Positions 1-64,000 of a stretch of DNA of 64,000 nucleotides are shown in pieces (position 1 is the stretch's first letter; the number at the start of each line of letters is the position of its first letter). Source of the DNA: Micromonospora arborensis. Its GTDB lineage: Bacteria; Actinomycetota; Actinomycetes; Mycobacteriales; Micromonosporaceae. Made by a program: the position numbers and the translations under genes. The DNA is taken from assembly GCF_003205615.1 (NCBI RefSeq), contig NZ_PYBV01000002.1, forward strand, positions 62,001 to 126,000. The letters run 5' to 3'. The notes beneath the pieces were generated by a model. It did no database searches, was not told where the DNA came from, and was given only the letters and a program-made list of their open reading frames with translations.

Positions 1-7
1 GGGCCGC

Positions 8-1342
8 ATGTCACCCGATGCCCACGTGATCGACATCCACCCCGCCCGGCAGCTGCGGGTGCTGATGCTCTCCTGGGAGTACCCGCCGGTGCTCGTCGGC
101 GGCCTCGGCCGACACGTGCACGCCCTCTCCGTCGCCCTCGCCGCCGCCGGCCACGAGGTCACCGTCGTCACCCGCCACAGCGACGGCGCACCCCACGAGG
201 AGTACGCCGAGGGCGTCCGCATCCTGCGCGCCCCCGAGGACCCGGTCGCCTTCCCCCTCGCCACCAGCTCCCTGCTGGCCTGGACCATGGCCTTCAACCA
301 CACCCTCACCCGCACCGCCCTGCGCGCCACCGAAGCCGGCACCTACGACGTCATCCACGCCCACGACTGGCTCGTCGCGCACACCGCCATCACCCTGGCC
401 GAGCACCTGGACCTGCCCCTGGTCACCACCATGCACGCCACCGAGGCGGGTCGGCACCAGGGCTGGCTGCCGGAGGAGATGAACCGCACCATCCACGGCG
501 TCGAGCACTGGCTCAGCAGTTCCTCCGTTCGAGTGATCGCCTGCTCCGGCTACATGCGGGACCAGGTGACCGCACTGTTCGACGTACCGACCGCCCAGGT
601 CGACGTGGTGCCCAACGGGGTCGACGGACGGGCCTGGCGGGCCCGGCCGCGGGCGGTCGCGTCGGCCCGAGCGCGGTTCGCCGGGGACGGCCCGCTGGTC
701 GGGTACGCCGGACGGCTGGTCTACGAGAAGGGCGTCCAGCACCTCGTGCACGCGGTGCCCCGGCTGCGTGAGCGGCACCCGGGGCTCCGGGTGGTGATCG
801 CCGGCGACGGCCCGTACCGCTCCGAGTTGGAGGCCCAGGCCCGGCGGCTGGCACTCGGCTCGACCGTCCGGTTCACCGGCTTCCTCGACTCCACCCAACT
901 GCCGGCGATGCTCGGCGCCACCGACGCGACAGTGGTGCCCAGCCTCTACGAGCCGTTCGGCATGGTGGCGCTGGAGGCGGCGGCCGCCGGAGCGCCCCTC
1001 GCCGTGGCCCGCACCGGCGGCCTCGCCGAGATCGTCGAGCCCGGGGTGACCGGGGTGACGTTCCCGCACAGCGACCCGGACGCGCTCGCCGGCGCGGTCG
1101 GACAACTACTCGGCGACGAGGTCTTCGCCCGCAGGGTGGCCCGCCGGGCCCGCACCATGGTCGGCGAACAGTACGGGTGGGCCACCATCGCGGCCCGCAC
1201 CGCTGCCAGCTACACCGCCGCACGTCGGGAGCACGGCCCGCTGCAGGCCCGACGCGCCGCCGCCCAACTGGCCGGTGGACGTGCCCGGATCGCCATCCCG
1301 GAGGGGAATCTGCTGGCCCCCGCCGACCACGCCGCCTGCTGA
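8..1342 (+). CDS. GT4 family glycosyltransferase (glycogen synthase-like)
   Basis: A 444-aa retaining GT-B glycosyltransferase of family GT4. The N-terminal Rossmann domain opens with the glycogen-synthase-like stretch LSWEYPPVLVGGLGRHV (about residues 21-37), which binds the acceptor. The C-terminal nucleotide-sugar domain has GYAGRLVYEKGVQHL and the EX7E-type region PSLYEPFGMVALEAAAAG. In actinobacteria such proteins make alpha-1,4-glucan or maltose-1-phosphate (GlgM/GlgA-like), or other glycans; the substrate cannot be read from sequence. Only seven bases precede the ATG, so no ribosome binding site can be judged and the true start could lie outside the window. There is no signal peptide, so it is cytoplasmic. 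Confidence 0.85.
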   Translation: MSPDAHVIDIHPARQLRVLMLSWEYPPVLVGGLGRHVHALSVALAAAGHEVTVVTRHSDGAPHEEYAEGVRILRAPEDPVAFPLATSSLLAWTMAFNHTLTRTALRATEAGTYDVIHAHDWLVAHTAITLAEHLDLPLVTTMHATEAGRHQGWLPEEMNRTIHGVEHWLSSSSVRVIACSGYMRDQVTALFDVPTAQVDVVPNGVDGRAWRARPRAVASARARFAGDGPLVGYAGRLVYEKGVQHLVHAVPRLRERHPGLRVVIAGDGPYRSELEAQARRLALGSTVRFTGFLDSTQLPAMLGATDATVVPSLYEPFGMVALEAAAAGAPLAVARTGGLAEIVEPGVTGVTFPHSDPDALAGAVGQLLGDEVFARRVARRARTMVGEQYGWATIAARTAASYTAARREHGPLQARRAAAQLAGGRARIAIPEGNLLAPADHAAC

Positions 1343-1382
1343 CCGGGTCGGACGACCGATAGGTGACTTCCGATCCGCTGGT

Positions 1383-1415
1383 TAGGGTGTAGCCCGGACA
1401 GCGGCTGAGGAGGAG
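1383..1415 (+). promoter_or_regulatory. Putative -10 element and ribosome binding site of first kinase gene
   Basis: TAGGGT at 1383-1388 followed by GTAGCCCGG closely matches TATCGT-GTAACCCGG upstream of the neighbouring paralogue (3224-3238), so a promoter appears to have been duplicated with the gene. A GAGGAGG ribosome binding site at 1408-1414 precedes GTG 1425. No convincing -35 was found. Confidence 0.4.
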
Positions 1416-1424
1416 CGTGCCTAG

Positions 1425-3140
1425 GTGCTGATCGCCGGTCGATACCGGCTGCTCGACCTGGTGGGCCGCGGGGGCATGGGTCGGGTGTGGCGGGCCCGCG
1501 ACGAGATGCTGCACCGCGAGGTCGCGGTGAAGGAGATCGTGCCGCCGAGTTGGCTGGCCGATCCGGAACGGGCCGAGCTGCGCTCACGCACCCTGCGCGA
1601 GGCGCGCGCCGCGGCCCGTCTCAACCATCCCGCCGTGGTCCGGCTCTACGACGTCATCCCGGTCGACGGCAGCCCGTGGATCGTGATGGAGTACGTGCCG
1701 TCGCGCACCCTGCAGGACGTGGTGGACGACGAAGGGCCACTGGAGCCGGACCGCGCGGCCCGGATCGGCCTGGCCGTGCTCGACGCGCTGCAGGCCGCGC
1801 ACACCGCCGGGGTGCTGCACCGCGACATCAAACCGCAGAACGTGCTCGTGGCGCACGACGGGCGGGTGATGCTCACCGACTTCGGGCTCGCCACCTTCGA
1901 CGGCGGCGACGGCACGATGACCCGCCCCGGCATGGTCCTCGGCTCCCCGCAGTACGTCGCCCCCGAGCGCGCCGCCGAGGGGGTCTCCACGGTGGCCGCC
2001 GACCTGTGGTCGCTCGGGGCAACCCTGCACGCCGCCGTGGAGGGCCGTTCCCCGTACGCCCGCAGCACTGCGATGGCCACCCTGAGCGCGCTGGCCGCCG
2101 GGCCGCCGGATCCGGCCCCGCACGCCGGGCCACTCGCGCCGGTGCTCGCCGGGCTGCTGCGCCGCGACCCGCACGACCGCCTCGACCACGAGACGGCCCG
2201 CCGGTTGCTCACCACGGCCGCGACCGGCCGCACCGCGCCGCCGCCGACGACCGGCCACTTCGATTCGCCGTCGGCGACCGACCACCTCGACGCGGCGGCG
2301 GCCGACCGGCCCACCATGGCCGACGACCAGGACCTCACCATCCCGCTGCCCGAGCCCAGCCAGGCCGCCGAACCGGGCGAACCGGCGCCGGCGCTCCCGC
2401 GACCGGGCGCACCGCGCCCGCCACGGCGGACGGCGCTGGTCGCCGTGGCGCTACTGGTGGCCGCCGTCGCCGGCGTGGGCACCGCGCTGGCCGTCACCGC
2501 CGACCAGCCCACCGGCACCACCTCCCGGCCCACCGGGTCGCCGCCGTACGGCCCGCCATACGGCGGCGGCCCGGATGGCCCGTTCGGTCCGGGCCCCGAC
2601 CGGCCCCGCCCCCCGCCGGGTGGGCGCGGAGTGCCCCCGCCACCGTTCCCCTGCGTCCGCCCGGACATCGTCGGTGTGCCGGTGTCGGCCGGTACGCCGG
2701 TCCTCGGCGAAAAGCTCCACCCGCCGCCCGGCTGGGTCTGGCACGCCGACACCTCCGGCTTCCGGGTCTCCGTTCCGGCGACCTGGCGATACTCCCGCGA
2801 CGGCACCGCGGCCTGCTTCCAGGACCCGGCGACCGGCCGGGCCTTCAGCGTCGCCGAGGGACGCCCGGCCGATCCCCTGGTCCGGCTGCGGACCGCCCGT
2901 GACGCGACAGCCGGGGCCGGGGCTCTGCCTGGGTACGACGAGATCCTGCTCGCCGCGAGCGACCGCGGTGCGGACTGGGAGTGCCGCTGGAGGGCACCGG
3001 ACGGGCCCTGGCTGCACGCCCGGCAACACGTCGTCGGGGCCGGCCGCTGGACGCTGGGTTGGATCACCGACGACGCGGACTGGGCCTCCGCCGGCACCGA
3101 CTGGGCGAAAGTGCGAGATAGTTTCCGAGCACCCCACTGA
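1425..3140 (+). CDS. Membrane Ser/Thr protein kinase (PknB-like), first of tandem pair
   Basis: A 571-aa eukaryotic-like Ser/Thr kinase. Residues 1 to about 265 form the kinase domain: glycine loop VGRGGMGRVW, ATP-anchoring Lys36 in EVAVKEIV, catalytic loop HRDIKPQN (Asp134), DFGLATF and GSPQYVAPE. A Pro/Ala-rich linker follows, then one membrane helix (ALVAVALLVAAVAGVGTAL, about 341-360), a Pro/Gly-rich stalk and an extracellular domain of about 160 residues containing WVWHADTSGFRVSVP. PASTA repeats are absent. The GTG start has a good upstream GAGGAGG. The next gene is a full-length paralogue, so the two arose by tandem duplication. They probably sense envelope conditions; the ligand is unknown. 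Confidence 0.9.
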   Translation: MLIAGRYRLLDLVGRGGMGRVWRARDEMLHREVAVKEIVPPSWLADPERAELRSRTLREARAAARLNHPAVVRLYDVIPVDGSPWIVMEYVPSRTLQDVVDDEGPLEPDRAARIGLAVLDALQAAHTAGVLHRDIKPQNVLVAHDGRVMLTDFGLATFDGGDGTMTRPGMVLGSPQYVAPERAAEGVSTVAADLWSLGATLHAAVEGRSPYARSTAMATLSALAAGPPDPAPHAGPLAPVLAGLLRRDPHDRLDHETARRLLTTAATGRTAPPPTTGHFDSPSATDHLDAAAADRPTMADDQDLTIPLPEPSQAAEPGEPAPALPRPGAPRPPRRTALVAVALLVAAVAGVGTALAVTADQPTGTTSRPTGSPPYGPPYGGGPDGPFGPGPDRPRPPPGGRGVPPPPFPCVRPDIVGVPVSAGTPVLGEKLHPPPGWVWHADTSGFRVSVPATWRYSRDGTAACFQDPATGRAFSVAEGRPADPLVRLRTARDATAGAGALPGYDEILLAASDRGADWECRWRAPDGPWLHARQHVVGAGRWTLGWITDDADWASAGTDWAKVRDSFRAPH

Positions 3141-3223
3141 CCTGCACCGTATGGCCATGATCCAGGCCACCGTCCGGCGTGGATCGAGGCCGCTCAGTGG
3201 ATGAGAATGCCGGTATCCGTGGC

Positions 3224-3256
3224 TATCGTGTAACCCGGGGTGACCGAGGGGGAGCG
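3224..3256 (+). promoter_or_regulatory. Putative -10 element and ribosome binding site of second kinase gene
   Basis: TATCGT at 3224-3229 followed by GTAACCCGG parallels the first kinase's upstream region. GAGGGGGAG at 3246-3254 sits just before GTG 3260 and supports that start over an upstream ATG at 3179, which lies 5' of the -10. Confidence 0.45.
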
Positions 3257-3259
3257 ACC

Positions 3260-5137
3260 GTGCATCAGTTGCTGATCGCGGGTCGGTACCGGCTACTCGA
3301 CCTGGTCGGCACCGGCGGGATGGGCCGGGTGTGGCTTGCCCGCGACGAGATGCTGCACCGCGACGTCGCGGTGAAGGAGGTCGTGCCGCCGTCCTTCCTG
3401 GCCGAGGCCGAGCGCGAGGAGTTGCGGCTGCGGACGTTGCGCGAGGCACGCACCGCTGCCCGACTCAACCACCCCAACGTGGTCCGCATCTACGACGTGG
3501 TGCACGACCGGGAGAACCCCTGGATCGTGATGGAGTACGTGCAGTCCCGATCGGTGCAGCAGATCATCAGCGCCGAGGGGCCACTGAGCCCGCAGCGCAC
3601 CGCCCGGATCGGGCTGGCGGTGCTCGCCGCGTTGCGGGCCGCGCACACGGCCGGGGTGCTGCACCGCGATGTGAAGCCGCACAACGTGCTGGTCGCCGAC
3701 GACGGGCGCGTGGTGCTCACCGACTTCGGGCTGGCCACCTTCGACGGCGGCGAAGGTGCGATGACCGGGCCCGGGATGGTGCTCGGTTCCCCGCAGTTCG
3801 TCGCGCCGGAACGGGCCCGCGAAGGGGTGTCCGATCCGCGTACCGACATGTGGTCGCTGGGCGCGACGCTCTTCGCGACGGTCGAGGGCCAGTCGCCGTA
3901 CGCCCGGTCGAGCGCGATGGCGACACTGAGCGCGCTGGCAACCGAACCACCGGACCCGATGCGCCGTGCCGGTCCGTTGCGTCCCGCCCTGAGCGGCCTG
4001 CTGGAGCGCGACCCCAGGCGGCGGTTGACCGCCACCGAAGTGAAGCCGCTGCTGCGAAACGCCGCGGCGGACGACAACCAGACCGCCGGTCCGGCCCGGT
4101 CCTCGGCAGTGGCCGCGGTACGCAGCGCGGGCCGTGCCGTCGTGCCCGACCGGGTCGACCCGCTCGACCCGCTCGACCCGCTCGGGCCGGTCGGGCCGGT
4201 CGGGCCGGTCGGGCCGCTCGATCCGGTCGGGCCCGCGCACCTAGTCGGCCCCGCGCACCCGTCCGGTGGCCCGGCGGACTCCGGCGGCCCGGCGGACCCC
4301 GGTGGCTCGGCGGACCCCGGTGGCTCGGCGTATCCCGACCCGGCACACCCCGGCAGCCCCGCACACCCCGGTGGCTCGGCGTATCCCGAGGGCCCGGCAC
4401 ACCCCGGCGGCCCCGCACACCCTGGCGGCCCAGCGGCGGCCCGGCGGCCAGCGGGCCGCCTCCGCAAACGGCGGCAGCGCCTGATCGCCCTGGTGGCGAC
4501 GGCCACCGCCCTGCTCGTCGCCACAGGTGTCAGGTTGGCGGTCGTCGACCGGAACAATGAGCGGACGCCACCATCCGGTTCCGGCGGCGGGGCACCGTCC
4601 CCCCGGCCGGCCGCGTTCGCCTGCGCGAAGCCACCGCCACCGACGGCCACCCCGGTGGCAAAGGTGCCCCGGCCGGCTGACGCGCGATACCGACTGCGCG
4701 ACGGCTGGACCTGGCACGACGACCCGGCCGGGTTTCGGATCGCCGTGCCGGTGGGCTGGACGCGCTGGACCGAGGGGGCCGTGACCTGCTTCCGGGAGCC
4801 CGACGGCGCCCGGGTGCTCAGTGTCGAGGCGGGGCCGGCGCGGCCCGACCCGGTGGCGTACTGGCAGGCCGAGGAGGTACGACTCACCACCGGCGACCCA
4901 CTGCTGACCGACTACCGCAAGGTGGACATCTCCGCGATGGACATCTTCGAGGGTGGCGCGGTCTGGGAGTGCGGCTGGGAGAACGCCGCCGGCGAGCAGG
5001 TTCACAGCTTCCGGTTGCTGGCCAACACCTCGGCCCGGCGTTCCTTCATCGTCTCGTGGTTGACAAAAGAGTTCGACTGGCAGGTCAACGCGGCATACTT
5101 GCCGATGATTCGGCAGAGCTTCACCCCCGCCATGTGA
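3260..5137 (+). CDS. Membrane Ser/Thr protein kinase (PknB-like) with collagen-like linker
   Basis: A 625-aa paralogue of the preceding kinase. GTG 3260 is chosen because a strong purine-rich ribosome binding site precedes it and the start aligns with the paralogue (HQLLIAGRYRLLDLVG). It has Lys39 in DVAVKEVV, the catalytic loop HRDVKPHN (Asp137), DFGLATF and GSPQFVAPE. The juxtamembrane linker differs sharply from its sister: about 100 residues of Pro/Gly-rich units (GPVGPVGP, then GGPADPGG and PAHPGG), encoded by imperfect DNA repeats near 4150-4440. A membrane helix (LIALVATATALLVATGV) and an extracellular domain with WTWHDDPAGFRIAVP follow. The repeat length is probably unstable. Confidence 0.9.
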   Translation: MHQLLIAGRYRLLDLVGTGGMGRVWLARDEMLHRDVAVKEVVPPSFLAEAEREELRLRTLREARTAARLNHPNVVRIYDVVHDRENPWIVMEYVQSRSVQQIISAEGPLSPQRTARIGLAVLAALRAAHTAGVLHRDVKPHNVLVADDGRVVLTDFGLATFDGGEGAMTGPGMVLGSPQFVAPERAREGVSDPRTDMWSLGATLFATVEGQSPYARSSAMATLSALATEPPDPMRRAGPLRPALSGLLERDPRRRLTATEVKPLLRNAAADDNQTAGPARSSAVAAVRSAGRAVVPDRVDPLDPLDPLGPVGPVGPVGPLDPVGPAHLVGPAHPSGGPADSGGPADPGGSADPGGSAYPDPAHPGSPAHPGGSAYPEGPAHPGGPAHPGGPAAARRPAGRLRKRRQRLIALVATATALLVATGVRLAVVDRNNERTPPSGSGGGAPSPRPAAFACAKPPPPTATPVAKVPRPADARYRLRDGWTWHDDPAGFRIAVPVGWTRWTEGAVTCFREPDGARVLSVEAGPARPDPVAYWQAEEVRLTTGDPLLTDYRKVDISAMDIFEGGAVWECGWENAAGEQVHSFRLLANTSARRSFIVSWLTKEFDWQVNAAYLPMIRQSFTPAM

Positions 5138-5240
5138 CCGTGTCCGATGTGGACCATCCGGGTGATGCCCCTGCGGCGCCGACGCTGACTACAGTGGCGT
5201 AGTTTTGGGCGCTCAAGATCCCTGGGGAGGGTGAGCCGAG

Positions 5241-6050
5241 ATGATGGGACCGCAACACGCGCTGTCCGGCGCGGCGGTGTGGCTGGCTGGCTCCTGGGCA
5301 CTGGAGCAGTTCGCCGACTACCACCAGTCGCCGCTCGCGTTGGCGGTGGGCACCGCGGTGTGCGCCGGCGGCGCGCTCTTTCCCGACCTCGACATGTCGG
5401 GCAAGGTGACCAAGAACCAGGGTGGGGCGACCGTGGCCCGTACCTTCGGGGTCTTCTCGCTGTTTGCCGCCGAGGTGATGGAGAAGATCTCACTTGGGGT
5501 CTACTACGCCACGAAGCTCAGCAAGGACCCGCGCCGCAACAACGGGCACCGGACGCTGACGCACACGCTTCCGTTCACCGTGCTGGTCGGCTGGGGCACC
5601 ACCGCGCTCTGCGCCGCGTACGGCAAGTGGGCGGTGATCACCATCCTGTTCTTCATGTTCGGCCTGGCGCTGCGCGGGCTGTTCGACGAGTGGGCCGAGC
5701 GGGCCGGGTGGGTGATCATCACTCTCGCGTCGGCCGGAGCGGCCTGGTTCACCTTCGCCAACCTCCCGGGCGGGCGAGGCTATCCCCTGATCGGCACCGC
5801 GCTGGGCGTGGGCTGCTTCGTGCACATCCTCGGCGACATGATCACCCGAGCTGGCGTGCCGATCCTCTGGCCGATCCCGATCAAGCGGCGCATGTGGATG
5901 ATGATCGGTCTGCCGAACCGCATCGCCCTGCGCGTCGGCAGCAAGGCCGAGGTGGTCGGGATGCGAATCGCCCTGACCATCGTCTCGGTACTCGCGACCG
6001 TAGGCCTGATCGCGCCCTCGGTGCTGAGCCGGTTCGACATCGACATATGA
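5241..6050 (+). CDS. YdjM/DUF457-type membrane-bound metal-dependent hydrolase-like protein
   Basis: A 269-aa integral membrane protein. The N-terminus MMGPQHALSGAAVWLAG and the segment NNGHRTLTHTLPF resemble the DUF457/YdjM family, whose conserved His and Asp residues (here GALFPDLDMSGK and HRTLTH) suggest metal binding. Several hydrophobic segments lie between (about 85-105, 130-165, 170-200), with HILGDMITRAGVPILWP near the end. Family members are annotated as metal-dependent hydrolases, but no reaction is established. The ribosome binding site GGGGAGG lies about ten bases before the ATG. It is translationally coupled to the next gene. Confidence 0.75.
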   Translation: MMGPQHALSGAAVWLAGSWALEQFADYHQSPLALAVGTAVCAGGALFPDLDMSGKVTKNQGGATVARTFGVFSLFAAEVMEKISLGVYYATKLSKDPRRNNGHRTLTHTLPFTVLVGWGTTALCAAYGKWAVITILFFMFGLALRGLFDEWAERAGWVIITLASAGAAWFTFANLPGGRGYPLIGTALGVGCFVHILGDMITRAGVPILWPIPIKRRMWMMIGLPNRIALRVGSKAEVVGMRIALTIVSVLATVGLIAPSVLSRFDIDI

Positions 6051-6955
6051 CAGACGCGGCGCCAGAACGACCGCCAGCCGCCGATACGCGGGTGCCGGAG
6101 TTCTGGCGTTCGCTGGGGCTGCCCGGTCTGGCCGACGTCCACGTGCACTTCCTGCCGCCGCGCCTGCTCCGCCGTGTGTGGGCCTACTTCGACGCGGCGG
6201 GGCCACTGGTCGGCACCGAATGGCCGATCCGCTACCGGTGGAGCGACGCCGACCGGGTCGCTCACCTGCGTCGGCTCGGGGTGCGGGCGTTCAGCGCGTT
6301 GGCGTACGCGCACAGGCCGGGAATGGCGGCCGACCTCAACCGCTGGACACTGGAGTTCGCCCGCGACACCCCCGGTTGCCTGGCCTCGGCCACGTTCTTC
6401 CCCGAGCCGAATGCCCCCGGGTACGTCGCGGCGGCGCTCGCGGGTGGCGCCAAGCTGTTCAAGGTGCACCTGCAGGTCGGGGGCTTCGCGCCGACCGACC
6501 CGATGCTGGACCAGGTCTGGGGGATGCTGGCCGATGCGGCGGTGCCGGTGGTGGTGCACGCCGGACACGCCCCGGTGGGCACCCCGCACACCGGTCCCGG
6601 CCCGTTCGCCGACCTGCTCGCCCGCCACCCCCGGCTGACCGCGGTGGTGGCGCACCTCGGCGCACCGGACTACCGCGCCTTCCTCGACCTGGCGGAGGCG
6701 TACGAGCAGGTCCGGCTGGACACCACGATGGCATTCACGCCGTTCTTCGACCAGTTCGTGCCCTTCCCCGCCGACGAGTTGCCCCGGCTGCGCGAGTTGG
6801 GGCTGGCCGGCAAAGTGCTGCTGGGCAGCGACTTCCCGAACATCCCGTACCCGTACGCCGACCAACTGACCGGGCTGGCCCGACTGGACCTGGGCGACGA
6901 CTGGCTCCGCGCGGTCTGCTGGGGCAACGCCGCCGCCCTGTTCGACCTGCCCTGA
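6047..6955 (+). CDS. Amidohydrolase (amidohydrolase_2 / PF04909-like)
   Basis: A 302-aa TIM-barrel metal-dependent hydrolase. It starts at an ATG whose ATGA overlaps the stop of the membrane gene by four bases. Family motifs are present in order: DVHVHF (His32, His34), FKVHLQVGGF, VVVHAGHAP, VVAHLGAPDY and LLGSDFPNIPY with the late metal-binding Asp. These match the decarboxylase/lactonase-type amidohydrolase_2 family. The substrate is unknown, and the neighbours give no pathway. A longer upstream reading frame exists, but it is antisense or shadow to the membrane gene. Confidence 0.85.
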   Translation: MTDAAPERPPAADTRVPEFWRSLGLPGLADVHVHFLPPRLLRRVWAYFDAAGPLVGTEWPIRYRWSDADRVAHLRRLGVRAFSALAYAHRPGMAADLNRWTLEFARDTPGCLASATFFPEPNAPGYVAAALAGGAKLFKVHLQVGGFAPTDPMLDQVWGMLADAAVPVVVHAGHAPVGTPHTGPGPFADLLARHPRLTAVVAHLGAPDYRAFLDLAEAYEQVRLDTTMAFTPFFDQFVPFPADELPRLRELGLAGKVLLGSDFPNIPYPYADQLTGLARLDLGDDWLRAVCWGNAAALFDLP

Positions 6956-7049
6956 ACCCGTCCGGCAGACGACCCGCCCCACCCACCGCCGCGCCCTGCC
7001 CACTTCCGCATCCTGCCCACGCCGCGCCCTCCTAAGGTCGCTGCCTGCC

Positions 7050-7126
7050 AAGATCGTGCCCGATCCTGGAAGTAGTTGCCTCCACCGCAACCCGAAGCAA
7101 CTACATCCAGGATCAAGCACGATCTT
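7050..7126. repeat. Imperfect GATC-tipped palindrome (element 1)
   Basis: Arms 7050-7079 and 7097-7126 are inverted copies matching at 27 of 30 positions, with a 17-base centre. It shares AGATCGTGC, GATCCTGGA and AGTAGT-type blocks with element 2 at 33225-33300, so these two belong to one dispersed family. It lies downstream of the amidohydrolase gene and could act as a terminator. Confidence 0.8.
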
Positions 7127-7178
7127 GCGGATTGCCCCGACTCCGGAAGGGCCGACGAGACCCGATGCCCGACGGTCA

Positions 7179-7310
7179 CGGGGGCCGGCACGGGGCCCGG
7201 TCGGGGGGGCCGGCACGGGGTCCGGTCGGGGGGGGCCGGCACGGGGTCCGGTCGGGGGGGCCGGCACGGGGTCCGGTCGGGGGGTCCGGCCGGGGTCCGG
7301 CCGGGGGGGC
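7179..7310. repeat. G-rich tandem repeat array
   Basis: About five imperfect copies of a 25-28 base unit (GGCCGGCACGGGGTCCGGTC plus a G run), separated by runs of six or seven G. It sits in the 540-base gap between the amidohydrolase and lacI genes; 6956-7391 otherwise holds only the palindrome. The reading frames through it are low-complexity and not credible. The G runs on the + strand could form quadruplexes. Confidence 0.8.
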
Positions 7311-7391
7311 CCAGGCAGGGCCGACGCAGACCGGCCGACGCGGGGGCATGGCGGCCACCCGACGGGCTGGACTTCTTTTCGACATCACCTA

Positions 7392-7473
7392 TTGACGTCG
7401 CCGTAACAGGTGGCCTAGCGTCTGTCGAACCGCTTCGTCGAAGCGTTTCGACGATCATGCGGGAGCGATCCCA
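7392..7473 (+). promoter_or_regulatory. lacI/sugar-operon promoter with tandem operators
   Basis: TTGACG (7392-7397), an 18-base spacer and TAGCGT (7416-7421) make a good sigma-70-type promoter. Two 12-base near-palindromes CGAA-N4-TTCG follow at 7426-7437 and 7439-7450, over the expected transcription start, which is ideal for repression by the LacI protein encoded next. A third palindrome CGGGAGCGATCCCA at 7460-7473 matches the Streptomyces CebR box (TGGGAGCGCTCCCA, from memory) at 12 of 14 positions. Binding is inferred. Confidence 0.6.
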
Positions 7474-7495
7474 CGCAGGCCAGAGGAGGTGCGCG

Positions 7496-8554
7496 GTGGC
7501 CACCATGCATGACGTCGCCCGCCTCGCACGAGTCTCGGTCAGCACCGTCTCGTACGTACTCACCGGCACCCGGCCGATCTCGCAGGCCACCCGGGACAAG
7601 GTGCTCGCCGCGATGGCCGAGCTCGACTACCAGCCCAACGCGATGGCCCGGGGCCTGGCCAGTCGGCGCAGCCGAATCCTCGGCCTGCTGATGCCGATGG
7701 ACGAGCGTGGCCTCGGCGCCACCGAAACCGCGTTCGTCACCGGCGCCGCCGCGGCGGCCAGCGCCGCCGGCTACCACCTGGTGCTCTCGCCGGTCGGCGG
7801 CGGCGACCTCGACGACCTGCGGCGGCTGGCCAGCCAGCGGATGCTCGACGGTGTCGTGCTGATGGAGGTTCAGCTGGCCGACGAACGGGTCACCGTCCTG
7901 CAGGAGGCCGGCGTGCCACTGGTGCTGATCGGCCGCACCGGCGACACCAGCACGCTCTCCTACGTCGACATCGACTTCGACCAGACCGTCCGGGATGCTG
8001 TCGCGCACCTGGTCGGTCTCGGGCACCGGCGGATCGTCTACGTCAACCACTCGGCCGCCACCCTGGCCAGCGGTTACGGGCCCGCGCTGCGTACCCGTGA
8101 TGCTTTTGTCGCGGCGATGACCGGGCACGGTCTCGAGCCGGTGATGATCCCGGCCGAGGACAGCGCCGCCGGCGGGCGGGCGGCCCTGGCCGCCGCTTTC
8201 GCGCGGGCCCCGGAGCTGACCGCCGTGCTGGCCATGAACGAGACCGCGATCTTCGGCATCCTCGGCGAGTTGACCGGCCGTGGGTTGTCGGTGCCCGACG
8301 ACGTCTCGGTCGTCTCGATGGTCACCTCGACGCAGGTGGCCGAACTGGCGACCCCGGCGCTGACCGCGATGACGTCACCCGGTTCGGCCCTCGGTCGGAT
8401 CGCCATCGAGGCGCTACTGCGCCACCTGGATGGCCCTGGCGACCAACGTCACCAGCAACTGCTGCCGTGTGCGTTGGAGATCCGGGGATCGACCGCCGCG
8501 CCCCGGCGGCCGACATTGGTCACCTCTCGCCCATCGTCGATCGACGGGGGCTGA
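7496..8554 (+). CDS. LacI-family transcriptional regulator
   Basis: A 352-aa repressor. GTG 7496 is chosen because GAGGAGGT (7483-7490) lies five bases upstream; ATG 7505 is an alternative. The N-terminal helix-turn-helix reads MHDVARLARVSVSTVSYVLTG, with the hinge YQPNAMARGLASRR. The remainder is a periplasmic-binding-protein-like effector domain (LGLLMPMDERG to LAMNETAIFGILGEL). The TVSYVL recognition helix is common in actinobacterial LacI proteins reported to bind CGAA...TTCG palindromes, and two such sites lie in its own promoter, so autoregulation and control of the downstream transport and glycosidase genes is likely. The effector is probably an imported oligosaccharide. Confidence 0.92.
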   Translation: MATMHDVARLARVSVSTVSYVLTGTRPISQATRDKVLAAMAELDYQPNAMARGLASRRSRILGLLMPMDERGLGATETAFVTGAAAAASAAGYHLVLSPVGGGDLDDLRRLASQRMLDGVVLMEVQLADERVTVLQEAGVPLVLIGRTGDTSTLSYVDIDFDQTVRDAVAHLVGLGHRRIVYVNHSAATLASGYGPALRTRDAFVAAMTGHGLEPVMIPAEDSAAGGRAALAAAFARAPELTAVLAMNETAIFGILGELTGRGLSVPDDVSVVSMVTSTQVAELATPALTAMTSPGSALGRIAIEALLRHLDGPGDQRHQQLLPCALEIRGSTAAPRRPTLVTSRPSSIDGG

Positions 8555-8639
8555 CCAGCGACAACGGCCCGCCGCCGCGCGGCAACGCGACGACGGGCCC
8601 AGTGCAGTACCGGCTAGATACTCAACGAGGAGGATAGCA

Positions 8640-9944
8640 ATGCAGCGATTCCGCCGGCTCGTCGCCGCGCTCGCCCTGGCGGCGACCGCGACGACCACCG
8701 TGGCCGCCTGCGGTGGTGGTGACAACGGGGACGACAGCGACGCCAAGGTGCTCAAGCTCTGGCACTACGAGAGCGAAACCAGCGCCATGGGGGTCGGCTG
8801 GAACCGGGCGATCGAGATCTTCAAGACTGAGCACCCGGGCGTCGAGGTGCGCTTCGAGCGCAAGGCGTTCGAGCAGATCCAGCAGAACGCCGGCATGATC
8901 ATCAACTCGGCCGAGGGCCCGGACATCATGGAGTACAACAAGGGCAACGCCACCGCCGGCCTGCTCTCCTCCCAGGGTCTGCTCTCCGACCTGAGCGCCG
9001 AGGCCGACAAGCGCGGCTGGGCCGGCAAGCTCAGCCCCAGCCTGCAGACCACCGCCCGGTACAGCGACAAGGGCGTGATGGGCTCGGGCAAGTGGTTCGG
9101 CGTGCCGAACTACGGCGAGTACGTGACGGTCTACTACAACAAGGACCTCTTCGAGCGTAACGGCGTCAAGGTTCCGACCACGATGGCCGACATGACCGCC
9201 GCGATGGACACCTTCGTCAGCAAGGGCATCACCCCGCTGGGCATGGCCGGCGCGGAGTACCCGGCCGGTCAACTCTTCTACCAGTTGGCCCTGTCCAAGG
9301 CGGACCGGCAGTTCGTCGACAACTACCAGCTCTACAAGAACCCGGTGGACTTCAAGGCCGACCCGCTGAAGTACGGCGCGGCGACCTTCGCCGACTGGGT
9401 GAAGAAGGGCTACGTCGCCAAGGACTCGGCCAGCCTGAAGGCCGAGGACATGGGCACCGCGTTCATCGGCGGCAAGGTTCCGATGATCGTCTCGGGTAGC
9501 TGGTGGTACGGCCGGTTCAAGACCGAGATGAAGGCCAACTGGGACACCTTCCTCTTCCCCGGCAACACCCTGCAGGCCGGCTCCTCCGGCAACCTCTGGG
9601 TGGTCCCGGAGAACAGCAAGGCCAAGAGCCTGGCGTACGACTTCATCGACATCACCCTGCGTCCGGAGATCCAGGACCTGATCGGCAACAACGGTGGCGT
9701 TCCGGTCGCCGCTGACGCGTCGAAGATCAGCGACCCGAAGGACCGCAAGCTGATCGAGGACTTCAACACGGTCAGCAAGTCCGACGGGCTCGCCTTCTAC
9801 CCGGACTGGCCGGTCCCCGGCTACTACGACGTGCTGGTGGGCGGCTTCCAGGGCCTGATCAACGGCTCCAAGTCACCCGACCAGGTCCTCGACTCGATCG
9901 CCAAGCCGTACGCGGATGGCGTCAAGGAGATCACCGGCAAGTGA
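8640..9944 (+). CDS. Sugar ABC transporter substrate-binding lipoprotein
   Basis: A 434-aa extracellular solute-binding protein of cluster B/MalE type. ATG 8640 follows a GAGGAGG at 8627-8633; reading frame upstream of it overlaps lacI and is not used. The signal peptide ends in lipobox TVAAC (Cys24), so the mature protein is a membrane-anchored lipoprotein. It contains LKLWHYESETSAMGVGWN, EGPDIMEYNKGN, and the binding-cleft region MIVSGSWWYGRFK. It delivers an oligosaccharide to the two permeases that follow. No ATPase gene is in the operon; actinobacterial CUT1 systems usually share MsiK. Confidence 0.92.
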   Translation: MQRFRRLVAALALAATATTTVAACGGGDNGDDSDAKVLKLWHYESETSAMGVGWNRAIEIFKTEHPGVEVRFERKAFEQIQQNAGMIINSAEGPDIMEYNKGNATAGLLSSQGLLSDLSAEADKRGWAGKLSPSLQTTARYSDKGVMGSGKWFGVPNYGEYVTVYYNKDLFERNGVKVPTTMADMTAAMDTFVSKGITPLGMAGAEYPAGQLFYQLALSKADRQFVDNYQLYKNPVDFKADPLKYGAATFADWVKKGYVAKDSASLKAEDMGTAFIGGKVPMIVSGSWWYGRFKTEMKANWDTFLFPGNTLQAGSSGNLWVVPENSKAKSLAYDFIDITLRPEIQDLIGNNGGVPVAADASKISDPKDRKLIEDFNTVSKSDGLAFYPDWPVPGYYDVLVGGFQGLINGSKSPDQVLDSIAKPYADGVKEITGK

Positions 9945-10011
9945 CACGGCGAGCGGCGGGCGCGATCGGCACGACCGGCGCGCCCGCCCGCCCCGCCGGG
10001 AAGGATCTTCC

Positions 10012-10980
10012 ATGGCAGTCTCCGAGACGGTCGCCGCCACACCGCCGGCCGTGACCCCCACCCCGCCCGTGCCCAGCCGCCGACGTCGCGGCCGCAACGC
10101 GGCGTACTGGCTCTACCTGCTCCCCGGAGCGGTGCTGTTCATCCTGGTCATCGGCGCACCGCTGATCGGCACCCTCTACCTGTCGCTGACCAAGTGGTCC
10201 GGCATCGGTGACCCCAGGTGGGTCGGCCTGGACAACTACCAGCAGTTGTTGCACGACGACGTGTTCTGGGCGTCGTTCCGCAACACCGTCTGGATGCTCG
10301 TCGCAATGGTGGTGGTGCCCACCCTGCTCGGGCTGCTGCTCGCCGCAGTGCTCTTCGACGTCATCGGCCGCCGGTTCAAGCCCCGCACCGCCGCCGCGCT
10401 GCGGGCCGCGTTCTACCTTCCGCAGGTGCTGCCCGTCGTGGTGGCCGGCATCGTCTGGGGCTGGATCCTGCGCCCCGACGGCGCGTTCAACAGCCTCCTC
10501 GACGCGGTCGGTCTCGGCGCGCTACGCCACGACTGGCTCGGCGACCCGGACACTGCCCTGCCGGCCGTGATGGCGGTGATGATCTGGGTGCAGATCGGCT
10601 ACCCGGTGGTCGTCTTCATGGCGGCGCTGCAGCGGGTCGACCCCGAGTTGTACGAGGCGGCCGAGGTCGACGGCGCGAACTGGGTCCACCGGTTCCGGGC
10701 GATCACTCTCCCGCAGATCCGGCCGGAAACCTTCGTGGTGGCCCTGACCTGCACCATCGCCGCACTGAAGGTGTTCGGGCCGATCTTCGCCCTGACCCGG
10801 GGCGGCCCGGAGAACTCCACGAACGTGCCGTCCTACTTCGCCTACTACACGTTCTTCAAGAAGCTGCAGGTCGGCTACGGTTCCGCGATCTCCACCGTGC
10901 TGACTCTGATCATCGTTGTGGTGGCCGTGCTCTTCATCTGGCTGCAGGCTCGCAGCGAGCGCCGGGACCGGGGGTTCTGA
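10012..10980 (+). CDS. Sugar ABC transporter permease (MalF-like)
   Basis: A 322-aa CUT1 permease with about six membrane helices. ATG 10012 gives a short cytoplasmic Pro/Arg-rich N-terminus before the first helix (AYWLYLLPGAVLFILVIGAP). The EAA loop, which contacts the ATPase, reads YEAAEVDGANWVHRFRAITLPQI. It precedes its partner permease by one base, showing tight coupling. With the binding lipoprotein it forms the import channel for the operon's sugar. Confidence 0.92.
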   Translation: MAVSETVAATPPAVTPTPPVPSRRRRGRNAAYWLYLLPGAVLFILVIGAPLIGTLYLSLTKWSGIGDPRWVGLDNYQQLLHDDVFWASFRNTVWMLVAMVVVPTLLGLLLAAVLFDVIGRRFKPRTAAALRAAFYLPQVLPVVVAGIVWGWILRPDGAFNSLLDAVGLGALRHDWLGDPDTALPAVMAVMIWVQIGYPVVVFMAALQRVDPELYEAAEVDGANWVHRFRAITLPQIRPETFVVALTCTIAALKVFGPIFALTRGGPENSTNVPSYFAYYTFFKKLQVGYGSAISTVLTLIIVVVAVLFIWLQARSERRDRGF

Positions 10981-10981
10981 G

Positions 10982-11866
10982 ATGGCCGTCATCACTCCGA
11001 CCGCCGCGCCGGTGACGCCACGCCGGCCCGTACCCGATCGGCACCACCGTGGCGTCAGCCGCTGGGTCGTGCTCGCCCTGGTCGTCGTCGGCGCGCTGGT
11101 CATGTTGGTGCCGTTCGCGTTCATGCTGCTCAACGCGTTCAAGTCGCCCGGTGACTACTCGTCGGCTGGCCCGCTGAGCTGGCCGACGGAGTTCTACACC
11201 TTGGGTCTGCGGACGTACTGGACCGAGGTGAACTTCCCGCTCAAGCTCTGGAACTCGGCGCTCATCGCCGGCTCCGTTGCCGTGCTCGGCGTCGCCGTGT
11301 CGCTGCTCAACGCGTACGCCCTGGGTATCGGTCGGGTCCGCGGCCGGCTCTGGATCGTCGGTCTCTTCCTGCTGGCCAACATGCTGCCGCAGGAGGCGCT
11401 GATCTACCCGCTGTACTACGTGGCGAAGCAGGTCGGTCTCTACAACACCCAGCTCTCGGTGATCATCATCTTCACCGTGATCCAGAGCGCGTTCGGCACC
11501 TACCTGCTCGCCTCGGTGATGAGCACGTTCCCGCGTTCACTGCTGGAGGCCGCGGCGCTGGACGGCGCCGGCAAGTGGACGGTGTTGTGGCGGGTGGTCT
11601 TCCCGAACCTGCGGCCCACCCTCGCGGTGCTGCTCATCTTCTTCTTCATCTGGACCTGGAACGAGTTCCTCATCCCGCTGGTCATGCTGATCGACAACCA
11701 GACGCAGACCATTCCGGTCGCGCTGGCGTCGCTGCAGGGCGACCGGTTGATGGATGCTCCGACCACCAACGCCGGCGCGTTGATCAGTCTGGTGCCGGCC
11801 ATCCTCTTCTTCCTCATCTTCCAGCGCACCCTGGCGCGCGGCATCACGGCAGGAGCCGAGAAGTGA
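10982..11866 (+). CDS. Sugar ABC transporter permease (MalG-like)
   Basis: A 294-aa CUT1 permease of the MalG branch. ATG 10982 is one base after the previous stop. The first helix (VVLALVVVGALVMLVPFAFM) is followed by a periplasmic loop, and the EAA loop is LEAAALDGAGKWTVLWRVVFP. The 3' end overlaps the GH31 start by four bases (GTGA). It pairs with the MalF-like protein in an asymmetric channel. Confidence 0.92.
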   Translation: MAVITPTAAPVTPRRPVPDRHHRGVSRWVVLALVVVGALVMLVPFAFMLLNAFKSPGDYSSAGPLSWPTEFYTLGLRTYWTEVNFPLKLWNSALIAGSVAVLGVAVSLLNAYALGIGRVRGRLWIVGLFLLANMLPQEALIYPLYYVAKQVGLYNTQLSVIIIFTVIQSAFGTYLLASVMSTFPRSLLEAAALDGAGKWTVLWRVVFPNLRPTLAVLLIFFFIWTWNEFLIPLVMLIDNQTQTIPVALASLQGDRLMDAPTTNAGALISLVPAILFFLIFQRTLARGITAGAEK

Positions 11867-14094
11867 AGTTCACCGACGGGTACTGGCAGCTACGCCCCGG
11901 CGTCAGCGTCCTGCGGCCCGGCATCGTGGAATCGGTCGAGCCGGACGATCGCGGCTTCACCGTCTTCGCGCCGACCGGTCAGATCACCGGACGCGGCGGC
12001 ACCCTCAACCGGCCCCTCGTCACCGTCCGGTTCTTCTCCCCCGCCCCCGGCGTCATCGGGGTGACCATCGCCCACCACACCGGCGGGCTGCCCCGCGAGC
12101 CGCACTTCGGGCTGAACACCGACGAGACGCACCCGGTCACCGTCGACGTCACCGGCATCAGCGCGACGCTGACCACCGGCGAGCTGACCGCGCGGGTCGC
12201 GCTCGTCGACGGGTGGCGGGTCGACTTCCTGCACGGCGACCGACTGGTCACCGCGTCCACCGAGCGCAGCATCGGCGTCGTCACCGACGCCGAGGGCCGT
12301 CCGCACGTGCACGAGCGGCTCGCCCTGGGTGTCGGTGAGACGGTGTACGGGTTGGGCGAGCGCTTCGGCCCGTTCGTCAAGAACGGGCAGACGGTCGACA
12401 TCTGGAACGCCGACGGCGGCACCGCCAGCGAGCAGGCGTACAAGAACGTGCCGTTCTACCTCAGCAGCGCCGGCTACGGGGTGTTCGTGGACCACCCCGA
12501 GCACGTGTCGTTCGAGGTCGGCTCCGAGGTCGTCACGCAGACCCAGTTCAGCGTCGAAGGGCAGTCGCTCACCTACTACGTCATCGACGGGCCGAACCCG
12601 AAGGACGTGCTGCGCCGCTACACCGCGCTCACCGGCCGGCCGGCCCGGATCCCCGCCTGGTCGTACGGGCTGTGGCTGTCCACCTCGTTCACCACCTCGT
12701 ACGACGAGAAGACGGTGACCGAGTTCGTCGACGGGATGGCCGAGCGCGGGCTGCCGCTGTCGGTGTTCCACTTCGACTGCTTCTGGATGCGGCAGTTCCA
12801 CTGGGTCGACTTCGTCTGGGACCCGGCGACCTTCGGAGACCCGGAGGGGATGCTGCGCCGGCTGCACGAGCGTGACCTGAAGGTGTGCGTCTGGATCAAC
12901 CCGTACATCGCGCAGCGCTCGTACCTGTTCGAGGAGGGCCGCGAGGCCGGCTACCTGGTCCGCAAGCCGGACGGGTCGGTCTGGCAGTGGGACAAGTGGC
13001 AGGCCGGCATGGCGCTTGTCGACTTCACCAACCCGGATGCGGTCCGCTGGTTCACCGGCAAGCTCAAGGCGTTGCTCGACATGGGCGTCGACTGCTTCAA
13101 GACCGACTTCGGCGAGCGCATCCCGACCGACGTGGTGTGGCACGACGGCTCGGACCCGCAGCGGATGCACAACTACTACTCCTACCTGTACAACAAGGCT
13201 GTCTTCGAGTTGCTGGAGGCGGAGCGCGGGAAGGGCGAGGCGGTGCTGTTCGCCCGCTCGGCCACCGCCGGGGGGCAGCAGTTCCCGGTGCACTGGGGCG
13301 GCGACTGCGAGTCGACCTTCGTCGCGATGGCCGAGTCGCTGCGCGGCGGCTTGTCGCTGGCCGCGTCCGGCTTCGGCTACTGGAGCCACGACATCGGTGG
13401 CTTCGAGGGCACCCCCGACCCGGCCGTGTTCAAGCGGTGGGTCGCCTTCGGGTTGCTCTCGTCGCACTCCCGGCTGCACGGTTCCGGCTCGTACCGGGTG
13501 CCGTGGGCGTTCGACGACGAGGCCGTCGACGTGCTGCGGCACTTCACCCGACTCAAGCTCGGCCTGATGCCGTACCTGGCGGCCGCCGCGCAGGAGGCCC
13601 ACCGCGACGGTACGCCGGTGATGCGGCCGATGTTCCTGGAGTTCCCGGACGACCCGGCGACGGCGTACCTGGACCGGCAGTACATGCTCGGCCCCGACGT
13701 GCTGGTCGCTCCGGTGCTCAACGCCGACGGCGACGTCACCTACTACGTGCCCGCCGGCACCTGGACGCACCTGGTCACCGGCGCTCAGGTCACCGGCCCG
13801 GCGTGGGTCACCGAGAAGCACGGGTTCGACAGCCTGCCGGTGCTGGCCCGGCCCGGTGCGGTCATCCCGTTCGGCTCCCGCAACGACCGACCGGACTACG
13901 AGTGGGCCGACGATGTGCGGCTGCGGCTGTACGCACCGGCCGAGGGGCAGCGGATCCGGGTACGGGTACCGTCACCCGGGGACGGGCCGGGCGCCGAGTT
14001 CGACGTGCGCTACGAGGATGGGACTGCCAGTGCCGAATTGGTCGCTGGCACCTCGACGGGCCACATCTGCGAGATCCAGGGGATTGAACGATGA
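11863..14094 (+). CDS. GH31 alpha-xylosidase (YicI-like)
   Basis: A 743-aa glycoside hydrolase family 31 enzyme. The GTG start overlaps the permease stop (GTGA). The nucleophile motif [13 protein letters not shown] places Asp415, and the acid/base motif HWGGDCEST places Asp481. E. coli YicI has Asp416 and Asp482 (from memory), so both the motifs and their numbering fit an alpha-xylosidase rather than an ordinary alpha-glucosidase. Further family signatures are [16 protein letters not shown] and [19 protein letters not shown]. There is no signal peptide, so it acts inside the cell on imported oligosaccharide, releasing alpha-1,6-linked xylose if the substrate is xyloglucan-derived. The start of the next gene overlaps its stop. 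Confidence 0.9.
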
Positions 14095-15500
14095 CGCAAC
14101 ACCACTTCCCGGAAAGCTTCGTCTGGGGGTCGGCGACGGCGGCGTACCAGATCGAGGGTGCGGTCACCGAGGACGGGCGCGGACCGTCCATCTGGGACAC
14201 CTACAGCCACACACCCGGTCGGACGCTGAACGGCGACACCGGCGACGTGGCCGCCGACCACTACCACCGGTGGGCTGAAGACCTCGGGCACATCACCGAC
14301 CTCGGGCTCAGCGCGTACCGATTCTCGATCGCCTGGCCGCGGGTGCAGCCGGGCGGCTCGGGCCGGTTCAACCAGGCTGGCATCGACTTCTATTCGCGGC
14401 TGGTGGACGGGCTGCTGGAGCGGGGCGTCCGCCCGGTGGCCACCATGTACCACTGGGACCTGCCGCAGGAGTTGGAAGATGCCGGCGGCTGGGCGGCGCG
14501 GGAGACCGCGCTGCGCTTCCAGGAGTACGCGGCGGGCATCGTCGGCGCGCTGGGCGACCGGGTGCACACCTGGACGACGCTCAACGAGCCGTGGTGTTCG
14601 GCGTACCTGGGTTACGCCTCCGGTGTGCACGCGCCGGGTCGGACGGAGCCGGCGGCGGCGCTGGCCGCGGTGCACCACCTCAACCTGGCGCACGGGCTGG
14701 CCGGCCGGGTGGTCCGGGAGCTGGCCCCGACCGCCGAACTGTCGGTGACGCTGAACCTGCACGTCATCCGCCCAGCGTCGGACTCGGAGGCGGACCGGGA
14801 CGCGGTACGGCGGATCGACGCGTTGGCCAACCGCGCGTTCCTCGGCCCGATGCTGGACGGCGAATACCCGGCCGATCTGCTGGCCGACACCGCGTCCGTC
14901 ACCGACTGGTCGTTCGTCCGGGAGGGCGACGAGAAGCTGATCGCGGTGCCGCTGGACGTGCTGGGGGTCAACTACTACTCGAGCACCCTGGTCCGGGCCT
15001 GGGACGGGGTGTCGCCCCGCTCGGACGCCGACGGGCACGGCGCTTCGACCTCGACGCCCTGGGTCGCCGCCGACAACGTCGACTTCCTGCCGCAGCCCGG
15101 CCCGTACACGGCGATGGGTTGGAACATCGACCCGCCGGCCCTGACCGAGCTGCTGCTGCGCCTGCGGCGCGAGTACCCGAGCCAGCCAATGATGATCACC
15201 GAGAACGGCGCGGCGTTCGACGACGTGGTGTCGGCCGACGGTCGGATCCACGACGACCGACGGATCGACTATCTGCGCCGGCACATCGGCGCGATGGCCG
15301 ACGCCCGGGCCCAGGGCGCCGACGTGCGCGGCTACTTCGTCTGGTCGCTGCTGGACAACTTCGAGTGGGGCTACGGCTACGACCGCCGCTTCGGGATCAT
15401 CCGGGTCGACTACGACACCCAGGTCCGCACCTGGAAGGACAGCGCCCACTGGTACCAGCGGCTCGCCGCCACCGGCGAGCTGGACCAGACACCGGACTGA
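14091..15500 (+). CDS. GH1 beta-glucosidase
   Basis: A 469-aa family 1 glycosidase of normal length. The acid/base is Glu166 in TLNEPW, and the nucleophile is Glu371 in ITENGA. The N-terminus [14 protein letters not shown] is the GH1 signature, and the C-terminal [18 protein letters not shown] is also typical. It has no signal peptide and is cytoplasmic. It starts within the GH31 stop (ATGA), so the two glycosidases are made together. This enzyme would cut the beta-1,4-glucosyl backbone after the alpha-xylosidase removes side xylose, although cellobiose is an equally good substrate for it alone. Confidence 0.92.
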
Positions 15501-15517
15501 CTCGACCCCACGGCGTT

Positions 15518-15548
15518 GGTGGGCCCAGGACCGTGTCCTGGGCCCACC
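15518..15548. terminator. Bidirectional hairpin terminator
   Basis: A perfect 13-bp stem (15518-15530 with 15536-15548) and five-base loop lie between the convergent beta-glucosidase and choice-of-anchor-A genes. There is no T tract, as is usual in high-GC actinobacteria. Confidence 0.7.
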
Positions 15549-15558
15549 GTCGCCAGTG

Positions 15559-16941
15559 TCAGTTCTCGTTACGTCGCAGTCTCAGTCGGGCCAGCAGTAG
15601 CAGGCCCACGCCGAGGCCGACTCCGGTGGACCCTATCCCGAGCATCGGCCAGGACGAGGTGCCGGTGACCGGCAACGGGTGCTTGGTCGGGTAGCCCGTC
15701 GGGCTCACCGGCGGCTGGGTCGTCGGTGCGGAGGTCGGCCCGGTAGGTGTGGGTGTCGGCCCCGTCGGTGTTGGCGTCGGCCCCGTCGGTGTGGGTGTCG
15801 GCGTCGACGGTGTGGGCGTCGGCGTCGACGCTGTCGGCGTCGGCGTCGGTTGGGAGCAGTTCAACAGCGCTGAGAACGGGAAGTCATGGATCTCCCCGCC
15901 GTCGTGCGTCAGGGTCCGGCTGATGATGCTTCCCTCGATGTTGCTGTTCGTCGCGGCATTCAGGGCGGCGTTGGGCGCGTAGATCGTGCCCTCCAGCGTC
16001 GCGCTGTCGTCGGTAAGCGTGATCGAGGTGGCAGTCGGGAAGTTGAACAGGATGTATCTGGCCTGTTCTCCGCCGATTCCGGCGAAGTTCGGCGCCCGCC
16101 AGACGAACTCGTCGGCGACGTCACTGGTGTCCACGTTGACCAGCAGCGGCGTGTCGGCAGTGGGCTGGTCGGCAAAGGTGAGCACCGAAATGTTGGCAAG
16201 GTCGCTGGCCGACAGATCGAGCACGTTCGTGACACCCGGGGCGAGGTTGACCACCGCGTTGCTGCCCGGAGGAACAGGCCGGGGCAACGGCGCACCCTCC
16301 GGGGTGGTCAGCACAACGTTTTGCTGACAGGTGGCCAAACTGGTGGCGGTCGCGCGGAAACCGTCGAACGCGCCGGCAAAATCCAGCGGCGAGGAGGGCC
16401 CGACACTCGCCACAGGTTGTCGGGTTACGAGTTCGACCCGGGGTGCTGCCTCGTAGTCGTCCGCCGGCAGGACCCTGGTGTTGACCGCTGCGTCGTTGTT
16501 GTCGGTGTCGCGGACAAATGTTCCGGTCAGGTTGCCGATCTTCACGTAGCCGTTCTGCAACACCTGTAGCCGCGACCCAGGGACGCTGGCGGCGAAGTCG
16601 ACCCGGCCGCCCACCAGGAGGGCCGTCGGATTACTGTCCGGCGGCACGACGAAAGACCCGGCATTGTTCCCGGCGACCTGATAGTTGCCGAAGCTGAGGT
16701 TGCCTCCGACCGCGATGGTCCCCTCGTTCTCGGCGCCGACCAGCCGCGCGTCTCCGGCGGTCATGACCAGGAAGCCCTGCGTTCCGGCCACCGGATCGAC
16801 CGGTTGCCGGGGCTGAGCCTCGGAGGTGGTCGCCAGCAGCGCCAGTATGCCGACGGTCGCCCCTCCCACCAGGGGCAGAAGCAGCCGTCGATTGCCCACC
16901 CTGGTACGCGTTCTCACTTGCACTGTCTCACTAAAGGTCAC
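15559..16941 (-). CDS. Sortase-anchored choice-of-anchor A family surface protein
   Basis: A 460-aa secreted protein. A basic N-terminus and hydrophobic segment (LLLPLVGGATVGILALLATT) form the signal peptide. A beta-rich domain begins at VDPVAGTQGFLVMTAGDARL and includes ENEGTIAVGGNLSFGNYQVAG, typical of the choice-of-anchor A domain. It ends in a Thr/Pro repeat stalk (PTPTPTGPTPTPTGP, about 370-415), then LPVTG, a hydrophobic helix and a basic tail, which is a class E/LPXTG sortase signal. It should therefore be covalently displayed on the wall. No ribosome binding site is clear at GTG 16941, and starts a few codons downstream are possible. The partner or function is unknown. Confidence 0.8.
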   Translation of the reverse strand: MTFSETVQVRTRTRVGNRRLLLPLVGGATVGILALLATTSEAQPRQPVDPVAGTQGFLVMTAGDARLVGAENEGTIAVGGNLSFGNYQVAGNNAGSFVVPPDSNPTALLVGGRVDFAASVPGSRLQVLQNGYVKIGNLTGTFVRDTDNNDAAVNTRVLPADDYEAAPRVELVTRQPVASVGPSSPLDFAGAFDGFRATATSLATCQQNVVLTTPEGAPLPRPVPPGSNAVVNLAPGVTNVLDLSASDLANISVLTFADQPTADTPLLVNVDTSDVADEFVWRAPNFAGIGGEQARYILFNFPTATSITLTDDSATLEGTIYAPNAALNAATNSNIEGSIISRTLTHDGGEIHDFPFSALLNCSQPTPTPTASTPTPTPSTPTPTPTGPTPTPTGPTPTPTGPTSAPTTQPPVSPTGYPTKHPLPVTGTSSWPMLGIGSTGVGLGVGLLLLARLRLRRNEN

Positions 16942-17137
16942 GAATCGGTAACGAGCCGCCTCGCAGCAGGGGACGCGCGGTCCACAGAATCACCCCAAAC
17001 GGTGATCTGGGGGCGCAATCGCCCGCACTTGGCCGCGCACCGCCACCGACCGTCTCGACTGAGGCTGCCGGCGCCGTGTCACTTTCCGTGGGTACGGCGT
17101 CATTGCGCCATGACGGCTCGGCCGGCACGCTCAGGGC

Positions 17138-18094
17138 ATGGTCGAGCGCGTCACCGTCGTCGCCTTTGCGGGCATGCAATCCCTCGACGTCACCGGCCCA
17201 TGGGAGGTCCTGGCGGGGGCGAACCGGTACCGGGCGACACGTGGTGAGCGCCCCGCGTACGACCTGAGGCTGGCGGGCGCGGAGGCCGAGGTGGTTTCCG
17301 AGAGCGGCCTGGTCATGATGGCCACCGCGCTCGGAGAGCCGGTCCGGGCCGGCACCCTCGTCGTCCCCGGCGGCCGTGCGGCGGCGGCCGAGGATGGGCA
17401 CGCTGACCTCGTCGACTGGCTGCGGGAATGCCGTCCCACGCGGTTGTTGTCGGTCTGTTCCGGAGCGTTCCTCTGCGCACGCGCCGGGTTGCTCAGCGGT
17501 CGCCGGGTTGCCACCCACTGGTCCGTCTCCAGGGACCTCGATCGGCGATTCTCCGATCTCACCGTCGACCACGACGCTCTCTACGTGCACGACGGCCCGG
17601 TCTGGACGTCGGGTGGCGTCACGGCAGGAATCGACCTGGCGCTGGCAGTCGTGGCTGCCGACCACGGAGCACGAGTCGCCCAGGAGATCGCCCGCTGGCT
17701 CGTGATGTTCCTGCACCGGCCCGGACAGCAGGCCCAGTTCTCCGGCCCCGTGTGGTTGGAACGCGCCAGCGAGAAGCGGGTAGCCGCCGTTCAGCGTGCC
17801 ATCGAGGCCGACCCGACGGCGACACACCGCGTCGATGACCTCGCCGCGCAGTTTGCCCTGTCGCCTCGACACTTCCAGCGTCTCTTCGCACGTGAGACAG
17901 GACTCTCCGTCGGGCGCTACCGCACCGAGCTTCGCCTGGAGACCGCCAAACGCCTTCTGGTGCAGTCCGACCTCGCCCTCGACGTGGTGGCGACCAGGTC
18001 GGGATTCGGGTCCGCCGAGTCGCTTCGACGTGTCTTCGGCGAACGACTCGGCACGACCCCGGGCGCGTTCCGCGCACGCTTCTCGATGCTCTGA
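17138..18094 (+). CDS. AraC-family regulator with N-terminal DJ-1/PfpI domain (FtrA/GATase1-like)
   Basis: A 318-aa regulator. Residues 1 to about 190 form a DJ-1/PfpI-like domain with the nucleophile-elbow cysteine in LLSVCSGAFLCARAGLL. Residues about 215-318 hold two AraC helix-turn-helices (VDDLAAQFALSPRHFQRLFARE and ALDVVATRSGFGSAESLRRVF). The same architecture occurs in CdhR and ArgR-type regulators that sense amines or amino acids. It probably controls the adjacent DJ-1 gene, 41 bases downstream on the same strand. The ATG start lacks a strong ribosome binding site. Confidence 0.88.
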   Translation: MVERVTVVAFAGMQSLDVTGPWEVLAGANRYRATRGERPAYDLRLAGAEAEVVSESGLVMMATALGEPVRAGTLVVPGGRAAAAEDGHADLVDWLRECRPTRLLSVCSGAFLCARAGLLSGRRVATHWSVSRDLDRRFSDLTVDHDALYVHDGPVWTSGGVTAGIDLALAVVAADHGARVAQEIARWLVMFLHRPGQQAQFSGPVWLERASEKRVAAVQRAIEADPTATHRVDDLAAQFALSPRHFQRLFARETGLSVGRYRTELRLETAKRLLVQSDLALDVVATRSGFGSAESLRRVFGERLGTTPGAFRARFSML

Positions 18095-18135
18095 TCGCCT
18101 TCGACGGCCATCGCTGTCAACCGAAAGGACCTCTG

Positions 18136-18804
18136 GTGACCCACGTCGTCATACCTCTGTACGAGCGTTTCACCGCGCTGGACGTCATCGGCGTCTACCA
18201 GCCACTGGCCCTCACCCCGGGCATCGAGGTGGTCCTCGTCGCCGAACGCCCCGGTCCCGTCCGGGACGACTGCGGGATGGTCTCCCTGGTGGCCGAGATT
18301 GCGCTCGAAGACGTGGAAGCGACGGACGTTCTCGTCGTCCCGGGAGGACCAGGGACCGTTCAGGCTCTCGCCGGGCCGCTGCCGGGCTGGATCAGACGGA
18401 TCCACGAGACGACGACGTTCACGACCTCCGTGTGCTCCGGATCGATCCTGCTGGGGGCCGCCGGGCTGCTTCGGGGTCGACGGGGCACCAGCCACTACCG
18501 GGCCGCGCAGGAGTTGGTCCGCTTCGGTGCCGAGCCGACGGACCAACGAGTCGTCGAAGAGCCGGACGCCCGCATCATCACGGCGGCCGGTGTGTCGAGC
18601 GGCATCGACATGGGACTGAGACTCGTCGAACTCCTCACCGACCGGACGACCGCAGAGGCCATCCAACTGTGGATGGAGTACGACCCACAACCGCCATTCG
18701 ACAGCGGCCACCCGTCCCGCGCGACCCCCGAGGTGCTCGCCCGAGCGGCGGCGTACGACAGCGCGGCCAGGGTGGCGCACCCGGGGCCCCCTCCACCCCG
18801 GTGA
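18136..18804 (+). CDS. DJ-1/PfpI family protein (isonitrile-hydratase-like)
   Basis: A 222-aa single-domain DJ-1/PfpI protein starting at GTG with AAAGGA upstream. The catalytic-type cysteine is in FTTSVCSGSILLGAAGLL, and LVVPGGPGTVQ is typical of the isonitrile hydratase/InhA branch. It is cytoplasmic. It follows the AraC/DJ-1 regulator in a likely two-gene operon, so it is probably the regulated enzyme, acting as a hydratase, deglycase or other thiol hydrolase. The exact substrate cannot be named. Confidence 0.82.
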   Translation: MTHVVIPLYERFTALDVIGVYQPLALTPGIEVVLVAERPGPVRDDCGMVSLVAEIALEDVEATDVLVVPGGPGTVQALAGPLPGWIRRIHETTTFTTSVCSGSILLGAAGLLRGRRGTSHYRAAQELVRFGAEPTDQRVVEEPDARIITAAGVSSGIDMGLRLVELLTDRTTAEAIQLWMEYDPQPPFDSGHPSRATPEVLARAAAYDSAARVAHPGPPPPR

Positions 18805-18909
18805 CCTTCGCGATGACATGTGTCCACGACGGAGGGGCGGACGCCCACGGCCGTGGCCGCCGCGCCGTGGCTCGCGATCGACGAGGTTGCGTGGCCAGGT
18901 CGCCGGCGT

Positions 18910-18947
18910 GCCTGGATGCGCTCGGCGACAGCCGAGCGCATCCAGGC
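18910..18947. terminator. Strong bidirectional hairpin terminator
   Basis: A perfect 17-bp stem (18910-18926 with 18931-18947) with loop GACA lies between the convergent DJ-1 and protease-like genes. The rest of 18805-19016 shows no gene. Confidence 0.75.
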
Positions 18948-19016
18948 GGTGGTCGGCCACTCGCTCAGTGGTCGTCCAGCACTGCCCATTCCACCGAATG
19001 GGGCAGCGCCCGGTCG

Positions 19017-20453
19017 TCAGTCAGAGGCCACCGTCGGCAGACTGTCGATGTAGCGAGACGGGAGAGTCGTGAGCGGGGCGTCCGCGTATCCGCTCTCGAC
19101 GATTTCGTCCCACGTGTGGAAAGGCTTCTTGGCGCCACCGACGATCAGGTAGACGCCACCCTGCGGGTTCATCACCATCGTGCCGTCGCGGGGAACGTCG
19201 GAAACGCCGTCGAGGTACCGGGCCGGCAGAACAACACGCTGTGGGCCGTACCCGGTGTCGGTGATCTCCTGCGGATACGCGAACCAGACCTTCGCACCAC
19301 CGGCGAACACAAAGACACCACCCTGCGGGTTCGCCACCACGGTGCCGTCGCGAGGAACGTCGGAAACACCGTCGAGGTACCGGGCCGGCAGAACAACACG
19401 CTGCGGGCCGTACCCGGTGTCGGTGATCTCCTGCGGATACGCGAACCACACCTTCGCACCACCGGCGAACACAAAGACACCACCCTGCGGATTCGCCACC
19501 ACGGTGCCGTCACGCGGGGCAGTCGGCAGCAGCCCGAACGTGCCATTCGGAACGGCAGTCCAGGAAGTCGGATACCCCGTGGCGCCGATCTCGTCGACAC
19601 TGTCGAACCAGATGGGCGCTCCGCCTGCCACGACCGAGATCGTCCCCCGCGGCTCGCGGTACACCGAACCTTCGGCGAGCGGGAAGTCGACGATGGTGCC
19701 TCGCACCCAGTCCTTCAGGTCGTCGACGCGGAGGTCGATGGCACCCGGCCGGGTCTCGGTCTCGCCAATGCATCCGGCCTGCCATGACGAACTGTTGATC
19801 GCCACCAGCTCGGGGCCGCCACCATGCTCCCGGAAGGCCGGCCCGCCAGCGTCGCCCTTGCAGATACTCGCGTTCGCGGGAACACGACCCTTGATTTCGA
19901 AGGTCGTCGCGGTCTGGTCGTTCCACCAGCCCACCGTGAACTGTGCGGTGTGCATCCGGTCGGGCATCCACTCGGTTGCGGTGCGGCCGTAGCCCGCTAC
20001 CCGGAGCACCTGCCCGTATCGGGGGCTGGTCGAGGCGATTCTGATCGGCATGATGTCGTCGTTGACCGGACTCACCAGCCGGGCAAGAACCACGTTCCGC
20101 CCTGGATGTGGCACCAGTCTATCGACCGCGACGACCGAACCCGGGGAGGAACTCAGGCTCGCGCGCCCGACGGTTGCCGTCGTCGGACGCGGCGGTGGGC
20201 CGGAAGCCAGGTCAGACGATCCGAAACAACTCTTGGCGGTGATCACCCATTGCGGCGCGACGAGAGCGCCGGAACAGGACGCACTTCCAGCCTGGCCTGG
20301 TTCCCCGATGGCCAGTTTGGTAACGAATCGGTACGTGCCGTCAGCGGCCGCGACGCCGACAGCCGACTGGGCCGGCAACCCCGACGAGGTCAAACCCGCC
20401 GCCACCAGAACCAGCGTCAGACCCGCCCGCCAACCCACTCTGACAAATCTCAT
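19017..20453 (-). CDS. Secreted S1 (trypsin-like) pseudoprotease with C-terminal repeats
   Basis: A 478-aa exported protein (signal segment LTLVLVAAGLTSSGLPAQSAVG). ATG 20453 is chosen because GGAGG lies six bases upstream; GTG 20474 is the longer option. The S1 fold is clear (CSGALVAPQWVITAKSCFG, VAGYGRTATEW, SICKGDAGGPAFREHGGG). All three catalytic positions are altered: TAAHC is TAKSC (His to Ser), the DIALLRL position reads NVVLARL (Asp to Asn), and GDSGGP is GDAGGP (Ser to Ala). It is therefore predicted inactive as a protease and may bind a ligand. The C-terminal half has repeats of about 54 residues (GGVFVFAGGAKVWFAYPQEI), two almost identical, resembling actinobacterial IAGGAP repeats. 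Confidence 0.82.
   Translation of the reverse strand: MRFVRVGWRAGLTLVLVAAGLTSSGLPAQSAVGVAAADGTYRFVTKLAIGEPGQAGSASCSGALVAPQWVITAKSCFGSSDLASGPPPRPTTATVGRASLSSSPGSVVAVDRLVPHPGRNVVLARLVSPVNDDIMPIRIASTSPRYGQVLRVAGYGRTATEWMPDRMHTAQFTVGWWNDQTATTFEIKGRVPANASICKGDAGGPAFREHGGGPELVAINSSSWQAGCIGETETRPGAIDLRVDDLKDWVRGTIVDFPLAEGSVYREPRGTISVVAGGAPIWFDSVDEIGATGYPTSWTAVPNGTFGLLPTAPRDGTVVANPQGGVFVFAGGAKVWFAYPQEITDTGYGPQRVVLPARYLDGVSDVPRDGTVVANPQGGVFVFAGGAKVWFAYPQEITDTGYGPQRVVLPARYLDGVSDVPRDGTMVMNPQGGVYLIVGGAKKPFHTWDEIVESGYADAPLTTLPSRYIDSLPTVASD
19195..19515. repeat. 162-bp tandem repeat inside the pseudoprotease gene
   Basis: Two nearly identical copies with a 162-base period (for example CGAGGTACCG at 19211 and at 19373) encode two 54-residue modules. 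The near identity at synonymous sites points to recent duplication or gene conversion. Confidence 0.85.
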
Positions 20454-20491
20454 GCATGGCCTCCGCTTTGCCACCTGGCACGATCCGGGAT

Positions 20492-20515
20492 CTGGCTGCC
20501 CGAGTGGGCAGCCAG
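20492..20515. promoter_or_regulatory. Hairpin in the pseudoprotease leader
   Basis: A perfect 10-bp stem (20492-20501 with 20506-20515) with loop GAGT lies about 40 bases upstream of ATG 20453. It may be a leader hairpin or operator; this is inference only. The rest of 20474-20673 holds no gene. Confidence 0.4.
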
Positions 20516-20673
20516 GCGCGCATAGGCAGGCGACAACGGCGATGTCACATCAACCCCCGTGGAAGCGAAACCGCGCAGCCACAGGCTAGTGGGAGAGAGT
20601 CCGCCACACAAGATCGAATAGGTAAGCCGCGATGGATGTGATCCGCGCGGCCGACCGCACCGCGCGGCGGGCG

Positions 20674-21342
20674 CTAGACGCCCACCCGCTGCGGCGGCAC
20701 GGTGAGGCCGTAGAGCGCCATCAACTCCGGGGTGTCGACCCTGCTGCCGTCGGCCACCGAGTCGCAGGCGATGTCCACGATCTGGTCCTTGTGCGCCAGC
20801 AGGTACGGCCGGGCGCCCACGTCGGCGCTGGCCAGGGTGGCGATGCCGGGCCAGTGCCGGCGGCCGAAGAGCATCGGGTAGCCGCGCAGCCCGTCGTAGG
20901 TGGCGCAGACCAGCACGTCCGGGTACGGCAGGGCGGCCACCCGGCGGACCGCCGTGGCGGTCAGGCCCGGCATGTCGACCGGGACCACCACCACCGCCTC
21001 GATTCCGTCGTCGTCCATGGCGGCCAGACCGGCCCGGATCGACGAGCCGACCCCGGTGCCCCATGCCTTGTTGATCACTACGGTGGCCTTGCCCAGGTCG
21101 GCGGTTTCCCGGACCTGCTCGGCGGCCGCACCCAGCACGACCACGATCTGCTCGCAGCCCGCCGTGGTCATCGTGTCGATCATCTGGTTGACCAGAGGCT
21201 TCTCGCCCTGGTGCAGCAGCGCCTCGGGACCACCGATCCGTCGTCCCCCGCCCGCCGCGATGATCATTCCTGCGATCCGGTTCAGCTGCGCCCCCTCAAG
21301 CATGGGACCGACCGTGACCGATCCGTCCCTTCCTACGGACAC
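20674..21342 (-). CDS. MobA-like NTP transferase (molybdenum-cofactor-type nucleotidyltransferase)
   Basis: A 222-aa protein with the GT-A-like nucleotidyltransferase fold. The nucleotide-binding loop is IAGMIIAAGGGRRIGGPEALL, and VVVPVDMPGLTATAV supplies the metal-binding Asp. MocA/MobA proteins use CTP or GTP to nucleotidylate molybdopterin. The usual lysine after the loop (GxxKALL) is Glu here, so activity on molybdopterin is uncertain, and no molybdoenzyme genes are nearby. GTG 21342 or the internal ATG 21303 could be the start; neither has a clear ribosome binding site. Confidence 0.75.
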   Translation of the reverse strand: MSVGRDGSVTVGPMLEGAQLNRIAGMIIAAGGGRRIGGPEALLHQGEKPLVNQMIDTMTTAGCEQIVVVLGAAAEQVRETADLGKATVVINKAWGTGVGSSIRAGLAAMDDDGIEAVVVVPVDMPGLTATAVRRVAALPYPDVLVCATYDGLRGYPMLFGRRHWPGIATLASADVGARPYLLAHKDQIVDIACDSVADGSRVDTPELMALYGLTVPPQRVGV

Positions 21343-21438
21343 TGCAACGAGAACGGCTGGCCGAGGGTGGCGGGGCTAATAGGAGAAATAGTGCAACTGT
21401 TACACGCCCGGCATCTCCCGGCACGGACACGATGCCGG

Positions 21439-23118
21439 TCAGACAGCGTCGGCGTAGCAGTCGACGATGGACAAATCCAACGGGAACCGGACCGGCGTCG
21501 CACCGAACAGCAGCGCGGACGCCCGCTCACCGGAGCGGGTGACAGCGTCGGCGACCGCATCCGCCTGCTCGGCAGGCGCGTGCACGATCACCTCGTCGTG
21601 CTGAAAGAAGACCAGCTCGGCGTCGCTGCCGGACAACTCCGTGCGCAACGTCGCCAGCAGTGTGGAGGCCCACTCGGCGGCGGTGGCCTGAATGACGAAG
21701 TTGCGCGTGAAGCGCCCCCGGGACCGCGCGGCCCGGGCCCGCGGGCTGTGCGGGTCGGCCGCCCCATCCGGATCGGACGGCACCTCGTCAGGATCACCGA
21801 ACCCCACCGAACCGGGCGGGCACGTCCGCCCCAGCCACGACCGCACCAACCCGCCCGCCTCACCGGTACGCGCCGCCGCCTCGACGTAGTTGAACGCCGT
21901 CGGGTAACTGCGCTTCAACACCGCCAACGCGGGCACCGCAGCGCCACCGGTCTGCCCGTACATCGCGCCGAGCAGGGCCACCTTGGCCCGAGCCCGGTCA
22001 CCGCCGAACGAGTCGCGCGCCAATGCGGCGTAGAGATCACCGGCCCCGCCCGCCGCCGCCAGCCGTGCGTCGTCGGAGACAGCGGCGAGCACCCGTGGCT
22101 CCAACTGGCCGGCGTCGGCGACCACCAACCGCCAGCCTGGATCGGCCATCACCGCGCGCCGGATCACCTTCGGGATCTGCAACGCGCCACCACCCCGGGT
22201 GGCCCAGCGGCCGGAGACCACCCCACCCGGCACGTACTCCGGTTGGAACCGGCCGCCCTGCACCCACTGCTCGCGCCACGACCAGCCGTGCGCCGTCCAG
22301 ATCCGGTAGAGCTCCTTGTATTCCAGCACCAGCGGCACCGCCGGGTGATCCACCCCGCGCAGCACCCAGGCCCGGGTGTTGGGTAGCTCCACCCCGACCC
22401 GGGCAAATGCCTTCAACAGCTCCGCCGGGGAGTCCGCGTGCAGACGACGTACGCCGAACGCGTCGGCGATCTGGGCCGCCAGGTCGGCGAGTCGACGTGG
22501 CGGCCCACCGACCGGGGACGCCTCACCGAGCAGTTCGGTGAGGATCTCGTCGTGCACGTCGGCACGCCAGGGCAGCCCGGTGGCGCCCATCTCCACCGCG
22601 ATCAGCGTGCCGGCCGACTCGGCAGCCACCAGCAACCGGAACCGGCCCGGGTGCTCGGTCTCGGCGATGCGGGCGAGTTGGTCGGCGTACACCTGGGTCA
22701 GTGCGTCGATGCCGGGGCCCGGCGGGCCGGGCAGCGTGTCGAAGAGCGCGCCCTGGCCGTGCCCGGGGGGCGCGGCGGCGCGCGACGGTGGGTCGGGCGG
22801 CACCGCGGCGCCGGTCAACCGGGCCCAGGCGGCGGCCAGCGAGCGGGGCTCGCCCCAGCGGCCGGCGTGCCCGAGCAGCAGCGCCTCGGTCAACTCCACG
22901 TCGTGGCACCTGTCGACCCGGACGCCGGCGCGCAGGAGCCCCGGGTAGACAGACGTGGCGGTCGACCAGACCCAGCGCGGGTGCTCGGCGGCCTCCCGCG
23001 CGGCGACCGCGGCGACCAGGTCGGCGACCACCTCGGTGGGGCCAACCGGTCGACCGGCGGCGTCCAGTGGGCGCAGCGCTCCCCCGCCCCGCTCATCAGC
23101 CACCACCGCCACCAGCAC
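21439..23118 (-). CDS. Bifunctional 3'-5' exonuclease/DNA polymerase (PolA-like, family A)
   Basis: A 559-aa family A polymerase found widely in actinobacteria beside the main PolA and shorter than it. The N-terminal third is a degenerate 3'-5' exonuclease-like domain. Polymerase motif A is VVADAGQLEPRVLA, motif B is RARAKVALLGAMYGQ and motif C is FFQHDEVIVHAP, so metal-binding residues are kept. There is no 5' nuclease domain. The GTG start is preceded by CAGAAT seven bases upstream, which could be a -10 of a leaderless transcript; a GGAGGGGAGGGG tract lies further up. It is divergent from the ABC exporter genes. The role in repair is inferred. Confidence 0.85.
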   Translation of the reverse strand: MLVAVVADERGGGALRPLDAAGRPVGPTEVVADLVAAVAAREAAEHPRWVWSTATSVYPGLLRAGVRVDRCHDVELTEALLLGHAGRWGEPRSLAAAWARLTGAAVPPDPPSRAAAPPGHGQGALFDTLPGPPGPGIDALTQVYADQLARIAETEHPGRFRLLVAAESAGTLIAVEMGATGLPWRADVHDEILTELLGEASPVGGPPRRLADLAAQIADAFGVRRLHADSPAELLKAFARVGVELPNTRAWVLRGVDHPAVPLVLEYKELYRIWTAHGWSWREQWVQGGRFQPEYVPGGVVSGRWATRGGGALQIPKVIRRAVMADPGWRLVVADAGQLEPRVLAAVSDDARLAAAGGAGDLYAALARDSFGGDRARAKVALLGAMYGQTGGAAVPALAVLKRSYPTAFNYVEAAARTGEAGGLVRSWLGRTCPPGSVGFGDPDEVPSDPDGAADPHSPRARAARSRGRFTRNFVIQATAAEWASTLLATLRTELSGSDAELVFFQHDEVIVHAPAEQADAVADAVTRSGERASALLFGATPVRFPLDLSIVDCYADAV

Positions 23119-23202
23119 GAACGCGATTCTGCCCCTCCCCTCCGACAGGAAGTGAGGGGCACCTTACGTTTGCCGGGTCGGTGGGGTGTCGGAACGGACC
23201 GG

Positions 23203-23214
23203 TAGCGTGACCTG
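23203..23214 (+). promoter_or_regulatory. Putative -10 for a leaderless ABC exporter mRNA
   Basis: TAGCGT at 23203-23208 lies six bases before GTG 23215, the spacing expected when transcription starts on the start codon. No -35 of good quality was found. Confidence 0.4.
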
Positions 23215-25020
23215 GTGCCTCCGCAGATCCCGCATTCCGCTCCTGGCACTCCGGACACCCGCGGTCCGATGCGATACCTCTGGTGGTTGATCCGCTGCCA
23301 GCCCTGGCGGGTGCTGCGCGGCAGCCTGCTCGGGACGACCTGGATGATCGGCCTGTCGGCACGGCCCTACCTGATCGCGCGTGCGGTCGACGACGGGCTG
23401 CGCGCACGCGACACCCGGGCCCTGGCGTTCTGGGTCGCGGCGATCATCGTCGCCGGACTGGCCCTGTCGTACGTCGGCACCATGCGGCACCGCACGATGA
23501 CCTTCATCCGGGAGGACGCCAAGGCCCGCACGGCGGAGGTGCTGCTGCGCCACCTGTCCCGGATCGGCGCCGCGCTACCGCGCCGGATCGGCGCGGGCGA
23601 GGTGGCCACCGTCGGCGGTTCCGACATCAACTGGACGGCGGAGGTGTTGACGCTGACCGGGCCGGGCGTCGGCGCGATCATCGCGTACGCGGTCATCGCC
23701 GTGGTGCTCTGGTCGATCTCCCCGCTGCTCGCGCTCTGCGTGCTGGTGGGAGTGCCGGTGGTCGGGCTGGTCGTCGGGCCGCTGCTGCGCCGCCTCGAAC
23801 GCGCGGAGTCCGTCTACCGCCAGCAGCAGGGCGCGCTCACGGCCCGATCCGGCGACATCGTGGCCGGGCTGCGCGTGCTCGCCGGGGTGGGCGGTCGGGA
23901 CCTCTTCGCCCGGCGGTACGCGGCCAGATCCCAGGACCTGCGCGCCGAGGGCTACCGGGTCGGCGCGGTCAACAGCTGGATCGACGCGGCGAGCGTCGCC
24001 ATCCCCGGGTTGTTCCTGGCGGCGGTGGTCTGGCTGACGGCCCGGATGGCGGTGACCGGTGACGTCACGATCGGTGAGTTGGTCGCCGTCTACGGCTACG
24101 TGGCGACCCTGATCGTGCCGGTCTGGTTCCTGCTCGAAGGCAGTTACCAACTGATCCGGGGTCGGGTCGCCGCCCAGCGGATCGCCGACCTGATCAACGT
24201 GAGCCCCGACGATGTCGGCGGTCCGGGCCGACGGTGGCCGGGCCCCGTCCCCGACGCCCGCCGGCCGGGCGCCCTGGACGCGCCAGCCGGCCCCGCCGAC
24301 CTGCACGACCCGGTGACCGGGCTGACCGTACGCGCCGGCCAACTGACCGGGGTGGCGGCAGACGACCCGGCCGCGGGCGTGGCCCTGGCCGACCGGCTCG
24401 GACGGTACGTGGTCAGCGGGACGACCTGGGGCGGAGTGCCGCTGACCGGGGTCGCCCTGGACGAGGTTCGCTCCCGGATCGTCGTCGCCGACCACGACTC
24501 GTACCTCTTCGCCGGGACCCTGCGGGACATCCTCCGACCGACCGGCGGCGACGCCGGAGGCGATGAGCACGACCGGATTCGCGCGGCGCTGCGGGTCGCC
24601 TCGGCCGAGGACGTCGTCGACGCCCTGCCGGCCGGGCTGGACACTCCGATCGACGCCCGGGCCCGGGCCCTCTCCGGCGGTCAACGCCAACGGGTCCGCC
24701 TGGCCCGGGCACTCCGCACCGAGCCGGAGGTGCTGATCCTCATCGACCCGACGTCGGCGGTGGACGCGCACACCGAGGCCCGGATCGCCGAGCGGCTGCA
24801 TGCCGCGCGGGCCGGACGGACCACCGTGGTGATCACCACGTCGCCACTGCTGCTCGGCCGGGCCGACCTGGTCGCGCACCTGAGCGCCGGCCGGATCACC
24901 TCCACCGGCACCCACGAGGGAATGCTCGACTACGAACCGGGCTACCGGCGCCTGGTGGCCCGGGGCAGCGAGGATCCGGACATCGAGCGGCCCGCCGACA
25001 CCGAGGAGGCGTACCGGTGA
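23215..25020 (+). CDS. ABC exporter half-transporter with degenerate ATP site (subunit A)
   Basis: A 601-aa type IV ABC exporter. Six membrane helices (about residues 30-310) precede a nucleotide-binding domain. The Walker A is missing: where GxxGxGKS/T is expected the sequence reads TGVAADDPAAGVALADRL. Walker B ends IDPTSAVD (Glu to Pro), and the H-loop His is Ser (VITTSPLLL). In contrast the signature LSGGQRQRVRLARAL is perfect. It therefore contributes the signature but not a working catalytic site, as in heterodimeric exporters such as TM287/288 and TmrAB. Its stop overlaps the next gene's GTG by four bases. The cargo is unknown. Confidence 0.9.
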   Translation: MPPQIPHSAPGTPDTRGPMRYLWWLIRCQPWRVLRGSLLGTTWMIGLSARPYLIARAVDDGLRARDTRALAFWVAAIIVAGLALSYVGTMRHRTMTFIREDAKARTAEVLLRHLSRIGAALPRRIGAGEVATVGGSDINWTAEVLTLTGPGVGAIIAYAVIAVVLWSISPLLALCVLVGVPVVGLVVGPLLRRLERAESVYRQQQGALTARSGDIVAGLRVLAGVGGRDLFARRYAARSQDLRAEGYRVGAVNSWIDAASVAIPGLFLAAVVWLTARMAVTGDVTIGELVAVYGYVATLIVPVWFLLEGSYQLIRGRVAAQRIADLINVSPDDVGGPGRRWPGPVPDARRPGALDAPAGPADLHDPVTGLTVRAGQLTGVAADDPAAGVALADRLGRYVVSGTTWGGVPLTGVALDEVRSRIVVADHDSYLFAGTLRDILRPTGGDAGGDEHDRIRAALRVASAEDVVDALPAGLDTPIDARARALSGGQRQRVRLARALRTEPEVLILIDPTSAVDAHTEARIAERLHAARAGRTTVVITTSPLLLGRADLVAHLSAGRITSTGTHEGMLDYEPGYRRLVARGSEDPDIERPADTEEAYR

Positions 25021-26762
25021 CCCGGCTGCCCGTGGCCGACCGCCGCACCGTACGCCGGGCGTTGCGGGACATGATCAGCCGGCACCGCCGCGCGGTCGGG
25101 ATCGTGCTCGCGCTGCACAGCGCCGCCGCAGTCGTCGGGCTGGCCCCACCGTGGCTGCTGGGCACCATCGTCGATGAGGTCACCGCGGGCGCGGGCGTGG
25201 CCACGGTGGACCGGCTGGCGCTGGCCATCGCCGGCTGCGTCCTGCTCAGTGCGGTGCTCTCCCGGTACGCCCAGTACGCCGGTCACCGCTTCGGTGAACG
25301 GGCCGTCGCCGAACTACGCGAGGAGTTCGTCTCCCGGACCCTCGGCCTGCCAGTCTCGGTCGTCGAACGCGCCGGCTCCGGGGACCTGGCCACCCGCAGT
25401 TCGGTCGACGTGGCGACGGTCGGCACCACCGTCCGGGACGTGGTGCCCACCATCGTCATCGCCGTGGTGCAGTTGACGTTGCTGTTCGGGGCGGTCTTCC
25501 TCCTGCACCCGCTGCTCGGGCTGGCTGCGCTGGCCGGGCTTCCGTCGATCGTGGCGGTCACCCGCTGGTACCTGCGGCGGGCCACGCCCGCGTACCTCAC
25601 CGAGGGCGCGGCGTCAGCCGAGTTGACGGAGACGCTGACCACCACCGCCGAGGGTGCCCGCACCGTGGAGGCGCTGTGGCTGACCGACGACCGGATCCGG
25701 CACGGCACCGCCCACATCACCCGGGTCTGGTCGGCCCGCCGGGCAACCCTCGCACTGCGTACGGTGTTCTTCTCGGTCGTCGAGGCCAGTTACCCGCTGC
25801 CGGTCGCCCTGGTCCTGCTCGTCGGCGGCTACCTGTTCTCCAGGGACATCGTCTCGCTCGGCGCGGTGGTCGCCGCCGCGCTCTACCTGCAACAGGCGAT
25901 CGAGCCGATGGACCGGTTGCTGCAGTGGACGGAGCAGGCGCAGCGGGGCTTGGCGTCGTACGCCCGGGTGCTCGGCGTCGGCATGGTCCCGCCGGAGCCG
26001 CCCGGCCGGACGGCAACGTCACAGGGAGAGCGACTCGTCGTCCGTGGCGCGCGGTTCTCCTACTCCGGTGGCCCGGACGTGCTGCACGGCATCGACCTGG
26101 AGGTGCAGCCCGGTGAGCGACTGGCCGTCGTCGGGCCGTCGGGTGCCGGCAAGTCCACCCTGGCCCGGCTGCTGGCCGGGATCGACGCGCCACGGCAGGG
26201 CGTCGTCAGCATCGGTGGTTGCCCGGTCACCGACCTCGACCCCGCCGAGCGACGCCGCCGGATCGCCCTGGTCACTCAGGAGCACCACGTCTTCATCGGC
26301 TCGGTGCGCGACAACCTCTCCTTCGCCGCGCCCGACGCCTCCGACGAGCAGATGCGCTCCGCGCTGGTCAGCGTGGGGGCCGACTGGTTCGCGGGGCTGC
26401 CCGACGACCTGGACACCCAACTCGGCGACGGTGCCCGGCAACTCGGCGCGGCCGAGGCACAACAACTCGCGCTGGCCCGGCTGGTGCTCGCCGACCCGCA
26501 CACACTGATCCTGGACGAGGCGACGGCCGCCCTCGATCCGACCACCGCCCGTCGTACCGAGCGGGCGCTGGCCGCCGTGCTCGCCGGGCGGACCGTCATC
26601 GCGATCGCGCACCGGCTCAACACCGCACACGACGCCGACCGGGTCGCCGTGCTGGCGGACGGTCGGATCACCGAGATCGGCAGCCACGACGAGCTGGTCG
26701 CCGCCGGCGGGGCGTACGCGGCACTGTGGCGCTCCTGGCACACCCACGCCGACGAGCGGTGA
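25017..26762 (+). CDS. ABC exporter half-transporter with canonical Walker motifs (subunit B)
   Basis: A 581-aa partner of the preceding subunit, starting at GTGA within its stop. Six membrane helices are followed by a nucleotide-binding domain with intact Walker A (VVGPSGAGKSTLARLL), Q-loop (LVTQEHHVF), Walker B (LILDEATAALD) and H-loop (AIAHRLNT). The signature is degraded (LGAAEAQQLALARL instead of LSGGQ). Its Walker site must therefore pair with the LSGGQ of subunit A, giving one working and one degenerate ATP site. It ends nine bases from the convergent ngcG-like gene. Confidence 0.92.
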   Translation: MTRLPVADRRTVRRALRDMISRHRRAVGIVLALHSAAAVVGLAPPWLLGTIVDEVTAGAGVATVDRLALAIAGCVLLSAVLSRYAQYAGHRFGERAVAELREEFVSRTLGLPVSVVERAGSGDLATRSSVDVATVGTTVRDVVPTIVIAVVQLTLLFGAVFLLHPLLGLAALAGLPSIVAVTRWYLRRATPAYLTEGAASAELTETLTTTAEGARTVEALWLTDDRIRHGTAHITRVWSARRATLALRTVFFSVVEASYPLPVALVLLVGGYLFSRDIVSLGAVVAAALYLQQAIEPMDRLLQWTEQAQRGLASYARVLGVGMVPPEPPGRTATSQGERLVVRGARFSYSGGPDVLHGIDLEVQPGERLAVVGPSGAGKSTLARLLAGIDAPRQGVVSIGGCPVTDLDPAERRRRIALVTQEHHVFIGSVRDNLSFAAPDASDEQMRSALVSVGADWFAGLPDDLDTQLGDGARQLGAAEAQQLALARLVLADPHTLILDEATAALDPTTARRTERALAAVLAGRTVIAIAHRLNTAHDADRVAVLADGRITEIGSHDELVAAGGAYAALWRSWHTHADER

Positions 26763-26771
26763 GTTGGGCCC

Positions 26772-27701
26772 CTACTTCACGGCGCCGGAGGTGAGGCCGG
26801 CCTGGATCTGGCGTTGGAAGACCGCGTACACGATGATCATCGGAAGGATCGCGATGGTCAGCGCGGCGAACAACCCGGACCAGTCGGCCTCGTAGCCGGC
26901 GTTGACCGAGATGTCGGCGATGCCCTGGGTGAGCACCCACTTGTCCTTGGCGTTGGAGAGCAGCACCAACGGAAGCTGGTACTGCGCCCACTGACCGATG
27001 ATGTTGAAGATCGCCACGCTGATCAGGCCCGGCTTCGCCATCGGCATCATCACCTGGAAGAACAGCCGGGTGTGCCCACAGCCGTCGATCATCCCCGCCT
27101 CGGCCACCGACGACGGCAGCGTCTTGAAGAACGCGGCCAGGAAGAACACCGTGAACGGCAACGAGTACGCGCTGTAGACCAGCACCACGCCGGTGTGCGT
27201 GTCCAGCAGGCCCAGGTTCTTCACCACGAAGAAGAGCGGCACCAGGGCCAGGAAGACCGGGAAGGCCAAGCCCGAGACGAAGAGGAAGTAGACCGCCCGG
27301 TTGCCCCAGAACTTGTAACGGGCCAGCACGTACGCGGCCATCGAGCCGAGCAGCATGGTGAGGAACGTGCTGCACGACACCACGATCACGCTGTTCAGGA
27401 AGTACCGGCCGATGTTCGCCTTGGTCCAGGCCCGCCCGAAGTTCTCCCAGCGCAGCTCTGCCGGGAGCGTCCACGGGCTGCTGAAGATCTCGCTGGTGTT
27501 CTTGAACGCGGCGAGGAAGGTCCAGAGGATCGGCACGATCACGATCACCGCCCAGACGGCGAGCGCGACGTGCCCCAGGCCGGCGAAGAGCCGTACCTCC
27601 GAGCGGGGGCCCTTGCTCCCCCGCCCACCGGCGGCGTTCGGGTCGCCGGTGGTGGGCGGTAGCGCCGCCGGTGTCGGCGGCAGCGTCGACTGCGGGTTCA
27701 T
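26772..27701 (-). CDS. ngcG: GlcNAc/chitobiose ABC transporter permease (NgcG-like)
   Basis: A 309-aa CUT1 permease of the MalG branch. The first membrane helix is LAVWAVIVIVPILWTFLAAF, and the EAA loop is VAEAGMIDGCGHTRLFFQVMMP. The ATG overlaps the upstream permease stop by one base (TGATG). It is the last gene of a five-gene minus-strand operon. Assignment to NgcG rests on its partner NgcE-like protein and the GlcNAc-type neighbourhood. Confidence 0.85.
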   Translation of the reverse strand: MNPQSTLPPTPAALPPTTGDPNAAGGRGSKGPRSEVRLFAGLGHVALAVWAVIVIVPILWTFLAAFKNTSEIFSSPWTLPAELRWENFGRAWTKANIGRYFLNSVIVVSCSTFLTMLLGSMAAYVLARYKFWGNRAVYFLFVSGLAFPVFLALVPLFFVVKNLGLLDTHTGVVLVYSAYSLPFTVFFLAAFFKTLPSSVAEAGMIDGCGHTRLFFQVMMPMAKPGLISVAIFNIIGQWAQYQLPLVLLSNAKDKWVLTQGIADISVNAGYEADWSGLFAALTIAILPMIIVYAVFQRQIQAGLTSGAVK

Positions 27702-28609
27702 CAGTACTCCACGCTTTCCCGCTTGGTGAGCCGCAGCGTCAGCGCCGCGAAGGTGATGGTGAGGAAGAACAGCGCCACGCCCATCGCCGAGGCGTAACCG
27801 TACTTCGAGTAGACGAACGCGTTGCGGTAGATCTCCATCGCCAGGACGGTGGTGGCGCCGTCCGGGCCGCCACCGTCCACCGAGAGCACGGCCACGATGG
27901 CGAAGCAGTCGAACGCGGCGATGCCCAGATAGACCCAGGCCACCTGGAGGGTGTCCCAGAGCAGTGGCAGGGTGACCCGGAAGAACAGAGTGACCTTGGA
28001 TGCGCCGTCCATCTCGGCGGCCTCGTAGATCTCGCCCGGTATGGAGGCCATCCCGGCCGAGAAGAGCACCACGTAGAAGCCGACGGCCTGCCAGACCAGC
28101 ACCGCGATGATCGACCAGAGGGCCAGGTTCGGCTTGACCAGGAAGAGCACCGGGTCCAGGCCGAACTTCATCAACACGCCGTTGATCAGGCCGGACTCGT
28201 TCGGCCGGTACACCATCTGGAACAGCACCGCGATGATGGCCACCGCCAGGACCTGGGGGAAGAAGAACACCACCCGGTAGAACTTCGCCCCCCAGACACC
28301 CTGACGTTGCCCACCGCTACTCTTGCCGCCCACGTTGAGCTGGAAGGCGAAGAACAGCGCGATGGCGATGGTGATCAGCGGCAGGGCAAGCAGGAGTACG
28401 CCGTGGTGCTGGACCGCCTTCCAGAAGGCGCCGTCGTCGAGCAACCTCCGGTAGTTGTCGAAGCCCACGAACTGCGGGGCCGACAGCCCCCGCCAGTTGG
28501 TCATCGAGATCCAGAACGCCTGCGCGTACGGCCAGATCACGAAGGTCACGTACAGCGCGACCGGGGCGATCAGGAACCCGATCACGAATGGATACTTGCC
28601 GTGCCGCAT
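27701..28609 (-). CDS. ngcF: GlcNAc/chitobiose ABC transporter permease (NgcF-like)
   Basis: A 302-aa CUT1 permease of the MalF branch. MRHGKYPFVIGFLIAPVALY leads into the first helix, and the EAA loop is YEAAEMDGASKVTLFFRVTLP. It sits between the binding lipoprotein and NgcG genes, with 16 bases to the former. It matches my recollection of Streptomyces NgcF over the N-terminus, and the operon makeup supports that. Confidence 0.85.
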   Translation of the reverse strand: MRHGKYPFVIGFLIAPVALYVTFVIWPYAQAFWISMTNWRGLSAPQFVGFDNYRRLLDDGAFWKAVQHHGVLLLALPLITIAIALFFAFQLNVGGKSSGGQRQGVWGAKFYRVVFFFPQVLAVAIIAVLFQMVYRPNESGLINGVLMKFGLDPVLFLVKPNLALWSIIAVLVWQAVGFYVVLFSAGMASIPGEIYEAAEMDGASKVTLFFRVTLPLLWDTLQVAWVYLGIAAFDCFAIVAVLSVDGGGPDGATTVLAMEIYRNAFVYSKYGYASAMGVALFFLTITFAALTLRLTKRESVEY

Positions 28610-28625
28610 GACCCCTACGCTCCGA

Positions 28626-30077
28626 TCAGCGCTTGAACTTGGTGACGGAGGAATCCTTCTTGATGGCGTCAGCGCGCTTCTGGATCCGCTCCACGAAGGC
28701 GTCGGCGTTGATCCGGCCGAACATCAGCTCGTTGGTGGCGGTCCGCGCCTCCGTGTCGAGCTCCTTGTACCAGTTGTCGAAGAGCATGTTGAACACGTCC
28801 TTGCCGGCCGCCTTCAACGCAGCCTGCGCGCTGGCGACACCCGGCGGGAACTGGAAGCCCTCGCTGCCGGCCGGCACCACCGTGGCCGCACCGACGGTCT
28901 CGGTGAAGCCCCGGGCGCCCGCCTTGGAGAGCATCTGGCGCATGTACTCCATCCCGCCACGCGGGTTCTTGCTCTTGGACGAGACGAAGTATCCCTCGCC
29001 ACCGGCCGCCCGGATAGCGGTCGCCGGCAGCTTGTCCGACGCGGTGAGACCGGGCACCGGCATGAGCTGGTAGGTGAAGCCCGCCGGCGTGTCCTTCTTC
29101 TGCTCGTTCTCCAGCCAGTCGCCGGACGGGTAGAAGGCGAGCTTGCCCTGGTTCTGCCGCAGCTGCACGTCGGTGTGCTTGAGCCCCTCGAAGCTCTTGT
29201 CCGAGTACTTCGCGCCGATCTCGGCCCACGCCTCCGCAGCCTGCTTGACAGCGTCCTGCTTCCAGGCGCCGTCCTCCAGGTTGTCGATGTTCTTCAGGAC
29301 ATCGGTGCCGCCGATCTTCGCGGCCTGCGTGAGGATCACGTTCCACTGGTAGTAGGCCGCGTTCGACCCGGCATAGCCGTACGGCGTGATGCCCTTGGCC
29401 TTGATCTGCTCGCACAACGCCTTGAACTGCTCCCAGGTGGTGGGCGCCGTCCAACCGTTGTCCTTGAAGAGCTTGCCGGAGTACCAGATGCCGTAGACCG
29501 TCGAGACGTAGTACAGGACGAACGGCTTGCGCCCCCCGTCGGCGGTGTTGAACATGCCCTGCTCGACAACACCCGGGATGACGGTGTCGCGGACCTTCTT
29601 GCTCGGGTCGTCGACCGACGGGGCGTCCCACAGCTCGGTGAGGTCCTGCAGCTGGCCGTCGTTGACGAGCGCACCGAAGTCGAGGAACTTCTCGCCCGAG
29701 TTGTTGACGAACTCCGGCGGGTTGCCGCCGGCGAACCGCGGCTGGAGCACCGTGGAGACCGCCTGGGTCGCCTGGTGCTTGACCTCGGACTTGGGGAACG
29801 CCGTCTTGTACAGCGGCTCGTGCACGTCGGTGGCGTACTTCTCGCCGTAGCCGCCGTTGAAGATGATCACCTCGATCGGGGCGTCCTCCTTGACGCCCAG
29901 CGGGTTCTTCTCGCTCTTGGTGCCGCCGGCAACCTGCTCGTTCTCCTTGTCGCTGCCGCTGGTGGCGCAGGCGCTGAGCAGGCCGATGGCCGGAGTGGCG
30001 AGCATGCCCACGGCGGCGGCGCGACGCAGCACCGTGCGACGGTCGAGTGCGGCCGGCTGTTCGGGGGTATTCGACAT
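28626..30077 (-). CDS. ngcE: N-acetylglucosamine/diacetylchitobiose-binding lipoprotein (NgcE-like)
   Basis: A 483-aa solute-binding protein. The N-terminus has a Tat-type motif (DRRTVLRRAAAVG) and a lipobox LLSAC, so it is exported folded and lipid-anchored. VIIFNGGYGEKYATDVHEPLY and the C-terminal DNWYKELDTEARTATNEL are typical of the NgcE family that takes up GlcNAc and chitobiose in Streptomyces. AAGGAGAG lies seven bases before the ATG. The SIS-domain, RpiR and GlcNAc kinase genes alongside support an amino-sugar substrate. Confidence 0.85.
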   Translation of the reverse strand: MSNTPEQPAALDRRTVLRRAAAVGMLATPAIGLLSACATSGSDKENEQVAGGTKSEKNPLGVKEDAPIEVIIFNGGYGEKYATDVHEPLYKTAFPKSEVKHQATQAVSTVLQPRFAGGNPPEFVNNSGEKFLDFGALVNDGQLQDLTELWDAPSVDDPSKKVRDTVIPGVVEQGMFNTADGGRKPFVLYYVSTVYGIWYSGKLFKDNGWTAPTTWEQFKALCEQIKAKGITPYGYAGSNAAYYQWNVILTQAAKIGGTDVLKNIDNLEDGAWKQDAVKQAAEAWAEIGAKYSDKSFEGLKHTDVQLRQNQGKLAFYPSGDWLENEQKKDTPAGFTYQLMPVPGLTASDKLPATAIRAAGGEGYFVSSKSKNPRGGMEYMRQMLSKAGARGFTETVGAATVVPAGSEGFQFPPGVASAQAALKAAGKDVFNMLFDNWYKELDTEARTATNELMFGRINADAFVERIQKRADAIKKDSSVTKFKR

Positions 30078-30103
30078 CGTCGTCTCTCCTTGTGGAATTC
30101 GGG

Positions 30104-30853
30104 TCAGGCAGTGCGCCGGAGACGCCCGGCGTACCGCGACTCGAGGGCGATGTTGTGCTCGTCCCCGCCGGGGACGTTGGCGGAGAGGTAGATAGGGGGT
30201 ACCTCCCCGGCCTGGTGGAACCGTCGTACGACCTCCGCGGTCAGCAGCTGCGCCAGCAGCGCCGTGGTGACCGAGGAGACCGCACAGACCGCGCCGCCGC
30301 CCTCGAGCGGCAGCAGTGCATCGCCGTACGGCGCGCCGTTGTCCAGCACGACGTCGGCGAGGTCGGCGAGCCGATGCCCGGACGGGTGCCGTGGAGCGAC
30401 CCGTGCGGTGTGCTCGACCGAGGTGACCGCGATCAACGGGTGACCGCGCTCGGTGACCAGCGCCGCCAGCTCGACCACCGAGCCGTTGATGCCGGATTGG
30501 GACGCCACCACGAACACGTCGCGCGGCTGAGGTGCCGCGAGCGCGTAGATCTGGTGGGCGATGGAGGGATCGCGTTCCAGCTTCGGATCGGCGAGCACGT
30601 CACGCGGGGCGTCACCGTGCATGACCAGGTCCCGTACCGAGAGCCGGTTGGTGGGGACCAGCCCGCCGGCCCGGGCAACCAGCTCGGCGGCGAACGCCTC
30701 GGAGTGCCCGGCGCCGAACGCCTGGAGCACGCCGCCGTCGCGCAGGCTGTCGGCGATGAGATCAGCGGCCCGGCTGATCCCGTCGGCCTCCGAGTCGAGC
30801 AGTCGGTCGAGCACCGGGCGGACCGCGTCCGCGTACCCCTGAGCGCTGATCAT
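30104..30853 (-). CDS. UPF0309-type SIS domain protein
   Basis: A 249-aa sugar isomerase (SIS) domain protein of the UPF0309 group. SIS motifs are VLQAFGAGHSEAFAAELVARAG and VFVVASQSGINGSVVELAAL, which bind phosphosugar. The family is linked to amino-sugar phosphate metabolism, but no reaction is proven. The ATG overlaps the rpiR stop (ATGA), so regulator and SIS protein are co-translated. Twenty-six bases separate it from ngcE. It may act on GlcNAc-6-P or MurNAc-derived sugars. Confidence 0.85.
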   Translation of the reverse strand: MISAQGYADAVRPVLDRLLDSEADGISRAADLIADSLRDGGVLQAFGAGHSEAFAAELVARAGGLVPTNRLSVRDLVMHGDAPRDVLADPKLERDPSIAHQIYALAAPQPRDVFVVASQSGINGSVVELAALVTERGHPLIAVTSVEHTARVAPRHPSGHRLADLADVVLDNGAPYGDALLPLEGGGAVCAVSSVTTALLAQLLTAEVVRRFHQAGEVPPIYLSANVPGGDEHNIALESRYAGRLRRTA

Positions 30854-31968
30854 GACAGGACTCCCTCAGAAGCTGTCGGGAAACCTCGCGTCGGCTGCGG
30901 CGGTCCCAGCCGACGACCGGCCGCGTTGGAGGTCGGTCCGGATACAACACCGGTATCCGGACCGACCTCCGCCTTGCCGGATCGCCGGCTGGACTCCGCC
31001 TCGCTCGCCCCGGGGTTTCCCGACAGCCTCTTGGCTGCCTTGTGCCCGTCGACGGCCTGCGCGGTACGCCGGAAGGCCGCGTGGGCGCGGTCGTGCGTGC
31101 GTTGGGCGACGGCGATGTAGAGCAGGTCGAGCACCACCAGTTGGGGGTGCCGGGCGGAGAGCGCGTCCGGCCGGAAAGTCGTCGCCTGGCTGGCCGTGAG
31201 CAGCACGATGTCGGCCAGCTCGGCCAGCGGTGAGCGGGGGAAGCCGGTGAGCGCGAGCGTGGTGGCGCCCCGGCTGCCCGCCTCGGCGAGCATCTCGATC
31301 GTCTCCCGGGTCTGCCCGGTGTGCGAGATGCCGAGCGCCACGTCTCCGCTGCGCAGCAACGCGGCGCTGGCCAGCCCTTCGTGCACGTCGTTCCAGGCCC
31401 ACGCGGCCACGCCGATGCGGTGCAGGCTGAACTGCATCTCCTCGCCGACCAGCGCGCTGCCGCTGGCACCGAAGATGTTCACCCGGCTGGCGCCGGCGAT
31501 CGCCACGGCGGCCCGCTCCACCTCGGTGAGGTCGAGCAGGGTGGCGGTGTCGTGCATGGCCCTGGTGTCGGCGGCCATGATCTGGTCGAGCACCCGGGCG
31601 AGCGGGTCGCTCGGCTGGATCTCGCGTCCGATGTCGACCGTCCAGCCGGCCGAGCGCGCCCGACCGGTCTCGGAGGCAATGCCCAACCGCAGGTCGGCGT
31701 ACCCCTCGAAGCCCATCGCCCGGCAGAAGCGGGTGATGGTCGCCGGCGAGGTGCCGCTGCGCTCGGCCAACTCCACGATGGTGGATCGGGCAGCCGCCTC
31801 CGGGTCGCTCAGCACGTGCTCGGCGACCCGGCGCAGCGCGCCGGTCAACTCGCCGAGCCCGCTGCGGACGCGGGCCAGGACCCCGTCAGAGGCTGAGCTC
31901 CTTCGATCGATCGCGTCGGCGTCGACCACCGCGGTCCCCGCGGCGGTGTCCACCTCGTGATCAACCAT
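30850..31968 (-). CDS. MurR/RpiR-family transcriptional regulator with acquired C-terminal extension
   Basis: A 372-aa regulator. ATG 31968 is chosen because GGTGAGG precedes it; GTG 31980 is also in frame. The N-terminal RpiR helix-turn-helix reads IVELAERSGTSPATITRFCRAMGFEGYADLRLG, followed by a SIS effector domain (VNIFGASGSALVGEEM and LGISHTGQTRETIEM). The last ~50 residues (from about LSGNPGASEAE) are not RpiR-like. They are encoded by a 156-bp palindromic element (30872-31027) that seems to have inserted near the original 3' end and lengthened the protein. It probably responds to an amino-sugar phosphate and controls the operon and the divergent kinase. Confidence 0.85.
   Translation of the reverse strand: MVDHEVDTAAGTAVVDADAIDRRSSASDGVLARVRSGLGELTGALRRVAEHVLSDPEAAARSTIVELAERSGTSPATITRFCRAMGFEGYADLRLGIASETGRARSAGWTVDIGREIQPSDPLARVLDQIMAADTRAMHDTATLLDLTEVERAAVAIAGASRVNIFGASGSALVGEEMQFSLHRIGVAAWAWNDVHEGLASAALLRSGDVALGISHTGQTRETIEMLAEAGSRGATTLALTGFPRSPLAELADIVLLTASQATTFRPDALSARHPQLVVLDLLYIAVAQRTHDRAHAAFRRTAQAVDGHKAAKRLSGNPGASEAESSRRSGKAEVGPDTGVVSGPTSNAAGRRLGPPQPTRGFPTASEGVLS
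30872..31027. repeat. Nested palindromic element within the rpiR 3' end
   Basis: The outer arms 30872-30885 and 31014-31027 are perfect 14-base inverted repeats (GCTGTCGGGAAACC type). Inside, 30928-30945 and 30953-30970 form a perfect 18-bp stem with a seven-base loop. The element occupies the coding end of rpiR and stays open in that frame. Confidence 0.8.
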
Positions 31969-31992
31969 GGGTCGCCTCACCTTTCCGAAAAG

Positions 31993-32071
31993 ACTGTTAA
32001 CTGTTAGTGGTAAAAGTTCTTACTGAACGCCCCTCCGTGTCAAGACTGTGGGCGAAGTTTTCAAACTGTTA
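31993..32071. promoter_or_regulatory. Putative RpiR operator region between rpiR and GlcNAc kinase
   Basis: The divergent intergenic region 31969-32174 is locally AT-rich. ACTGTTA occurs three times in direct orientation (31993-31999, 32000-32006, 32065-32071), and GTAA-N6-TTAC lies at 32010-32023. These are candidate regulator-binding sites, although no RpiR consensus is known to me for this clade. Confidence 0.35.
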
Positions 32072-32174
32072 CCTGGCGCACAGCCCCCCGCACCCACCGG
32101 AACTTGCCCCGTAAGACCCTGCCGACCAGCATGAACAGGCCCGAACGCCGTACCAAGCAAGGAGGCCCGTGCCG

Positions 32175-33164
32175 ATGTCCGACACCCTCGTGGTCGGTCT
32201 CGACGTCGGCGGCACGTCCACCCGGGCGACCGCCCTGACCCTCACCGGGCAACGCCTCGGCACCGGCCGTGCCGGCGGTGGCAACCCCACCAGTCACGGC
32301 GCCGAACGCGCCGCCGCCGAACTGCTGACCGCGCTACGCGAGGCGCTCACCGACCTCGACCCGGCACGGGTCGTCGCCGGCACCATCGGGCTGGCCGGGG
32401 CGGGTCGACTGCTCGCCGACCCCGCCGGACGGGCCGCCTTCGACCGGGCCTGGCACGACGCCGGCCTACGCTGCCCGTACGCGGTACACGGCGACGCACT
32501 TGTCGCCTACGCCTCCGGCAGCGCCGCCCCAGACGGAACCATCCTCGTCGCCGGCACCGGGGCGATCACCGCGCAGGTCCACGACCTGCGACTCGACCGG
32601 ATCGCCGACGGTCACGGCTGGCTCCTCGGCGACACCGGCTCAGGTTTCTGGCTCGGTCGCGAGGCGGTACGCCGCCTGCTCGCCGACCTGGACATCGGAC
32701 GCACACCCGGCGCGCTGGCCACAGCGGTCCTCACCGAACTGCTCGGCAGCGCCGAGATCGCCGCCCGCCCCCGGGCCACCGTCGACGCCACCATCCAGGC
32801 CGTGACCCGACGGCCACCGATCGAGCTGGCCCGACTGGCACCGCTGGTCGTGACCGCCGCCAGCGAGGGCGAACCCGTTGCCGTCGCACTGATCGCCGAG
32901 GCCGCGACCCACCTGGCCGAGAGCGTGAGCCGAATCCGCCCCGCCGAGGCGGTGACACCCGTCGTACTCGGCGGCGGACTGCTCACCGCGGACACCCCGC
33001 TGGCCACCGCCGTCCGAACCGAGATCGCCCGGCACTGGCCGAACGCGCCCCTGCGTACCGCCGGTGACGGGGCCGCCGCCGCAGCCTGGCTCGCCGCCCG
33101 CGACCTCCCCGAGGTCACCGACCCGGCGGCCCTACACGCCCGCCTGTTCCCGACCACCCCCTAA
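32175..33164 (+). CDS. N-acetylglucosamine kinase-like protein (BadF/BadG/BcrA/BcrD ATPase family)
   Basis: A 329-aa ASKHA-fold sugar kinase. ATG 32175 lies nine bases after AAGGAGG, better spaced than GTG 32169. Phosphate motif 1 is VGLDVGGTSTRATAL, phosphate motif 2 is DGTILVAGTGAITAQ, and PVVLGGGLL is near the end. In this family GlcNAc kinase phosphorylates imported GlcNAc to GlcNAc-6-P. Its position divergent to the RpiR-Ngc operon fits that step. Cytoplasmic. Confidence 0.85.
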   Translation: MSDTLVVGLDVGGTSTRATALTLTGQRLGTGRAGGGNPTSHGAERAAAELLTALREALTDLDPARVVAGTIGLAGAGRLLADPAGRAAFDRAWHDAGLRCPYAVHGDALVAYASGSAAPDGTILVAGTGAITAQVHDLRLDRIADGHGWLLGDTGSGFWLGREAVRRLLADLDIGRTPGALATAVLTELLGSAEIAARPRATVDATIQAVTRRPPIELARLAPLVVTAASEGEPVAVALIAEAATHLAESVSRIRPAEAVTPVVLGGGLLTADTPLATAVRTEIARHWPNAPLRTAGDGAAAAAWLAARDLPEVTDPAALHARLFPTTP

Positions 33165-33224
33165 TGGGAGCTGCCGGGTCGCCACCGCACCGCCGCCACC
33201 GCGCCCGCCGGCCCGGCCCGCGCC

Positions 33225-33300
33225 ATGATCACGCTCGATCGTGGAAGTAGTCCCCACCTCGTGCTGGGAAGGCACTAATTCCTGGATCAAGCACGATCAT
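33225..33300. repeat. Imperfect GATC-tipped palindrome (element 2)
   Basis: Arms 33225-33251 and 33274-33300 match at 21 of 27 positions as inverted repeats. The sequence shares GATCGTGGAAGTAGT and TGGATCAAGCACGATC blocks with element 1. It lies in the gap 33165-33411 downstream of the kinase, between convergent genes. That gap also holds a perfect 20-bp direct repeat at 33313-33352 and no gene. Confidence 0.75.
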
Positions 33301-33411
33301 GGCAGGCAGCCCGACGTGGCGCAGCGGGCGGCGACGTGGCGCAGCGGGCGGCGGCCCGGTGACCGACAGCGCGAACAGCCTTCGTGCCGGCTTCGACGCC
33401 GCCACCGCCCC

Positions 33412-34413
33412 TCAGCTGAGCGCCTCGTACAACGCCTGCATCGAGCGGATGGCGGACCGGACCTCCTGCAGGATGGCGGAGGTCGGTGCCGGTGGGACCC
33501 AGGGGTTCACGTCGCTGTCGAAGCCCACCGTCTCCACGTCGCAGCCGAACCGCAGGCTAAGGAGCCGAACCGCGTCACAGTGTTGGAACGGAACGAAGAT
33601 GTCGGTGGTGACCAACAACAGTCGCATCCCGACCGGTGCTGGCTGTAGGAGTTCCGCCCAGCCGATCAGCGTGTCCGCCGTGTTGGCTCGCTGACCCGGC
33701 CGGTTCGACGGCGCGGCCAGCACGTGCACCGGGGGCTGAACGTCCCGATGGGACCGCACCCACCAGGACTGACCGGTCTCGGTCGTACCGGAACGCTGCT
33801 CGGTGGCTGGCGCCGCGCCGAAGGCGTGCCGCAGTGCCTCGTCGACCGCATCGCCCTCGGTCGCCACGTCGCCCAGCCCGAGCTGGGCGGCGAACACGTT
33901 CTGCTCGGGAATCGGCCGCAGGCTGCCCAACCCCGCGACCGAGGTGGCACGCACACCCTGGCGCAGGATCGTGGCCGCCAGGTGGGCCCGCGCCATCATG
34001 GTGCGGACGCCGCCGCCGAGCACCAGGACGTGGTCGAACCGTCGGTTCCGCGGCACCACCCGACCGGCCAGCCCCAACGACCTCGCGGCCGATCTGATGC
34101 GCGCGTCGGTCGGGGCCGTGAAGGTCTCCCCCACGACCTGGTGGCGCTCCAACTGCCCCTTCCGATAGTCCCATCGGGTGGCGGAGAACTCCTCCAGCGC
34201 CCGTAGTCGATCGGCGAGCGAGCCGGCCAGCCGCTGCCCACCACCGAACTCGCCCAGCAGGGCGGTCATGGCCGGCGAGTCGACCCAGAAGGCGATCCGC
34301 TCGACGAGCCTGGCCCGGTCAGGCGGCCCCAGCTCCGCGCCGGCCGCCGTCCGCTCGCCGATCCCCGGGCCGATGGTGGGCAGTGGCACCGAGGAGAAGA
34401 CCGTCGCCGTCAC
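33412..34413 (-). CDS. Unknown conflict-island protein with possible DUF218-like domain (paralogue 2)
   Basis: A 333-aa cytoplasmic protein. GTG 34413 is used because it overlaps the upstream paralogue's stop by four bases (GTGA); reading frame beyond that is a shadow of the other gene. The N-terminal third is helical with WDYRKGQLERHQVV. The centre has a Rossmann-like start FDHVLVLGGGVRTMMARAHL, and the C-terminal third reads NTADTLIGWAELL then LLLVTTDIFVPFQHCDAVRLL. The order LGGG, NT, LLVT resembles DUF218/YdcF-type domains; that is my inference, at low certainty. It is about one-third identical by eye to its neighbour. I do not recognise a named family. Confidence 0.7.
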   Translation of the reverse strand: MTATVFSSVPLPTIGPGIGERTAAGAELGPPDRARLVERIAFWVDSPAMTALLGEFGGGQRLAGSLADRLRALEEFSATRWDYRKGQLERHQVVGETFTAPTDARIRSAARSLGLAGRVVPRNRRFDHVLVLGGGVRTMMARAHLAATILRQGVRATSVAGLGSLRPIPEQNVFAAQLGLGDVATEGDAVDEALRHAFGAAPATEQRSGTTETGQSWWVRSHRDVQPPVHVLAAPSNRPGQRANTADTLIGWAELLQPAPVGMRLLLVTTDIFVPFQHCDAVRLLSLRFGCDVETVGFDSDVNPWVPPAPTSAILQEVRSAIRSMQALYEALS

Positions 34414-35393
34414 GCGGCCAGGGTCCCGGCCAGCGCCTGATGCAGCCGCTGCATCGACAGGATGCCGGACCGGATCTCCTGCAGGTAGCGGTCGGGGTTG
34501 GTGGCGCCGGGCGCGAGTGGCACGGTGGTCCGCGCCGGATCGAAGCCGATGGTGTCGATCCCGCACCCGTACCGTGCTGCCAGCATGCGGATCGCGTCGC
34601 TGTGTTGGAACGGCACGTAGATCGGCGAGGTGACGACCAGGATCCGGTCGGTCGGTTGGAGGCTGGACCGCTGGGCCCAGAACTCGTATGTGTCGGGGGT
34701 GTTGGCGCGGCGCTGCTCCGGTGCGCTGGAGGGCGCGGCGAGCACGTGCACCGCCGGGCAGTCGGCGGCCCGGTACGTGCGGACCTGCCAGGACCGGTGC
34801 GTCACGGGCCCGTCGGACGACTCGCACCGCACCGGCTCCGTGAGCCCGAACGCGCTGCGCACGCCAACGCCCATCGCGTCCATCTCGAACCGACTGTCGG
34901 CCAGCCCGGGCAGCGCGGTCTCCGCCTCGGTCAACGGTCGGAAACTGCCGAGCGCCGCCACGTCACCAACCGCGACGACACCCTCGCGGACGAGCCGGGC
35001 GGCGAACTCGGTGCGTTGCAGACACGCCCGCCCGAGGCCACCCAGGACCAGCAGGTGGTCGTAGGTGGCATGGGGCGGATCGGTCGGCTCGACGAGACGC
35101 AGGGCGGTGGCCACAGCGAGCACGAGCGCCGTCCGGGCCGGGTCGAAGGTCGGCGCCGCCACCTGGTCACGTTCCACATTGCCCTGCTTGCGGAAATTCC
35201 AGTGCTGGTCGGAGAACGCGTCGAGCCAGGCAAGAATCTCGCTGACGTCGCCTGCCGGCAGGGTGCCGCCGTATTCCTCGACCAAAGCGCGCATCGGCGG
35301 CGATGAGATCCAGCCGAGGATTTCCTCGGCCGCCGCCTGTGGACGGAATTTTGGCTCGCAAGTCGGAAGGGCGACAGCAGCGAAGCCGACCAT
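34410..35393 (-). CDS. Unknown conflict-island protein with possible DUF218-like domain (paralogue 1)
   Basis: A 327-aa cytoplasmic protein, first gene of a two-gene operon divergent from the MoxR gene. GAAGGAGAAGC precedes the ATG. Shared blocks with its paralogue are WNFRKQGNVERDQV, YDHLLVLGGLGRACLQRTEFA, HVLAAPSSAPEQRRANTPDTY and RILVVTSPIYVPFQHSDAIRML, ending in a helical EIRSGILSMQRLHQAL. The last helix resembles the equivalent one in the paralogue (EVRSAIRSMQALYEAL). The retention of both copies suggests a heterodimer. Function unknown. Confidence 0.7.
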   Translation of the reverse strand: MVGFAAVALPTCEPKFRPQAAAEEILGWISSPPMRALVEEYGGTLPAGDVSEILAWLDAFSDQHWNFRKQGNVERDQVAAPTFDPARTALVLAVATALRLVEPTDPPHATYDHLLVLGGLGRACLQRTEFAARLVREGVVAVGDVAALGSFRPLTEAETALPGLADSRFEMDAMGVGVRSAFGLTEPVRCESSDGPVTHRSWQVRTYRAADCPAVHVLAAPSSAPEQRRANTPDTYEFWAQRSSLQPTDRILVVTSPIYVPFQHSDAIRMLAARYGCGIDTIGFDPARTTVPLAPGATNPDRYLQEIRSGILSMQRLHQALAGTLAA

Positions 35394-35450
35394 GCTTCTC
35401 CTTCACGGAACTCGTGGCGTGCCGGTCCGAGGAGCCTGACCGCGTCTCGC

Positions 35451-35481
35451 ATTCTAGACGAGAGTGGCCCGCGTCGGTCGA
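35451..35481 (-). promoter_or_regulatory. Putative promoter of the two-gene paralogue operon
   Basis: On the minus strand TCGACC (35481-35476), a 19-base spacer and TAGAAT (35456-35451) lie about 60 bases upstream of ATG 35393. This falls in the 333-base divergent gap 35394-35726, which otherwise holds no gene. Confidence 0.45.
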
Positions 35482-35686
35482 TGGCAAAGCCGCGCCGGGA
35501 ACGTGCATCATGGCCGGTCAGACTGGATTCAGTGGAGCGCCGATTCTGCTCGCCGGCCGGCCCCGGGAGTCCGGAGACGCGCGTCGACATCGCCTGGCAC
35601 GCCGTCCCGAACCAGGCACCGGTGGAGTCGACGGAGCATGCCGCGGGGCTCGCTCCGTCGATCAGTAACGATGGATCACCCGTTCA

Positions 35687-35692
35687 TAGGAT
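35687..35692 (+). promoter_or_regulatory. Putative -10 of the MoxR-VWA-CHAT operon
   Basis: TAGGAT at 35687-35692 would start transcription near 35699, upstream of GTG 35727. This supports that start over in-frame ATG 35481. No clear -35 was found. Confidence 0.35.
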
Positions 35693-35726
35693 CGACAGGC
35701 GCGCGGACCTGACCGAATCTCAGTCA

Positions 35727-36572
35727 GTGCCGAACGCTTCCTTTTCCACTCCGGAACAGATCGCGGCGGAACTCGCCAAGCTGAATTATCTGGCCGAGCC
35801 CGGACTGGCGGCTGCGATCTTCCTCGCGAAGAAGCTGAAATTGCCGCTGTTCCTCGAAGGCGATCCCGGCGTAGGGAAGACGGCGCTGGCCAGGAAGGTC
35901 GGCCTGCTACTGGGCGTCGAGCCGATCCGTTTGCAGTGTTACAGCGGCATCGACCGATCGCAGGCCCTCTATGAGTGGGATTTCGCCCGGCAACTGCTGC
36001 ATCTGCGCGGCACACCCGACACCAAGTCGATCTACTGCGAGGAATTCCTGATCGCTCGGCCGATTCTGCAGGCCGTGGAGAAAAATCCGTCGGTGCTGCT
36101 CATCGACGAGATCGACCGTGCCGATGACGAGTTCGAGGCGTTCCTGCTCGAAGTTCTCGAAGGTGACACCCTCAGCATTCCCGACTATCGGACGATCGTC
36201 ATCAAGGAGCCCCCTTTCGTCATCCTCACGTCCAACGGCACTCGGGAAGTACACGGGGCTCTCAAACGGCGGTGTGTCTACCACTGGATCAGCCATCCGA
36301 CCCGAGAGAACGAGGCGGAGATCATCCGGTTGAACGTTCCGGAGGTGGCGAACACCCCGCTGGCCGGGCAGATCGCGGCCGCCATGGCCCAGTTACGGCA
36401 ACTGCCGCTGGTCCGGCCCCCCGGGGTCGCCGAGTCGATCGCCTTCGCCCGCGCCGCGCTCGCACTCGGCCGCAACACCGTCGCCGAAGCCGCCGACGAC
36501 GCGCTCGGGGTGCTGGTCAAGCAGCACGAGGACGAGGACGCCGTCCGAAGCGTCCTCCGGTCGGCCCGGTGA
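35727..36572 (+). CDS. MoxR-family AAA+ ATPase
   Basis: A 281-aa AAA+ ATPase. Walker A is EGDPGVGKTALA (Lys51), Walker B is VLLIDEIDRADDEFEAFLLEVLE, sensor 1 is FVILTSNGTREVHGALKRRC, and the C-terminal lid follows. MoxR proteins pair with VWA proteins as chaperone-like remodelling machines, and in conflict systems they regulate an effector. GTG 35727 is chosen because it aligns with the family N-terminus (TPEQIAAELAKLNYL); the ribosome binding site is weak. Its stop overlaps the VWA gene's GTG by four bases. Base composition here is visibly less GC-rich than the flanks, hinting at transfer. Confidence 0.9.
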   Translation: MPNASFSTPEQIAAELAKLNYLAEPGLAAAIFLAKKLKLPLFLEGDPGVGKTALARKVGLLLGVEPIRLQCYSGIDRSQALYEWDFARQLLHLRGTPDTKSIYCEEFLIARPILQAVEKNPSVLLIDEIDRADDEFEAFLLEVLEGDTLSIPDYRTIVIKEPPFVILTSNGTREVHGALKRRCVYHWISHPTRENEAEIIRLNVPEVANTPLAGQIAAAMAQLRQLPLVRPPGVAESIAFARAALALGRNTVAEAADDALGVLVKQHEDEDAVRSVLRSAR

Positions 36573-37729
36573 CCTCCGGCCCCGACCCGGTCACGGATCT
36601 GGTCGGGTTCGTCCACCGACTACGCGCCGACGGGGTCCGCGTCGAGGTGGCGCGGGTGGCCACCTCGCTGCGCGCGCTCGGCGCGTTCGAGCGGCTCGAC
36701 CACGAGGACATCTACTGGGCGACCCGGCTGACCCTGTGCTCACGGCACGAGGACCTGCCGGCCTTCGACGCCGCGTTCGCCGCGTGGTTCGGCGTCGCGG
36801 CACCGACGGCCACGTCCGCCTCCGCACTGCCGGGTCCGGCGGAGAACGGTGAACCGACGGACGACCCCGAGGACGAGGGCGAGGACCTCGACACCGAGGG
36901 GACGACTTCCCGAGCCGGGTTCGCCGAACGGTTGGCGACGGTCTCGCCGTGGACGCTGAACGACCTCGAGCGCGCCGAGGTCGCGTCATTCATCGAGGCA
37001 TTCACCAGGTCGGTGCCGCTGCGCCGGACGATGCGCCGCACCACCGGCGGGCGGCGGAACGTCGACGTGTCACGCACGGCGCGAACGATGATGCGCAACG
37101 CGGGTGAGCCGACCCGTCTGTGGTACCGCCGACAGGCCCACGCTCGACGCCGTCTGGTCCTGCTGGTGGACGTCAGCCATTCGATGCGCGACCACCGGGG
37201 CCTGCTGCTCCGGTTCGGCTACGCCGCGGTCGCCGTCGCCCCCATGACGACCGAGGTGTTCACGTTCGGCACCCGGCTCGACCGCATCACCCGGCAGTTG
37301 CGGTCACCCGATCCGCAGGCGGTGATGCACGCGCTGGCCGCCCGCCGCTCGGACTGGGACGCGGGGACCCGGCTCGGGGCCACGATCACCTCCTTCAGTC
37401 AGATCTGGGGCGGACACCGCATGGTGCGGTCGGCGAATCTGGTGATCGTCTCCGACGGGTGGGAGTTGGCCGACCCAACGCCACTGGTCGCACAGGTCAG
37501 TCGACTGTCCCGACTGGCGCACCGGGTGATCTGGGCCAACCCGCAGGCGGGGGCGCCCGGGTTCACGCCGACCGCCCCGGCGCTGCTGGGCAGCCTGCCG
37601 TACGCCCACCTGGTCGCCACACCGGACGCGGCGGCCCTGCGCTCACTCGCCGGCCTGCTTGGTTGCCCTGCCTGTGGGCCACGCTGCCAGCGTCACCGCG
37701 AACTCAGGAAGTGGAGTGTTCCGACGTGA
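36569..37729 (+). CDS. VWA domain (CoxE-like) protein
   Basis: A 386-aa protein starting at GTGA within the MoxR stop. The N-terminal half is helical (DLVGFVHRLRADGVRVEVAR) with an acidic Asp/Glu-rich linker, and the C-terminal half is a CoxE/YehP-type von Willebrand A domain. The MIDAS motif DVSHSMRD (Asp201) is complete, with later Thr/Asp positions in FGTRLDRIT and IVSDGWEL. It should bind a divalent metal and a client, working with the MoxR ATPase. Its own stop overlaps the CHAT gene start (GTGA), so all three proteins are made in concert. Confidence 0.9.
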   Translation: MTSGPDPVTDLVGFVHRLRADGVRVEVARVATSLRALGAFERLDHEDIYWATRLTLCSRHEDLPAFDAAFAAWFGVAAPTATSASALPGPAENGEPTDDPEDEGEDLDTEGTTSRAGFAERLATVSPWTLNDLERAEVASFIEAFTRSVPLRRTMRRTTGGRRNVDVSRTARTMMRNAGEPTRLWYRRQAHARRRLVLLVDVSHSMRDHRGLLLRFGYAAVAVAPMTTEVFTFGTRLDRITRQLRSPDPQAVMHALAARRSDWDAGTRLGATITSFSQIWGGHRMVRSANLVIVSDGWELADPTPLVAQVSRLSRLAHRVIWANPQAGAPGFTPTAPALLGSLPYAHLVATPDAAALRSLAGLLGCPACGPRCQRHRELRKWSVPT

Positions 37730-40041
37730 CCCACGCCCTCGACTGCACCGTGCGTCGCGCACTGGCCCGCGACACCATGCTCGGGCTCGCGCACGACGCC
37801 GAACAGGCGATGATCATCGTGCGGAAGGAGGACCACGTCGCGGGAATGCTCGACAACGAGCAGGAGCTGCTCCAGACCGCCGTCGATCGCTACCTGATCC
37901 AGTCGAAGACCCGTCGCCGCTGGCCGACCGGGGAGGTCGACCACGACTGGTCGTTCCGCAGCAGCGGCCACGCGAACGCCGCCACCATTCTCCGGTTCTG
38001 CGACCACCTCGGCCGCCCCCTGCCCTCGGCACCGGCCATCGAAGGGTTGTACGAGGCCGCGCTCGCCGAACTCCGCCCGACCGACGGGTCGGTGCGGGAC
38101 CCGTCGGCCGAGGTCACCATCACCTACCGGCTCGTGCGCAGCCTCCGGGCGGCGGGGCGGCCCGCGGAAGCCCTGGCGCTGTCGGCGACCCTGGACCGCG
38201 AGTTCTTCAACGGCAGCGGCGCGGAAACCCGTGCCGGGGACGTCGACTTCGAGACCGGCGCCTGCCTGCTCGCACTGGGCCAGGCCGGGCAGGTCCACTC
38301 TGCCCTGGGGGAGTTGACGCAGACCTACTGGGAGTCGACCGAGGCCCGGCACTACTCGACCCGACATCGCCACGGCTTCATCCTGGCGCTGGCCGACCAG
38401 GCGACCGACCACACCCAGGACGCCGTCACGCGGATGGCGCAGGCGCTGGAGCACCTGGTCGAGTACCGCATCGCCGACACCCGACACGACGTGTACGAGC
38501 TGTCGCTGACCCTGACCCTGGCGGAGCTGTCGGCCCTGTCGGCGGACGGCAACGAGCGGGCGGTCGTGCTCGCCGAGCGGGCGCTGGGGATCGCCGAACG
38601 GGTGCGGGGCCGGTGGGGCGTGATCTCCCGGGCACGCACGCCGCTGTCGGCCGCGTTCCGACGGGTGTACGGCGACGTCGCGCTGCTGGCGTCGCGACTA
38701 CGCGGGCCCGAGGCCGCCGAGATCGGGCTGCGGGTGTGCCTCGCGGCCAAGCAGACCGGGTTGGCCGCGCAGATGCGGGCCGAGGCGTCCCTGTTGCCCA
38801 CCCAGCTTCAAGGGTTGGTCGACGAGGTGCTCCGAGCCGAACAGGTCACGCCGCTCGATCCGAGCGCGGATGCCGAGGCGGTACGCCGGCAACGCGATGA
38901 ACAGGAGCAGAGGCTCGCCGAACTGCACCGGCGGATCGAGAAGCGGGTCAACCCGATCCTCGCGGAGCTGACGCTGCCCACGCCGACGAACCTGACCGCC
39001 CTGCTGCGGGCGGTCGGCGACCGGCACGCGCTGGACTTCGCCGCCCTGCCGGACACGCTGGCCGAGGAGGCCAACTGGTTCCGCACGTTGACCTCACCGG
39101 GCGGCGGTGTGTTCTTCGAGCCGTTCGACCCGGGTGACGATCTGGCCCGGTACGTCGACGGCCGGCGCGGCCGGAACCCCGGCGCCGAGCTGGACCTCCA
39201 CCTCGGCGCCCCGGACTGGCACCGGCTGGGCGTCGACATCCTCCCCGGCGAACTGCGCCACCGGCTCGCCGCCGCCGTGGACGAACCGCTGGAGTTGGTG
39301 GTGTCGGCACATCGGGAACTGTGTCTGCTGCCCTGGGCGGCGCTGATGGTGGACACCAGCGGAACGCGCCTGGTGAGCCGGGCCGTCCTCACCCAGACGC
39401 CGGTGCTGACCTGCCTGTCGGACGCACCGCCGCCCCCGGTGTCCGGCCCGGCGCTGGTCCGGCTGGTGTCGCGGGCGGAGCAGGGCGCCTCGATCGAGCA
39501 GGAACGGCTGGCCTGGGGCCTGGGCAAGCCCGAGGACGGGAGGGTCCCGCTGAGCCTCCGCACACTCGACGGGCAGTCGCTCGACCTGCGCCACTCCCCC
39601 CGCATCAGCGCGGCCCTTCGGAACAGGGCCGACTATGGGTTGATCCACATCACGACGCACGGCAGCGGCCACGGCCTCGAGCAACACCTGTTACTCCCGG
39701 AGGAGATCGCCACCGCGGGCCGGTTGTCCGCAGGGTACGCGTTGGCTCTGCACTGGCCGGAGTCGACGCTGATGGTCTCCTGCCAGGTCGGCGCGGTCAC
39801 CAATGTGGAGGACACCGAGCCGGTCGGTCTGGTGGTGGCCGTGCTGACCGGTGGTGGGCGATGCGTCGCGGCGGCGATCGAGGAGGTGGCGAATCTCCCG
39901 GCCGGCCGGATGGCCGCTCGCCTCGTGGAGCTCATCCGGCGGCCCGGGGTCCGGCTGGACCACGCGCTCCGCCTCGCCCAACTGTCCTTCACACACGAGC
40001 CGGTGGCCAACTGGGCGCTGTTCAACGCGTACGTCAGATAG
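37726..40041 (+). CDS. CHAT-domain (caspase-like) protease with helical/TPR-like N-terminus
   Basis: A 771-aa protein. About 430 N-terminal residues are alpha-helical with TPR-like pairs (for example LVRSLRAAGRPAEALALSAT and AVVLAERALGIAERVRGRW). A coiled-coil-like stretch (RRQRDEQEQRLAELHRRIEKR) follows, then a C-terminal CHAT protease. The catalytic His645 is in LIHITTHGSGHG, and Cys686 is in LMVSCQVGAVTN, preceded by the family's LCLLPWAAL. It is likely the effector of the MoxR-VWA module, kept inactive until triggered and then cleaving a self or partner protein. The 3' end overlaps the convergent gene by eight bases. Confidence 0.88.
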   Translation: MTHALDCTVRRALARDTMLGLAHDAEQAMIIVRKEDHVAGMLDNEQELLQTAVDRYLIQSKTRRRWPTGEVDHDWSFRSSGHANAATILRFCDHLGRPLPSAPAIEGLYEAALAELRPTDGSVRDPSAEVTITYRLVRSLRAAGRPAEALALSATLDREFFNGSGAETRAGDVDFETGACLLALGQAGQVHSALGELTQTYWESTEARHYSTRHRHGFILALADQATDHTQDAVTRMAQALEHLVEYRIADTRHDVYELSLTLTLAELSALSADGNERAVVLAERALGIAERVRGRWGVISRARTPLSAAFRRVYGDVALLASRLRGPEAAEIGLRVCLAAKQTGLAAQMRAEASLLPTQLQGLVDEVLRAEQVTPLDPSADAEAVRRQRDEQEQRLAELHRRIEKRVNPILAELTLPTPTNLTALLRAVGDRHALDFAALPDTLAEEANWFRTLTSPGGGVFFEPFDPGDDLARYVDGRRGRNPGAELDLHLGAPDWHRLGVDILPGELRHRLAAAVDEPLELVVSAHRELCLLPWAALMVDTSGTRLVSRAVLTQTPVLTCLSDAPPPPVSGPALVRLVSRAEQGASIEQERLAWGLGKPEDGRVPLSLRTLDGQSLDLRHSPRISAALRNRADYGLIHITTHGSGHGLEQHLLLPEEIATAGRLSAGYALALHWPESTLMVSCQVGAVTNVEDTEPVGLVVAVLTGGGRCVAAAIEEVANLPAGRMAARLVELIRRPGVRLDHALRLAQLSFTHEPVANWALFNAYVR

Positions 40042-41416
40042 GGCGTTCCCGGCTCACCGGCCGTCCCACGACGGCCGACACCCGCTCGGCCCGGCCCGGC
40101 TCATCGGCGTACTTGTCGAGGATGAACCATCGTGCGCGCCAGGCGCGGTACCCCGGTGTGGCGTCGAAGGCCACCCGGCACGCCTCGACACCGTCGAAGA
40201 AGTTGGGCATGATCGCACCGCCGAATCCGCGGAACGTGCTGCGTTGCGTCTCCCGCCCGTGCCGGTCGACGATCGTCTCCGTCAACCAGGCGGACATGGC
40301 CTCCACCGCGGCATCGTCGAGCACCTCGTGCGACAGGCACGGTGCGAACGTCAGCGAACTGGGCAGCCGCCGGCCCGGCATCAGCAACGCGGCGGCCAAC
40401 CGGATCTGGACGACCGCGAGCTTGAGGTCGTCCCGCAACTCTCGCGGCTCGCCCTTGCTGTTCGTGACCGGTCGCTCCACGTACCCGTACGCCTTGTCGA
40501 AGCGGGCGCACAGACTTTTTCGGCTGTCGTCCCAGGAGTCGTCGTCACCGAGTGGGAAGTAGCCGAGCCGCTGCATCTCCGGGTACAACCCCAGCACGAG
40601 CAACACGGCCCGCGCGGTCATGATCCCCGGGTTGACGAAGCTCAGGTGCTGGGCGAGGCGCTCCTTCGTCGGCTCGTCGACGAACTTGTGCTTCGCGACG
40701 CGCTCGGCCGCGACGAGGGCCTCCTCACCCCGGGTAACTCCCTCCTGAAGGTCACTGAAGATCAGCTGAACGCGCTTCTCACGGCTCGGCCGGTCCGCGT
40801 CCTCGTTGCCGGTCGCGAACTCCTCGGCCCACCGATCGATCACCCGCTCGGCGATCCGGCAGGCGGTGCCGGTCTCGGCCAACTCCAGCTGGAGCAGGAT
40901 CTCGTCGAAGTGGAGTTCGATCGAGGCGAGCTGGGGGGAGGTCCGCTCCCGGTGGTAGGTGAGGTGGTCGGCGTGACGGTTGCGCGCTTCCGCGTGGACG
41001 ACCCGCGCGCGGCCGAAGGACTCCATTGTGTCTTCTTTCGACTCCGCCAGCGCCAGCGCACGGAACGCCCCCAGGGCCCGAGGGGCGAACTCCGGCCAGG
41101 GCAGCTTCCGGGCGGCGTTGGTGACGCGCAGGACGCGCTCGTGGTTCACCCGCGCGGCCACCTGCGCGTCGCCGCCGACCTCCTTGAACCGGTTCGGGAT
41201 GCGGTTCAGGGCGGCCCACGTCGCCTCGTACAACAACCAGCCCATCAGCGGCAGCAGCTCGGCGACGTCGTCGGGCGGCAACTGGGGCGTCGGATCGCGC
41301 TGGTACGCGGCGACATCGGCCTCGATGGCGCTGACGAGGTCGTCGTCGCAAGGAATCTCGCGTCGGCGAAGGGCAAGGCACAGCTCTTCGAGACGCGCGG
41401 CGCTCATGACGTTCAC
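40034..41416 (-). CDS. Unknown alpha-helical conflict-island protein (460 aa)
   Basis: Not a family I recognise. GTG 41416 is preferred because GAGGAG lies about six bases before it; ATG 41467 (overlapping the upstream gene by 14 bases) and ATG 41407 are alternatives. The protein is soluble and mostly helical, with charged heptads (EELCLALRRREIPCDDDLVSAIEADV and ASIELHFDEILLQLELAE). A more hydrophobic block follows (NPGIMTARAVLLVLGLYPEM), and a conserved-looking C-terminus (GGAIMPNFFDGVEACRVAF). It follows the CATRA gene in the same operon and overlaps the CHAT gene tail-to-tail by eight bases, so it is probably part of the same system. Confidence 0.75.
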   Translation of the reverse strand: MNVMSAARLEELCLALRRREIPCDDDLVSAIEADVAAYQRDPTPQLPPDDVAELLPLMGWLLYEATWAALNRIPNRFKEVGGDAQVAARVNHERVLRVTNAARKLPWPEFAPRALGAFRALALAESKEDTMESFGRARVVHAEARNRHADHLTYHRERTSPQLASIELHFDEILLQLELAETGTACRIAERVIDRWAEEFATGNEDADRPSREKRVQLIFSDLQEGVTRGEEALVAAERVAKHKFVDEPTKERLAQHLSFVNPGIMTARAVLLVLGLYPEMQRLGYFPLGDDDSWDDSRKSLCARFDKAYGYVERPVTNSKGEPRELRDDLKLAVVQIRLAAALLMPGRRLPSSLTFAPCLSHEVLDDAAVEAMSAWLTETIVDRHGRETQRSTFRGFGGAIMPNFFDGVEACRVAFDATPGYRAWRARWFILDKYADEPGRAERVSAVVGRPVSRERPI

Positions 41417-41453
41417 GGATGCTCCTCTGGTCGTCGGCAATGCTCGGGGTGGG

Positions 41454-43004
41454 TCAGCGCAGCTCATGTCGTGCTCTCCTGACCCGCCAGCCGAGCCAGG
41501 CACCGAACGCCGCCGCCGCGGCGATGGCCGACGCGACGCGGCTGACCGGGGCGGACGGCAGCTGCGCGGTCTGCCACCGGACCAGCCAGGTCCCGACGAA
41601 CCAGGTCACCGACGCGGCGAACCCGGCGGCCGCGATGCCGACCCAGATCCGCCCCCAGATCTGGGACGTCGAGCGGAGCGCCGCGGCCAGCAGCAGGAAC
41701 AGCCCCCCGGCGGCCACCGAGACGATGAGCGGAGCCTGCAGCGAGGCGTACATCGGCCAGTCGTGATTGAGTGACTGCGACGCCGCCAACAGCAGGCCGA
41801 CTGCCGCGATCACCGAGGTGTGCAACGCGCTCAGGAACTCGCTGCGTTCACTGATGTCACGGAGCCGCTGCTCAAGGTCGGCCGAGCCGATCTGAGCCAT
41901 CGGGTGGGCGTACGCCACCGTGTTCCGCCCCAGGTCCGCCGCATCGTTGATCTCGGTGATCAGCCGAGCCACGTACTCCTGGTCTCTGCCAATCGGGCCG
42001 GCCAGGCCCTCGACCCAGGCGTGCTCGTCCCGCACCGGCATGTCCTCGGCCCAGTACTCCAACCAGATCCGGGCCTCGTGGGCCGCCGCCTCGACGGTCC
42101 GGCACATGATGCGGAGGCGGGCCGCACCGGCCGCGACCAGCGCCGTCTCCCGTTGGAGGTGTCGAAGCATCCGTTCCCGGGCCTGGCTCGGTTCCGGGTC
42201 GGTCTGCTCACGGCGCTCGAAACGCGACGCCAGGTCGTAGAGCCTGGCCGGTCGGTCCTGCGAACGGCGCTCTTCGAACCGGCGGGCCTCGTGGCGGACC
42301 TTGGCCAGCTGCCAGAAGTAGCCGGGCAGCGGCCGAAGGTCTCCCTCGATCGGCCATACCCAGTCGTCGCTGACCGCCCCCTTGGCGGTGGGTGCCAGCA
42401 GCACGACGACCCGTTCCAGTCCGTCGTCGGCGGGGGCGGGAACCTCCCACAGGTAGAAGCCGGGAAGCGGCTCGGTGGGAGTTTCCGTCCGGACCTCCGC
42501 CCCGCCCGGCAGCGCGGCCGTCACGGCGGTGGCGAGCTGATCCACCTCAGCGTCGCCGTCGTACAGGGCATAGAACAGCCGCACCCAGCCGACGCAGTCC
42601 TCGTCCGTCACCGAACCCGCGGCCTGTCGCCAATCCCGGTCGAGCTCCGGCCAGTCCGCCGAGCCGTCCTCCGGTGCCAGGCAGACCAGGAAGGCGTCCA
42701 GGCGGGGCGAGGCGAAGCGCAGCGCCTGCCAGACTCCCTCCCGTGGGGCAGAGAGAAGTTGCGTGGTCCGGATGCCGCCGGGGCGCACGAGCGGCAGGCT
42801 ACCGCTCTCCTCCATGCCCAGCGTCCTACACGCGGCGGTGATCCGCTCGGCGACGTCGGTGTGCCAAAGGCCGTCGAAGTAGGTGTAGACGTGCAGCGCG
42901 TACGCGTGCAGCCTTAGCGACGCGGATCGGCGGCCGGTGGTGTCTTCCCCGCCTTCGCCTGCTCCAGGCGCTCGGTCAGACGCTCGGAGTGCTCTCTGAT
43001 CCAT
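41454..43004 (-). CDS. CATRA-like conflict-system membrane protein (CASPASE/TPR-associated)
   Basis: A 516-aa protein with a soluble N-terminal two-thirds and about four C-terminal membrane helices (SVIAAVGLLLAASQ, LIVSVAAGGLFLLLAAAL, IWVGIAAAGFAASVTWFVG, VASAIAAAAAFGAWLGW). The N-terminal ALHVYTYFDGLWHTDVAERI and VWQALRFASPRLDAFLVCLAP resemble the CATRA (Caspase and TPR Repeat Associated) core proteins described for NTP-dependent conflict systems; this is recalled, not searched. The ATG 43004 start makes a 91-base overlap with the preceding small gene; a CTG just after that gene's stop is an alternative. It probably anchors or senses for the CHAT effector at the membrane. Confidence 0.72.
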   Translation of the reverse strand: MDQRALRASDRAPGAGEGGEDTTGRRSASLRLHAYALHVYTYFDGLWHTDVAERITAACRTLGMEESGSLPLVRPGGIRTTQLLSAPREGVWQALRFASPRLDAFLVCLAPEDGSADWPELDRDWRQAAGSVTDEDCVGWVRLFYALYDGDAEVDQLATAVTAALPGGAEVRTETPTEPLPGFYLWEVPAPADDGLERVVVLLAPTAKGAVSDDWVWPIEGDLRPLPGYFWQLAKVRHEARRFEERRSQDRPARLYDLASRFERREQTDPEPSQARERMLRHLQRETALVAAGAARLRIMCRTVEAAAHEARIWLEYWAEDMPVRDEHAWVEGLAGPIGRDQEYVARLITEINDAADLGRNTVAYAHPMAQIGSADLEQRLRDISERSEFLSALHTSVIAAVGLLLAASQSLNHDWPMYASLQAPLIVSVAAGGLFLLLAAALRSTSQIWGRIWVGIAAAGFAASVTWFVGTWLVRWQTAQLPSAPVSRVASAIAAAAAFGAWLGWRVRRARHELR

Positions 43005-43264
43005 TCCGACTGCCTCGTCTTCTGCACCTCGGGGAGTTCCTCTGTCTTGTTGTGCAGAGATTGGAGAGCCTCGATCACCTGCCGACAGCGCTGGATCTCG
43101 GCCAGGTCACCCCGATCGAGGGCCGCGCCCATCAGCGACATGTAGTGAACGAACTTTTCCCATTTCTCCGGCGTCAGAGTGGACTCGCCGACGTCATTCA
43201 CCGCGTCGATGGCGTATTGAAGGATCTCCGTCGGACCAGGCGCACCGAAGTCATTCATCAACAT
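42914..43264 (-). CDS. Small CATRA-system-associated-like protein
   Basis: A 116-aa soluble helical protein, first in the CATRA operon. The segment LTPEKWEKFVHYMSLMGAALDRGDLAEIQRCRQVIEAL has the W-x-x-(V)-x-x-L-x-x-M-x-x-AL-x-x-GD pattern I associate with small CATRA partners; the fit is by memory. ATG 43258 may be the real start: TATCGT on the minus strand (43272-43267) is placed so that transcription would begin at about 43259, giving a leaderless mRNA. The C-terminal 30 codons overlap the CATRA gene. Confidence 0.68.
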   Translation of the reverse strand: MLMNDFGAPGPTEILQYAIDAVNDVGESTLTPEKWEKFVHYMSLMGAALDRGDLAEIQRCRQVIEALQSLHNKTEELPEVQKTRQSEWIREHSERLTERLEQAKAGKTPPAADPRR

Positions 43265-43594
43265 TCACGATAGCGGATTACCTATCCGCCGAAGTCGTCC
43301 GTCGGAGGCGCACCGATAACCCAACGGTCGTCGACCGGTACCCGGTTCGGTCACGCAATGCGGGACGTTCGGCCTCCGGCGATTCCGGCAGACTGCGGCC
43401 AGCAACCAGGCCGGCACCTGTTCACCCAGGTCACCGTGCATTCGGCCAGGTGCTGCGCGGATTGTCCGGCCGGGTCGAACGGGAGCCCCGGGCCGTCCGC
43501 CACCGTGATCGAGGGCGCAGCAAACCCTTGCACGCACATTGTCGGCTAACCGACACCCTATCCCGGCGTCTCCTCCGGGAAAGAAGACCGTCGG
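43265..43594. other. Intergenic region upstream of the CATRA operon
   Basis: A 330-base gap between murB and the CATRA operon, both on the minus strand. It holds a 6-bp inverted repeat GCGGAT/ATCCGC (43273-43278 with 43284-43289) beside the putative -10 TATCGT (43272-43267, minus). Short reading frames of 60-90 codons occur on both strands, but none has convincing coding features. Confidence 0.5.
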
Positions 43595-44608
43595 TCAGAA
43601 AGAGCAGTTGACGAGATCGCATTCCGGGCCCAGCCGGATACCGAAACGCGCTTCGACACCGGCTCGAATGTGGGCCGCGAACTTCATGACCTCCGACGTG
43701 GTGGCACCACCCCGATTGGTCACCGCCAGCGCGTGCCGACTCGACAGGGCCACCGTGCCGTCTCCCCACTCGAGACCGTAGCCGCGGGAAAATCCGGCCC
43801 GCTCGATCAACCAGGCCGCCGGCAACTTGGTGCCCTTGACGTCCGGATACCGGGGACACTCCCGAGCACTCTCCGGCACCTCGGCGAGGACGGGGTTGAT
43901 GAAGAACGATCCGACACTCCAGGTGTCGTGATCCTCAGGGTCGAGAACCATGGCCCGGCTGCGTCGCAGGACGAGCACCGCCTCGCGTACGTCGGCCGGG
44001 GACGCCGTGCCGCCGACCTCGATGCCCAGTCTCTTAGCGAGTTCGGCGTACTCGATCGGCCGCGACTGGCCGCTGCGGCGCAGGCGGTAGGTCACCTCCA
44101 CCACGACCCACCGGTCGCTGTGCTTGAAGACGGACTGTCGGTGGCTGCCGAACCCGCAGCGGTCCGGGGTCCATCGCTCGACGCGGCCGGTCTGCCGGTC
44201 GTAGACGGTGAGCGAGTCGAGCACGTCCGAGGTCACGGTGCCGAACGCACCGACGTTCTGCACAGGTGTGCCCCCGACCAGACCGGGGATGCCGGACAGG
44301 GCCTCCAGGCCGGACAGCCCCGCCTCGACGGCGGCCTTGACCACGTTGTCCCACTCGACGCCGGCGGCGACGGTCAGCAACTCTCCGTCGATGCCGAACT
44401 CCGAGGTCGCCATCCTGACGACGGTCCCGTCCCAACCGACGTCACCCACCACCAGGTTCGACCCGCCTCCCATGACCAGTAGCGGATCACCGGCGGCGGT
44501 GGCCTGGCGCAGCAGTTCGACCGCTTCGGGGGTGGTCTCCGGGACGTACAGGCGCCCGATCGGACCACCGACCCGCATCGTGGTCAGGTCAGCGAACGTG
44601 ATTGTCAC
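43595..44608 (-). CDS. murB: UDP-N-acetylmuramate dehydrogenase MurB
   Basis: A 337-aa flavoenzyme that reduces UDP-GlcNAc-enolpyruvate to UDP-MurNAc with NADPH. FAD-binding motifs are LTTMRVGGPIGRLYVPE, LLVMGGGSNLVVGD and SGIPGLVGGTPVQNVGAFG. The C-terminal substrate domain has SVGSFFINP with the catalytic serine and PAAWLIERAGFSRG. The GTG start lies six bases after TAGGCT, as in a leaderless gene. Its location beside murD2 and murL suggests a local peptidoglycan-precursor set; whether it is the only murB in the genome cannot be told. Confidence 0.93.
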   Translation of the reverse strand: MTITFADLTTMRVGGPIGRLYVPETTPEAVELLRQATAAGDPLLVMGGGSNLVVGDVGWDGTVVRMATSEFGIDGELLTVAAGVEWDNVVKAAVEAGLSGLEALSGIPGLVGGTPVQNVGAFGTVTSDVLDSLTVYDRQTGRVERWTPDRCGFGSHRQSVFKHSDRWVVVEVTYRLRRSGQSRPIEYAELAKRLGIEVGGTASPADVREAVLVLRRSRAMVLDPEDHDTWSVGSFFINPVLAEVPESARECPRYPDVKGTKLPAAWLIERAGFSRGYGLEWGDGTVALSSRHALAVTNRGGATTSEVMKFAAHIRAGVEARFGIRLGPECDLVNCSF

Positions 44609-44614
44609 CGTGCC

Positions 44615-44620
44615 AGCCTA
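44615..44620 (-). promoter_or_regulatory. Putative -10 for leaderless murB mRNA
   Basis: TAGGCT on the minus strand, six bases before GTG 44608, with no ribosome binding site between. Confidence 0.4.
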
Positions 44621-44668
44621 CTGATCGGCGTGCCGAAGCTCACGGCCTCCTCGCGGGCGGGCCGTCCG

Positions 44669-45025
44669 TCAGGACCCGGACGTCGACCGGAGGCGTCGGG
44701 CCGCGATCTGGACGGCACTCTCGCACATCGCGTGGCGGTCGGCCGTCGGAATCCGCCGGAGACTGAGGCCCGCGAGAATGTTCACCGGCCACGACGTGAT
44801 GCTCTCCGGCTTGCTGCCGTTCACCTCGAGAAACAACTCCACGTCGTACTCGTTCGAGGTCCGCGTGAGGTAGTCCTGGACCACGGCGAGGAGGGCGTCG
44901 GCGAGCGCCTGCGCCACCGCGTGTCCGTCGCTGACGTCGATTGTTCTTCCGGCGGCCGTCAAGATCCGGTCCTGCAACATCTTGGCGTCCATGGCCGCCA
45001 TTCGGTACAGGTCGTCGGAGGACAT
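44669..45025 (-). CDS. Hypothetical protein, 118 aa
   Basis: Not recognised. A soluble, probably alpha/beta protein beginning DDLYRMAAMDAKMLQDRIL, with YDVELFLEVNG and ITSWPVNILAGLSLRRIP in the middle and a basic C-terminus. ATG 45025 is the assumed start; an in-frame GTG about 27 bases upstream is possible. A longer reading frame reaches 45460 but runs antisense to the end of the PP2C gene region and is rejected. It lies 60 bases before murB and 224 bases after the PP2C-like gene, all on one strand. Confidence 0.6.
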   Translation of the reverse strand: MSSDDLYRMAAMDAKMLQDRILTAAGRTIDVSDGHAVAQALADALLAVVQDYLTRTSNEYDVELFLEVNGSKPESITSWPVNILAGLSLRRIPTADRHAMCESAVQIAARRLRSTSGS

Positions 45026-45249
45026 TGGACTGCCGGTTTCCTCGATCACAGCTGGCACATCCCGTCGAACCGGCCCCCGAGATCGCAATGCCACGGCGTT
45101 CCGAGTGAGTGCTCGTGGAATCGGTGCGGGTGACGCATGGTGATGGTCTTCCCGTGGGTGAGAACGGCAGTATTGAACCGTCACTTTCCCGTCCAGGCAA
45201 TAGCACCGTCGGAATTCCGTCACGTGCCGGTCCGCGGGACGGCGTCCGA

Positions 45250-46026
45250 TCAGAACGGTCCGCGAAGCACGGCGAGTGTCGCGTCGTCGTGCCGTTTGAC
45301 CGGGCCGCGCCCCACTCGCGCCAGCAGGTCGGGACGCTCGGTCTCGTACCGCCGGACAGCGTCGATGACGGCGCGCGGACCAGACCGCTCGGCGATCTCG
45401 AACACGTCGGTCCACCCGAGCTGGAAGAACTCGGTCAGTCGCGAGATCCCGTCGGTGCACAGCAACAGCCGGCGCAGCCCGGCACGCGCCACGCTGCCGG
45501 TCACGGCCTCGGCCGCCGCCGCCGGATCGGTCGACGCCACCCAGAAGCCTCCCGGCCGGTTGCGGAGTCGACCCACCGTGTGCCGGTCATAGGCTGGCAG
45601 AGTGTCGGTGCGGTCGTCACGGACGACGGTGAGGCCGTTCCCGTTCTCGAAGACCACCGACGAGTCGCACAACACCAGATAGTCCACCTGCTCACCCCGG
45701 GCACGCACGATGGCGACGGTGGACGATGGACTGTGCGGGTTCGACAGGTCGCAGCGGCCCGCGTGGCAGCCGCGCGCCTCCTCGATGGCGGTGGCCAGGA
45801 TCAGCTCCAGCGACACCGTCGGCCCGGCCGTCAACGCGCGAGCCAGACAGTCGCCCAATTCCCGCACCAGCCAGGCGGGACCGTGCACACAGCCGGTGTC
45901 GAGGTCGGGCAGTTCGGTGACCCCGTCCAGCACGATCGCGTAGTCGGCCGTCGTGACCACGTGGTCCTCGTTCGGCCGGTCCGAGCCGGGCGCGGTGGCG
46001 AAAGCGAAGTCCAAGACAGTCCTCAC
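45250..46026 (-). CDS. PP2C-like Ser/Thr phosphatase
   Basis: A 258-aa PP2C-fold protein. Metal-binding aspartates fit GSDRPNEDHVV, YAIVLDGVTE, LLLCTDGISRLTEF and the C-terminal KRHDDATLAVL. It lacks membrane segments. The GTG start has no ribosome binding site, and a TTG at 46014 with GAGGA upstream is an alternative. It sits between murD2 and the 118-aa gene. It may reverse Ser/Thr phosphorylation of cell-wall enzymes, since actinobacterial Mur enzymes are known PknB-type targets, but that is inference. Confidence 0.8.
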   Translation of the reverse strand: MRTVLDFAFATAPGSDRPNEDHVVTTADYAIVLDGVTELPDLDTGCVHGPAWLVRELGDCLARALTAGPTVSLELILATAIEEARGCHAGRCDLSNPHSPSSTVAIVRARGEQVDYLVLCDSSVVFENGNGLTVVRDDRTDTLPAYDRHTVGRLRNRPGGFWVASTDPAAAAEAVTGSVARAGLRRLLLCTDGISRLTEFFQLGWTDVFEIAERSGPRAVIDAVRRYETERPDLLARVGRGPVKRHDDATLAVLRGPF

Positions 46027-46083
46027 CGGGGGCTGCGCGGCCGGCTGCCCCGCTCGTGGCGAGGGGAGAGGACGGCAGCCCGC

Positions 46084-47433
46084 TCAGCCGACCAAAGTCT
46101 CCGCGATGGCCTCGCGGAACACCTCTGAGCGGTGCTCGTAGTTGCGGAACCGACCATAGCTGGGCGCTGCCGGCGACAACAGCACGACGCCGCCGGCCGG
46201 GGTGATCTTCCGGGCGTGCCGCACGGCGGCCGTCAGGTCGTCGACGATCTCGCAACGCACCCCGGGCAGCCCGTCCAGCGTCTGGACGATCCGGGGGCCG
46301 CTGTCCGGAATGCCGATCACGGCGATCTCCCGCTCCGCCAGATGGTCGCGCAGCGGGCCGTAGTCCACGCCCCGGTCGTTGCCACCCACGATCACCGTCA
46401 GCGGTCGCCCGTCGTACGCGTCGATCGCGTGCATCGCCGCGTACGGGCTGGTGGCCAGGGTGTCGTCGACGAACGTGAGGCCGGACGGGTCGACAATCTC
46501 GGTGAGCCGGTGCGCCAGCCCCTGGAACTCGGCGACCGCCACGGCCAGGGTGTCCTTGCGGGCGACGACGTCGACGCCGAGCGCGTCGAGCACGGCCAGC
46601 ACCACGCACAGGTTGCTCTCGTTGTGCCGGCCGACCAGCGGCAGCACCGCGCGCGGGAAGAGCGGGTGGCCCCCCAGATGGAACCAGGGCGTCCCGTCCG
46701 GCCCGACGTCGACGTGGGTGGTGTCGGGCAGACCTGCCCGCACCACCGGGCGGTCACCCAGCTCCGCGATGAGCCGCGGGTCCGTGCCGTTGACCACCAC
46801 GGTCGCCGGATCGTGGGCGATCAGGTTGAGCTTGTCCCGGTAGTACTCCCGCTCACCGCCATGCGCGTCCAGATGTTCGGGGAACAGGGCGGTGACCACG
46901 GCGACATGCGGCGAGTCGGTAAGGTCACTGCACTGGTAACTCGACAGTTCCAGCACGTAGAGGTCCGCCTCCGGCAGCTCCAGCGTCGGTACGCCGATGT
47001 TGCCGCCGAACAGGTTCGGTCGCTCGACCGCGTTCAGCAGGTGGCTGGTCAGACTCGACGTGGTGCTCTTGCCCTTGCTGCCGGTGACCCCGACGGTGCG
47101 GGCCGCGTGGTCGGCCATCCAGAGCGCGGTGCCCTGCGTGACGGGGATACCGCGTCTGCGCAGTTCGACCATCCAGGGATGCGTCTGCGGCACCCCCGGG
47201 GAGCGGATCACCACGTCCGCCGCGACCAGCCGAGCGAGCCCGTCGGCACCGGTCACCAGCGGCGCGGCCTGGGCGATCGGCCCCTCCCACGGCAGCGACA
47301 GGAAGTTCGTCCGGTCGTCCACGGCGACCAGGCTGGCCGGGCCGTGCGCGGCGACGGCGGTGACGGCGGCCACGCCCTCACGGCCCGTACCCCAGACGGC
47401 CACGGAGCGTCCGCGCAGGTCAGCCAGGTGCAC
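46084..47433 (-). CDS. murD2: UDP-MurNAc-L-Ala--L-Glu ligase MurD2
   Basis: A 449-aa Mur ligase. GTG 47433 is chosen because AAGGAG lies seven bases upstream; a TTG at 47454 is the longer reading. Residues begin with a Rossmann-like domain (RSVAVWGTGREGVAAV). The ATP-binding loop is VGVTGSKGKSTTSSL, and the C-terminal domain has IVGGNDRGVDYGPL. It is homologous to MurD but adjacent and divergent to murL, so it is best read as MurD2, which adds L-Glu (not D-Glu) to UDP-MurNAc-L-Ala. The MurL epimerase then inverts the Glu. This pair is known from Xanthomonas and Micromonospora. Confidence 0.85.
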   Translation of the reverse strand: MHLADLRGRSVAVWGTGREGVAAVTAVAAHGPASLVAVDDRTNFLSLPWEGPIAQAAPLVTGADGLARLVAADVVIRSPGVPQTHPWMVELRRRGIPVTQGTALWMADHAARTVGVTGSKGKSTTSSLTSHLLNAVERPNLFGGNIGVPTLELPEADLYVLELSSYQCSDLTDSPHVAVVTALFPEHLDAHGGEREYYRDKLNLIAHDPATVVVNGTDPRLIAELGDRPVVRAGLPDTTHVDVGPDGTPWFHLGGHPLFPRAVLPLVGRHNESNLCVVLAVLDALGVDVVARKDTLAVAVAEFQGLAHRLTEIVDPSGLTFVDDTLATSPYAAMHAIDAYDGRPLTVIVGGNDRGVDYGPLRDHLAEREIAVIGIPDSGPRIVQTLDGLPGVRCEIVDDLTAAVRHARKITPAGGVVLLSPAAPSYGRFRNYEHRSEVFREAIAETLVG

Positions 47434-47470
47434 CTGTGATCTCCTTGCTCGCAACCGGACAAGCTCGGAC

Positions 47471-47476
47471 TAGTAT
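47471..47476 (+). promoter_or_regulatory. Putative -10 for leaderless murL mRNA
   Basis: TAGTAT five bases before GTG 47482, with no ribosome binding site between. A distant TTGCTC lies 20 bases upstream. It is in the short murD2-murL divergent region. Confidence 0.45.
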
Positions 47477-47481
47477 GACCT

Positions 47482-48831
47482 GTGCCTAACGGACAACTGC
47501 GGCGGATGGACGCCTTCACCTTCCCGTCCTACTCGATCGACTTCGCCACCGGCGAGGTGTTGTTCGACTACGCGCTGACCGGCCCGGACGGTGAGCAACG
47601 GTTCACCGAGGCGATCGCCCTTCCACTGCCGGCGGAGCCGCCCTCGGACGAGACGGTGGCGACCCTGGGCCGGGTGTTGGAGGTGCTGCACCTCGTCGCC
47701 GGGGTCAGCTACTACAAGGCCGCCGCGCCGCCCCGACTCGTGCTGCCGGCGCCGCTGGGGGCGGCCACCGTCGACTACGTCACGGCCGTCTACACCAAGG
47801 GCCTCGCCGAGTACGCGTACCGCAACCAACTGCCGCACGTGCTGGCGCTGCGCCCGGAGGTTCCGGTGGGTTCGCCGGAGCCACCACGGGTGTACGACGA
47901 CTCCGACCGTCGTCCGCTCTCGGCGGTCGGTGGGGGCAAGGACTCGATCGTCAGCCTGGAGGCGCTGCGCCGCGCCGAGTTGGACCCGGTGCCGTTCTCG
48001 GTCAACCCGAACCACGTGATCGTCTCGGTCAACGAGGCGTCCGGGCTGACCCCGCTGGCCGCCCGACGCCGGCTCGACCCGGTGCTGTTCGACCTGAACG
48101 CGGCTGGCGCGCTCAACGGGCACATCCCGGTCACCGCCATCAACTCACTGATCGCCGTGGCCACCGCGGTGCTGCACGGGCTGGGTCCGGTGGTGATGTC
48201 CAACGAGCGCTCGGCCTCCGACCCCAACCTGGTCTGGAACGGTCACGAGATCAACCACCAGTGGTCCAAGGGCGTCGAGGCGGAAGGGCTGCTGCGGACG
48301 GCGCTGGCCGAGCACGCGGGCCTGACCGAACCGTACTTCTCACTTCTGCGCTCGCTGTCCGAGCTGCACATCGCCCGGCTGTTCGCCGAGATCACCCGGT
48401 ACGACGACGTGGTGACCAGCTGCAACGCCGCGTTCAAGCTGCACGACGCGAGCGAGCGTTGGTGCCGCGACTGCCCGAAGTGCCGGTTCGTCTTCCTGGC
48501 CATGGCGCCGTTCATGCCGCGGGAGCGGGTCACCCACATCTTCGGCGGCGACCTGCTCGCCGACCCGGAGCAGATCCCCGGCTATCGCGAGCTGCTGGGC
48601 GTGGACGGGCACAAGCCGTTCGAGTGCGTGGGCGAGGTCGAGGAGTCGGTAGTGGCCCTCGGCCTGCTCGCCGAGCAGGACCAGTGGCGCGACGCCCCGG
48701 TGATCCAAGCCCTGGTCGAAGCCGTCCCGGAGACAGCCTGGTCCGCCGTGGCCAAGTCCGACGTCTTCACCCCCGGTGGCCCCAACCACATCCCACCCAC
48801 CTACGCCAAAGCCCTAACCCCCCTCACCTAA
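47482..48831 (+). CDS. murL: UDP-MurNAc-L-Ala-L-Glu epimerase MurL
   Basis: A 449-aa enzyme, recognised from its start (RRMDAFTFPSYSIDF) and conserved blocks AVGGGKDSIVSLEAL, MSNERSASDPNLVWNGHEINHQWSKG and SERWCRDCPKCRFVFLAM. The SGGxDS-like loop GGGKDS suggests ATP pyrophosphatase-type nucleotide binding, and a CxxCPKC cluster may bind metal. MurL epimerises the terminal L-Glu of UDP-MurNAc-L-Ala-L-Glu to D-Glu, giving the usual precursor without a glutamate racemase step. It is divergent from murD2. The start is probably leaderless. Confidence 0.87.
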   Translation: MPNGQLRRMDAFTFPSYSIDFATGEVLFDYALTGPDGEQRFTEAIALPLPAEPPSDETVATLGRVLEVLHLVAGVSYYKAAAPPRLVLPAPLGAATVDYVTAVYTKGLAEYAYRNQLPHVLALRPEVPVGSPEPPRVYDDSDRRPLSAVGGGKDSIVSLEALRRAELDPVPFSVNPNHVIVSVNEASGLTPLAARRRLDPVLFDLNAAGALNGHIPVTAINSLIAVATAVLHGLGPVVMSNERSASDPNLVWNGHEINHQWSKGVEAEGLLRTALAEHAGLTEPYFSLLRSLSELHIARLFAEITRYDDVVTSCNAAFKLHDASERWCRDCPKCRFVFLAMAPFMPRERVTHIFGGDLLADPEQIPGYRELLGVDGHKPFECVGEVEESVVALGLLAEQDQWRDAPVIQALVEAVPETAWSAVAKSDVFTPGGPNHIPPTYAKALTPLT

Positions 48832-48891
48832 CAGCCCCCTCCCACCCTGCCCACCCCCACCACCCTGCGCCCCCCACCCCACCCATCCGGG

Positions 48892-48947
48892 TGATCAAGA
48901 GGTTTGCGTCATCGGGAGCGAGATTTCTGACGCAAACCTCTTGATCA
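48892..48947. terminator. Perfect GATC-tipped palindrome (element 3) between convergent genes
   Basis: The arms TGATCAAGAGGTTTGCGTCA (48892-48911) and its exact inverse (48928-48947) form a 20-bp stem with a 16-base centre, between murL and the pucR-type gene. It is a likely bidirectional terminator or mobile palindrome. Confidence 0.75.
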
Positions 48948-48991
48948 ACATGGGGAAGGCAGGGGGTGGGGTTGGGGGCCGGGGGTGGGGT

Positions 48992-50938
48992 TCAGGGGGT
49001 GCGGACTGCTTCTAGGGCTAGCAGGGCTACGTGTAGGGACAGGGATGCCTCTACCGAGTCGAGGTCGACGTCGAGGATGCGGGCGATGCGGGCCAGGCGT
49101 TCGTAGAACGCGGGTCGGGACAGGTGGGCGGCGGCGGCGCCAGCGGTCTTGTTGCGCCCCTGCTCCAGGTACGCACGCAGGGTGTCGAGCAACTGCTCCC
49201 GGGGGTGCCGGGCGTCGTACTCCAGCAGGGCACCGAGTTCGCGCTCCACGAACGTCTGCAACCGGGGCTCGTCGCGCAGCAGGTGCAGCAGCCCGGCCAG
49301 GCCGACGTGCGGCAGCCGGAAGATCGGCAGGTCCCGTCGGTCCCGTCGGGCCGCCTCGGCGATCTGCCGCGCCTCGACCAGTGACCGTCGCGCCTCCCGC
49401 AGGTTGCTCACGCCAGAGCCGGCGGCCACGATGACCCCACCCGGGCCACCGCCGGCACCCCGGAACGGGTCAGCACCGCCTGCCACCCGACCGGCATCTG
49501 CACCGCGCGCCGACCGAGACGCCTCCGCACCGAACGGCCCCCGAGACGCCTCCGCACCGAACGGCCCCCGAGACGCCTCCGCACCGGACGACGCCCGCGA
49601 CGCCTCCGCACCGAACCCCGACCGGGACGCCTCCACACCGGACGTCGACCGGACCGCCTCCGCGCCGGAAACCGACCGGGACGTTTCGGCGCCGGACGGT
49701 GCACGGCCGGTGCCGCCGTCGAGGCGTACCCGACGAAGGGCGCTGGCGAACGCGGACAGCGCGCGGTCCTCGGCGGCCGGGTCGGTCAGGGCCAGCAGCG
49801 CGCCGACCGAGTGGTCGTCGACCGCGCTGGTCAGCGCGGTCAGCTTCGCCTCCCGCAGCGCCTGACCGACCGCCTCGGACAGGTCCCGTAGTCGGGCCTG
49901 TCCCGCGTCCGGGCCGCTCTCGCCGGCCGGGTCCTCAGCCCGGTGTCGGACCATCACGCCGACGAGGTGCCGGCGGTCGAGCACCACGCCGAGCGCCCTG
50001 GCCCGCAGCGCGACCTCGTCCACCGGCCGGGAGTGGTCGAGGAGTGCGGTGAGCAGGGTGCGGTGGATCTGCCGTTCCAGCCCGTCGTCGTCGCGACGGA
50101 CCAGTCGACCCAGCGCGAGGGCGGACGCGGCCCGCTCGATCAGGATGGTGAGCCGGGTGGGCGGGCCGGCGATCGGCTCGGTGGCCTGGGCACTGGGCAC
50201 GTCCCCGCTGGCGGGCCAGCGCAGCAGCAGCCGACCCCAGTCCTGTCCCCGCGCACCGACGGCGGTCACCAGCCAGCCGCTGTCCGGGTCGTACGCGGTG
50301 CGCCCGACCGGCCGGATCCGCCGGGAGTGCTGCTCCCAGCCGTCGAGCAGCATTTCGGCGCTCTCCCCCGCCGGGTCGTACCCCAGCACCTGCCGGGACA
50401 GGTTCTCCAGCACCACCGGGCAACCGGACAGCCCGGCGGTCTGCCGGATCACCTCGGCGGCGTCGGCGCCCTCGACGGACAGATCGTTGAAGCGCTGGTG
50501 GATCTCCTCGGTGGCGCGCAGCTCGGTGAGCTGCGCGTCGATGATCAGCGCGTGCACCGCCTCGGTGATCGGAACGAACGGGGTGGCCCGGCGCAGCTCC
50601 ACCAAGGGCAGCCCGCGGCGCTCGGCGGCGGCGACCATCACCCGGGGCACGCCGCTGACGTAGCGGCGGCCCAGCTCGACGACGAGCCCGGAGACGCCGA
50701 CGTCGGCCAGGTCCCCGATGAACGCGCGCAGCCCCGCGTCGTCCCCGGGCAGGCCGATGCCGGTGGTGAGCACCAGTTCGCCACCGCCGAGCAGGGTGGC
50801 GATGTCCGGCACCTCGGCGACGTGCACCCAGCGGACCGGCCGGTCCAGCCCGGCGTCCCCGGCGACGATGCGCGGTGCGCCGTGGCGGACCGGGTCCAGG
50901 GCGAGGACCTCACGCACGGTAGGGAACACGGCCGACAC
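48992..50938 (-). CDS. PucR-family transcriptional regulator with octapeptide-repeat insertion
   Basis: A 648-aa regulator. GTG 50938 is chosen because GGAGGG lies five bases upstream; ATG 50968 lacks any site. The N-terminus is the purine-catabolism-type ligand domain (TVREVLALDPVRHGAPRIVAG). The C-terminus is the PucR helix-turn-helix (LLDTLRAYLEQGRNKTAGAAA followed by HLSRPAFYERLARIARILD). Between them at about residues 411-490 lies an insertion of about nine imperfect eight-residue units (GAEASRGPF), encoded with a 24-base DNA period near 49456-49705. The ligand and targets are unknown. It follows argG on the same strand, separated by a hairpin. Confidence 0.85.
   Translation of the reverse strand: MSAVFPTVREVLALDPVRHGAPRIVAGDAGLDRPVRWVHVAEVPDIATLLGGGELVLTTGIGLPGDDAGLRAFIGDLADVGVSGLVVELGRRYVSGVPRVMVAAAERRGLPLVELRRATPFVPITEAVHALIIDAQLTELRATEEIHQRFNDLSVEGADAAEVIRQTAGLSGCPVVLENLSRQVLGYDPAGESAEMLLDGWEQHSRRIRPVGRTAYDPDSGWLVTAVGARGQDWGRLLLRWPASGDVPSAQATEPIAGPPTRLTILIERAASALALGRLVRRDDDGLERQIHRTLLTALLDHSRPVDEVALRARALGVVLDRRHLVGVMVRHRAEDPAGESGPDAGQARLRDLSEAVGQALREAKLTALTSAVDDHSVGALLALTDPAAEDRALSAFASALRRVRLDGGTGRAPSGAETSRSVSGAEAVRSTSGVEASRSGFGAEASRASSGAEASRGPFGAEASRGPFGAEASRSARGADAGRVAGGADPFRGAGGGPGGVIVAAGSGVSNLREARRSLVEARQIAEAARRDRRDLPIFRLPHVGLAGLLHLLRDEPRLQTFVERELGALLEYDARHPREQLLDTLRAYLEQGRNKTAGAAAAHLSRPAFYERLARIARILDVDLDSVEASLSLHVALLALEAVRTP
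49456..49705. repeat. 24-bp period tandem repeat in the pucR-type gene
   Basis: About nine imperfect copies of a 24-base unit encode GAEASRxx. Two adjacent copies (around 49510-49570) are identical (GAEASRGPF), so the array is probably variable in length. Confidence 0.8.
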
Positions 50939-50941
50939 GCT

Positions 50942-50992
50942 ACCCTCCGTGACGCCGGATCTCGACATTCGCCGGGCGACGTCACGGAGGGT
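50942..50992. promoter_or_regulatory. 13-bp inverted repeat over the pucR ribosome binding site
   Basis: 50942-50954 and 50980-50992 are perfect inverted 13-mers with a 25-base centre, between argG and the PucR-type gene. The proximal arm contains the GGAGGG ribosome binding site. It could be an operator or a hairpin that hides the site. Confidence 0.55.
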
Positions 50993-51006
50993 CAGCGCGG
51001 CTTCGC

Positions 51007-53318
<2,312 letters not shown>

Positions 53319-53395
53319 CCGACGATTCTGCCGGACGACGAACCTCGCTCACCGATGCCCGCCTGGCGGGGCGTTTTGTCCGAGGAAGAAGGGGA

Positions 53396-55285
53396 ATGAC
53401 CGGCCGTGTAGCCGACCCGACGGGAAGGACCAGCCAGGTGAGCAGGGACCACACCGCACCGGGAGAAGCAGGTGCACTACCCCGGCGCCCGACCGTCGCC
53501 GACCACATCGTGTCGCGGCTGTTCAGCTGGGGGGTGCACCGCTACTTCGGCTACCCCGGAGACGGCATCAACGGCCTCACCTCCGCGCTGCAACGCACCA
53601 ACCAGCGGGCCCAGTTCATCCAGGTACGCCACGAGGAGACCGCGGGTTTCGCCGCGTCGGCGCACGTCAAGTACGGCGGCGGGCCGCTCGGCTGCGCGCT
53701 GGTGACCAGCGGGCCGGGCGCCATCCACCTGCTCAACGGCCTGTACGACGCCAAGCTCGACCACCAGCCGGTGATCGCCCTGGTCGGGCACACCGCGGTC
53801 ACCGCCGAGGGCGGCGGCTACTACCAGGAGGTCGACCTGCTCGCCCTCTACAAGGACGTGGCCGCGGCCTTCCTCGCCCAACTCGACCATCCGGCACAGG
53901 TCCGCCACCTCATCGACCGGGCGTGCCGCACGGCGTTGGCCCGGCGTACCGTCACCGCCCTGATCCTCCCCCTGGACCTGCAGGACGAGCCGGCCGTCCC
54001 GAACCCACCGCACGCGCACGGCTACTACCAGACCAGCAACGTGCCGAGCAGTACGCCCACGGTGCCACCGGAGGCGGACGTACGCCGGGCGGCCGAGGTG
54101 CTCGCCAGCGGGCAGCGGGTGGCGATGCTGGTCGGGCAGGGCGCGCTGGGCGCGACGGACGAGGTCCGGGAGATCGCTGATCGGCTCGGCGCCGGGGTGT
54201 CCACCGCACTGCTCGGCTTCACCGCCGTCGACCACCGCGAACCGTGGGTCACCGGGGCGATCGGGCTGCTCGGCACCCGACCCAGCTGGCAGTTGATGAC
54301 CGGCTGCGACCGGCTGCTGATCGTGGGCAGCAACATGCCGTACTCGGAGTTCTACCCGCCGCCCGGTCAGGCCCGTGCGGTGCAGATCGACCTGGACGGC
54401 ACCCAACTCGGCCTGCGGTATCCGACCGAGGTGAACCTGACCGGCGACGCCCGCCCCACGCTGCAGGCGCTGCTGCGCGAGCTGGGCCCCGGCCCCGGCC
54501 CGACCGCCTGGCGGGCGGAGATCGCCGCGGCCACCTCGGCGTGGCGTCGAGTGCAACGCGACCTGGCCGAGCAGCCGGCCGACCCGGTCAACCCGCAACT
54601 GCTCTTCCACACCCTCAATGAGCGGCTGCCCGACGACGTGCTGCTCGCCGTCGACTGCGGCACCGCCACCGCCTGGTACGCCCGCCACATCCAGGTCCGC
54701 CCCGGGATGCGAGCCAGCCTGTCCGGCACACTGCTGTCGATGGGCGGCGCCATGCCGTACGCGCTCAGTGCCAAGTTCGCCCACCCGGACCGCCCGCTCG
54801 TCGCGTTGATCGGCGATGGCGCCATGCAGATGAACGGCGTCAACGAGCTGATCACCGTGGCCAAGTACTGGCGAAGCTGGGCGGACCCGCGATTCGTGGT
54901 GCTGGTGCTCAACAACCGGGATCTGGCGTTCGTCAGCTGGGAACAGCGCTCCTCCGAGGGGACGCCGATGTTCCCGGACAGCCAGCAGTTGCCGGACATC
55001 GCCTACCACCAGTGGGCACAGGTGCTCGGGCTGCAGGGTGAGCTGGTCGACTCGCCGGAGCAGGTGCCGGACGTCTGGGATCGGGCACTCGCCGCCGACC
55101 GGCCGGTGGTCATCAACGCCCTGGTCGACCCGGCCGAGCTGATGCTCCCACCGCACTTCACCGCCGAGCAGGCCCGCAAGACGGCGGCGGCGGTGCTGCG
55201 CGGCGACACCGACTGGGCCGGCATCATCCGCCGCGGCCTACCCTCAACGCTGGCGAGCTACCGCCCCCGCCGCCGCGAGCGCTAA
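53396..55285 (+). CDS. Thiamine pyrophosphate-dependent enzyme (pyruvate oxidase/acetolactate synthase-like)
   Basis: A 629-aa ThDP enzyme with three domains. The N-terminal PYR domain has FGYPGDGINGLTSAL and catalytic Glu in VRHEETAGFAAS. The central domain resembles that of PoxB-type enzymes, and the C-terminal PP domain has IGDGAMQMNGVNELITVAKY then VLNNRDLAF, the GDG...NN ThDP/Mg motif. Start is ATG 53396 with AAGAAGGGG upstream, or GTG 53438 with AAGGA upstream. Family members decarboxylate pyruvate to acetate or condense 2-oxoacids. Without a small subunit nearby, a pyruvate oxidase/dehydrogenase role is more likely. Confidence 0.85.
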   Translation: MTGRVADPTGRTSQVSRDHTAPGEAGALPRRPTVADHIVSRLFSWGVHRYFGYPGDGINGLTSALQRTNQRAQFIQVRHEETAGFAASAHVKYGGGPLGCALVTSGPGAIHLLNGLYDAKLDHQPVIALVGHTAVTAEGGGYYQEVDLLALYKDVAAAFLAQLDHPAQVRHLIDRACRTALARRTVTALILPLDLQDEPAVPNPPHAHGYYQTSNVPSSTPTVPPEADVRRAAEVLASGQRVAMLVGQGALGATDEVREIADRLGAGVSTALLGFTAVDHREPWVTGAIGLLGTRPSWQLMTGCDRLLIVGSNMPYSEFYPPPGQARAVQIDLDGTQLGLRYPTEVNLTGDARPTLQALLRELGPGPGPTAWRAEIAAATSAWRRVQRDLAEQPADPVNPQLLFHTLNERLPDDVLLAVDCGTATAWYARHIQVRPGMRASLSGTLLSMGGAMPYALSAKFAHPDRPLVALIGDGAMQMNGVNELITVAKYWRSWADPRFVVLVLNNRDLAFVSWEQRSSEGTPMFPDSQQLPDIAYHQWAQVLGLQGELVDSPEQVPDVWDRALAADRPVVINALVDPAELMLPPHFTAEQARKTAAAVLRGDTDWAGIIRRGLPSTLASYRPRRRER

Positions 55286-55329
55286 CCCACCCCACCCCCA
55301 CCCCACCCCCACCCCACCCCACCCCCACC

Positions 55330-55405
55330 CCGCGATCTTGCACTTTCTGTTGCGACAAAAGGTATTAAATAGGGCGAGTCGGCAACCGAAAGTGCAAGAT
55401 CGCGG
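55330..55405. terminator. GATC-containing palindrome (element 4) between convergent genes
   Basis: Perfect 18-base arms CCGCGATCTTGCACTTTC (55330-55347) and inverse (55388-55405), with an inner GTTGC/GCAAC pair and an AT-rich centre. The C-rich tract CCCCACCCC repeated from 55287 to 55329 precedes it. There is no gene in 55286-55428. Confidence 0.7.
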
Positions 55406-55428
55406 GCGCCTGCACGCCTGGTCTGGCA

Positions 55429-57801
55429 TCACGCGTTTGGTGCGCCTGCGGCGCGCTCGAGCAGAGCCGGCAGGACCGTGGCGATCAGGACGCAGCCCGA
55501 GACCACGGCGCCCAGCACCGTCCACGGCACGTCGAGCGGAACGGGGCCGGCCACCCGCAGCAGGGCCACCAACAGCCCGCTCAGCCCCGCCGCGGCGACG
55601 GCTGCCGCAAGCACCACCCCGACACCGACGGCGACCAACGACTCCGCCAGCGCGTACCGGAGCACCTGGCCACGATCGGCGCCGAGCAGGTGCAGGGTTC
55701 GCCGCTCGCCGGCGCGGTCCGGTGCGCCCATGACCAGGGTGTTCACCAGCGCGATCGTGGTGTAGGTCAGCAGGATCCCGAGGACCATCAGCAGCCCGAG
55801 GCGGCTCGCGCTCGCACTCCCGGCGGCGGCCGCCGCCGACCACTGCCGCTTGCTGACGACTTTGGCGCGGTGCGTCTGGGCGGCTCGGCGCAGGGCGGCC
55901 TCCACGGCGGCCGGGTCGGCGCCGGAGCGGACCTCGACCAGGGCCGTCGACGGCAGGCCGGCGCGGGCGTTGCGTTGATTCACCAACGCGGCCGTGGCCG
56001 TGGCCGCACCGGGAGAAAGTAGCCGAATCACGCGCAGCCGGGTCTCGGTGCCGTCGGCCAACCAGACCCGGGCCGTGTCACCCACCCGGTATCCCCAGTC
56101 CGGCTCCGGGACGATCGCGTCGTCCGGTACGGACTCCACGCCCTGCGTCGGGCGCCGGATCAGCACGGTGTCGCCCTCAAGCGTGTAGACGCTGGTCTCG
56201 GTGACGGTCGAGACGTCGGCACCGGGAACGGACCGCAGGCTGGCCGTCAGCTCGGCGTCGAGCCCCGCGGTGCCGTCGGGCAACACCAGGTAGTCGGCCT
56301 GCACCGACTTCGCATCGGCCACCGCTTTCGCGGCGTCGGTCATGGTGGAGGCGGCGAGCAGCGCCGCGGGCAGTGCCACGGTCAGCAGTACGGGCGTCGC
56401 GAGCGCTGCCGTACGCCGTGCCGAGCTTGCCGCGGCGGCCGCCACCAGCATGCCGATGGTGCCGCCCAGCCGCTCGAAGGGTCGCGTCAGCAGTCGGGCT
56501 GTTGGCCGGACCACCGCGGGGGCGAGCAGCGCGGCGGCCGCGATCAGCAGCATCAACACCGGCATGTAGGTCTTACGGTTGGTCGCCGAGCCGGGATCGA
56601 AGACGGCGGTGACCACCATGGAGACCAGCGCGGTGGCCAGCGTCCCGAGGCCCAGCACCCAGCGGCTCAGCGGCATCGCCTGCGCCTGCGCCTGGGCCTC
56701 GCGCAGCGCCTCGACAGGCCGGACCCGGCTGGCCCGCCAAGCGGCGGTCACCACGGCGAGCAGAGCGACGAGGATGCCGGAGGCGAAGGAGAGATACGCC
56801 GGTACGGCGGAGTCGCTGACTGTGTCGATCCAGTCCGGGGCCATGCGGCGGGCCACGAGCCAGTCGAAGAGGGCCGGGGCGGCGTACGGGCCGGTGACAG
56901 CGCCGACCCCGGCCGCGAGGACGGAGACGACCAGCGCCTCAAGGTAGATCATCCGGCGGATCTGGCCGGGTGTGGCCCCGGCCGCCCGCAACAGCGCCAT
57001 CTCCCGATGCCGCTGGCCCACCGCGAATGCGAAGGCCGCGGCCACCACAGCGATCGAGATGAAGATGGCGAAGCCGAGGGCGATGCCCACGATGGTGTTC
57101 GCGTTGTTGCGAGCGTCGCCGTCGCTCTCCCGGTTGGGGTCCAGCCGGGCACGCTCGTCGGAGACCAGCACCCGGGCCTGGGCACCGACCGCCGCGCGGA
57201 CGTCAGCCTCCGGCTGCCAGCTCAGTAGCGCGTCGATGCGCGGAGAGAGCTGCGCCGCGCGGACGTCGGTGAAGAAGACGGAGTTTTCGCTGCTGGGGCT
57301 AATGACGCCGACGACGGTGTACGCGCGGACCCCGGCCGCCGTGATCACCTGCGTCCGGTCGCCCGGCTGCGCGCCGCCGCTGACGACGATCTCGTCGTCG
57401 GCCGCCGGCGCCCGGCCTGCGACCAGATGCCCCCCGGCAGCCCGCAGGGCCGACCAGGGTCGCCCGACACTCCCGCCGGGACCGGTGGCGAGCGTCGCCG
57501 GGAAGACCCGGTCGACGACCGCGTGCGGCAACGTGGCGGCCACCGCGGCGGACACCCCCGGTGGCTGGGCCAGCGGCACCGTCTCGGCGCCCTGCCAGGT
57601 CGGCACGCTGAGTTCACCGAGGCTCACCACGACCACCGGGACGTCCGGATAGCGTTGCGGTTCGCGGTCGGCGGCGCCGGCCGTGGTGGCGAGCACCTGG
57701 CCGAGCGCGGCGACCAGCGCCGATCCCAGGGCCAGAGCCACGAACATGCCGACGAACGACCGCCACCGGACCCGCAGCGTCGCCAGCGAGAGCGTCAGCA
57801 T
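55429..57801 (-). CDS. ABC transporter permease, MacB/FtsX type (large)
   Basis: A 790-aa protein with two FtsX/MacB-like domains. The N-terminal membrane helix (FVGMFVALALGSALVAAL) is followed by a large extracytoplasmic region and helices (IALGFAIFISIAVVAAAFAFA, LVVSVLAAGVGAVTG). Two more helix groups sit in the middle and C-terminus (LGLLMVLGILLTYTTIALVNTLVMG, VAVGVGVVLAAAVAAAGLSGLLVAL). The ATPase gene lies upstream and overlaps by seven bases, so they form one unit, typically for peptide or lipid export or envelope mechanotransmission. The LuxR ATPase is divergent and probably regulates it. Confidence 0.85.
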   Translation of the reverse strand: MLTLSLATLRVRWRSFVGMFVALALGSALVAALGQVLATTAGAADREPQRYPDVPVVVVSLGELSVPTWQGAETVPLAQPPGVSAAVAATLPHAVVDRVFPATLATGPGGSVGRPWSALRAAGGHLVAGRAPAADDEIVVSGGAQPGDRTQVITAAGVRAYTVVGVISPSSENSVFFTDVRAAQLSPRIDALLSWQPEADVRAAVGAQARVLVSDERARLDPNRESDGDARNNANTIVGIALGFAIFISIAVVAAAFAFAVGQRHREMALLRAAGATPGQIRRMIYLEALVVSVLAAGVGAVTGPYAAPALFDWLVARRMAPDWIDTVSDSAVPAYLSFASGILVALLAVVTAAWRASRVRPVEALREAQAQAQAMPLSRWVLGLGTLATALVSMVVTAVFDPGSATNRKTYMPVLMLLIAAAALLAPAVVRPTARLLTRPFERLGGTIGMLVAAAAASSARRTAALATPVLLTVALPAALLAASTMTDAAKAVADAKSVQADYLVLPDGTAGLDAELTASLRSVPGADVSTVTETSVYTLEGDTVLIRRPTQGVESVPDDAIVPEPDWGYRVGDTARVWLADGTETRLRVIRLLSPGAATATAALVNQRNARAGLPSTALVEVRSGADPAAVEAALRRAAQTHRAKVVSKRQWSAAAAAGSASASRLGLLMVLGILLTYTTIALVNTLVMGAPDRAGERRTLHLLGADRGQVLRYALAESLVAVGVGVVLAAAVAAAGLSGLLVALLRVAGPVPLDVPWTVLGAVVSGCVLIATVLPALLERAAGAPNA

Positions 57802-58526
57802 GCGGCCGCCTCCAGCCGCGCCAACTGCATCATGATGGCCTCCGCGGTCGGCGCGAGAATCTCGCCGTCGATGCGGCCGTCCGCGAGGAAGAGGACCCGA
57901 TCGGCGTACGCGGCGGCGTGCGCGTCGTGGGTGACCATCACGACGGTCTGCCGGCGCTGGTCGACCAACTCGCGCAGCAACCGCAGCACCTGCTCGCTGG
58001 AGCGGCTGTCCAGCGCCCCGGTCGGCTCGTCGGCGAAGAGCACCGTCGGCGCGGTCAGCAGCGCCCTGGCAATCGCGACGCGCTGCTGCTGCCCGCCGGA
58101 GAGCTCACCCGGCCGGTGCCCGCCGCGGTCGGCAAGTCCGACAGCGGCGAGGCTGGCAAGCACATCTGAGCGGCTGGGACGGCGCCCCGCGAGCCGCAAC
58201 GGCAAGGCCACGTTCTGTTCGGCGGTGAGTGCCGGCATCAGATTGAAGGACTGGAACACGAAGCCGATGCGGTCACGCCGGAGCAGGGTCAGCCGTCGCT
58301 CACTGAGCACGGTCAGGTCCTGTCCGGCGAGGCTGACCCGTCCGGAAGTGGGCCGGTCCAGGCCGGCCGCGCACTGCAGGAGAGTGGACTTGCCGGAGCC
58401 GGAGGGCCCCATGACGGCGGTGAAGGATCCGGTGTCGAAACTGACGGAGACACCGGCCAGAGCGGTGACCCCGTTGGCGAAGCGCCGGGTCACCTCGCTG
58501 ATCTCGACGACGGGTACGGAAGGCAT
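57795..58526 (-). CDS. ABC transporter ATP-binding protein (MacB/LolD type)
   Basis: A 243-aa ATPase with Walker A AVMGPSGSGKSTLLQCAAG, Q-loop FVFQSFNLMPALTAEQN, signature LSGGQQQRVAIARAL, Walker B LFADEPTGALD and the H-loop region MVTHDAHAAAYADR. It powers the FtsX-type permease encoded next. The C-terminus overlaps the permease ATG by seven bases. It is divergent from the giant LuxR regulator. Confidence 0.93.
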   Translation of the reverse strand: MPSVPVVEISEVTRRFANGVTALAGVSVSFDTGSFTAVMGPSGSGKSTLLQCAAGLDRPTSGRVSLAGQDLTVLSERRLTLLRRDRIGFVFQSFNLMPALTAEQNVALPLRLAGRRPSRSDVLASLAAVGLADRGGHRPGELSGGQQQRVAIARALLTAPTVLFADEPTGALDSRSSEQVLRLLRELVDQRRQTVVMVTHDAHAAAYADRVLFLADGRIDGEILAPTAEAIMMQLARLEAAAC

Positions 58527-58579
58527 GCACCGACGCTATGAAGATCCGTTCCCGCGAGGTACCGGACACGTGACTGGTG

Positions 58580-58585
58580 TAGTTT
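58580..58585 (+). promoter_or_regulatory. Putative -10 for the LuxR regulator gene
   Basis: TAGTTT eight bases before ATG 58594 with no ribosome binding site, consistent with a leaderless or nearly leaderless mRNA. It lies in the 67-base divergent region with the ABC ATPase gene. Confidence 0.35.
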
Positions 58586-58593
58586 CCGATCTC

Positions 58594-61299
58594 ATGCTGT
58601 TGGGCCGCGATGCCGACCGGGCGGTCCTGCGGACCGCCGTGGAGCAGGCACGCGCCGGTCGCAGCGCCGCGCTGGTGGTACGCGGCGAGCCCGGCATCGG
58701 CAAGTCCGCGCTGCTGGACCACGTCACCACCGGCCCGGGACTGACCGTGCTGCGCTGCGCCGGGGTCGAGTCCGAGGCGGAGATTCCGTTCGCCTCTCTC
58801 CACCTCCTGCTCTACCCGGTGCTCGGCCGCGCGGAGACCCTGCCCGAGTTGCAGCGCACCGCCCTGCTCGGTGCGCTCGGGGTGGAACCGGCCGCCGGTC
58901 GGGACCCGCTGCTGATCGGCGCCGCCGCGTTGACGTTGCTGGCCGACCTGGCCGAGAACGAGCCGGTGCTCTGCCTCATCGACGACGCGCACTGGCTCGA
59001 CGAATCCTCCGCGCGGACACTGCGTTTCGTCGCCCGTCGACTGCACGCCGACGCGGTTGCGATGATCTTCGCGGCACGCCCCGAGTTCGACCCGGCGGGT
59101 CTGCCCGAGCACCGATTGGACGGGCTCGGAGCCCCGGCCTCCGCCGCCCTGCTGGACCGCTGGGCTCCCGACCTGGACCATGCGGCGCGGGAACGGATCA
59201 TCCAGGACAGCGGGGGCAACCCGCTGGCACTGCGCGAGCTGCCGCATCTGGCGGCCGAACAGGCGCACCTGCCCGCGCCGCTGCCGCTGTCGCGGCGCCT
59301 CGAACATGCCTTTGGTACGCGCATCGCACGGTTGGCCCCCACCGCGCGTTCCGTGCTCGCCATCGCCGCCGCCGACGAAACCGCCGGGCTCGGCAACCTG
59401 TTACGTGCCGCCGCCGCCAGGGGGATCTCCCGCGACGCCCTACGCGCCGCCCTGGCCGAGGCCGAGGAGGCCGAACTACTGCGGGTCTCCGCCGGCCGGG
59501 TGGTCTTCACGCATCCGTTGCTGCGGGCCGCCGCCTACCAGCAGGCCGGAATCGAGCGGCTGTCCGTGCACCGGGCGCTCGCCGAGGCCGTCGCCGCGGA
59601 CCCGGATCAACAGGCCTGGCACCTTGCCGCGGCGGCGACCGGCCCTGACGAGACCACCGCCCACGCACTCGAACTCGCCGCCGAGCGGGCGCAGGGCCGC
59701 AGCGGATACGCCGCGGCAGCGGCGGCACTGGAACGCGCCGCCGACCTCAGCGGCGATCCCGAGCAACGCGCTCGCCGGCTCATCGGGGCCGCGGTCGCGG
59801 CAAACCAGGCCGGACAGCAGCACCGCACCCAGCACCTGCTGGACCAGGTTGGCGAGACTCCCAGTGACCCGCTCCGAGCCGCCCGCTACCACGAACTGCA
59901 GGCCCGGGTCGCCTTCGAGTCCGGCGATGCCGCCCGGGCACACGACCTGCTGGTGGCAGCGTCCACGGCACTCACCGACGTGGACCCCGTCGGGGCGCAG
60001 GCCGTCCTCATCGACGCCGCCCGCAACGCCTGGCAGCTCAGCGACCCGCCCCGCGTGGCCGACGCGGCCGCACGGCTGGCGAAGTTGGGCCCCGCCCCGG
60101 ACAGCCTGGCGGCGGCGGTCTCCGCCGTCACCGGAGCCGCGACCCTGCTCACCGCCGGCCCGGCGGATGCCCTACCCGTGATGCGCCCGCTGGTCGCCGC
60201 GGGACTCCGATCCCAAGGCGCCTACGCCCTGCGGCTCAACGCCGCGTTCGTGGCGGGCATCGTCGGAGACTTCACCGCCGGCGGCAGCATCGCCCGGCAG
60301 GTCGTCGACGACTGCCGCGCCGCCGGCGCGGTCGGCTGGTTGCCACTCGCACACGTGACCCTCGCTACCGCCGAGCTCTATCTCGGACAGTTCCGCAACG
60401 CGGTCGCCTCCGCCACCGAGGGCCTGCAACTGGCCGACGACACCGGCCAACCGAACCGCGCCGGATACCTGGAGGGCGTGCTCGCCTGGATCGCCGCCGT
60501 GCAGGGCGACGAAGACAACTGCCTGCGTTTCAGCGGCCAGTGCCAGGACGGCTTCGCCACCCACCGCATCGCCAATGGCCTTGCCTGGGCGGTCTGGGCC
60601 CGGGCGATGCTCGACCTCGCGCACGGCCGCACGGCCGAGGCGCTGGCCCGGCTCGACGCCGCCCTGAACGGGCCGGTGCGGCACCAGGCCCACGCCGTCT
60701 ACTTCGCACCCGACCAGGTCGAGTGCGCCGTACGCCTGGGTGAGCCGGAGCGCGGCCGCGCGGCGAGCGACCGGTTCGGCGCGTGGGCCGATGCGTCCGG
60801 ACAGGACTGGGCACGGGCCGTGTGGCACCGCTGCCAAGGCATGGTGACCGTGGACACCGATCTCGCGGACCACCACTTCGCGGCGGCGTTGCGCGCGCAC
60901 GCGGACGGCTCACGGCCGTGGGAGATCGCCCGTACCCACCTGTCGTACGGCGAGCGGCTGCGCCGCGACCGACGCAAGAACCAGGCCCGGTCGCACCTGA
61001 GGACCGCACGGGAGATCTTCGAGCGGCTGCCGGCACAGCCGTGGGCCGACCGGGCTGCCGCGGAGTTGCGTGCCGCCGGCGAGCAGACCACGTCCGCCCC
61101 AGCGGTCGACCTGCTCGCGGCCCTCTCGCCGCAGGAGTTGCAGATCGTCAAACTGGCGCACACCGGGCTGACGAACCGCGAGATCGCGGCGCAGCTCTTC
61201 CTCAGCCCGAAGACTGTCAGCTACCACCTGTATCGGGCGTTCCCGAAGCTCAACGTCGCCAACCGGGGCCAGTTGGCCCGCCTCGACCTGGGGGTGTGA
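58594..61299 (+). CDS. Giant ATP-binding LuxR-family (LAL) regulator
   Basis: A 901-aa LAL/MalT-type regulator. The N-terminal AAA domain has Walker A VVRGEPGIGKSALLD (about residues 28-42) and Walker B VLCLIDDAHWLDESS. A long helical repeat region follows (for example ERAQGRSGYAAAAAALERAA), and the LuxR helix-turn-helix sits at the C-terminus (LSPQELQIVKLAHTGLTNRE and IAAQLFLSPKTVSYHLYRAF). ATG 58594 is chosen because the upstream frame is antisense to the ABC genes. It probably activates the divergent MacB/FtsX-type transporter. Confidence 0.9.
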   Translation: MLLGRDADRAVLRTAVEQARAGRSAALVVRGEPGIGKSALLDHVTTGPGLTVLRCAGVESEAEIPFASLHLLLYPVLGRAETLPELQRTALLGALGVEPAAGRDPLLIGAAALTLLADLAENEPVLCLIDDAHWLDESSARTLRFVARRLHADAVAMIFAARPEFDPAGLPEHRLDGLGAPASAALLDRWAPDLDHAARERIIQDSGGNPLALRELPHLAAEQAHLPAPLPLSRRLEHAFGTRIARLAPTARSVLAIAAADETAGLGNLLRAAAARGISRDALRAALAEAEEAELLRVSAGRVVFTHPLLRAAAYQQAGIERLSVHRALAEAVAADPDQQAWHLAAAATGPDETTAHALELAAERAQGRSGYAAAAAALERAADLSGDPEQRARRLIGAAVAANQAGQQHRTQHLLDQVGETPSDPLRAARYHELQARVAFESGDAARAHDLLVAASTALTDVDPVGAQAVLIDAARNAWQLSDPPRVADAAARLAKLGPAPDSLAAAVSAVTGAATLLTAGPADALPVMRPLVAAGLRSQGAYALRLNAAFVAGIVGDFTAGGSIARQVVDDCRAAGAVGWLPLAHVTLATAELYLGQFRNAVASATEGLQLADDTGQPNRAGYLEGVLAWIAAVQGDEDNCLRFSGQCQDGFATHRIANGLAWAVWARAMLDLAHGRTAEALARLDAALNGPVRHQAHAVYFAPDQVECAVRLGEPERGRAASDRFGAWADASGQDWARAVWHRCQGMVTVDTDLADHHFAAALRAHADGSRPWEIARTHLSYGERLRRDRRKNQARSHLRTAREIFERLPAQPWADRAAAELRAAGEQTTSAPAVDLLAALSPQELQIVKLAHTGLTNREIAAQLFLSPKTVSYHLYRAFPKLNVANRGQLARLDLGV

Positions 61300-61486
61300 G
61301 CAGAGCAGGTGCGACGATCGGCCTAGGGCGTGTCCTGCCGATCATGACGCCAGTGACGGCGGCGATGGCGCGAAGGTTGGGGCAGGTCAAGCCTACTGTG
61401 GGCCGGCAGCGCCGTCGTGTGAGGCACCACAAGTCCAGGACCGACCGAGGCCGGGGACGACAGAGCCCTGGGCACCCTCTCGCCAT

Positions 61487-61548
61487 GATCAATTGATGAG
61501 AAGTAGGTACCAGGGGCAGCTCGAACCTACTTTTCATCAATTGATCAA
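61487..61548. repeat. GATC-tipped palindrome (element 5) inside the IS remnant
   Basis: Arms 61487-61509 and 61526-61548 match at 22 of 23 positions with a 16-base centre. It sits just upstream of the remaining transposase codons, where the missing part of the IS would be. Confidence 0.75.
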
Positions 61549-61551
61549 CGC

Positions 61552-61866
61552 ATGCCATGCCGGTGTCGCAATGGCGCGTCGCAGCAGGGCTACGCCCACG
61601 ACTCGACTCGCCGAGCGTTGCGACAACGCGGCATCCGCCACGTCATCCCTGAACGGTCGGACCAGGTCGCCCGCCGGGCCGCCAAGGACAGCGCCGGCGG
61701 GCGACCCCCGGCCTTCGACAAGGTGATCTACCGCAAACGTAACGTCGTGGAACGCTGCTTCAACCGATTCAAACGGTGGCGTGACCTGGCCACCCGCTAC
61801 GCCAAACACGCATCCCTTTACCGCGCCAGCCTGGTCCTCATCGCTGCCGTCATCTGGCTTCCTTGA
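61552..61866 (+). pseudogene. IS5-family transposase, C-terminal fragment
   Basis: A 104-aa reading frame whose last 90 residues are recognisable transposase: RRALRQRGIRHVIPERSDQ, GGRPPAFDKVIYRKRNVVER and CFNRFKRWRDLATRYAKHA. These include the catalytic Glu of the DDE triad (NVVERCFNRFKRW). The N-terminal two-thirds with the two Asp residues is absent, so it cannot transpose by itself. It ends 16 bases before the penicillin-binding protein stop on the opposite strand. Confidence 0.82.
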
Positions 61867-61881
61867 TCGACAGGACAGGCC

Positions 61882-64000
61882 CTAGCCCCGGCGGTTGTTC
61901 AGCCAGCGTTGCAGGAGGTCGCCGGGGTCTTCGTCGGTGGGCTGCTGCTGGCGGTCCGGAACCGCCGGGCGGTCCACCGGGCGGTGCGGATCGCCGGCCA
62001 ACTCGTGGCTGGGCGCGGCGAACGCCTTCTCCGGTTGTCCCTTGACCGCGGTGGCCATGACCCGGGCGACCGCGTCGATCACCTTGGTCTGCACCGCCGA
62101 GCCCACCTCGTCGGCCGGGTCGTCCGGGTTGGCGGCGATGCCGGCCACCGCGACCTGCGGGGTGAAGCCGACGAACGTCTCGGTGGAGTTCTGCTCCGAG
62201 CTACCCGTCTTACCGGCCACCGGCCGGCCGTCGAGGATGTCGTTCACACCGGTGGCCGTGCCGCCGTTGCACTGCCCGAACGCCGACTGCTGGCCCACCG
62301 GGCACCGAGCGGCGTCGGTCGCGGCACGGGCGACGTCGGCGTCGAGGACCCGCTTGCAGGACGGCTGCCCGACCGGCACCTTCTCGCCGTTCGCGTCGGT
62401 CACCGAGGCCACCGGCACCGGCGTGCAGTAGGTGCCTTCGGCGGCCACCGTGGCGTACGCGTTCGCCAGGTCCAGCGGAGTGGTGGCGGCCACGCCGAGG
62501 GTGAAGGAACCCCAGTTGGCGGCGTTGTTCTTGGCGAAGGAGGCGTCCGAGTCGGCACGGAAGGTGATGCCGAGCCGCTGCGCCATCTCGACCACCTTGT
62601 CCTGGCCGACCTGCTCGGCCAACCAGACGAAGTAGGTGTTCACCGAGCGGCCGAAGCCGTCCCACATCATCCGGTACCCGTCCATCCAGTCCGGGTTCGC
62701 GTTCGCCGGGCACCAGTGACCGTCACAACTGCCCGGGCCCTCGGCGGCGTACCGGGTGGGCAGTTTGGCGGGCGCGTCGAAGCCGGTGGAGAGGGTACGG
62801 CCCGCCTCCAGCGCGGCGAGCATGGTGAACAGCTTGAACGTCGAACCCGCCTGGTACCCGTCGACGCTCGCCCCGCCGGAGATCAACGGGTTGACGGTGT
62901 TCGGGTAGTTGGCCTGCCCGGCCGGGTTGTCGGCCAGGCTGTAGTGCCGGTTGACCGCCATCGCCAACACCTGCCCGGTGCCCGGCTGGACCGCCGCGAT
63001 CGGCAGGGCGCGCTTGTTGTCGTAGGAGTAGACCTTGGTGGCCTGCTGCTGCGCGGTGGCCTGGACCTTCGGGTCCAGCGAGGTGACCACGGTGTAGCCA
63101 CCCGAGCGCAGAGCCTGCTCGCGCTCCGCGACGGTCGCCCCGAACGCGGGCTGGCTCACCCACCACTGGCGCAGGTAGTCGCAGAAGTAGCCCCAGTCGT
63201 CGTGGCCCTGGGAGACGGCGGTGCAGCCGTTGGGCTGGGCGGTCGGGTGCAGGGTCAGCGGCTCCGCCTTGGCCTGGGCGGCCTGCGCGGCGGTGATCGC
63301 GCCGGTGGCGACCATCGAGTCCAGCACGTACGAACGGCGGGTCAACGCGTCGTCCTTGCTCCCGTCGATCGGGCTGTACGCGTCCGGGGACTGCACCAGG
63401 CCGGCGAGCAGGGCCGACTCGGCGAGGGTCAGCTGCGCCGGAGGCTTACCGAAGTAACGCTGACTGGCCGCCGCGATCCCGTACGCGCCGGAACCGAAGT
63501 ACGCGATGTTCAGGTACCGGTCGAGGATCTCGTCCTTGCCGAGGTTCTTGTCCAGCGCACTCGCGTACCGGATCTCCTGGATCTTGCGCCCGACGGTGGG
63601 GTCGGTCGCCGCGGCGCGCTCCTCGGCGGTGCGGGTGGGGTCGGTCTTCAGGACGTTACGGACGTACTGCATGGTCAGCGTCGAGCCGCCCTGCTCGGTG
63701 CCGCCGCCCTTGACATTGGCCACCAGTGCCCGGGCGAGACCGCGCAGGTCCGCGCCACCGTGGTCGTAGAAGCGCCGGTCCTCTGCCGCCACGATCGCCT
63801 GCCGCATCACCGGTGCGATGTCCGCCAACGCGACGTCGGTACGGTTCACGTCGTAGAAGGTCGTGATCAGCGTCTTGCCGTCGTTGGCGTAGAGGTACGA
63901 GCGCTGCGGCGTGGCCGGGGTGCGCAGCGAGGCGGGCAACGAGGCGTACGACGCGAGCGCCGAGCGGGCGGTCAACCCGAGCAGCAGGTTGCCCGGCAGC
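61882..64000 (-). CDS. Bifunctional penicillin-binding protein (class A), 5' end beyond window
   Basis: At least 706 residues of a class A PBP, open to the window edge, so the cytoplasmic tail and part of the membrane helix are missing. The glycosyltransferase domain has EDRRFYDHGG, GGGTEQGGSTLTMQYVRN and RKIQEIRYASALDKNLGKDE. The transpeptidase domain has the SxxK serine in QAGSTFKLFT, SxN in FGRSVNTYF and KTG in VAGKTGSSEQNSTETF. It polymerises and cross-links peptidoglycan at the outer face of the membrane. The TAG stop is shared with the end of the IS remnant, so the original C-terminus may have been changed. The C-terminal tail is Pro/Gln/Asp-rich. Confidence 0.92.
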   Translation of the reverse strand, partial: LPGNLLLGLTARSALASYASLPASLRTPATPQRSYLYANDGKTLITTFYDVNRTDVALADIAPVMRQAIVAAEDRRFYDHGGADLRGLARALVANVKGGGTEQGGSTLTMQYVRNVLKTDPTRTAEERAAATDPTVGRKIQEIRYASALDKNLGKDEILDRYLNIAYFGSGAYGIAAASQRYFGKPPAQLTLAESALLAGLVQSPDAYSPIDGSKDDALTRRSYVLDSMVATGAITAAQAAQAKAEPLTLHPTAQPNGCTAVSQGHDDWGYFCDYLRQWWVSQPAFGATVAEREQALRSGGYTVVTSLDPKVQATAQQQATKVYSYDNKRALPIAAVQPGTGQVLAMAVNRHYSLADNPAGQANYPNTVNPLISGGASVDGYQAGSTFKLFTMLAALEAGRTLSTGFDAPAKLPTRYAAEGPGSCDGHWCPANANPDWMDGYRMMWDGFGRSVNTYFVWLAEQVGQDKVVEMAQRLGITFRADSDASFAKNNAANWGSFTLGVAATTPLDLANAYATVAAEGTYCTPVPVASVTDANGEKVPVGQPSCKRVLDADVARAATDAARCPVGQQSAFGQCNGGTATGVNDILDGRPVAGKTGSSEQNSTETFVGFTPQVAVAGIAANPDDPADEVGSAVQTKVIDAVARVMATAVKGQPEKAFAAPSHELAGDPHRPVDRPAVPDRQQQPTDEDPGDLLQRWLNNRRG

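Follow-up and report, generated by a model that had tools for sequence, protein, structure and literature searches.

The locus considered here lies in a Micromonospora genome of 7.3 Mb (99.96% complete), in a stretch of 64,000 nucleotides, the whole of which is called the window. All five genes named in the initial annotation (murB, U118, PP2C, murD2, and murL) are present at the coordinates listed below, in the minus-strand order murD2-PP2C-U118-murB, with murL divergent from murD2. The features of the locus, read from murL toward the far end of the neighbouring conflict cassette, are as follows:

47482..48831, plus strand: murL, resident gene that tracks the strain lineage (NF041275; relatives 81-96% identical; tree)
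47434..47510, no strand: switch point between island haplotype and resident murL (identity profiles, sequences)
46084..47433, minus strand: murD2 (449 aa), island allele, sole MurD of the genome (TIGR01087, 287 bits)
45250..46026, minus strand: PP2C-type phosphatase (PF13672, 31.4 bits, cut-off 24; in 8/8 carriers)
44669..45025, minus strand: U118, ORF of 118 aa, small helical protein by its AF2 model, adjoining MurB (12 loci, alignment of 10)
43595..44608, minus strand: second MurB (NF010478, 407 bits, cut-off 231; tree, motifs)
42914..43264, minus strand: CATASP small protein (PF20271, 30.4 bits, cut-off 29)
41454..43004, minus strand: CATRA protein, start uncertain (PF20269, 4.7e-19; PF20270, 2.6e-8)
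40034..41503, minus strand: P489, conflict-cassette protein without family match (homologues in 8/8 carriers)
37693..40041, plus strand: CHAT (caspase-like) protein, start uncertain, as the ORF opens at 37120 (homologues match PF12770)
35481..36572, plus strand: AAA ATPase at the far end of the cassette, candidate island member (PF07728, 1.2e-11)
34410..35393, minus strand: DFGG gene 1, predicted YdcF/DUF218-like fold (predicted structure)
33415..34320, minus strand: DFGG gene 2, start uncertain (homologues)

The most likely start of murD2 is the GTG at 47433, with AAGGAG just upstream, rather than the TTG at 47454. A TAGTAT box at 47471-47476 ends 5 nt before the murL GTG, and this closeness suggests a promoter giving a leaderless murL transcript.

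The identification of MurL was borne out. The protein matches NF041275 (E 1e-118, 397 bits, under the cut-off of 700 of this Xanthomonadales model) and is 89% identical to MurL of Micromonospora sp. ATCC 39149 and up to 96% identical to that of other Micromonospora (93-96% for many named ones). Its divergent neighbour is the Mur ligase that it was taken for, exceeding the TIGR01087 cut-off of 212 bits and carrying residues of the L-Glu type, namely Glu for D182 and Arg for K348 (E. coli MurD numbering). The Glu and Arg motifs, which on the alignment we take to correspond to Asp182 and Lys348 of E. coli MurD, are both found in 84/84 MurD2 sequences aligned. In Xanthomonas oryzae MurD2, the residues at these two positions are reported to decide L-Glu use (PMC8788868). 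The same source describes the MurD2/MurL pathway in Micromonospora, Actinoplanes, Verrucosispora, and Salinispora, the demonstration of L-Glu ligation and ATP-dependent epimerisation for relatives of the present enzymes, and in vitro proof of the pathway for the Micromonospora sp. and S. tropica enzymes (PMC8788868). The MurD2/MurL half of the finding is, then, already known: as in the published pathway (X. oryzae XOO_1320/XOO_1319; Micromonospora, Salinispora), the same two enzymes are present, with a MurL homologue adjoining a MurD-like ligase that has the L-Glu residues, in a genome without MurI or canonical MurD. The locus differs from the published pathway in that MurD2 is here a divergent allele tied to a conflict island, and in the presence of MurB, PP2C, and U118, which stand outside the pathway as published.

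The initial annotation took these enzymes for an additional D-Glu route, an alternative to the canonical one, and proposed to look in the genome for canonical murD, murI, and another murB. A MurD profile search gave one match above the cut-off, the MurD2 of the window, and six below it, as expected of other Mur ligases. No MurI match was found in the genome by a search that was positive in 10/14 control genomes. Since neither MurI nor another MurD turned up, the MurD2/MurL pair is the sole D-Glu route detected in this Micromonospora (MurI and MurD searched) and not a second one. The other murB was found, on contig C11, and among the genes checked only MurB is duplicated, which would favour a second route; however, against it stand the missing MurI and second MurD, and the published survey describes these genera as having no D-Glu-forming genes (PMC8788868). 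This reading was rejected, and we consider it extremely improbable.

The murB, the PP2C gene, and the 118-aa gene noted at the locus were all recovered, the first two by their profiles. The island MurB shares 45% identity with the resident MurB, which is encoded on contig C11 and belongs to another lineage. Island MurBs have the motifs FGSHRQS and PECDLVNC in common. Since MurBs from other families of the order, where no conflict gene was detected in the vicinity, have nearly the same motifs, these mark the lineage rather than a conflict function. The putative catalytic residues, presumably Arg, Ser, and Glu, are kept. U118 matches no Pfam family, its best NCBIfam match being weak (17 bits against a cut-off of 218). 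Its AF2 model, built from two sequences, predicts five helices at a mean pLDDT of 80.5 (the other four models reach 42-56), and found no fold match in the PDB (best E 0.65). A class-wide search of 394 genomes returned U118 in the window genome and one weak match of 57 residues.

The conflict island, which the initial annotation had called putative, is real: CATASP, CATRA-N, and CATRA-C of the window are recognised by Pfam above cut-offs, and a CHAT-type protein accompanies them. What did not stand is its position "beside" the locus, as murB, PP2C, U118, and the MurD2 allele go with the island instead of merely adjoining it. The CHAT-type protein of the window itself has no PF12770 match, but its homologues in 4/4 loci tested do, and the CHAT His and Cys are kept in all 12 aligned rows (two gene pairs, L029/L110 and L051/L113, being duplicates). 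P489 has no family match, and a PADLOC scan of eight window proteins gave a name to none of them. CATRA systems have been described as ternary conflict systems that depend on caspases (PMC8195603), and the window resembles them in having CATRA-N, CATRA-C, CATASP, and a caspase-type CHAT protein. Unlike the other CATRA loci examined, it links them to MurB, U118, PP2C, and MurD2: neither these nor DFGG genes were present in any of 18 such loci, taken from 31 rows of matches in other genomes. A general partnership of MurB with CATRA was considered, and the same 0/18 result speaks against it.

The ordinary surroundings of murL were assessed in a sample of 80 MurL loci, many with short or cut flanks. 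MurD2 lies near MurL in 79 of them, and the remaining locus (L053) begins 158 bases before murL. PP2C, U118, MurB, CHAT, P489, or CATRA are found in only three (L029, L051, and L086); the idea that PP2C, U118, and MurB are ordinary parts of the murD2-murL locus was rejected, none being seen in the other 77/80, flanks often short or cut. A search of the genus found U118 in 8/160 Micromonospora genomes, the window genome included, and all eight carriers also have PP2C, MurB, CHAT, and P489, with a CATRA match in 7/8. For seven carriers murD2 and murL lie inside the stretch examined; the eighth (L113) overlaps L051, which contains both. L029/L110 and L051/L113 are the same genes. The island occurs in two arrangements. 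In type A (window, L107, L108, and L109), the murD2 side of the cassette is occupied by PP2C-U118-MurB; in L107, two DFGG genes intervene. In type B (L110, L111, and L112), P489-CHAT-CATRA lies on the murD2 side, and L113 has the type-B order with no CATRA match. The type-B CATRA is only 24% identical to that of the window; MurB and PP2C are 74-91% identical across all carriers. Two arrangements with dissimilar CATRAs thus surround the same PP2C-U118-MurB and MurD2. These data show that the MurD2 allele, PP2C, U118, and the second MurB form one haplotype with the CHAT/P489/CATRA conflict cassette.

The phylogenies of the two neighbouring enzymes point in different directions. In the MurD2 tree (84 rows), the eight carriers form one side of a branch (SH-aLRT 100), and after addition of 11 outgroup rows from the family they form a clade (100/100) inside a poorly resolved Micromonospora radiation, in a tree where one Micromonospora row grouped with the outgroup. 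The MurL tree (85 rows, those of L111 and L112 partial) requires five island changes, gains or losses, four of them forced by supported branches. In 7/8 carrier/non-carrier pairs, identity climbs at the murL start, from 68-77% over the 100 bp that precede it to 90-95% over the 100 bp that follow; the eighth pair, L109/L061, gives no information, as the distance of murD2 from murL is greater in L061. Over the genes, murD2 is 77-84% and murL 91-96% identical in these seven pairs, murD2 being lower by 7-19 points in 7/7; the pairs are non-independent events, and two non-carriers were used twice. In control pairs of non-carriers, murD2 and murL differ by 0.1-2.8 points in 12/12. As the intergenic 100 bp also drop to 71-82% in 3/12 of these control pairs, the murD2 contrast is better evidence than the intergenic profile. 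It was shown in this way that in several strain lineages the island haplotype stands in place of the ordinary murD2 region as far as the murL start. Between carriers of different clades, murD2 (80-86% identical) and murL (82-87%) are about equally divergent, so the data agree equally well with repeated transfer and with an old haplotype that was replaced time and again, and a recent spread of the island is weakened as an explanation.

Selection on the island genes was estimated as median pN/pS among carriers, by simple and partly saturated counts from seven carriers for MurD2 and CATRA and from eight for the rest. The values are 0.19 for MurB, 0.22 for MurD2, 0.32 for PP2C, and 0.37 for U118, versus 0.74 for CHAT, 0.68 for P489, and 0.86 for CATRA. 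Judged from these ratios, the first four are under purifying selection and the cassette genes diverge fast.

The main rival to a functional reading of the island, and a serious one, is hitchhiking. It holds that an island sits in a recombination hot spot, bounded by a sugar-kinase gene and murL, and that murD2 accompanies it as a homology arm, MurB, PP2C, and U118 being cargo with no functional tie to the protease; in a variant, an old island haplotype was lost by replacement in most lineages. The ordinary, non-island interval near murL also varies in content and length. Island and ordinary MurD2 have only three near-fixed differences and the same L-Glu motifs, so nothing marks the island enzyme as insensitive, and the altered MurD2 specificity that was considered found no support. 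Cassettes and MurD2 also recombine: the island of the window is a mosaic, with a MurD2 that groups with those of L111, L112, and L029 and a MurB that groups with those of L108 and L109. The variant agrees with the equal divergence of MurD2 and MurL between carriers of different clades. However, the island MurD2 allele is found in 8/8 carriers, MurB and U118 are under purifying selection despite the presence of a resident MurB, and both are found again together with different protease systems, in other genera and on a plasmid. We regard hitchhiking as possible but doubtful.

Loci outside Micromonospora bear on the last of these points. Two other genera of the family (G511 and G481) have U118 adjoining a MurB 74-76% identical to that of the window, with no PP2C, MurD2, or CATRA near the pair. 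In G511 (L121), the pair follows a protein of 1439 aa that begins caspase-like (PADLOC caspase at E 8.7e-4, the motif being recognisable by eye as well) and contains an AAA domain and WD40 repeats; in G481 (L122), it lies near a trypsin/nSTAND/TPR protein. A MurD2-like ligase was not detected in G511 at E <= 1e-40 and lies 3.6 Mb away from the pair in G481, which makes MurB-U118 independent of the MurL route. A Nocardia plasmid has a U118 homologue ahead of a MurB of 63.5% identity among TPR proteins, one with AAA/nSTAND matches, and no protease was found at that locus. On the conjugative Rhodococcus plasmid pYYL1.1, a MurB of 69% identity and a U118 homologue stand side by side, with a CHAT protein 5.3 kb away. 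Neither PP2C nor MurD2 was found at the U118 loci outside Micromonospora. Altogether, a protease-type gene is near 11/12 U118 loci, and if the eight Micromonospora loci are taken as one context, the linkage holds in four of five contexts. As controls, the CHAT model matched at 1/20 loci of other MurBs (20 of 45 such places), 1/18 other CATRA loci, and 0/77 non-carrier MurL loci; it misses the Rhodococcus CHAT protein that Pfam finds, so these counts are lower bounds. The one match among the other MurBs is L176 (G928), from another family of the order, in which this MurB type accompanies homologues of CHAT (36%) and P489 (41%) and no U118 was detected.

The direct adjacency of U118 to MurB in 12/12 U118 loci, and its predicted nature as a small helical protein, invite the proposal that the two act as an effector or toxin-like pair. 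Once the protease had released or activated it, U118 would block MurB, resident or island, and halt wall synthesis in the attacked cell, the island MurB being its partner or sink. L176, with CHAT and P489 but no U118 detected, speaks against this, as do the apparently intact catalytic residues and good conservation of MurB and the lack of a fold or family match for U118. We consider such a pair unlikely.

The explanation that we prefer, although tentatively and at somewhat less than even confidence, is a conflict island that carries its own peptidoglycan-precursor enzymes. The island protease system, or the attack that it answers, would act on precursor synthesis at MurB and MurD2, and the caspase-like system may act on, or respond to the loss of, that synthesis. 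The island copies of MurB and MurD2 are probably replacement (insensitive) or guarded versions of the targets, U118 may be an adaptor coupling MurB to the protease module, and PP2C may be a switch on the phosphorylation state of the module. This explanation is preferred because the genome has one MurD, no MurI match, and two MurBs; because PP2C-U118-MurB, CHAT, and P489 go together in every U118 carrier among 160 genomes, with the same PP2C-U118-MurB and MurD2 in two arrangements whose CATRAs are 24% alike; because carrier MurD2s form one clade while the MurL tree needs five changes, four forced, and murD2 is less alike than murL in all seven informative pairs; because MurB, whose catalytic residues are kept, MurD2, PP2C, and U118 are under purifying selection; and because a protease-type conflict gene is near all but one of the U118 loci. 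Counted against it are the three near-fixed MurD2 differences with unchanged L-Glu motifs, the MurB motif common to families in which no nearby conflict gene was detected, the 18 other CATRA loci without MurB, U118, PP2C, or MurD2, the U118 loci outside Micromonospora without PP2C or MurD2 (and, on the Nocardia plasmid, with no protease found), the mosaic island of the window, and carrier MurD2s as divergent as MurL between clades.

A duplicated target enzyme is a usual mark of resistance, and the locus could also be read as antibiotic or self-resistance in which the target of a natural product that inhibits MurB or MurD2 has been replaced; the conflict genes would then be neighbours without a connection to it. 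MurD2 inhibitors from actinomycetes are reported to exist (PMC8788868). However, no biosynthetic cluster was noticed among the genes read and no active-site motif is altered, which leaves target replacement quite improbable.

If the preferred explanation of a conflict island with its own precursor enzymes is extended beyond Micromonospora, it describes an actinobacterial class of conflict systems built around peptidoglycan-precursor synthesis. Its core would be MurB-U118 with interchangeable death proteases (CHAT/CATRA, caspase-STAND, or trypsin-STAND), joined in Micromonospora by PP2C and by an own MurD2 that replaces the only, essential enzyme of the host, making defence and wall synthesis a single unit of exchange. 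We offer this wider class as a conjecture about which doubt outweighs confidence. No link of MurB or Mur ligases with conflict or defence systems was found among open-access full texts; what is new is the neighbourhood, a conflict island with its own MurD2 and MurB, which was not found in that literature. Alleles of a sole-copy wall enzyme correlate with whether a caspase-like conflict island is present, and the island contents, a second wall enzyme and a caspase-like protease, hint at a link between self-defence and cell-wall building. If true, bacterial programmed defence would be tied directly to peptidoglycan precursor supply, MurB being found with death proteases across genera and on plasmids.

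Some companion genes may be mentioned separately. L121 also has a protein bearing Rv3818-like and Rieske domains, and Rv3818 is named as the orthologue of the muramic acid hydroxylase NamH (PMC10050696); the Rhodococcus and Nocardia plasmid loci have, by annotation, an MBL-fold protein and a Rieske protein. DFGG genes occur near murD2 in 55/80 MurL loci, two of these being carriers, and in 11/12 U118 loci. Neither DFGG protein of the window matches Pfam by sequence, the DUF218 profile included, so DFGG is filed only as "fold like" DUF218. Its predicted fold (pLDDT 84) is nearest to YdcF (VIA-align Z 9.3 over 195 residues at 4.2 A; next row 7.2), and Foldseek gives a weak match to the DUF218 (YdcF) fold (E 0.077). 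DFGG would thereby resemble the DUF218 proteins YdcF, ElyC, and SanA in predicted fold, but it differs from them in the absence of a Pfam sequence match. Within that family, deletion of YdcF is described as having no reported phenotype, and ElyC is placed in lipid-linked peptidoglycan precursor metabolism of E. coli (PMC3879167).

In two ordinary Micromonospora strains, which carry no island (loci L049 and L061), the divergent genes murD2 and murL are separated by 1.7-1.9 kb, compared with the usual gap of less than 0.1 kb, and the divergent promoter region between them is therefore able to accept insertions. At locus L208 (genome G540), one in-frame TGA lies inside the matched stretch of the MurD2 homologue. 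In a class-wide search, 14 of the 295 genomes, belonging to several families, gave a match to the MurL family; some or all of these matches may be wall epimerases.

Homologues of U118, the 118-aa protein encoded beside the island murB, were found together with chromosome-type MurB on two plasmids, Rhodococcus ruber pYYL1.1 (L144) and Nocardia pPE-7 (L143), one of which is conjugative.

Three further features stand out in the window:

26772-33164, genes for an ABC transporter, a SIS-domain protein, an RpiR-type regulator and a ROK-like sugar kinase (names assigned by eye)
35481-36572 (+), AAA ATPase (PF07728), past the CHAT gene
1425-5137, two Ser/Thr-kinase-like genes, side by side (identified by eye)

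The first is a putative amino-sugar uptake operon neighbouring the island. The sugar-kinase gene lies from a few kb to about 14 kb from murD2 in six of the seven ordinary genomes searched. As for the ATPase, MoxR-like ATPases are components of other described conflict systems. The kinase-like pair are possible counterparts of the island PP2C phosphatase, yet they lie 40 kb away.
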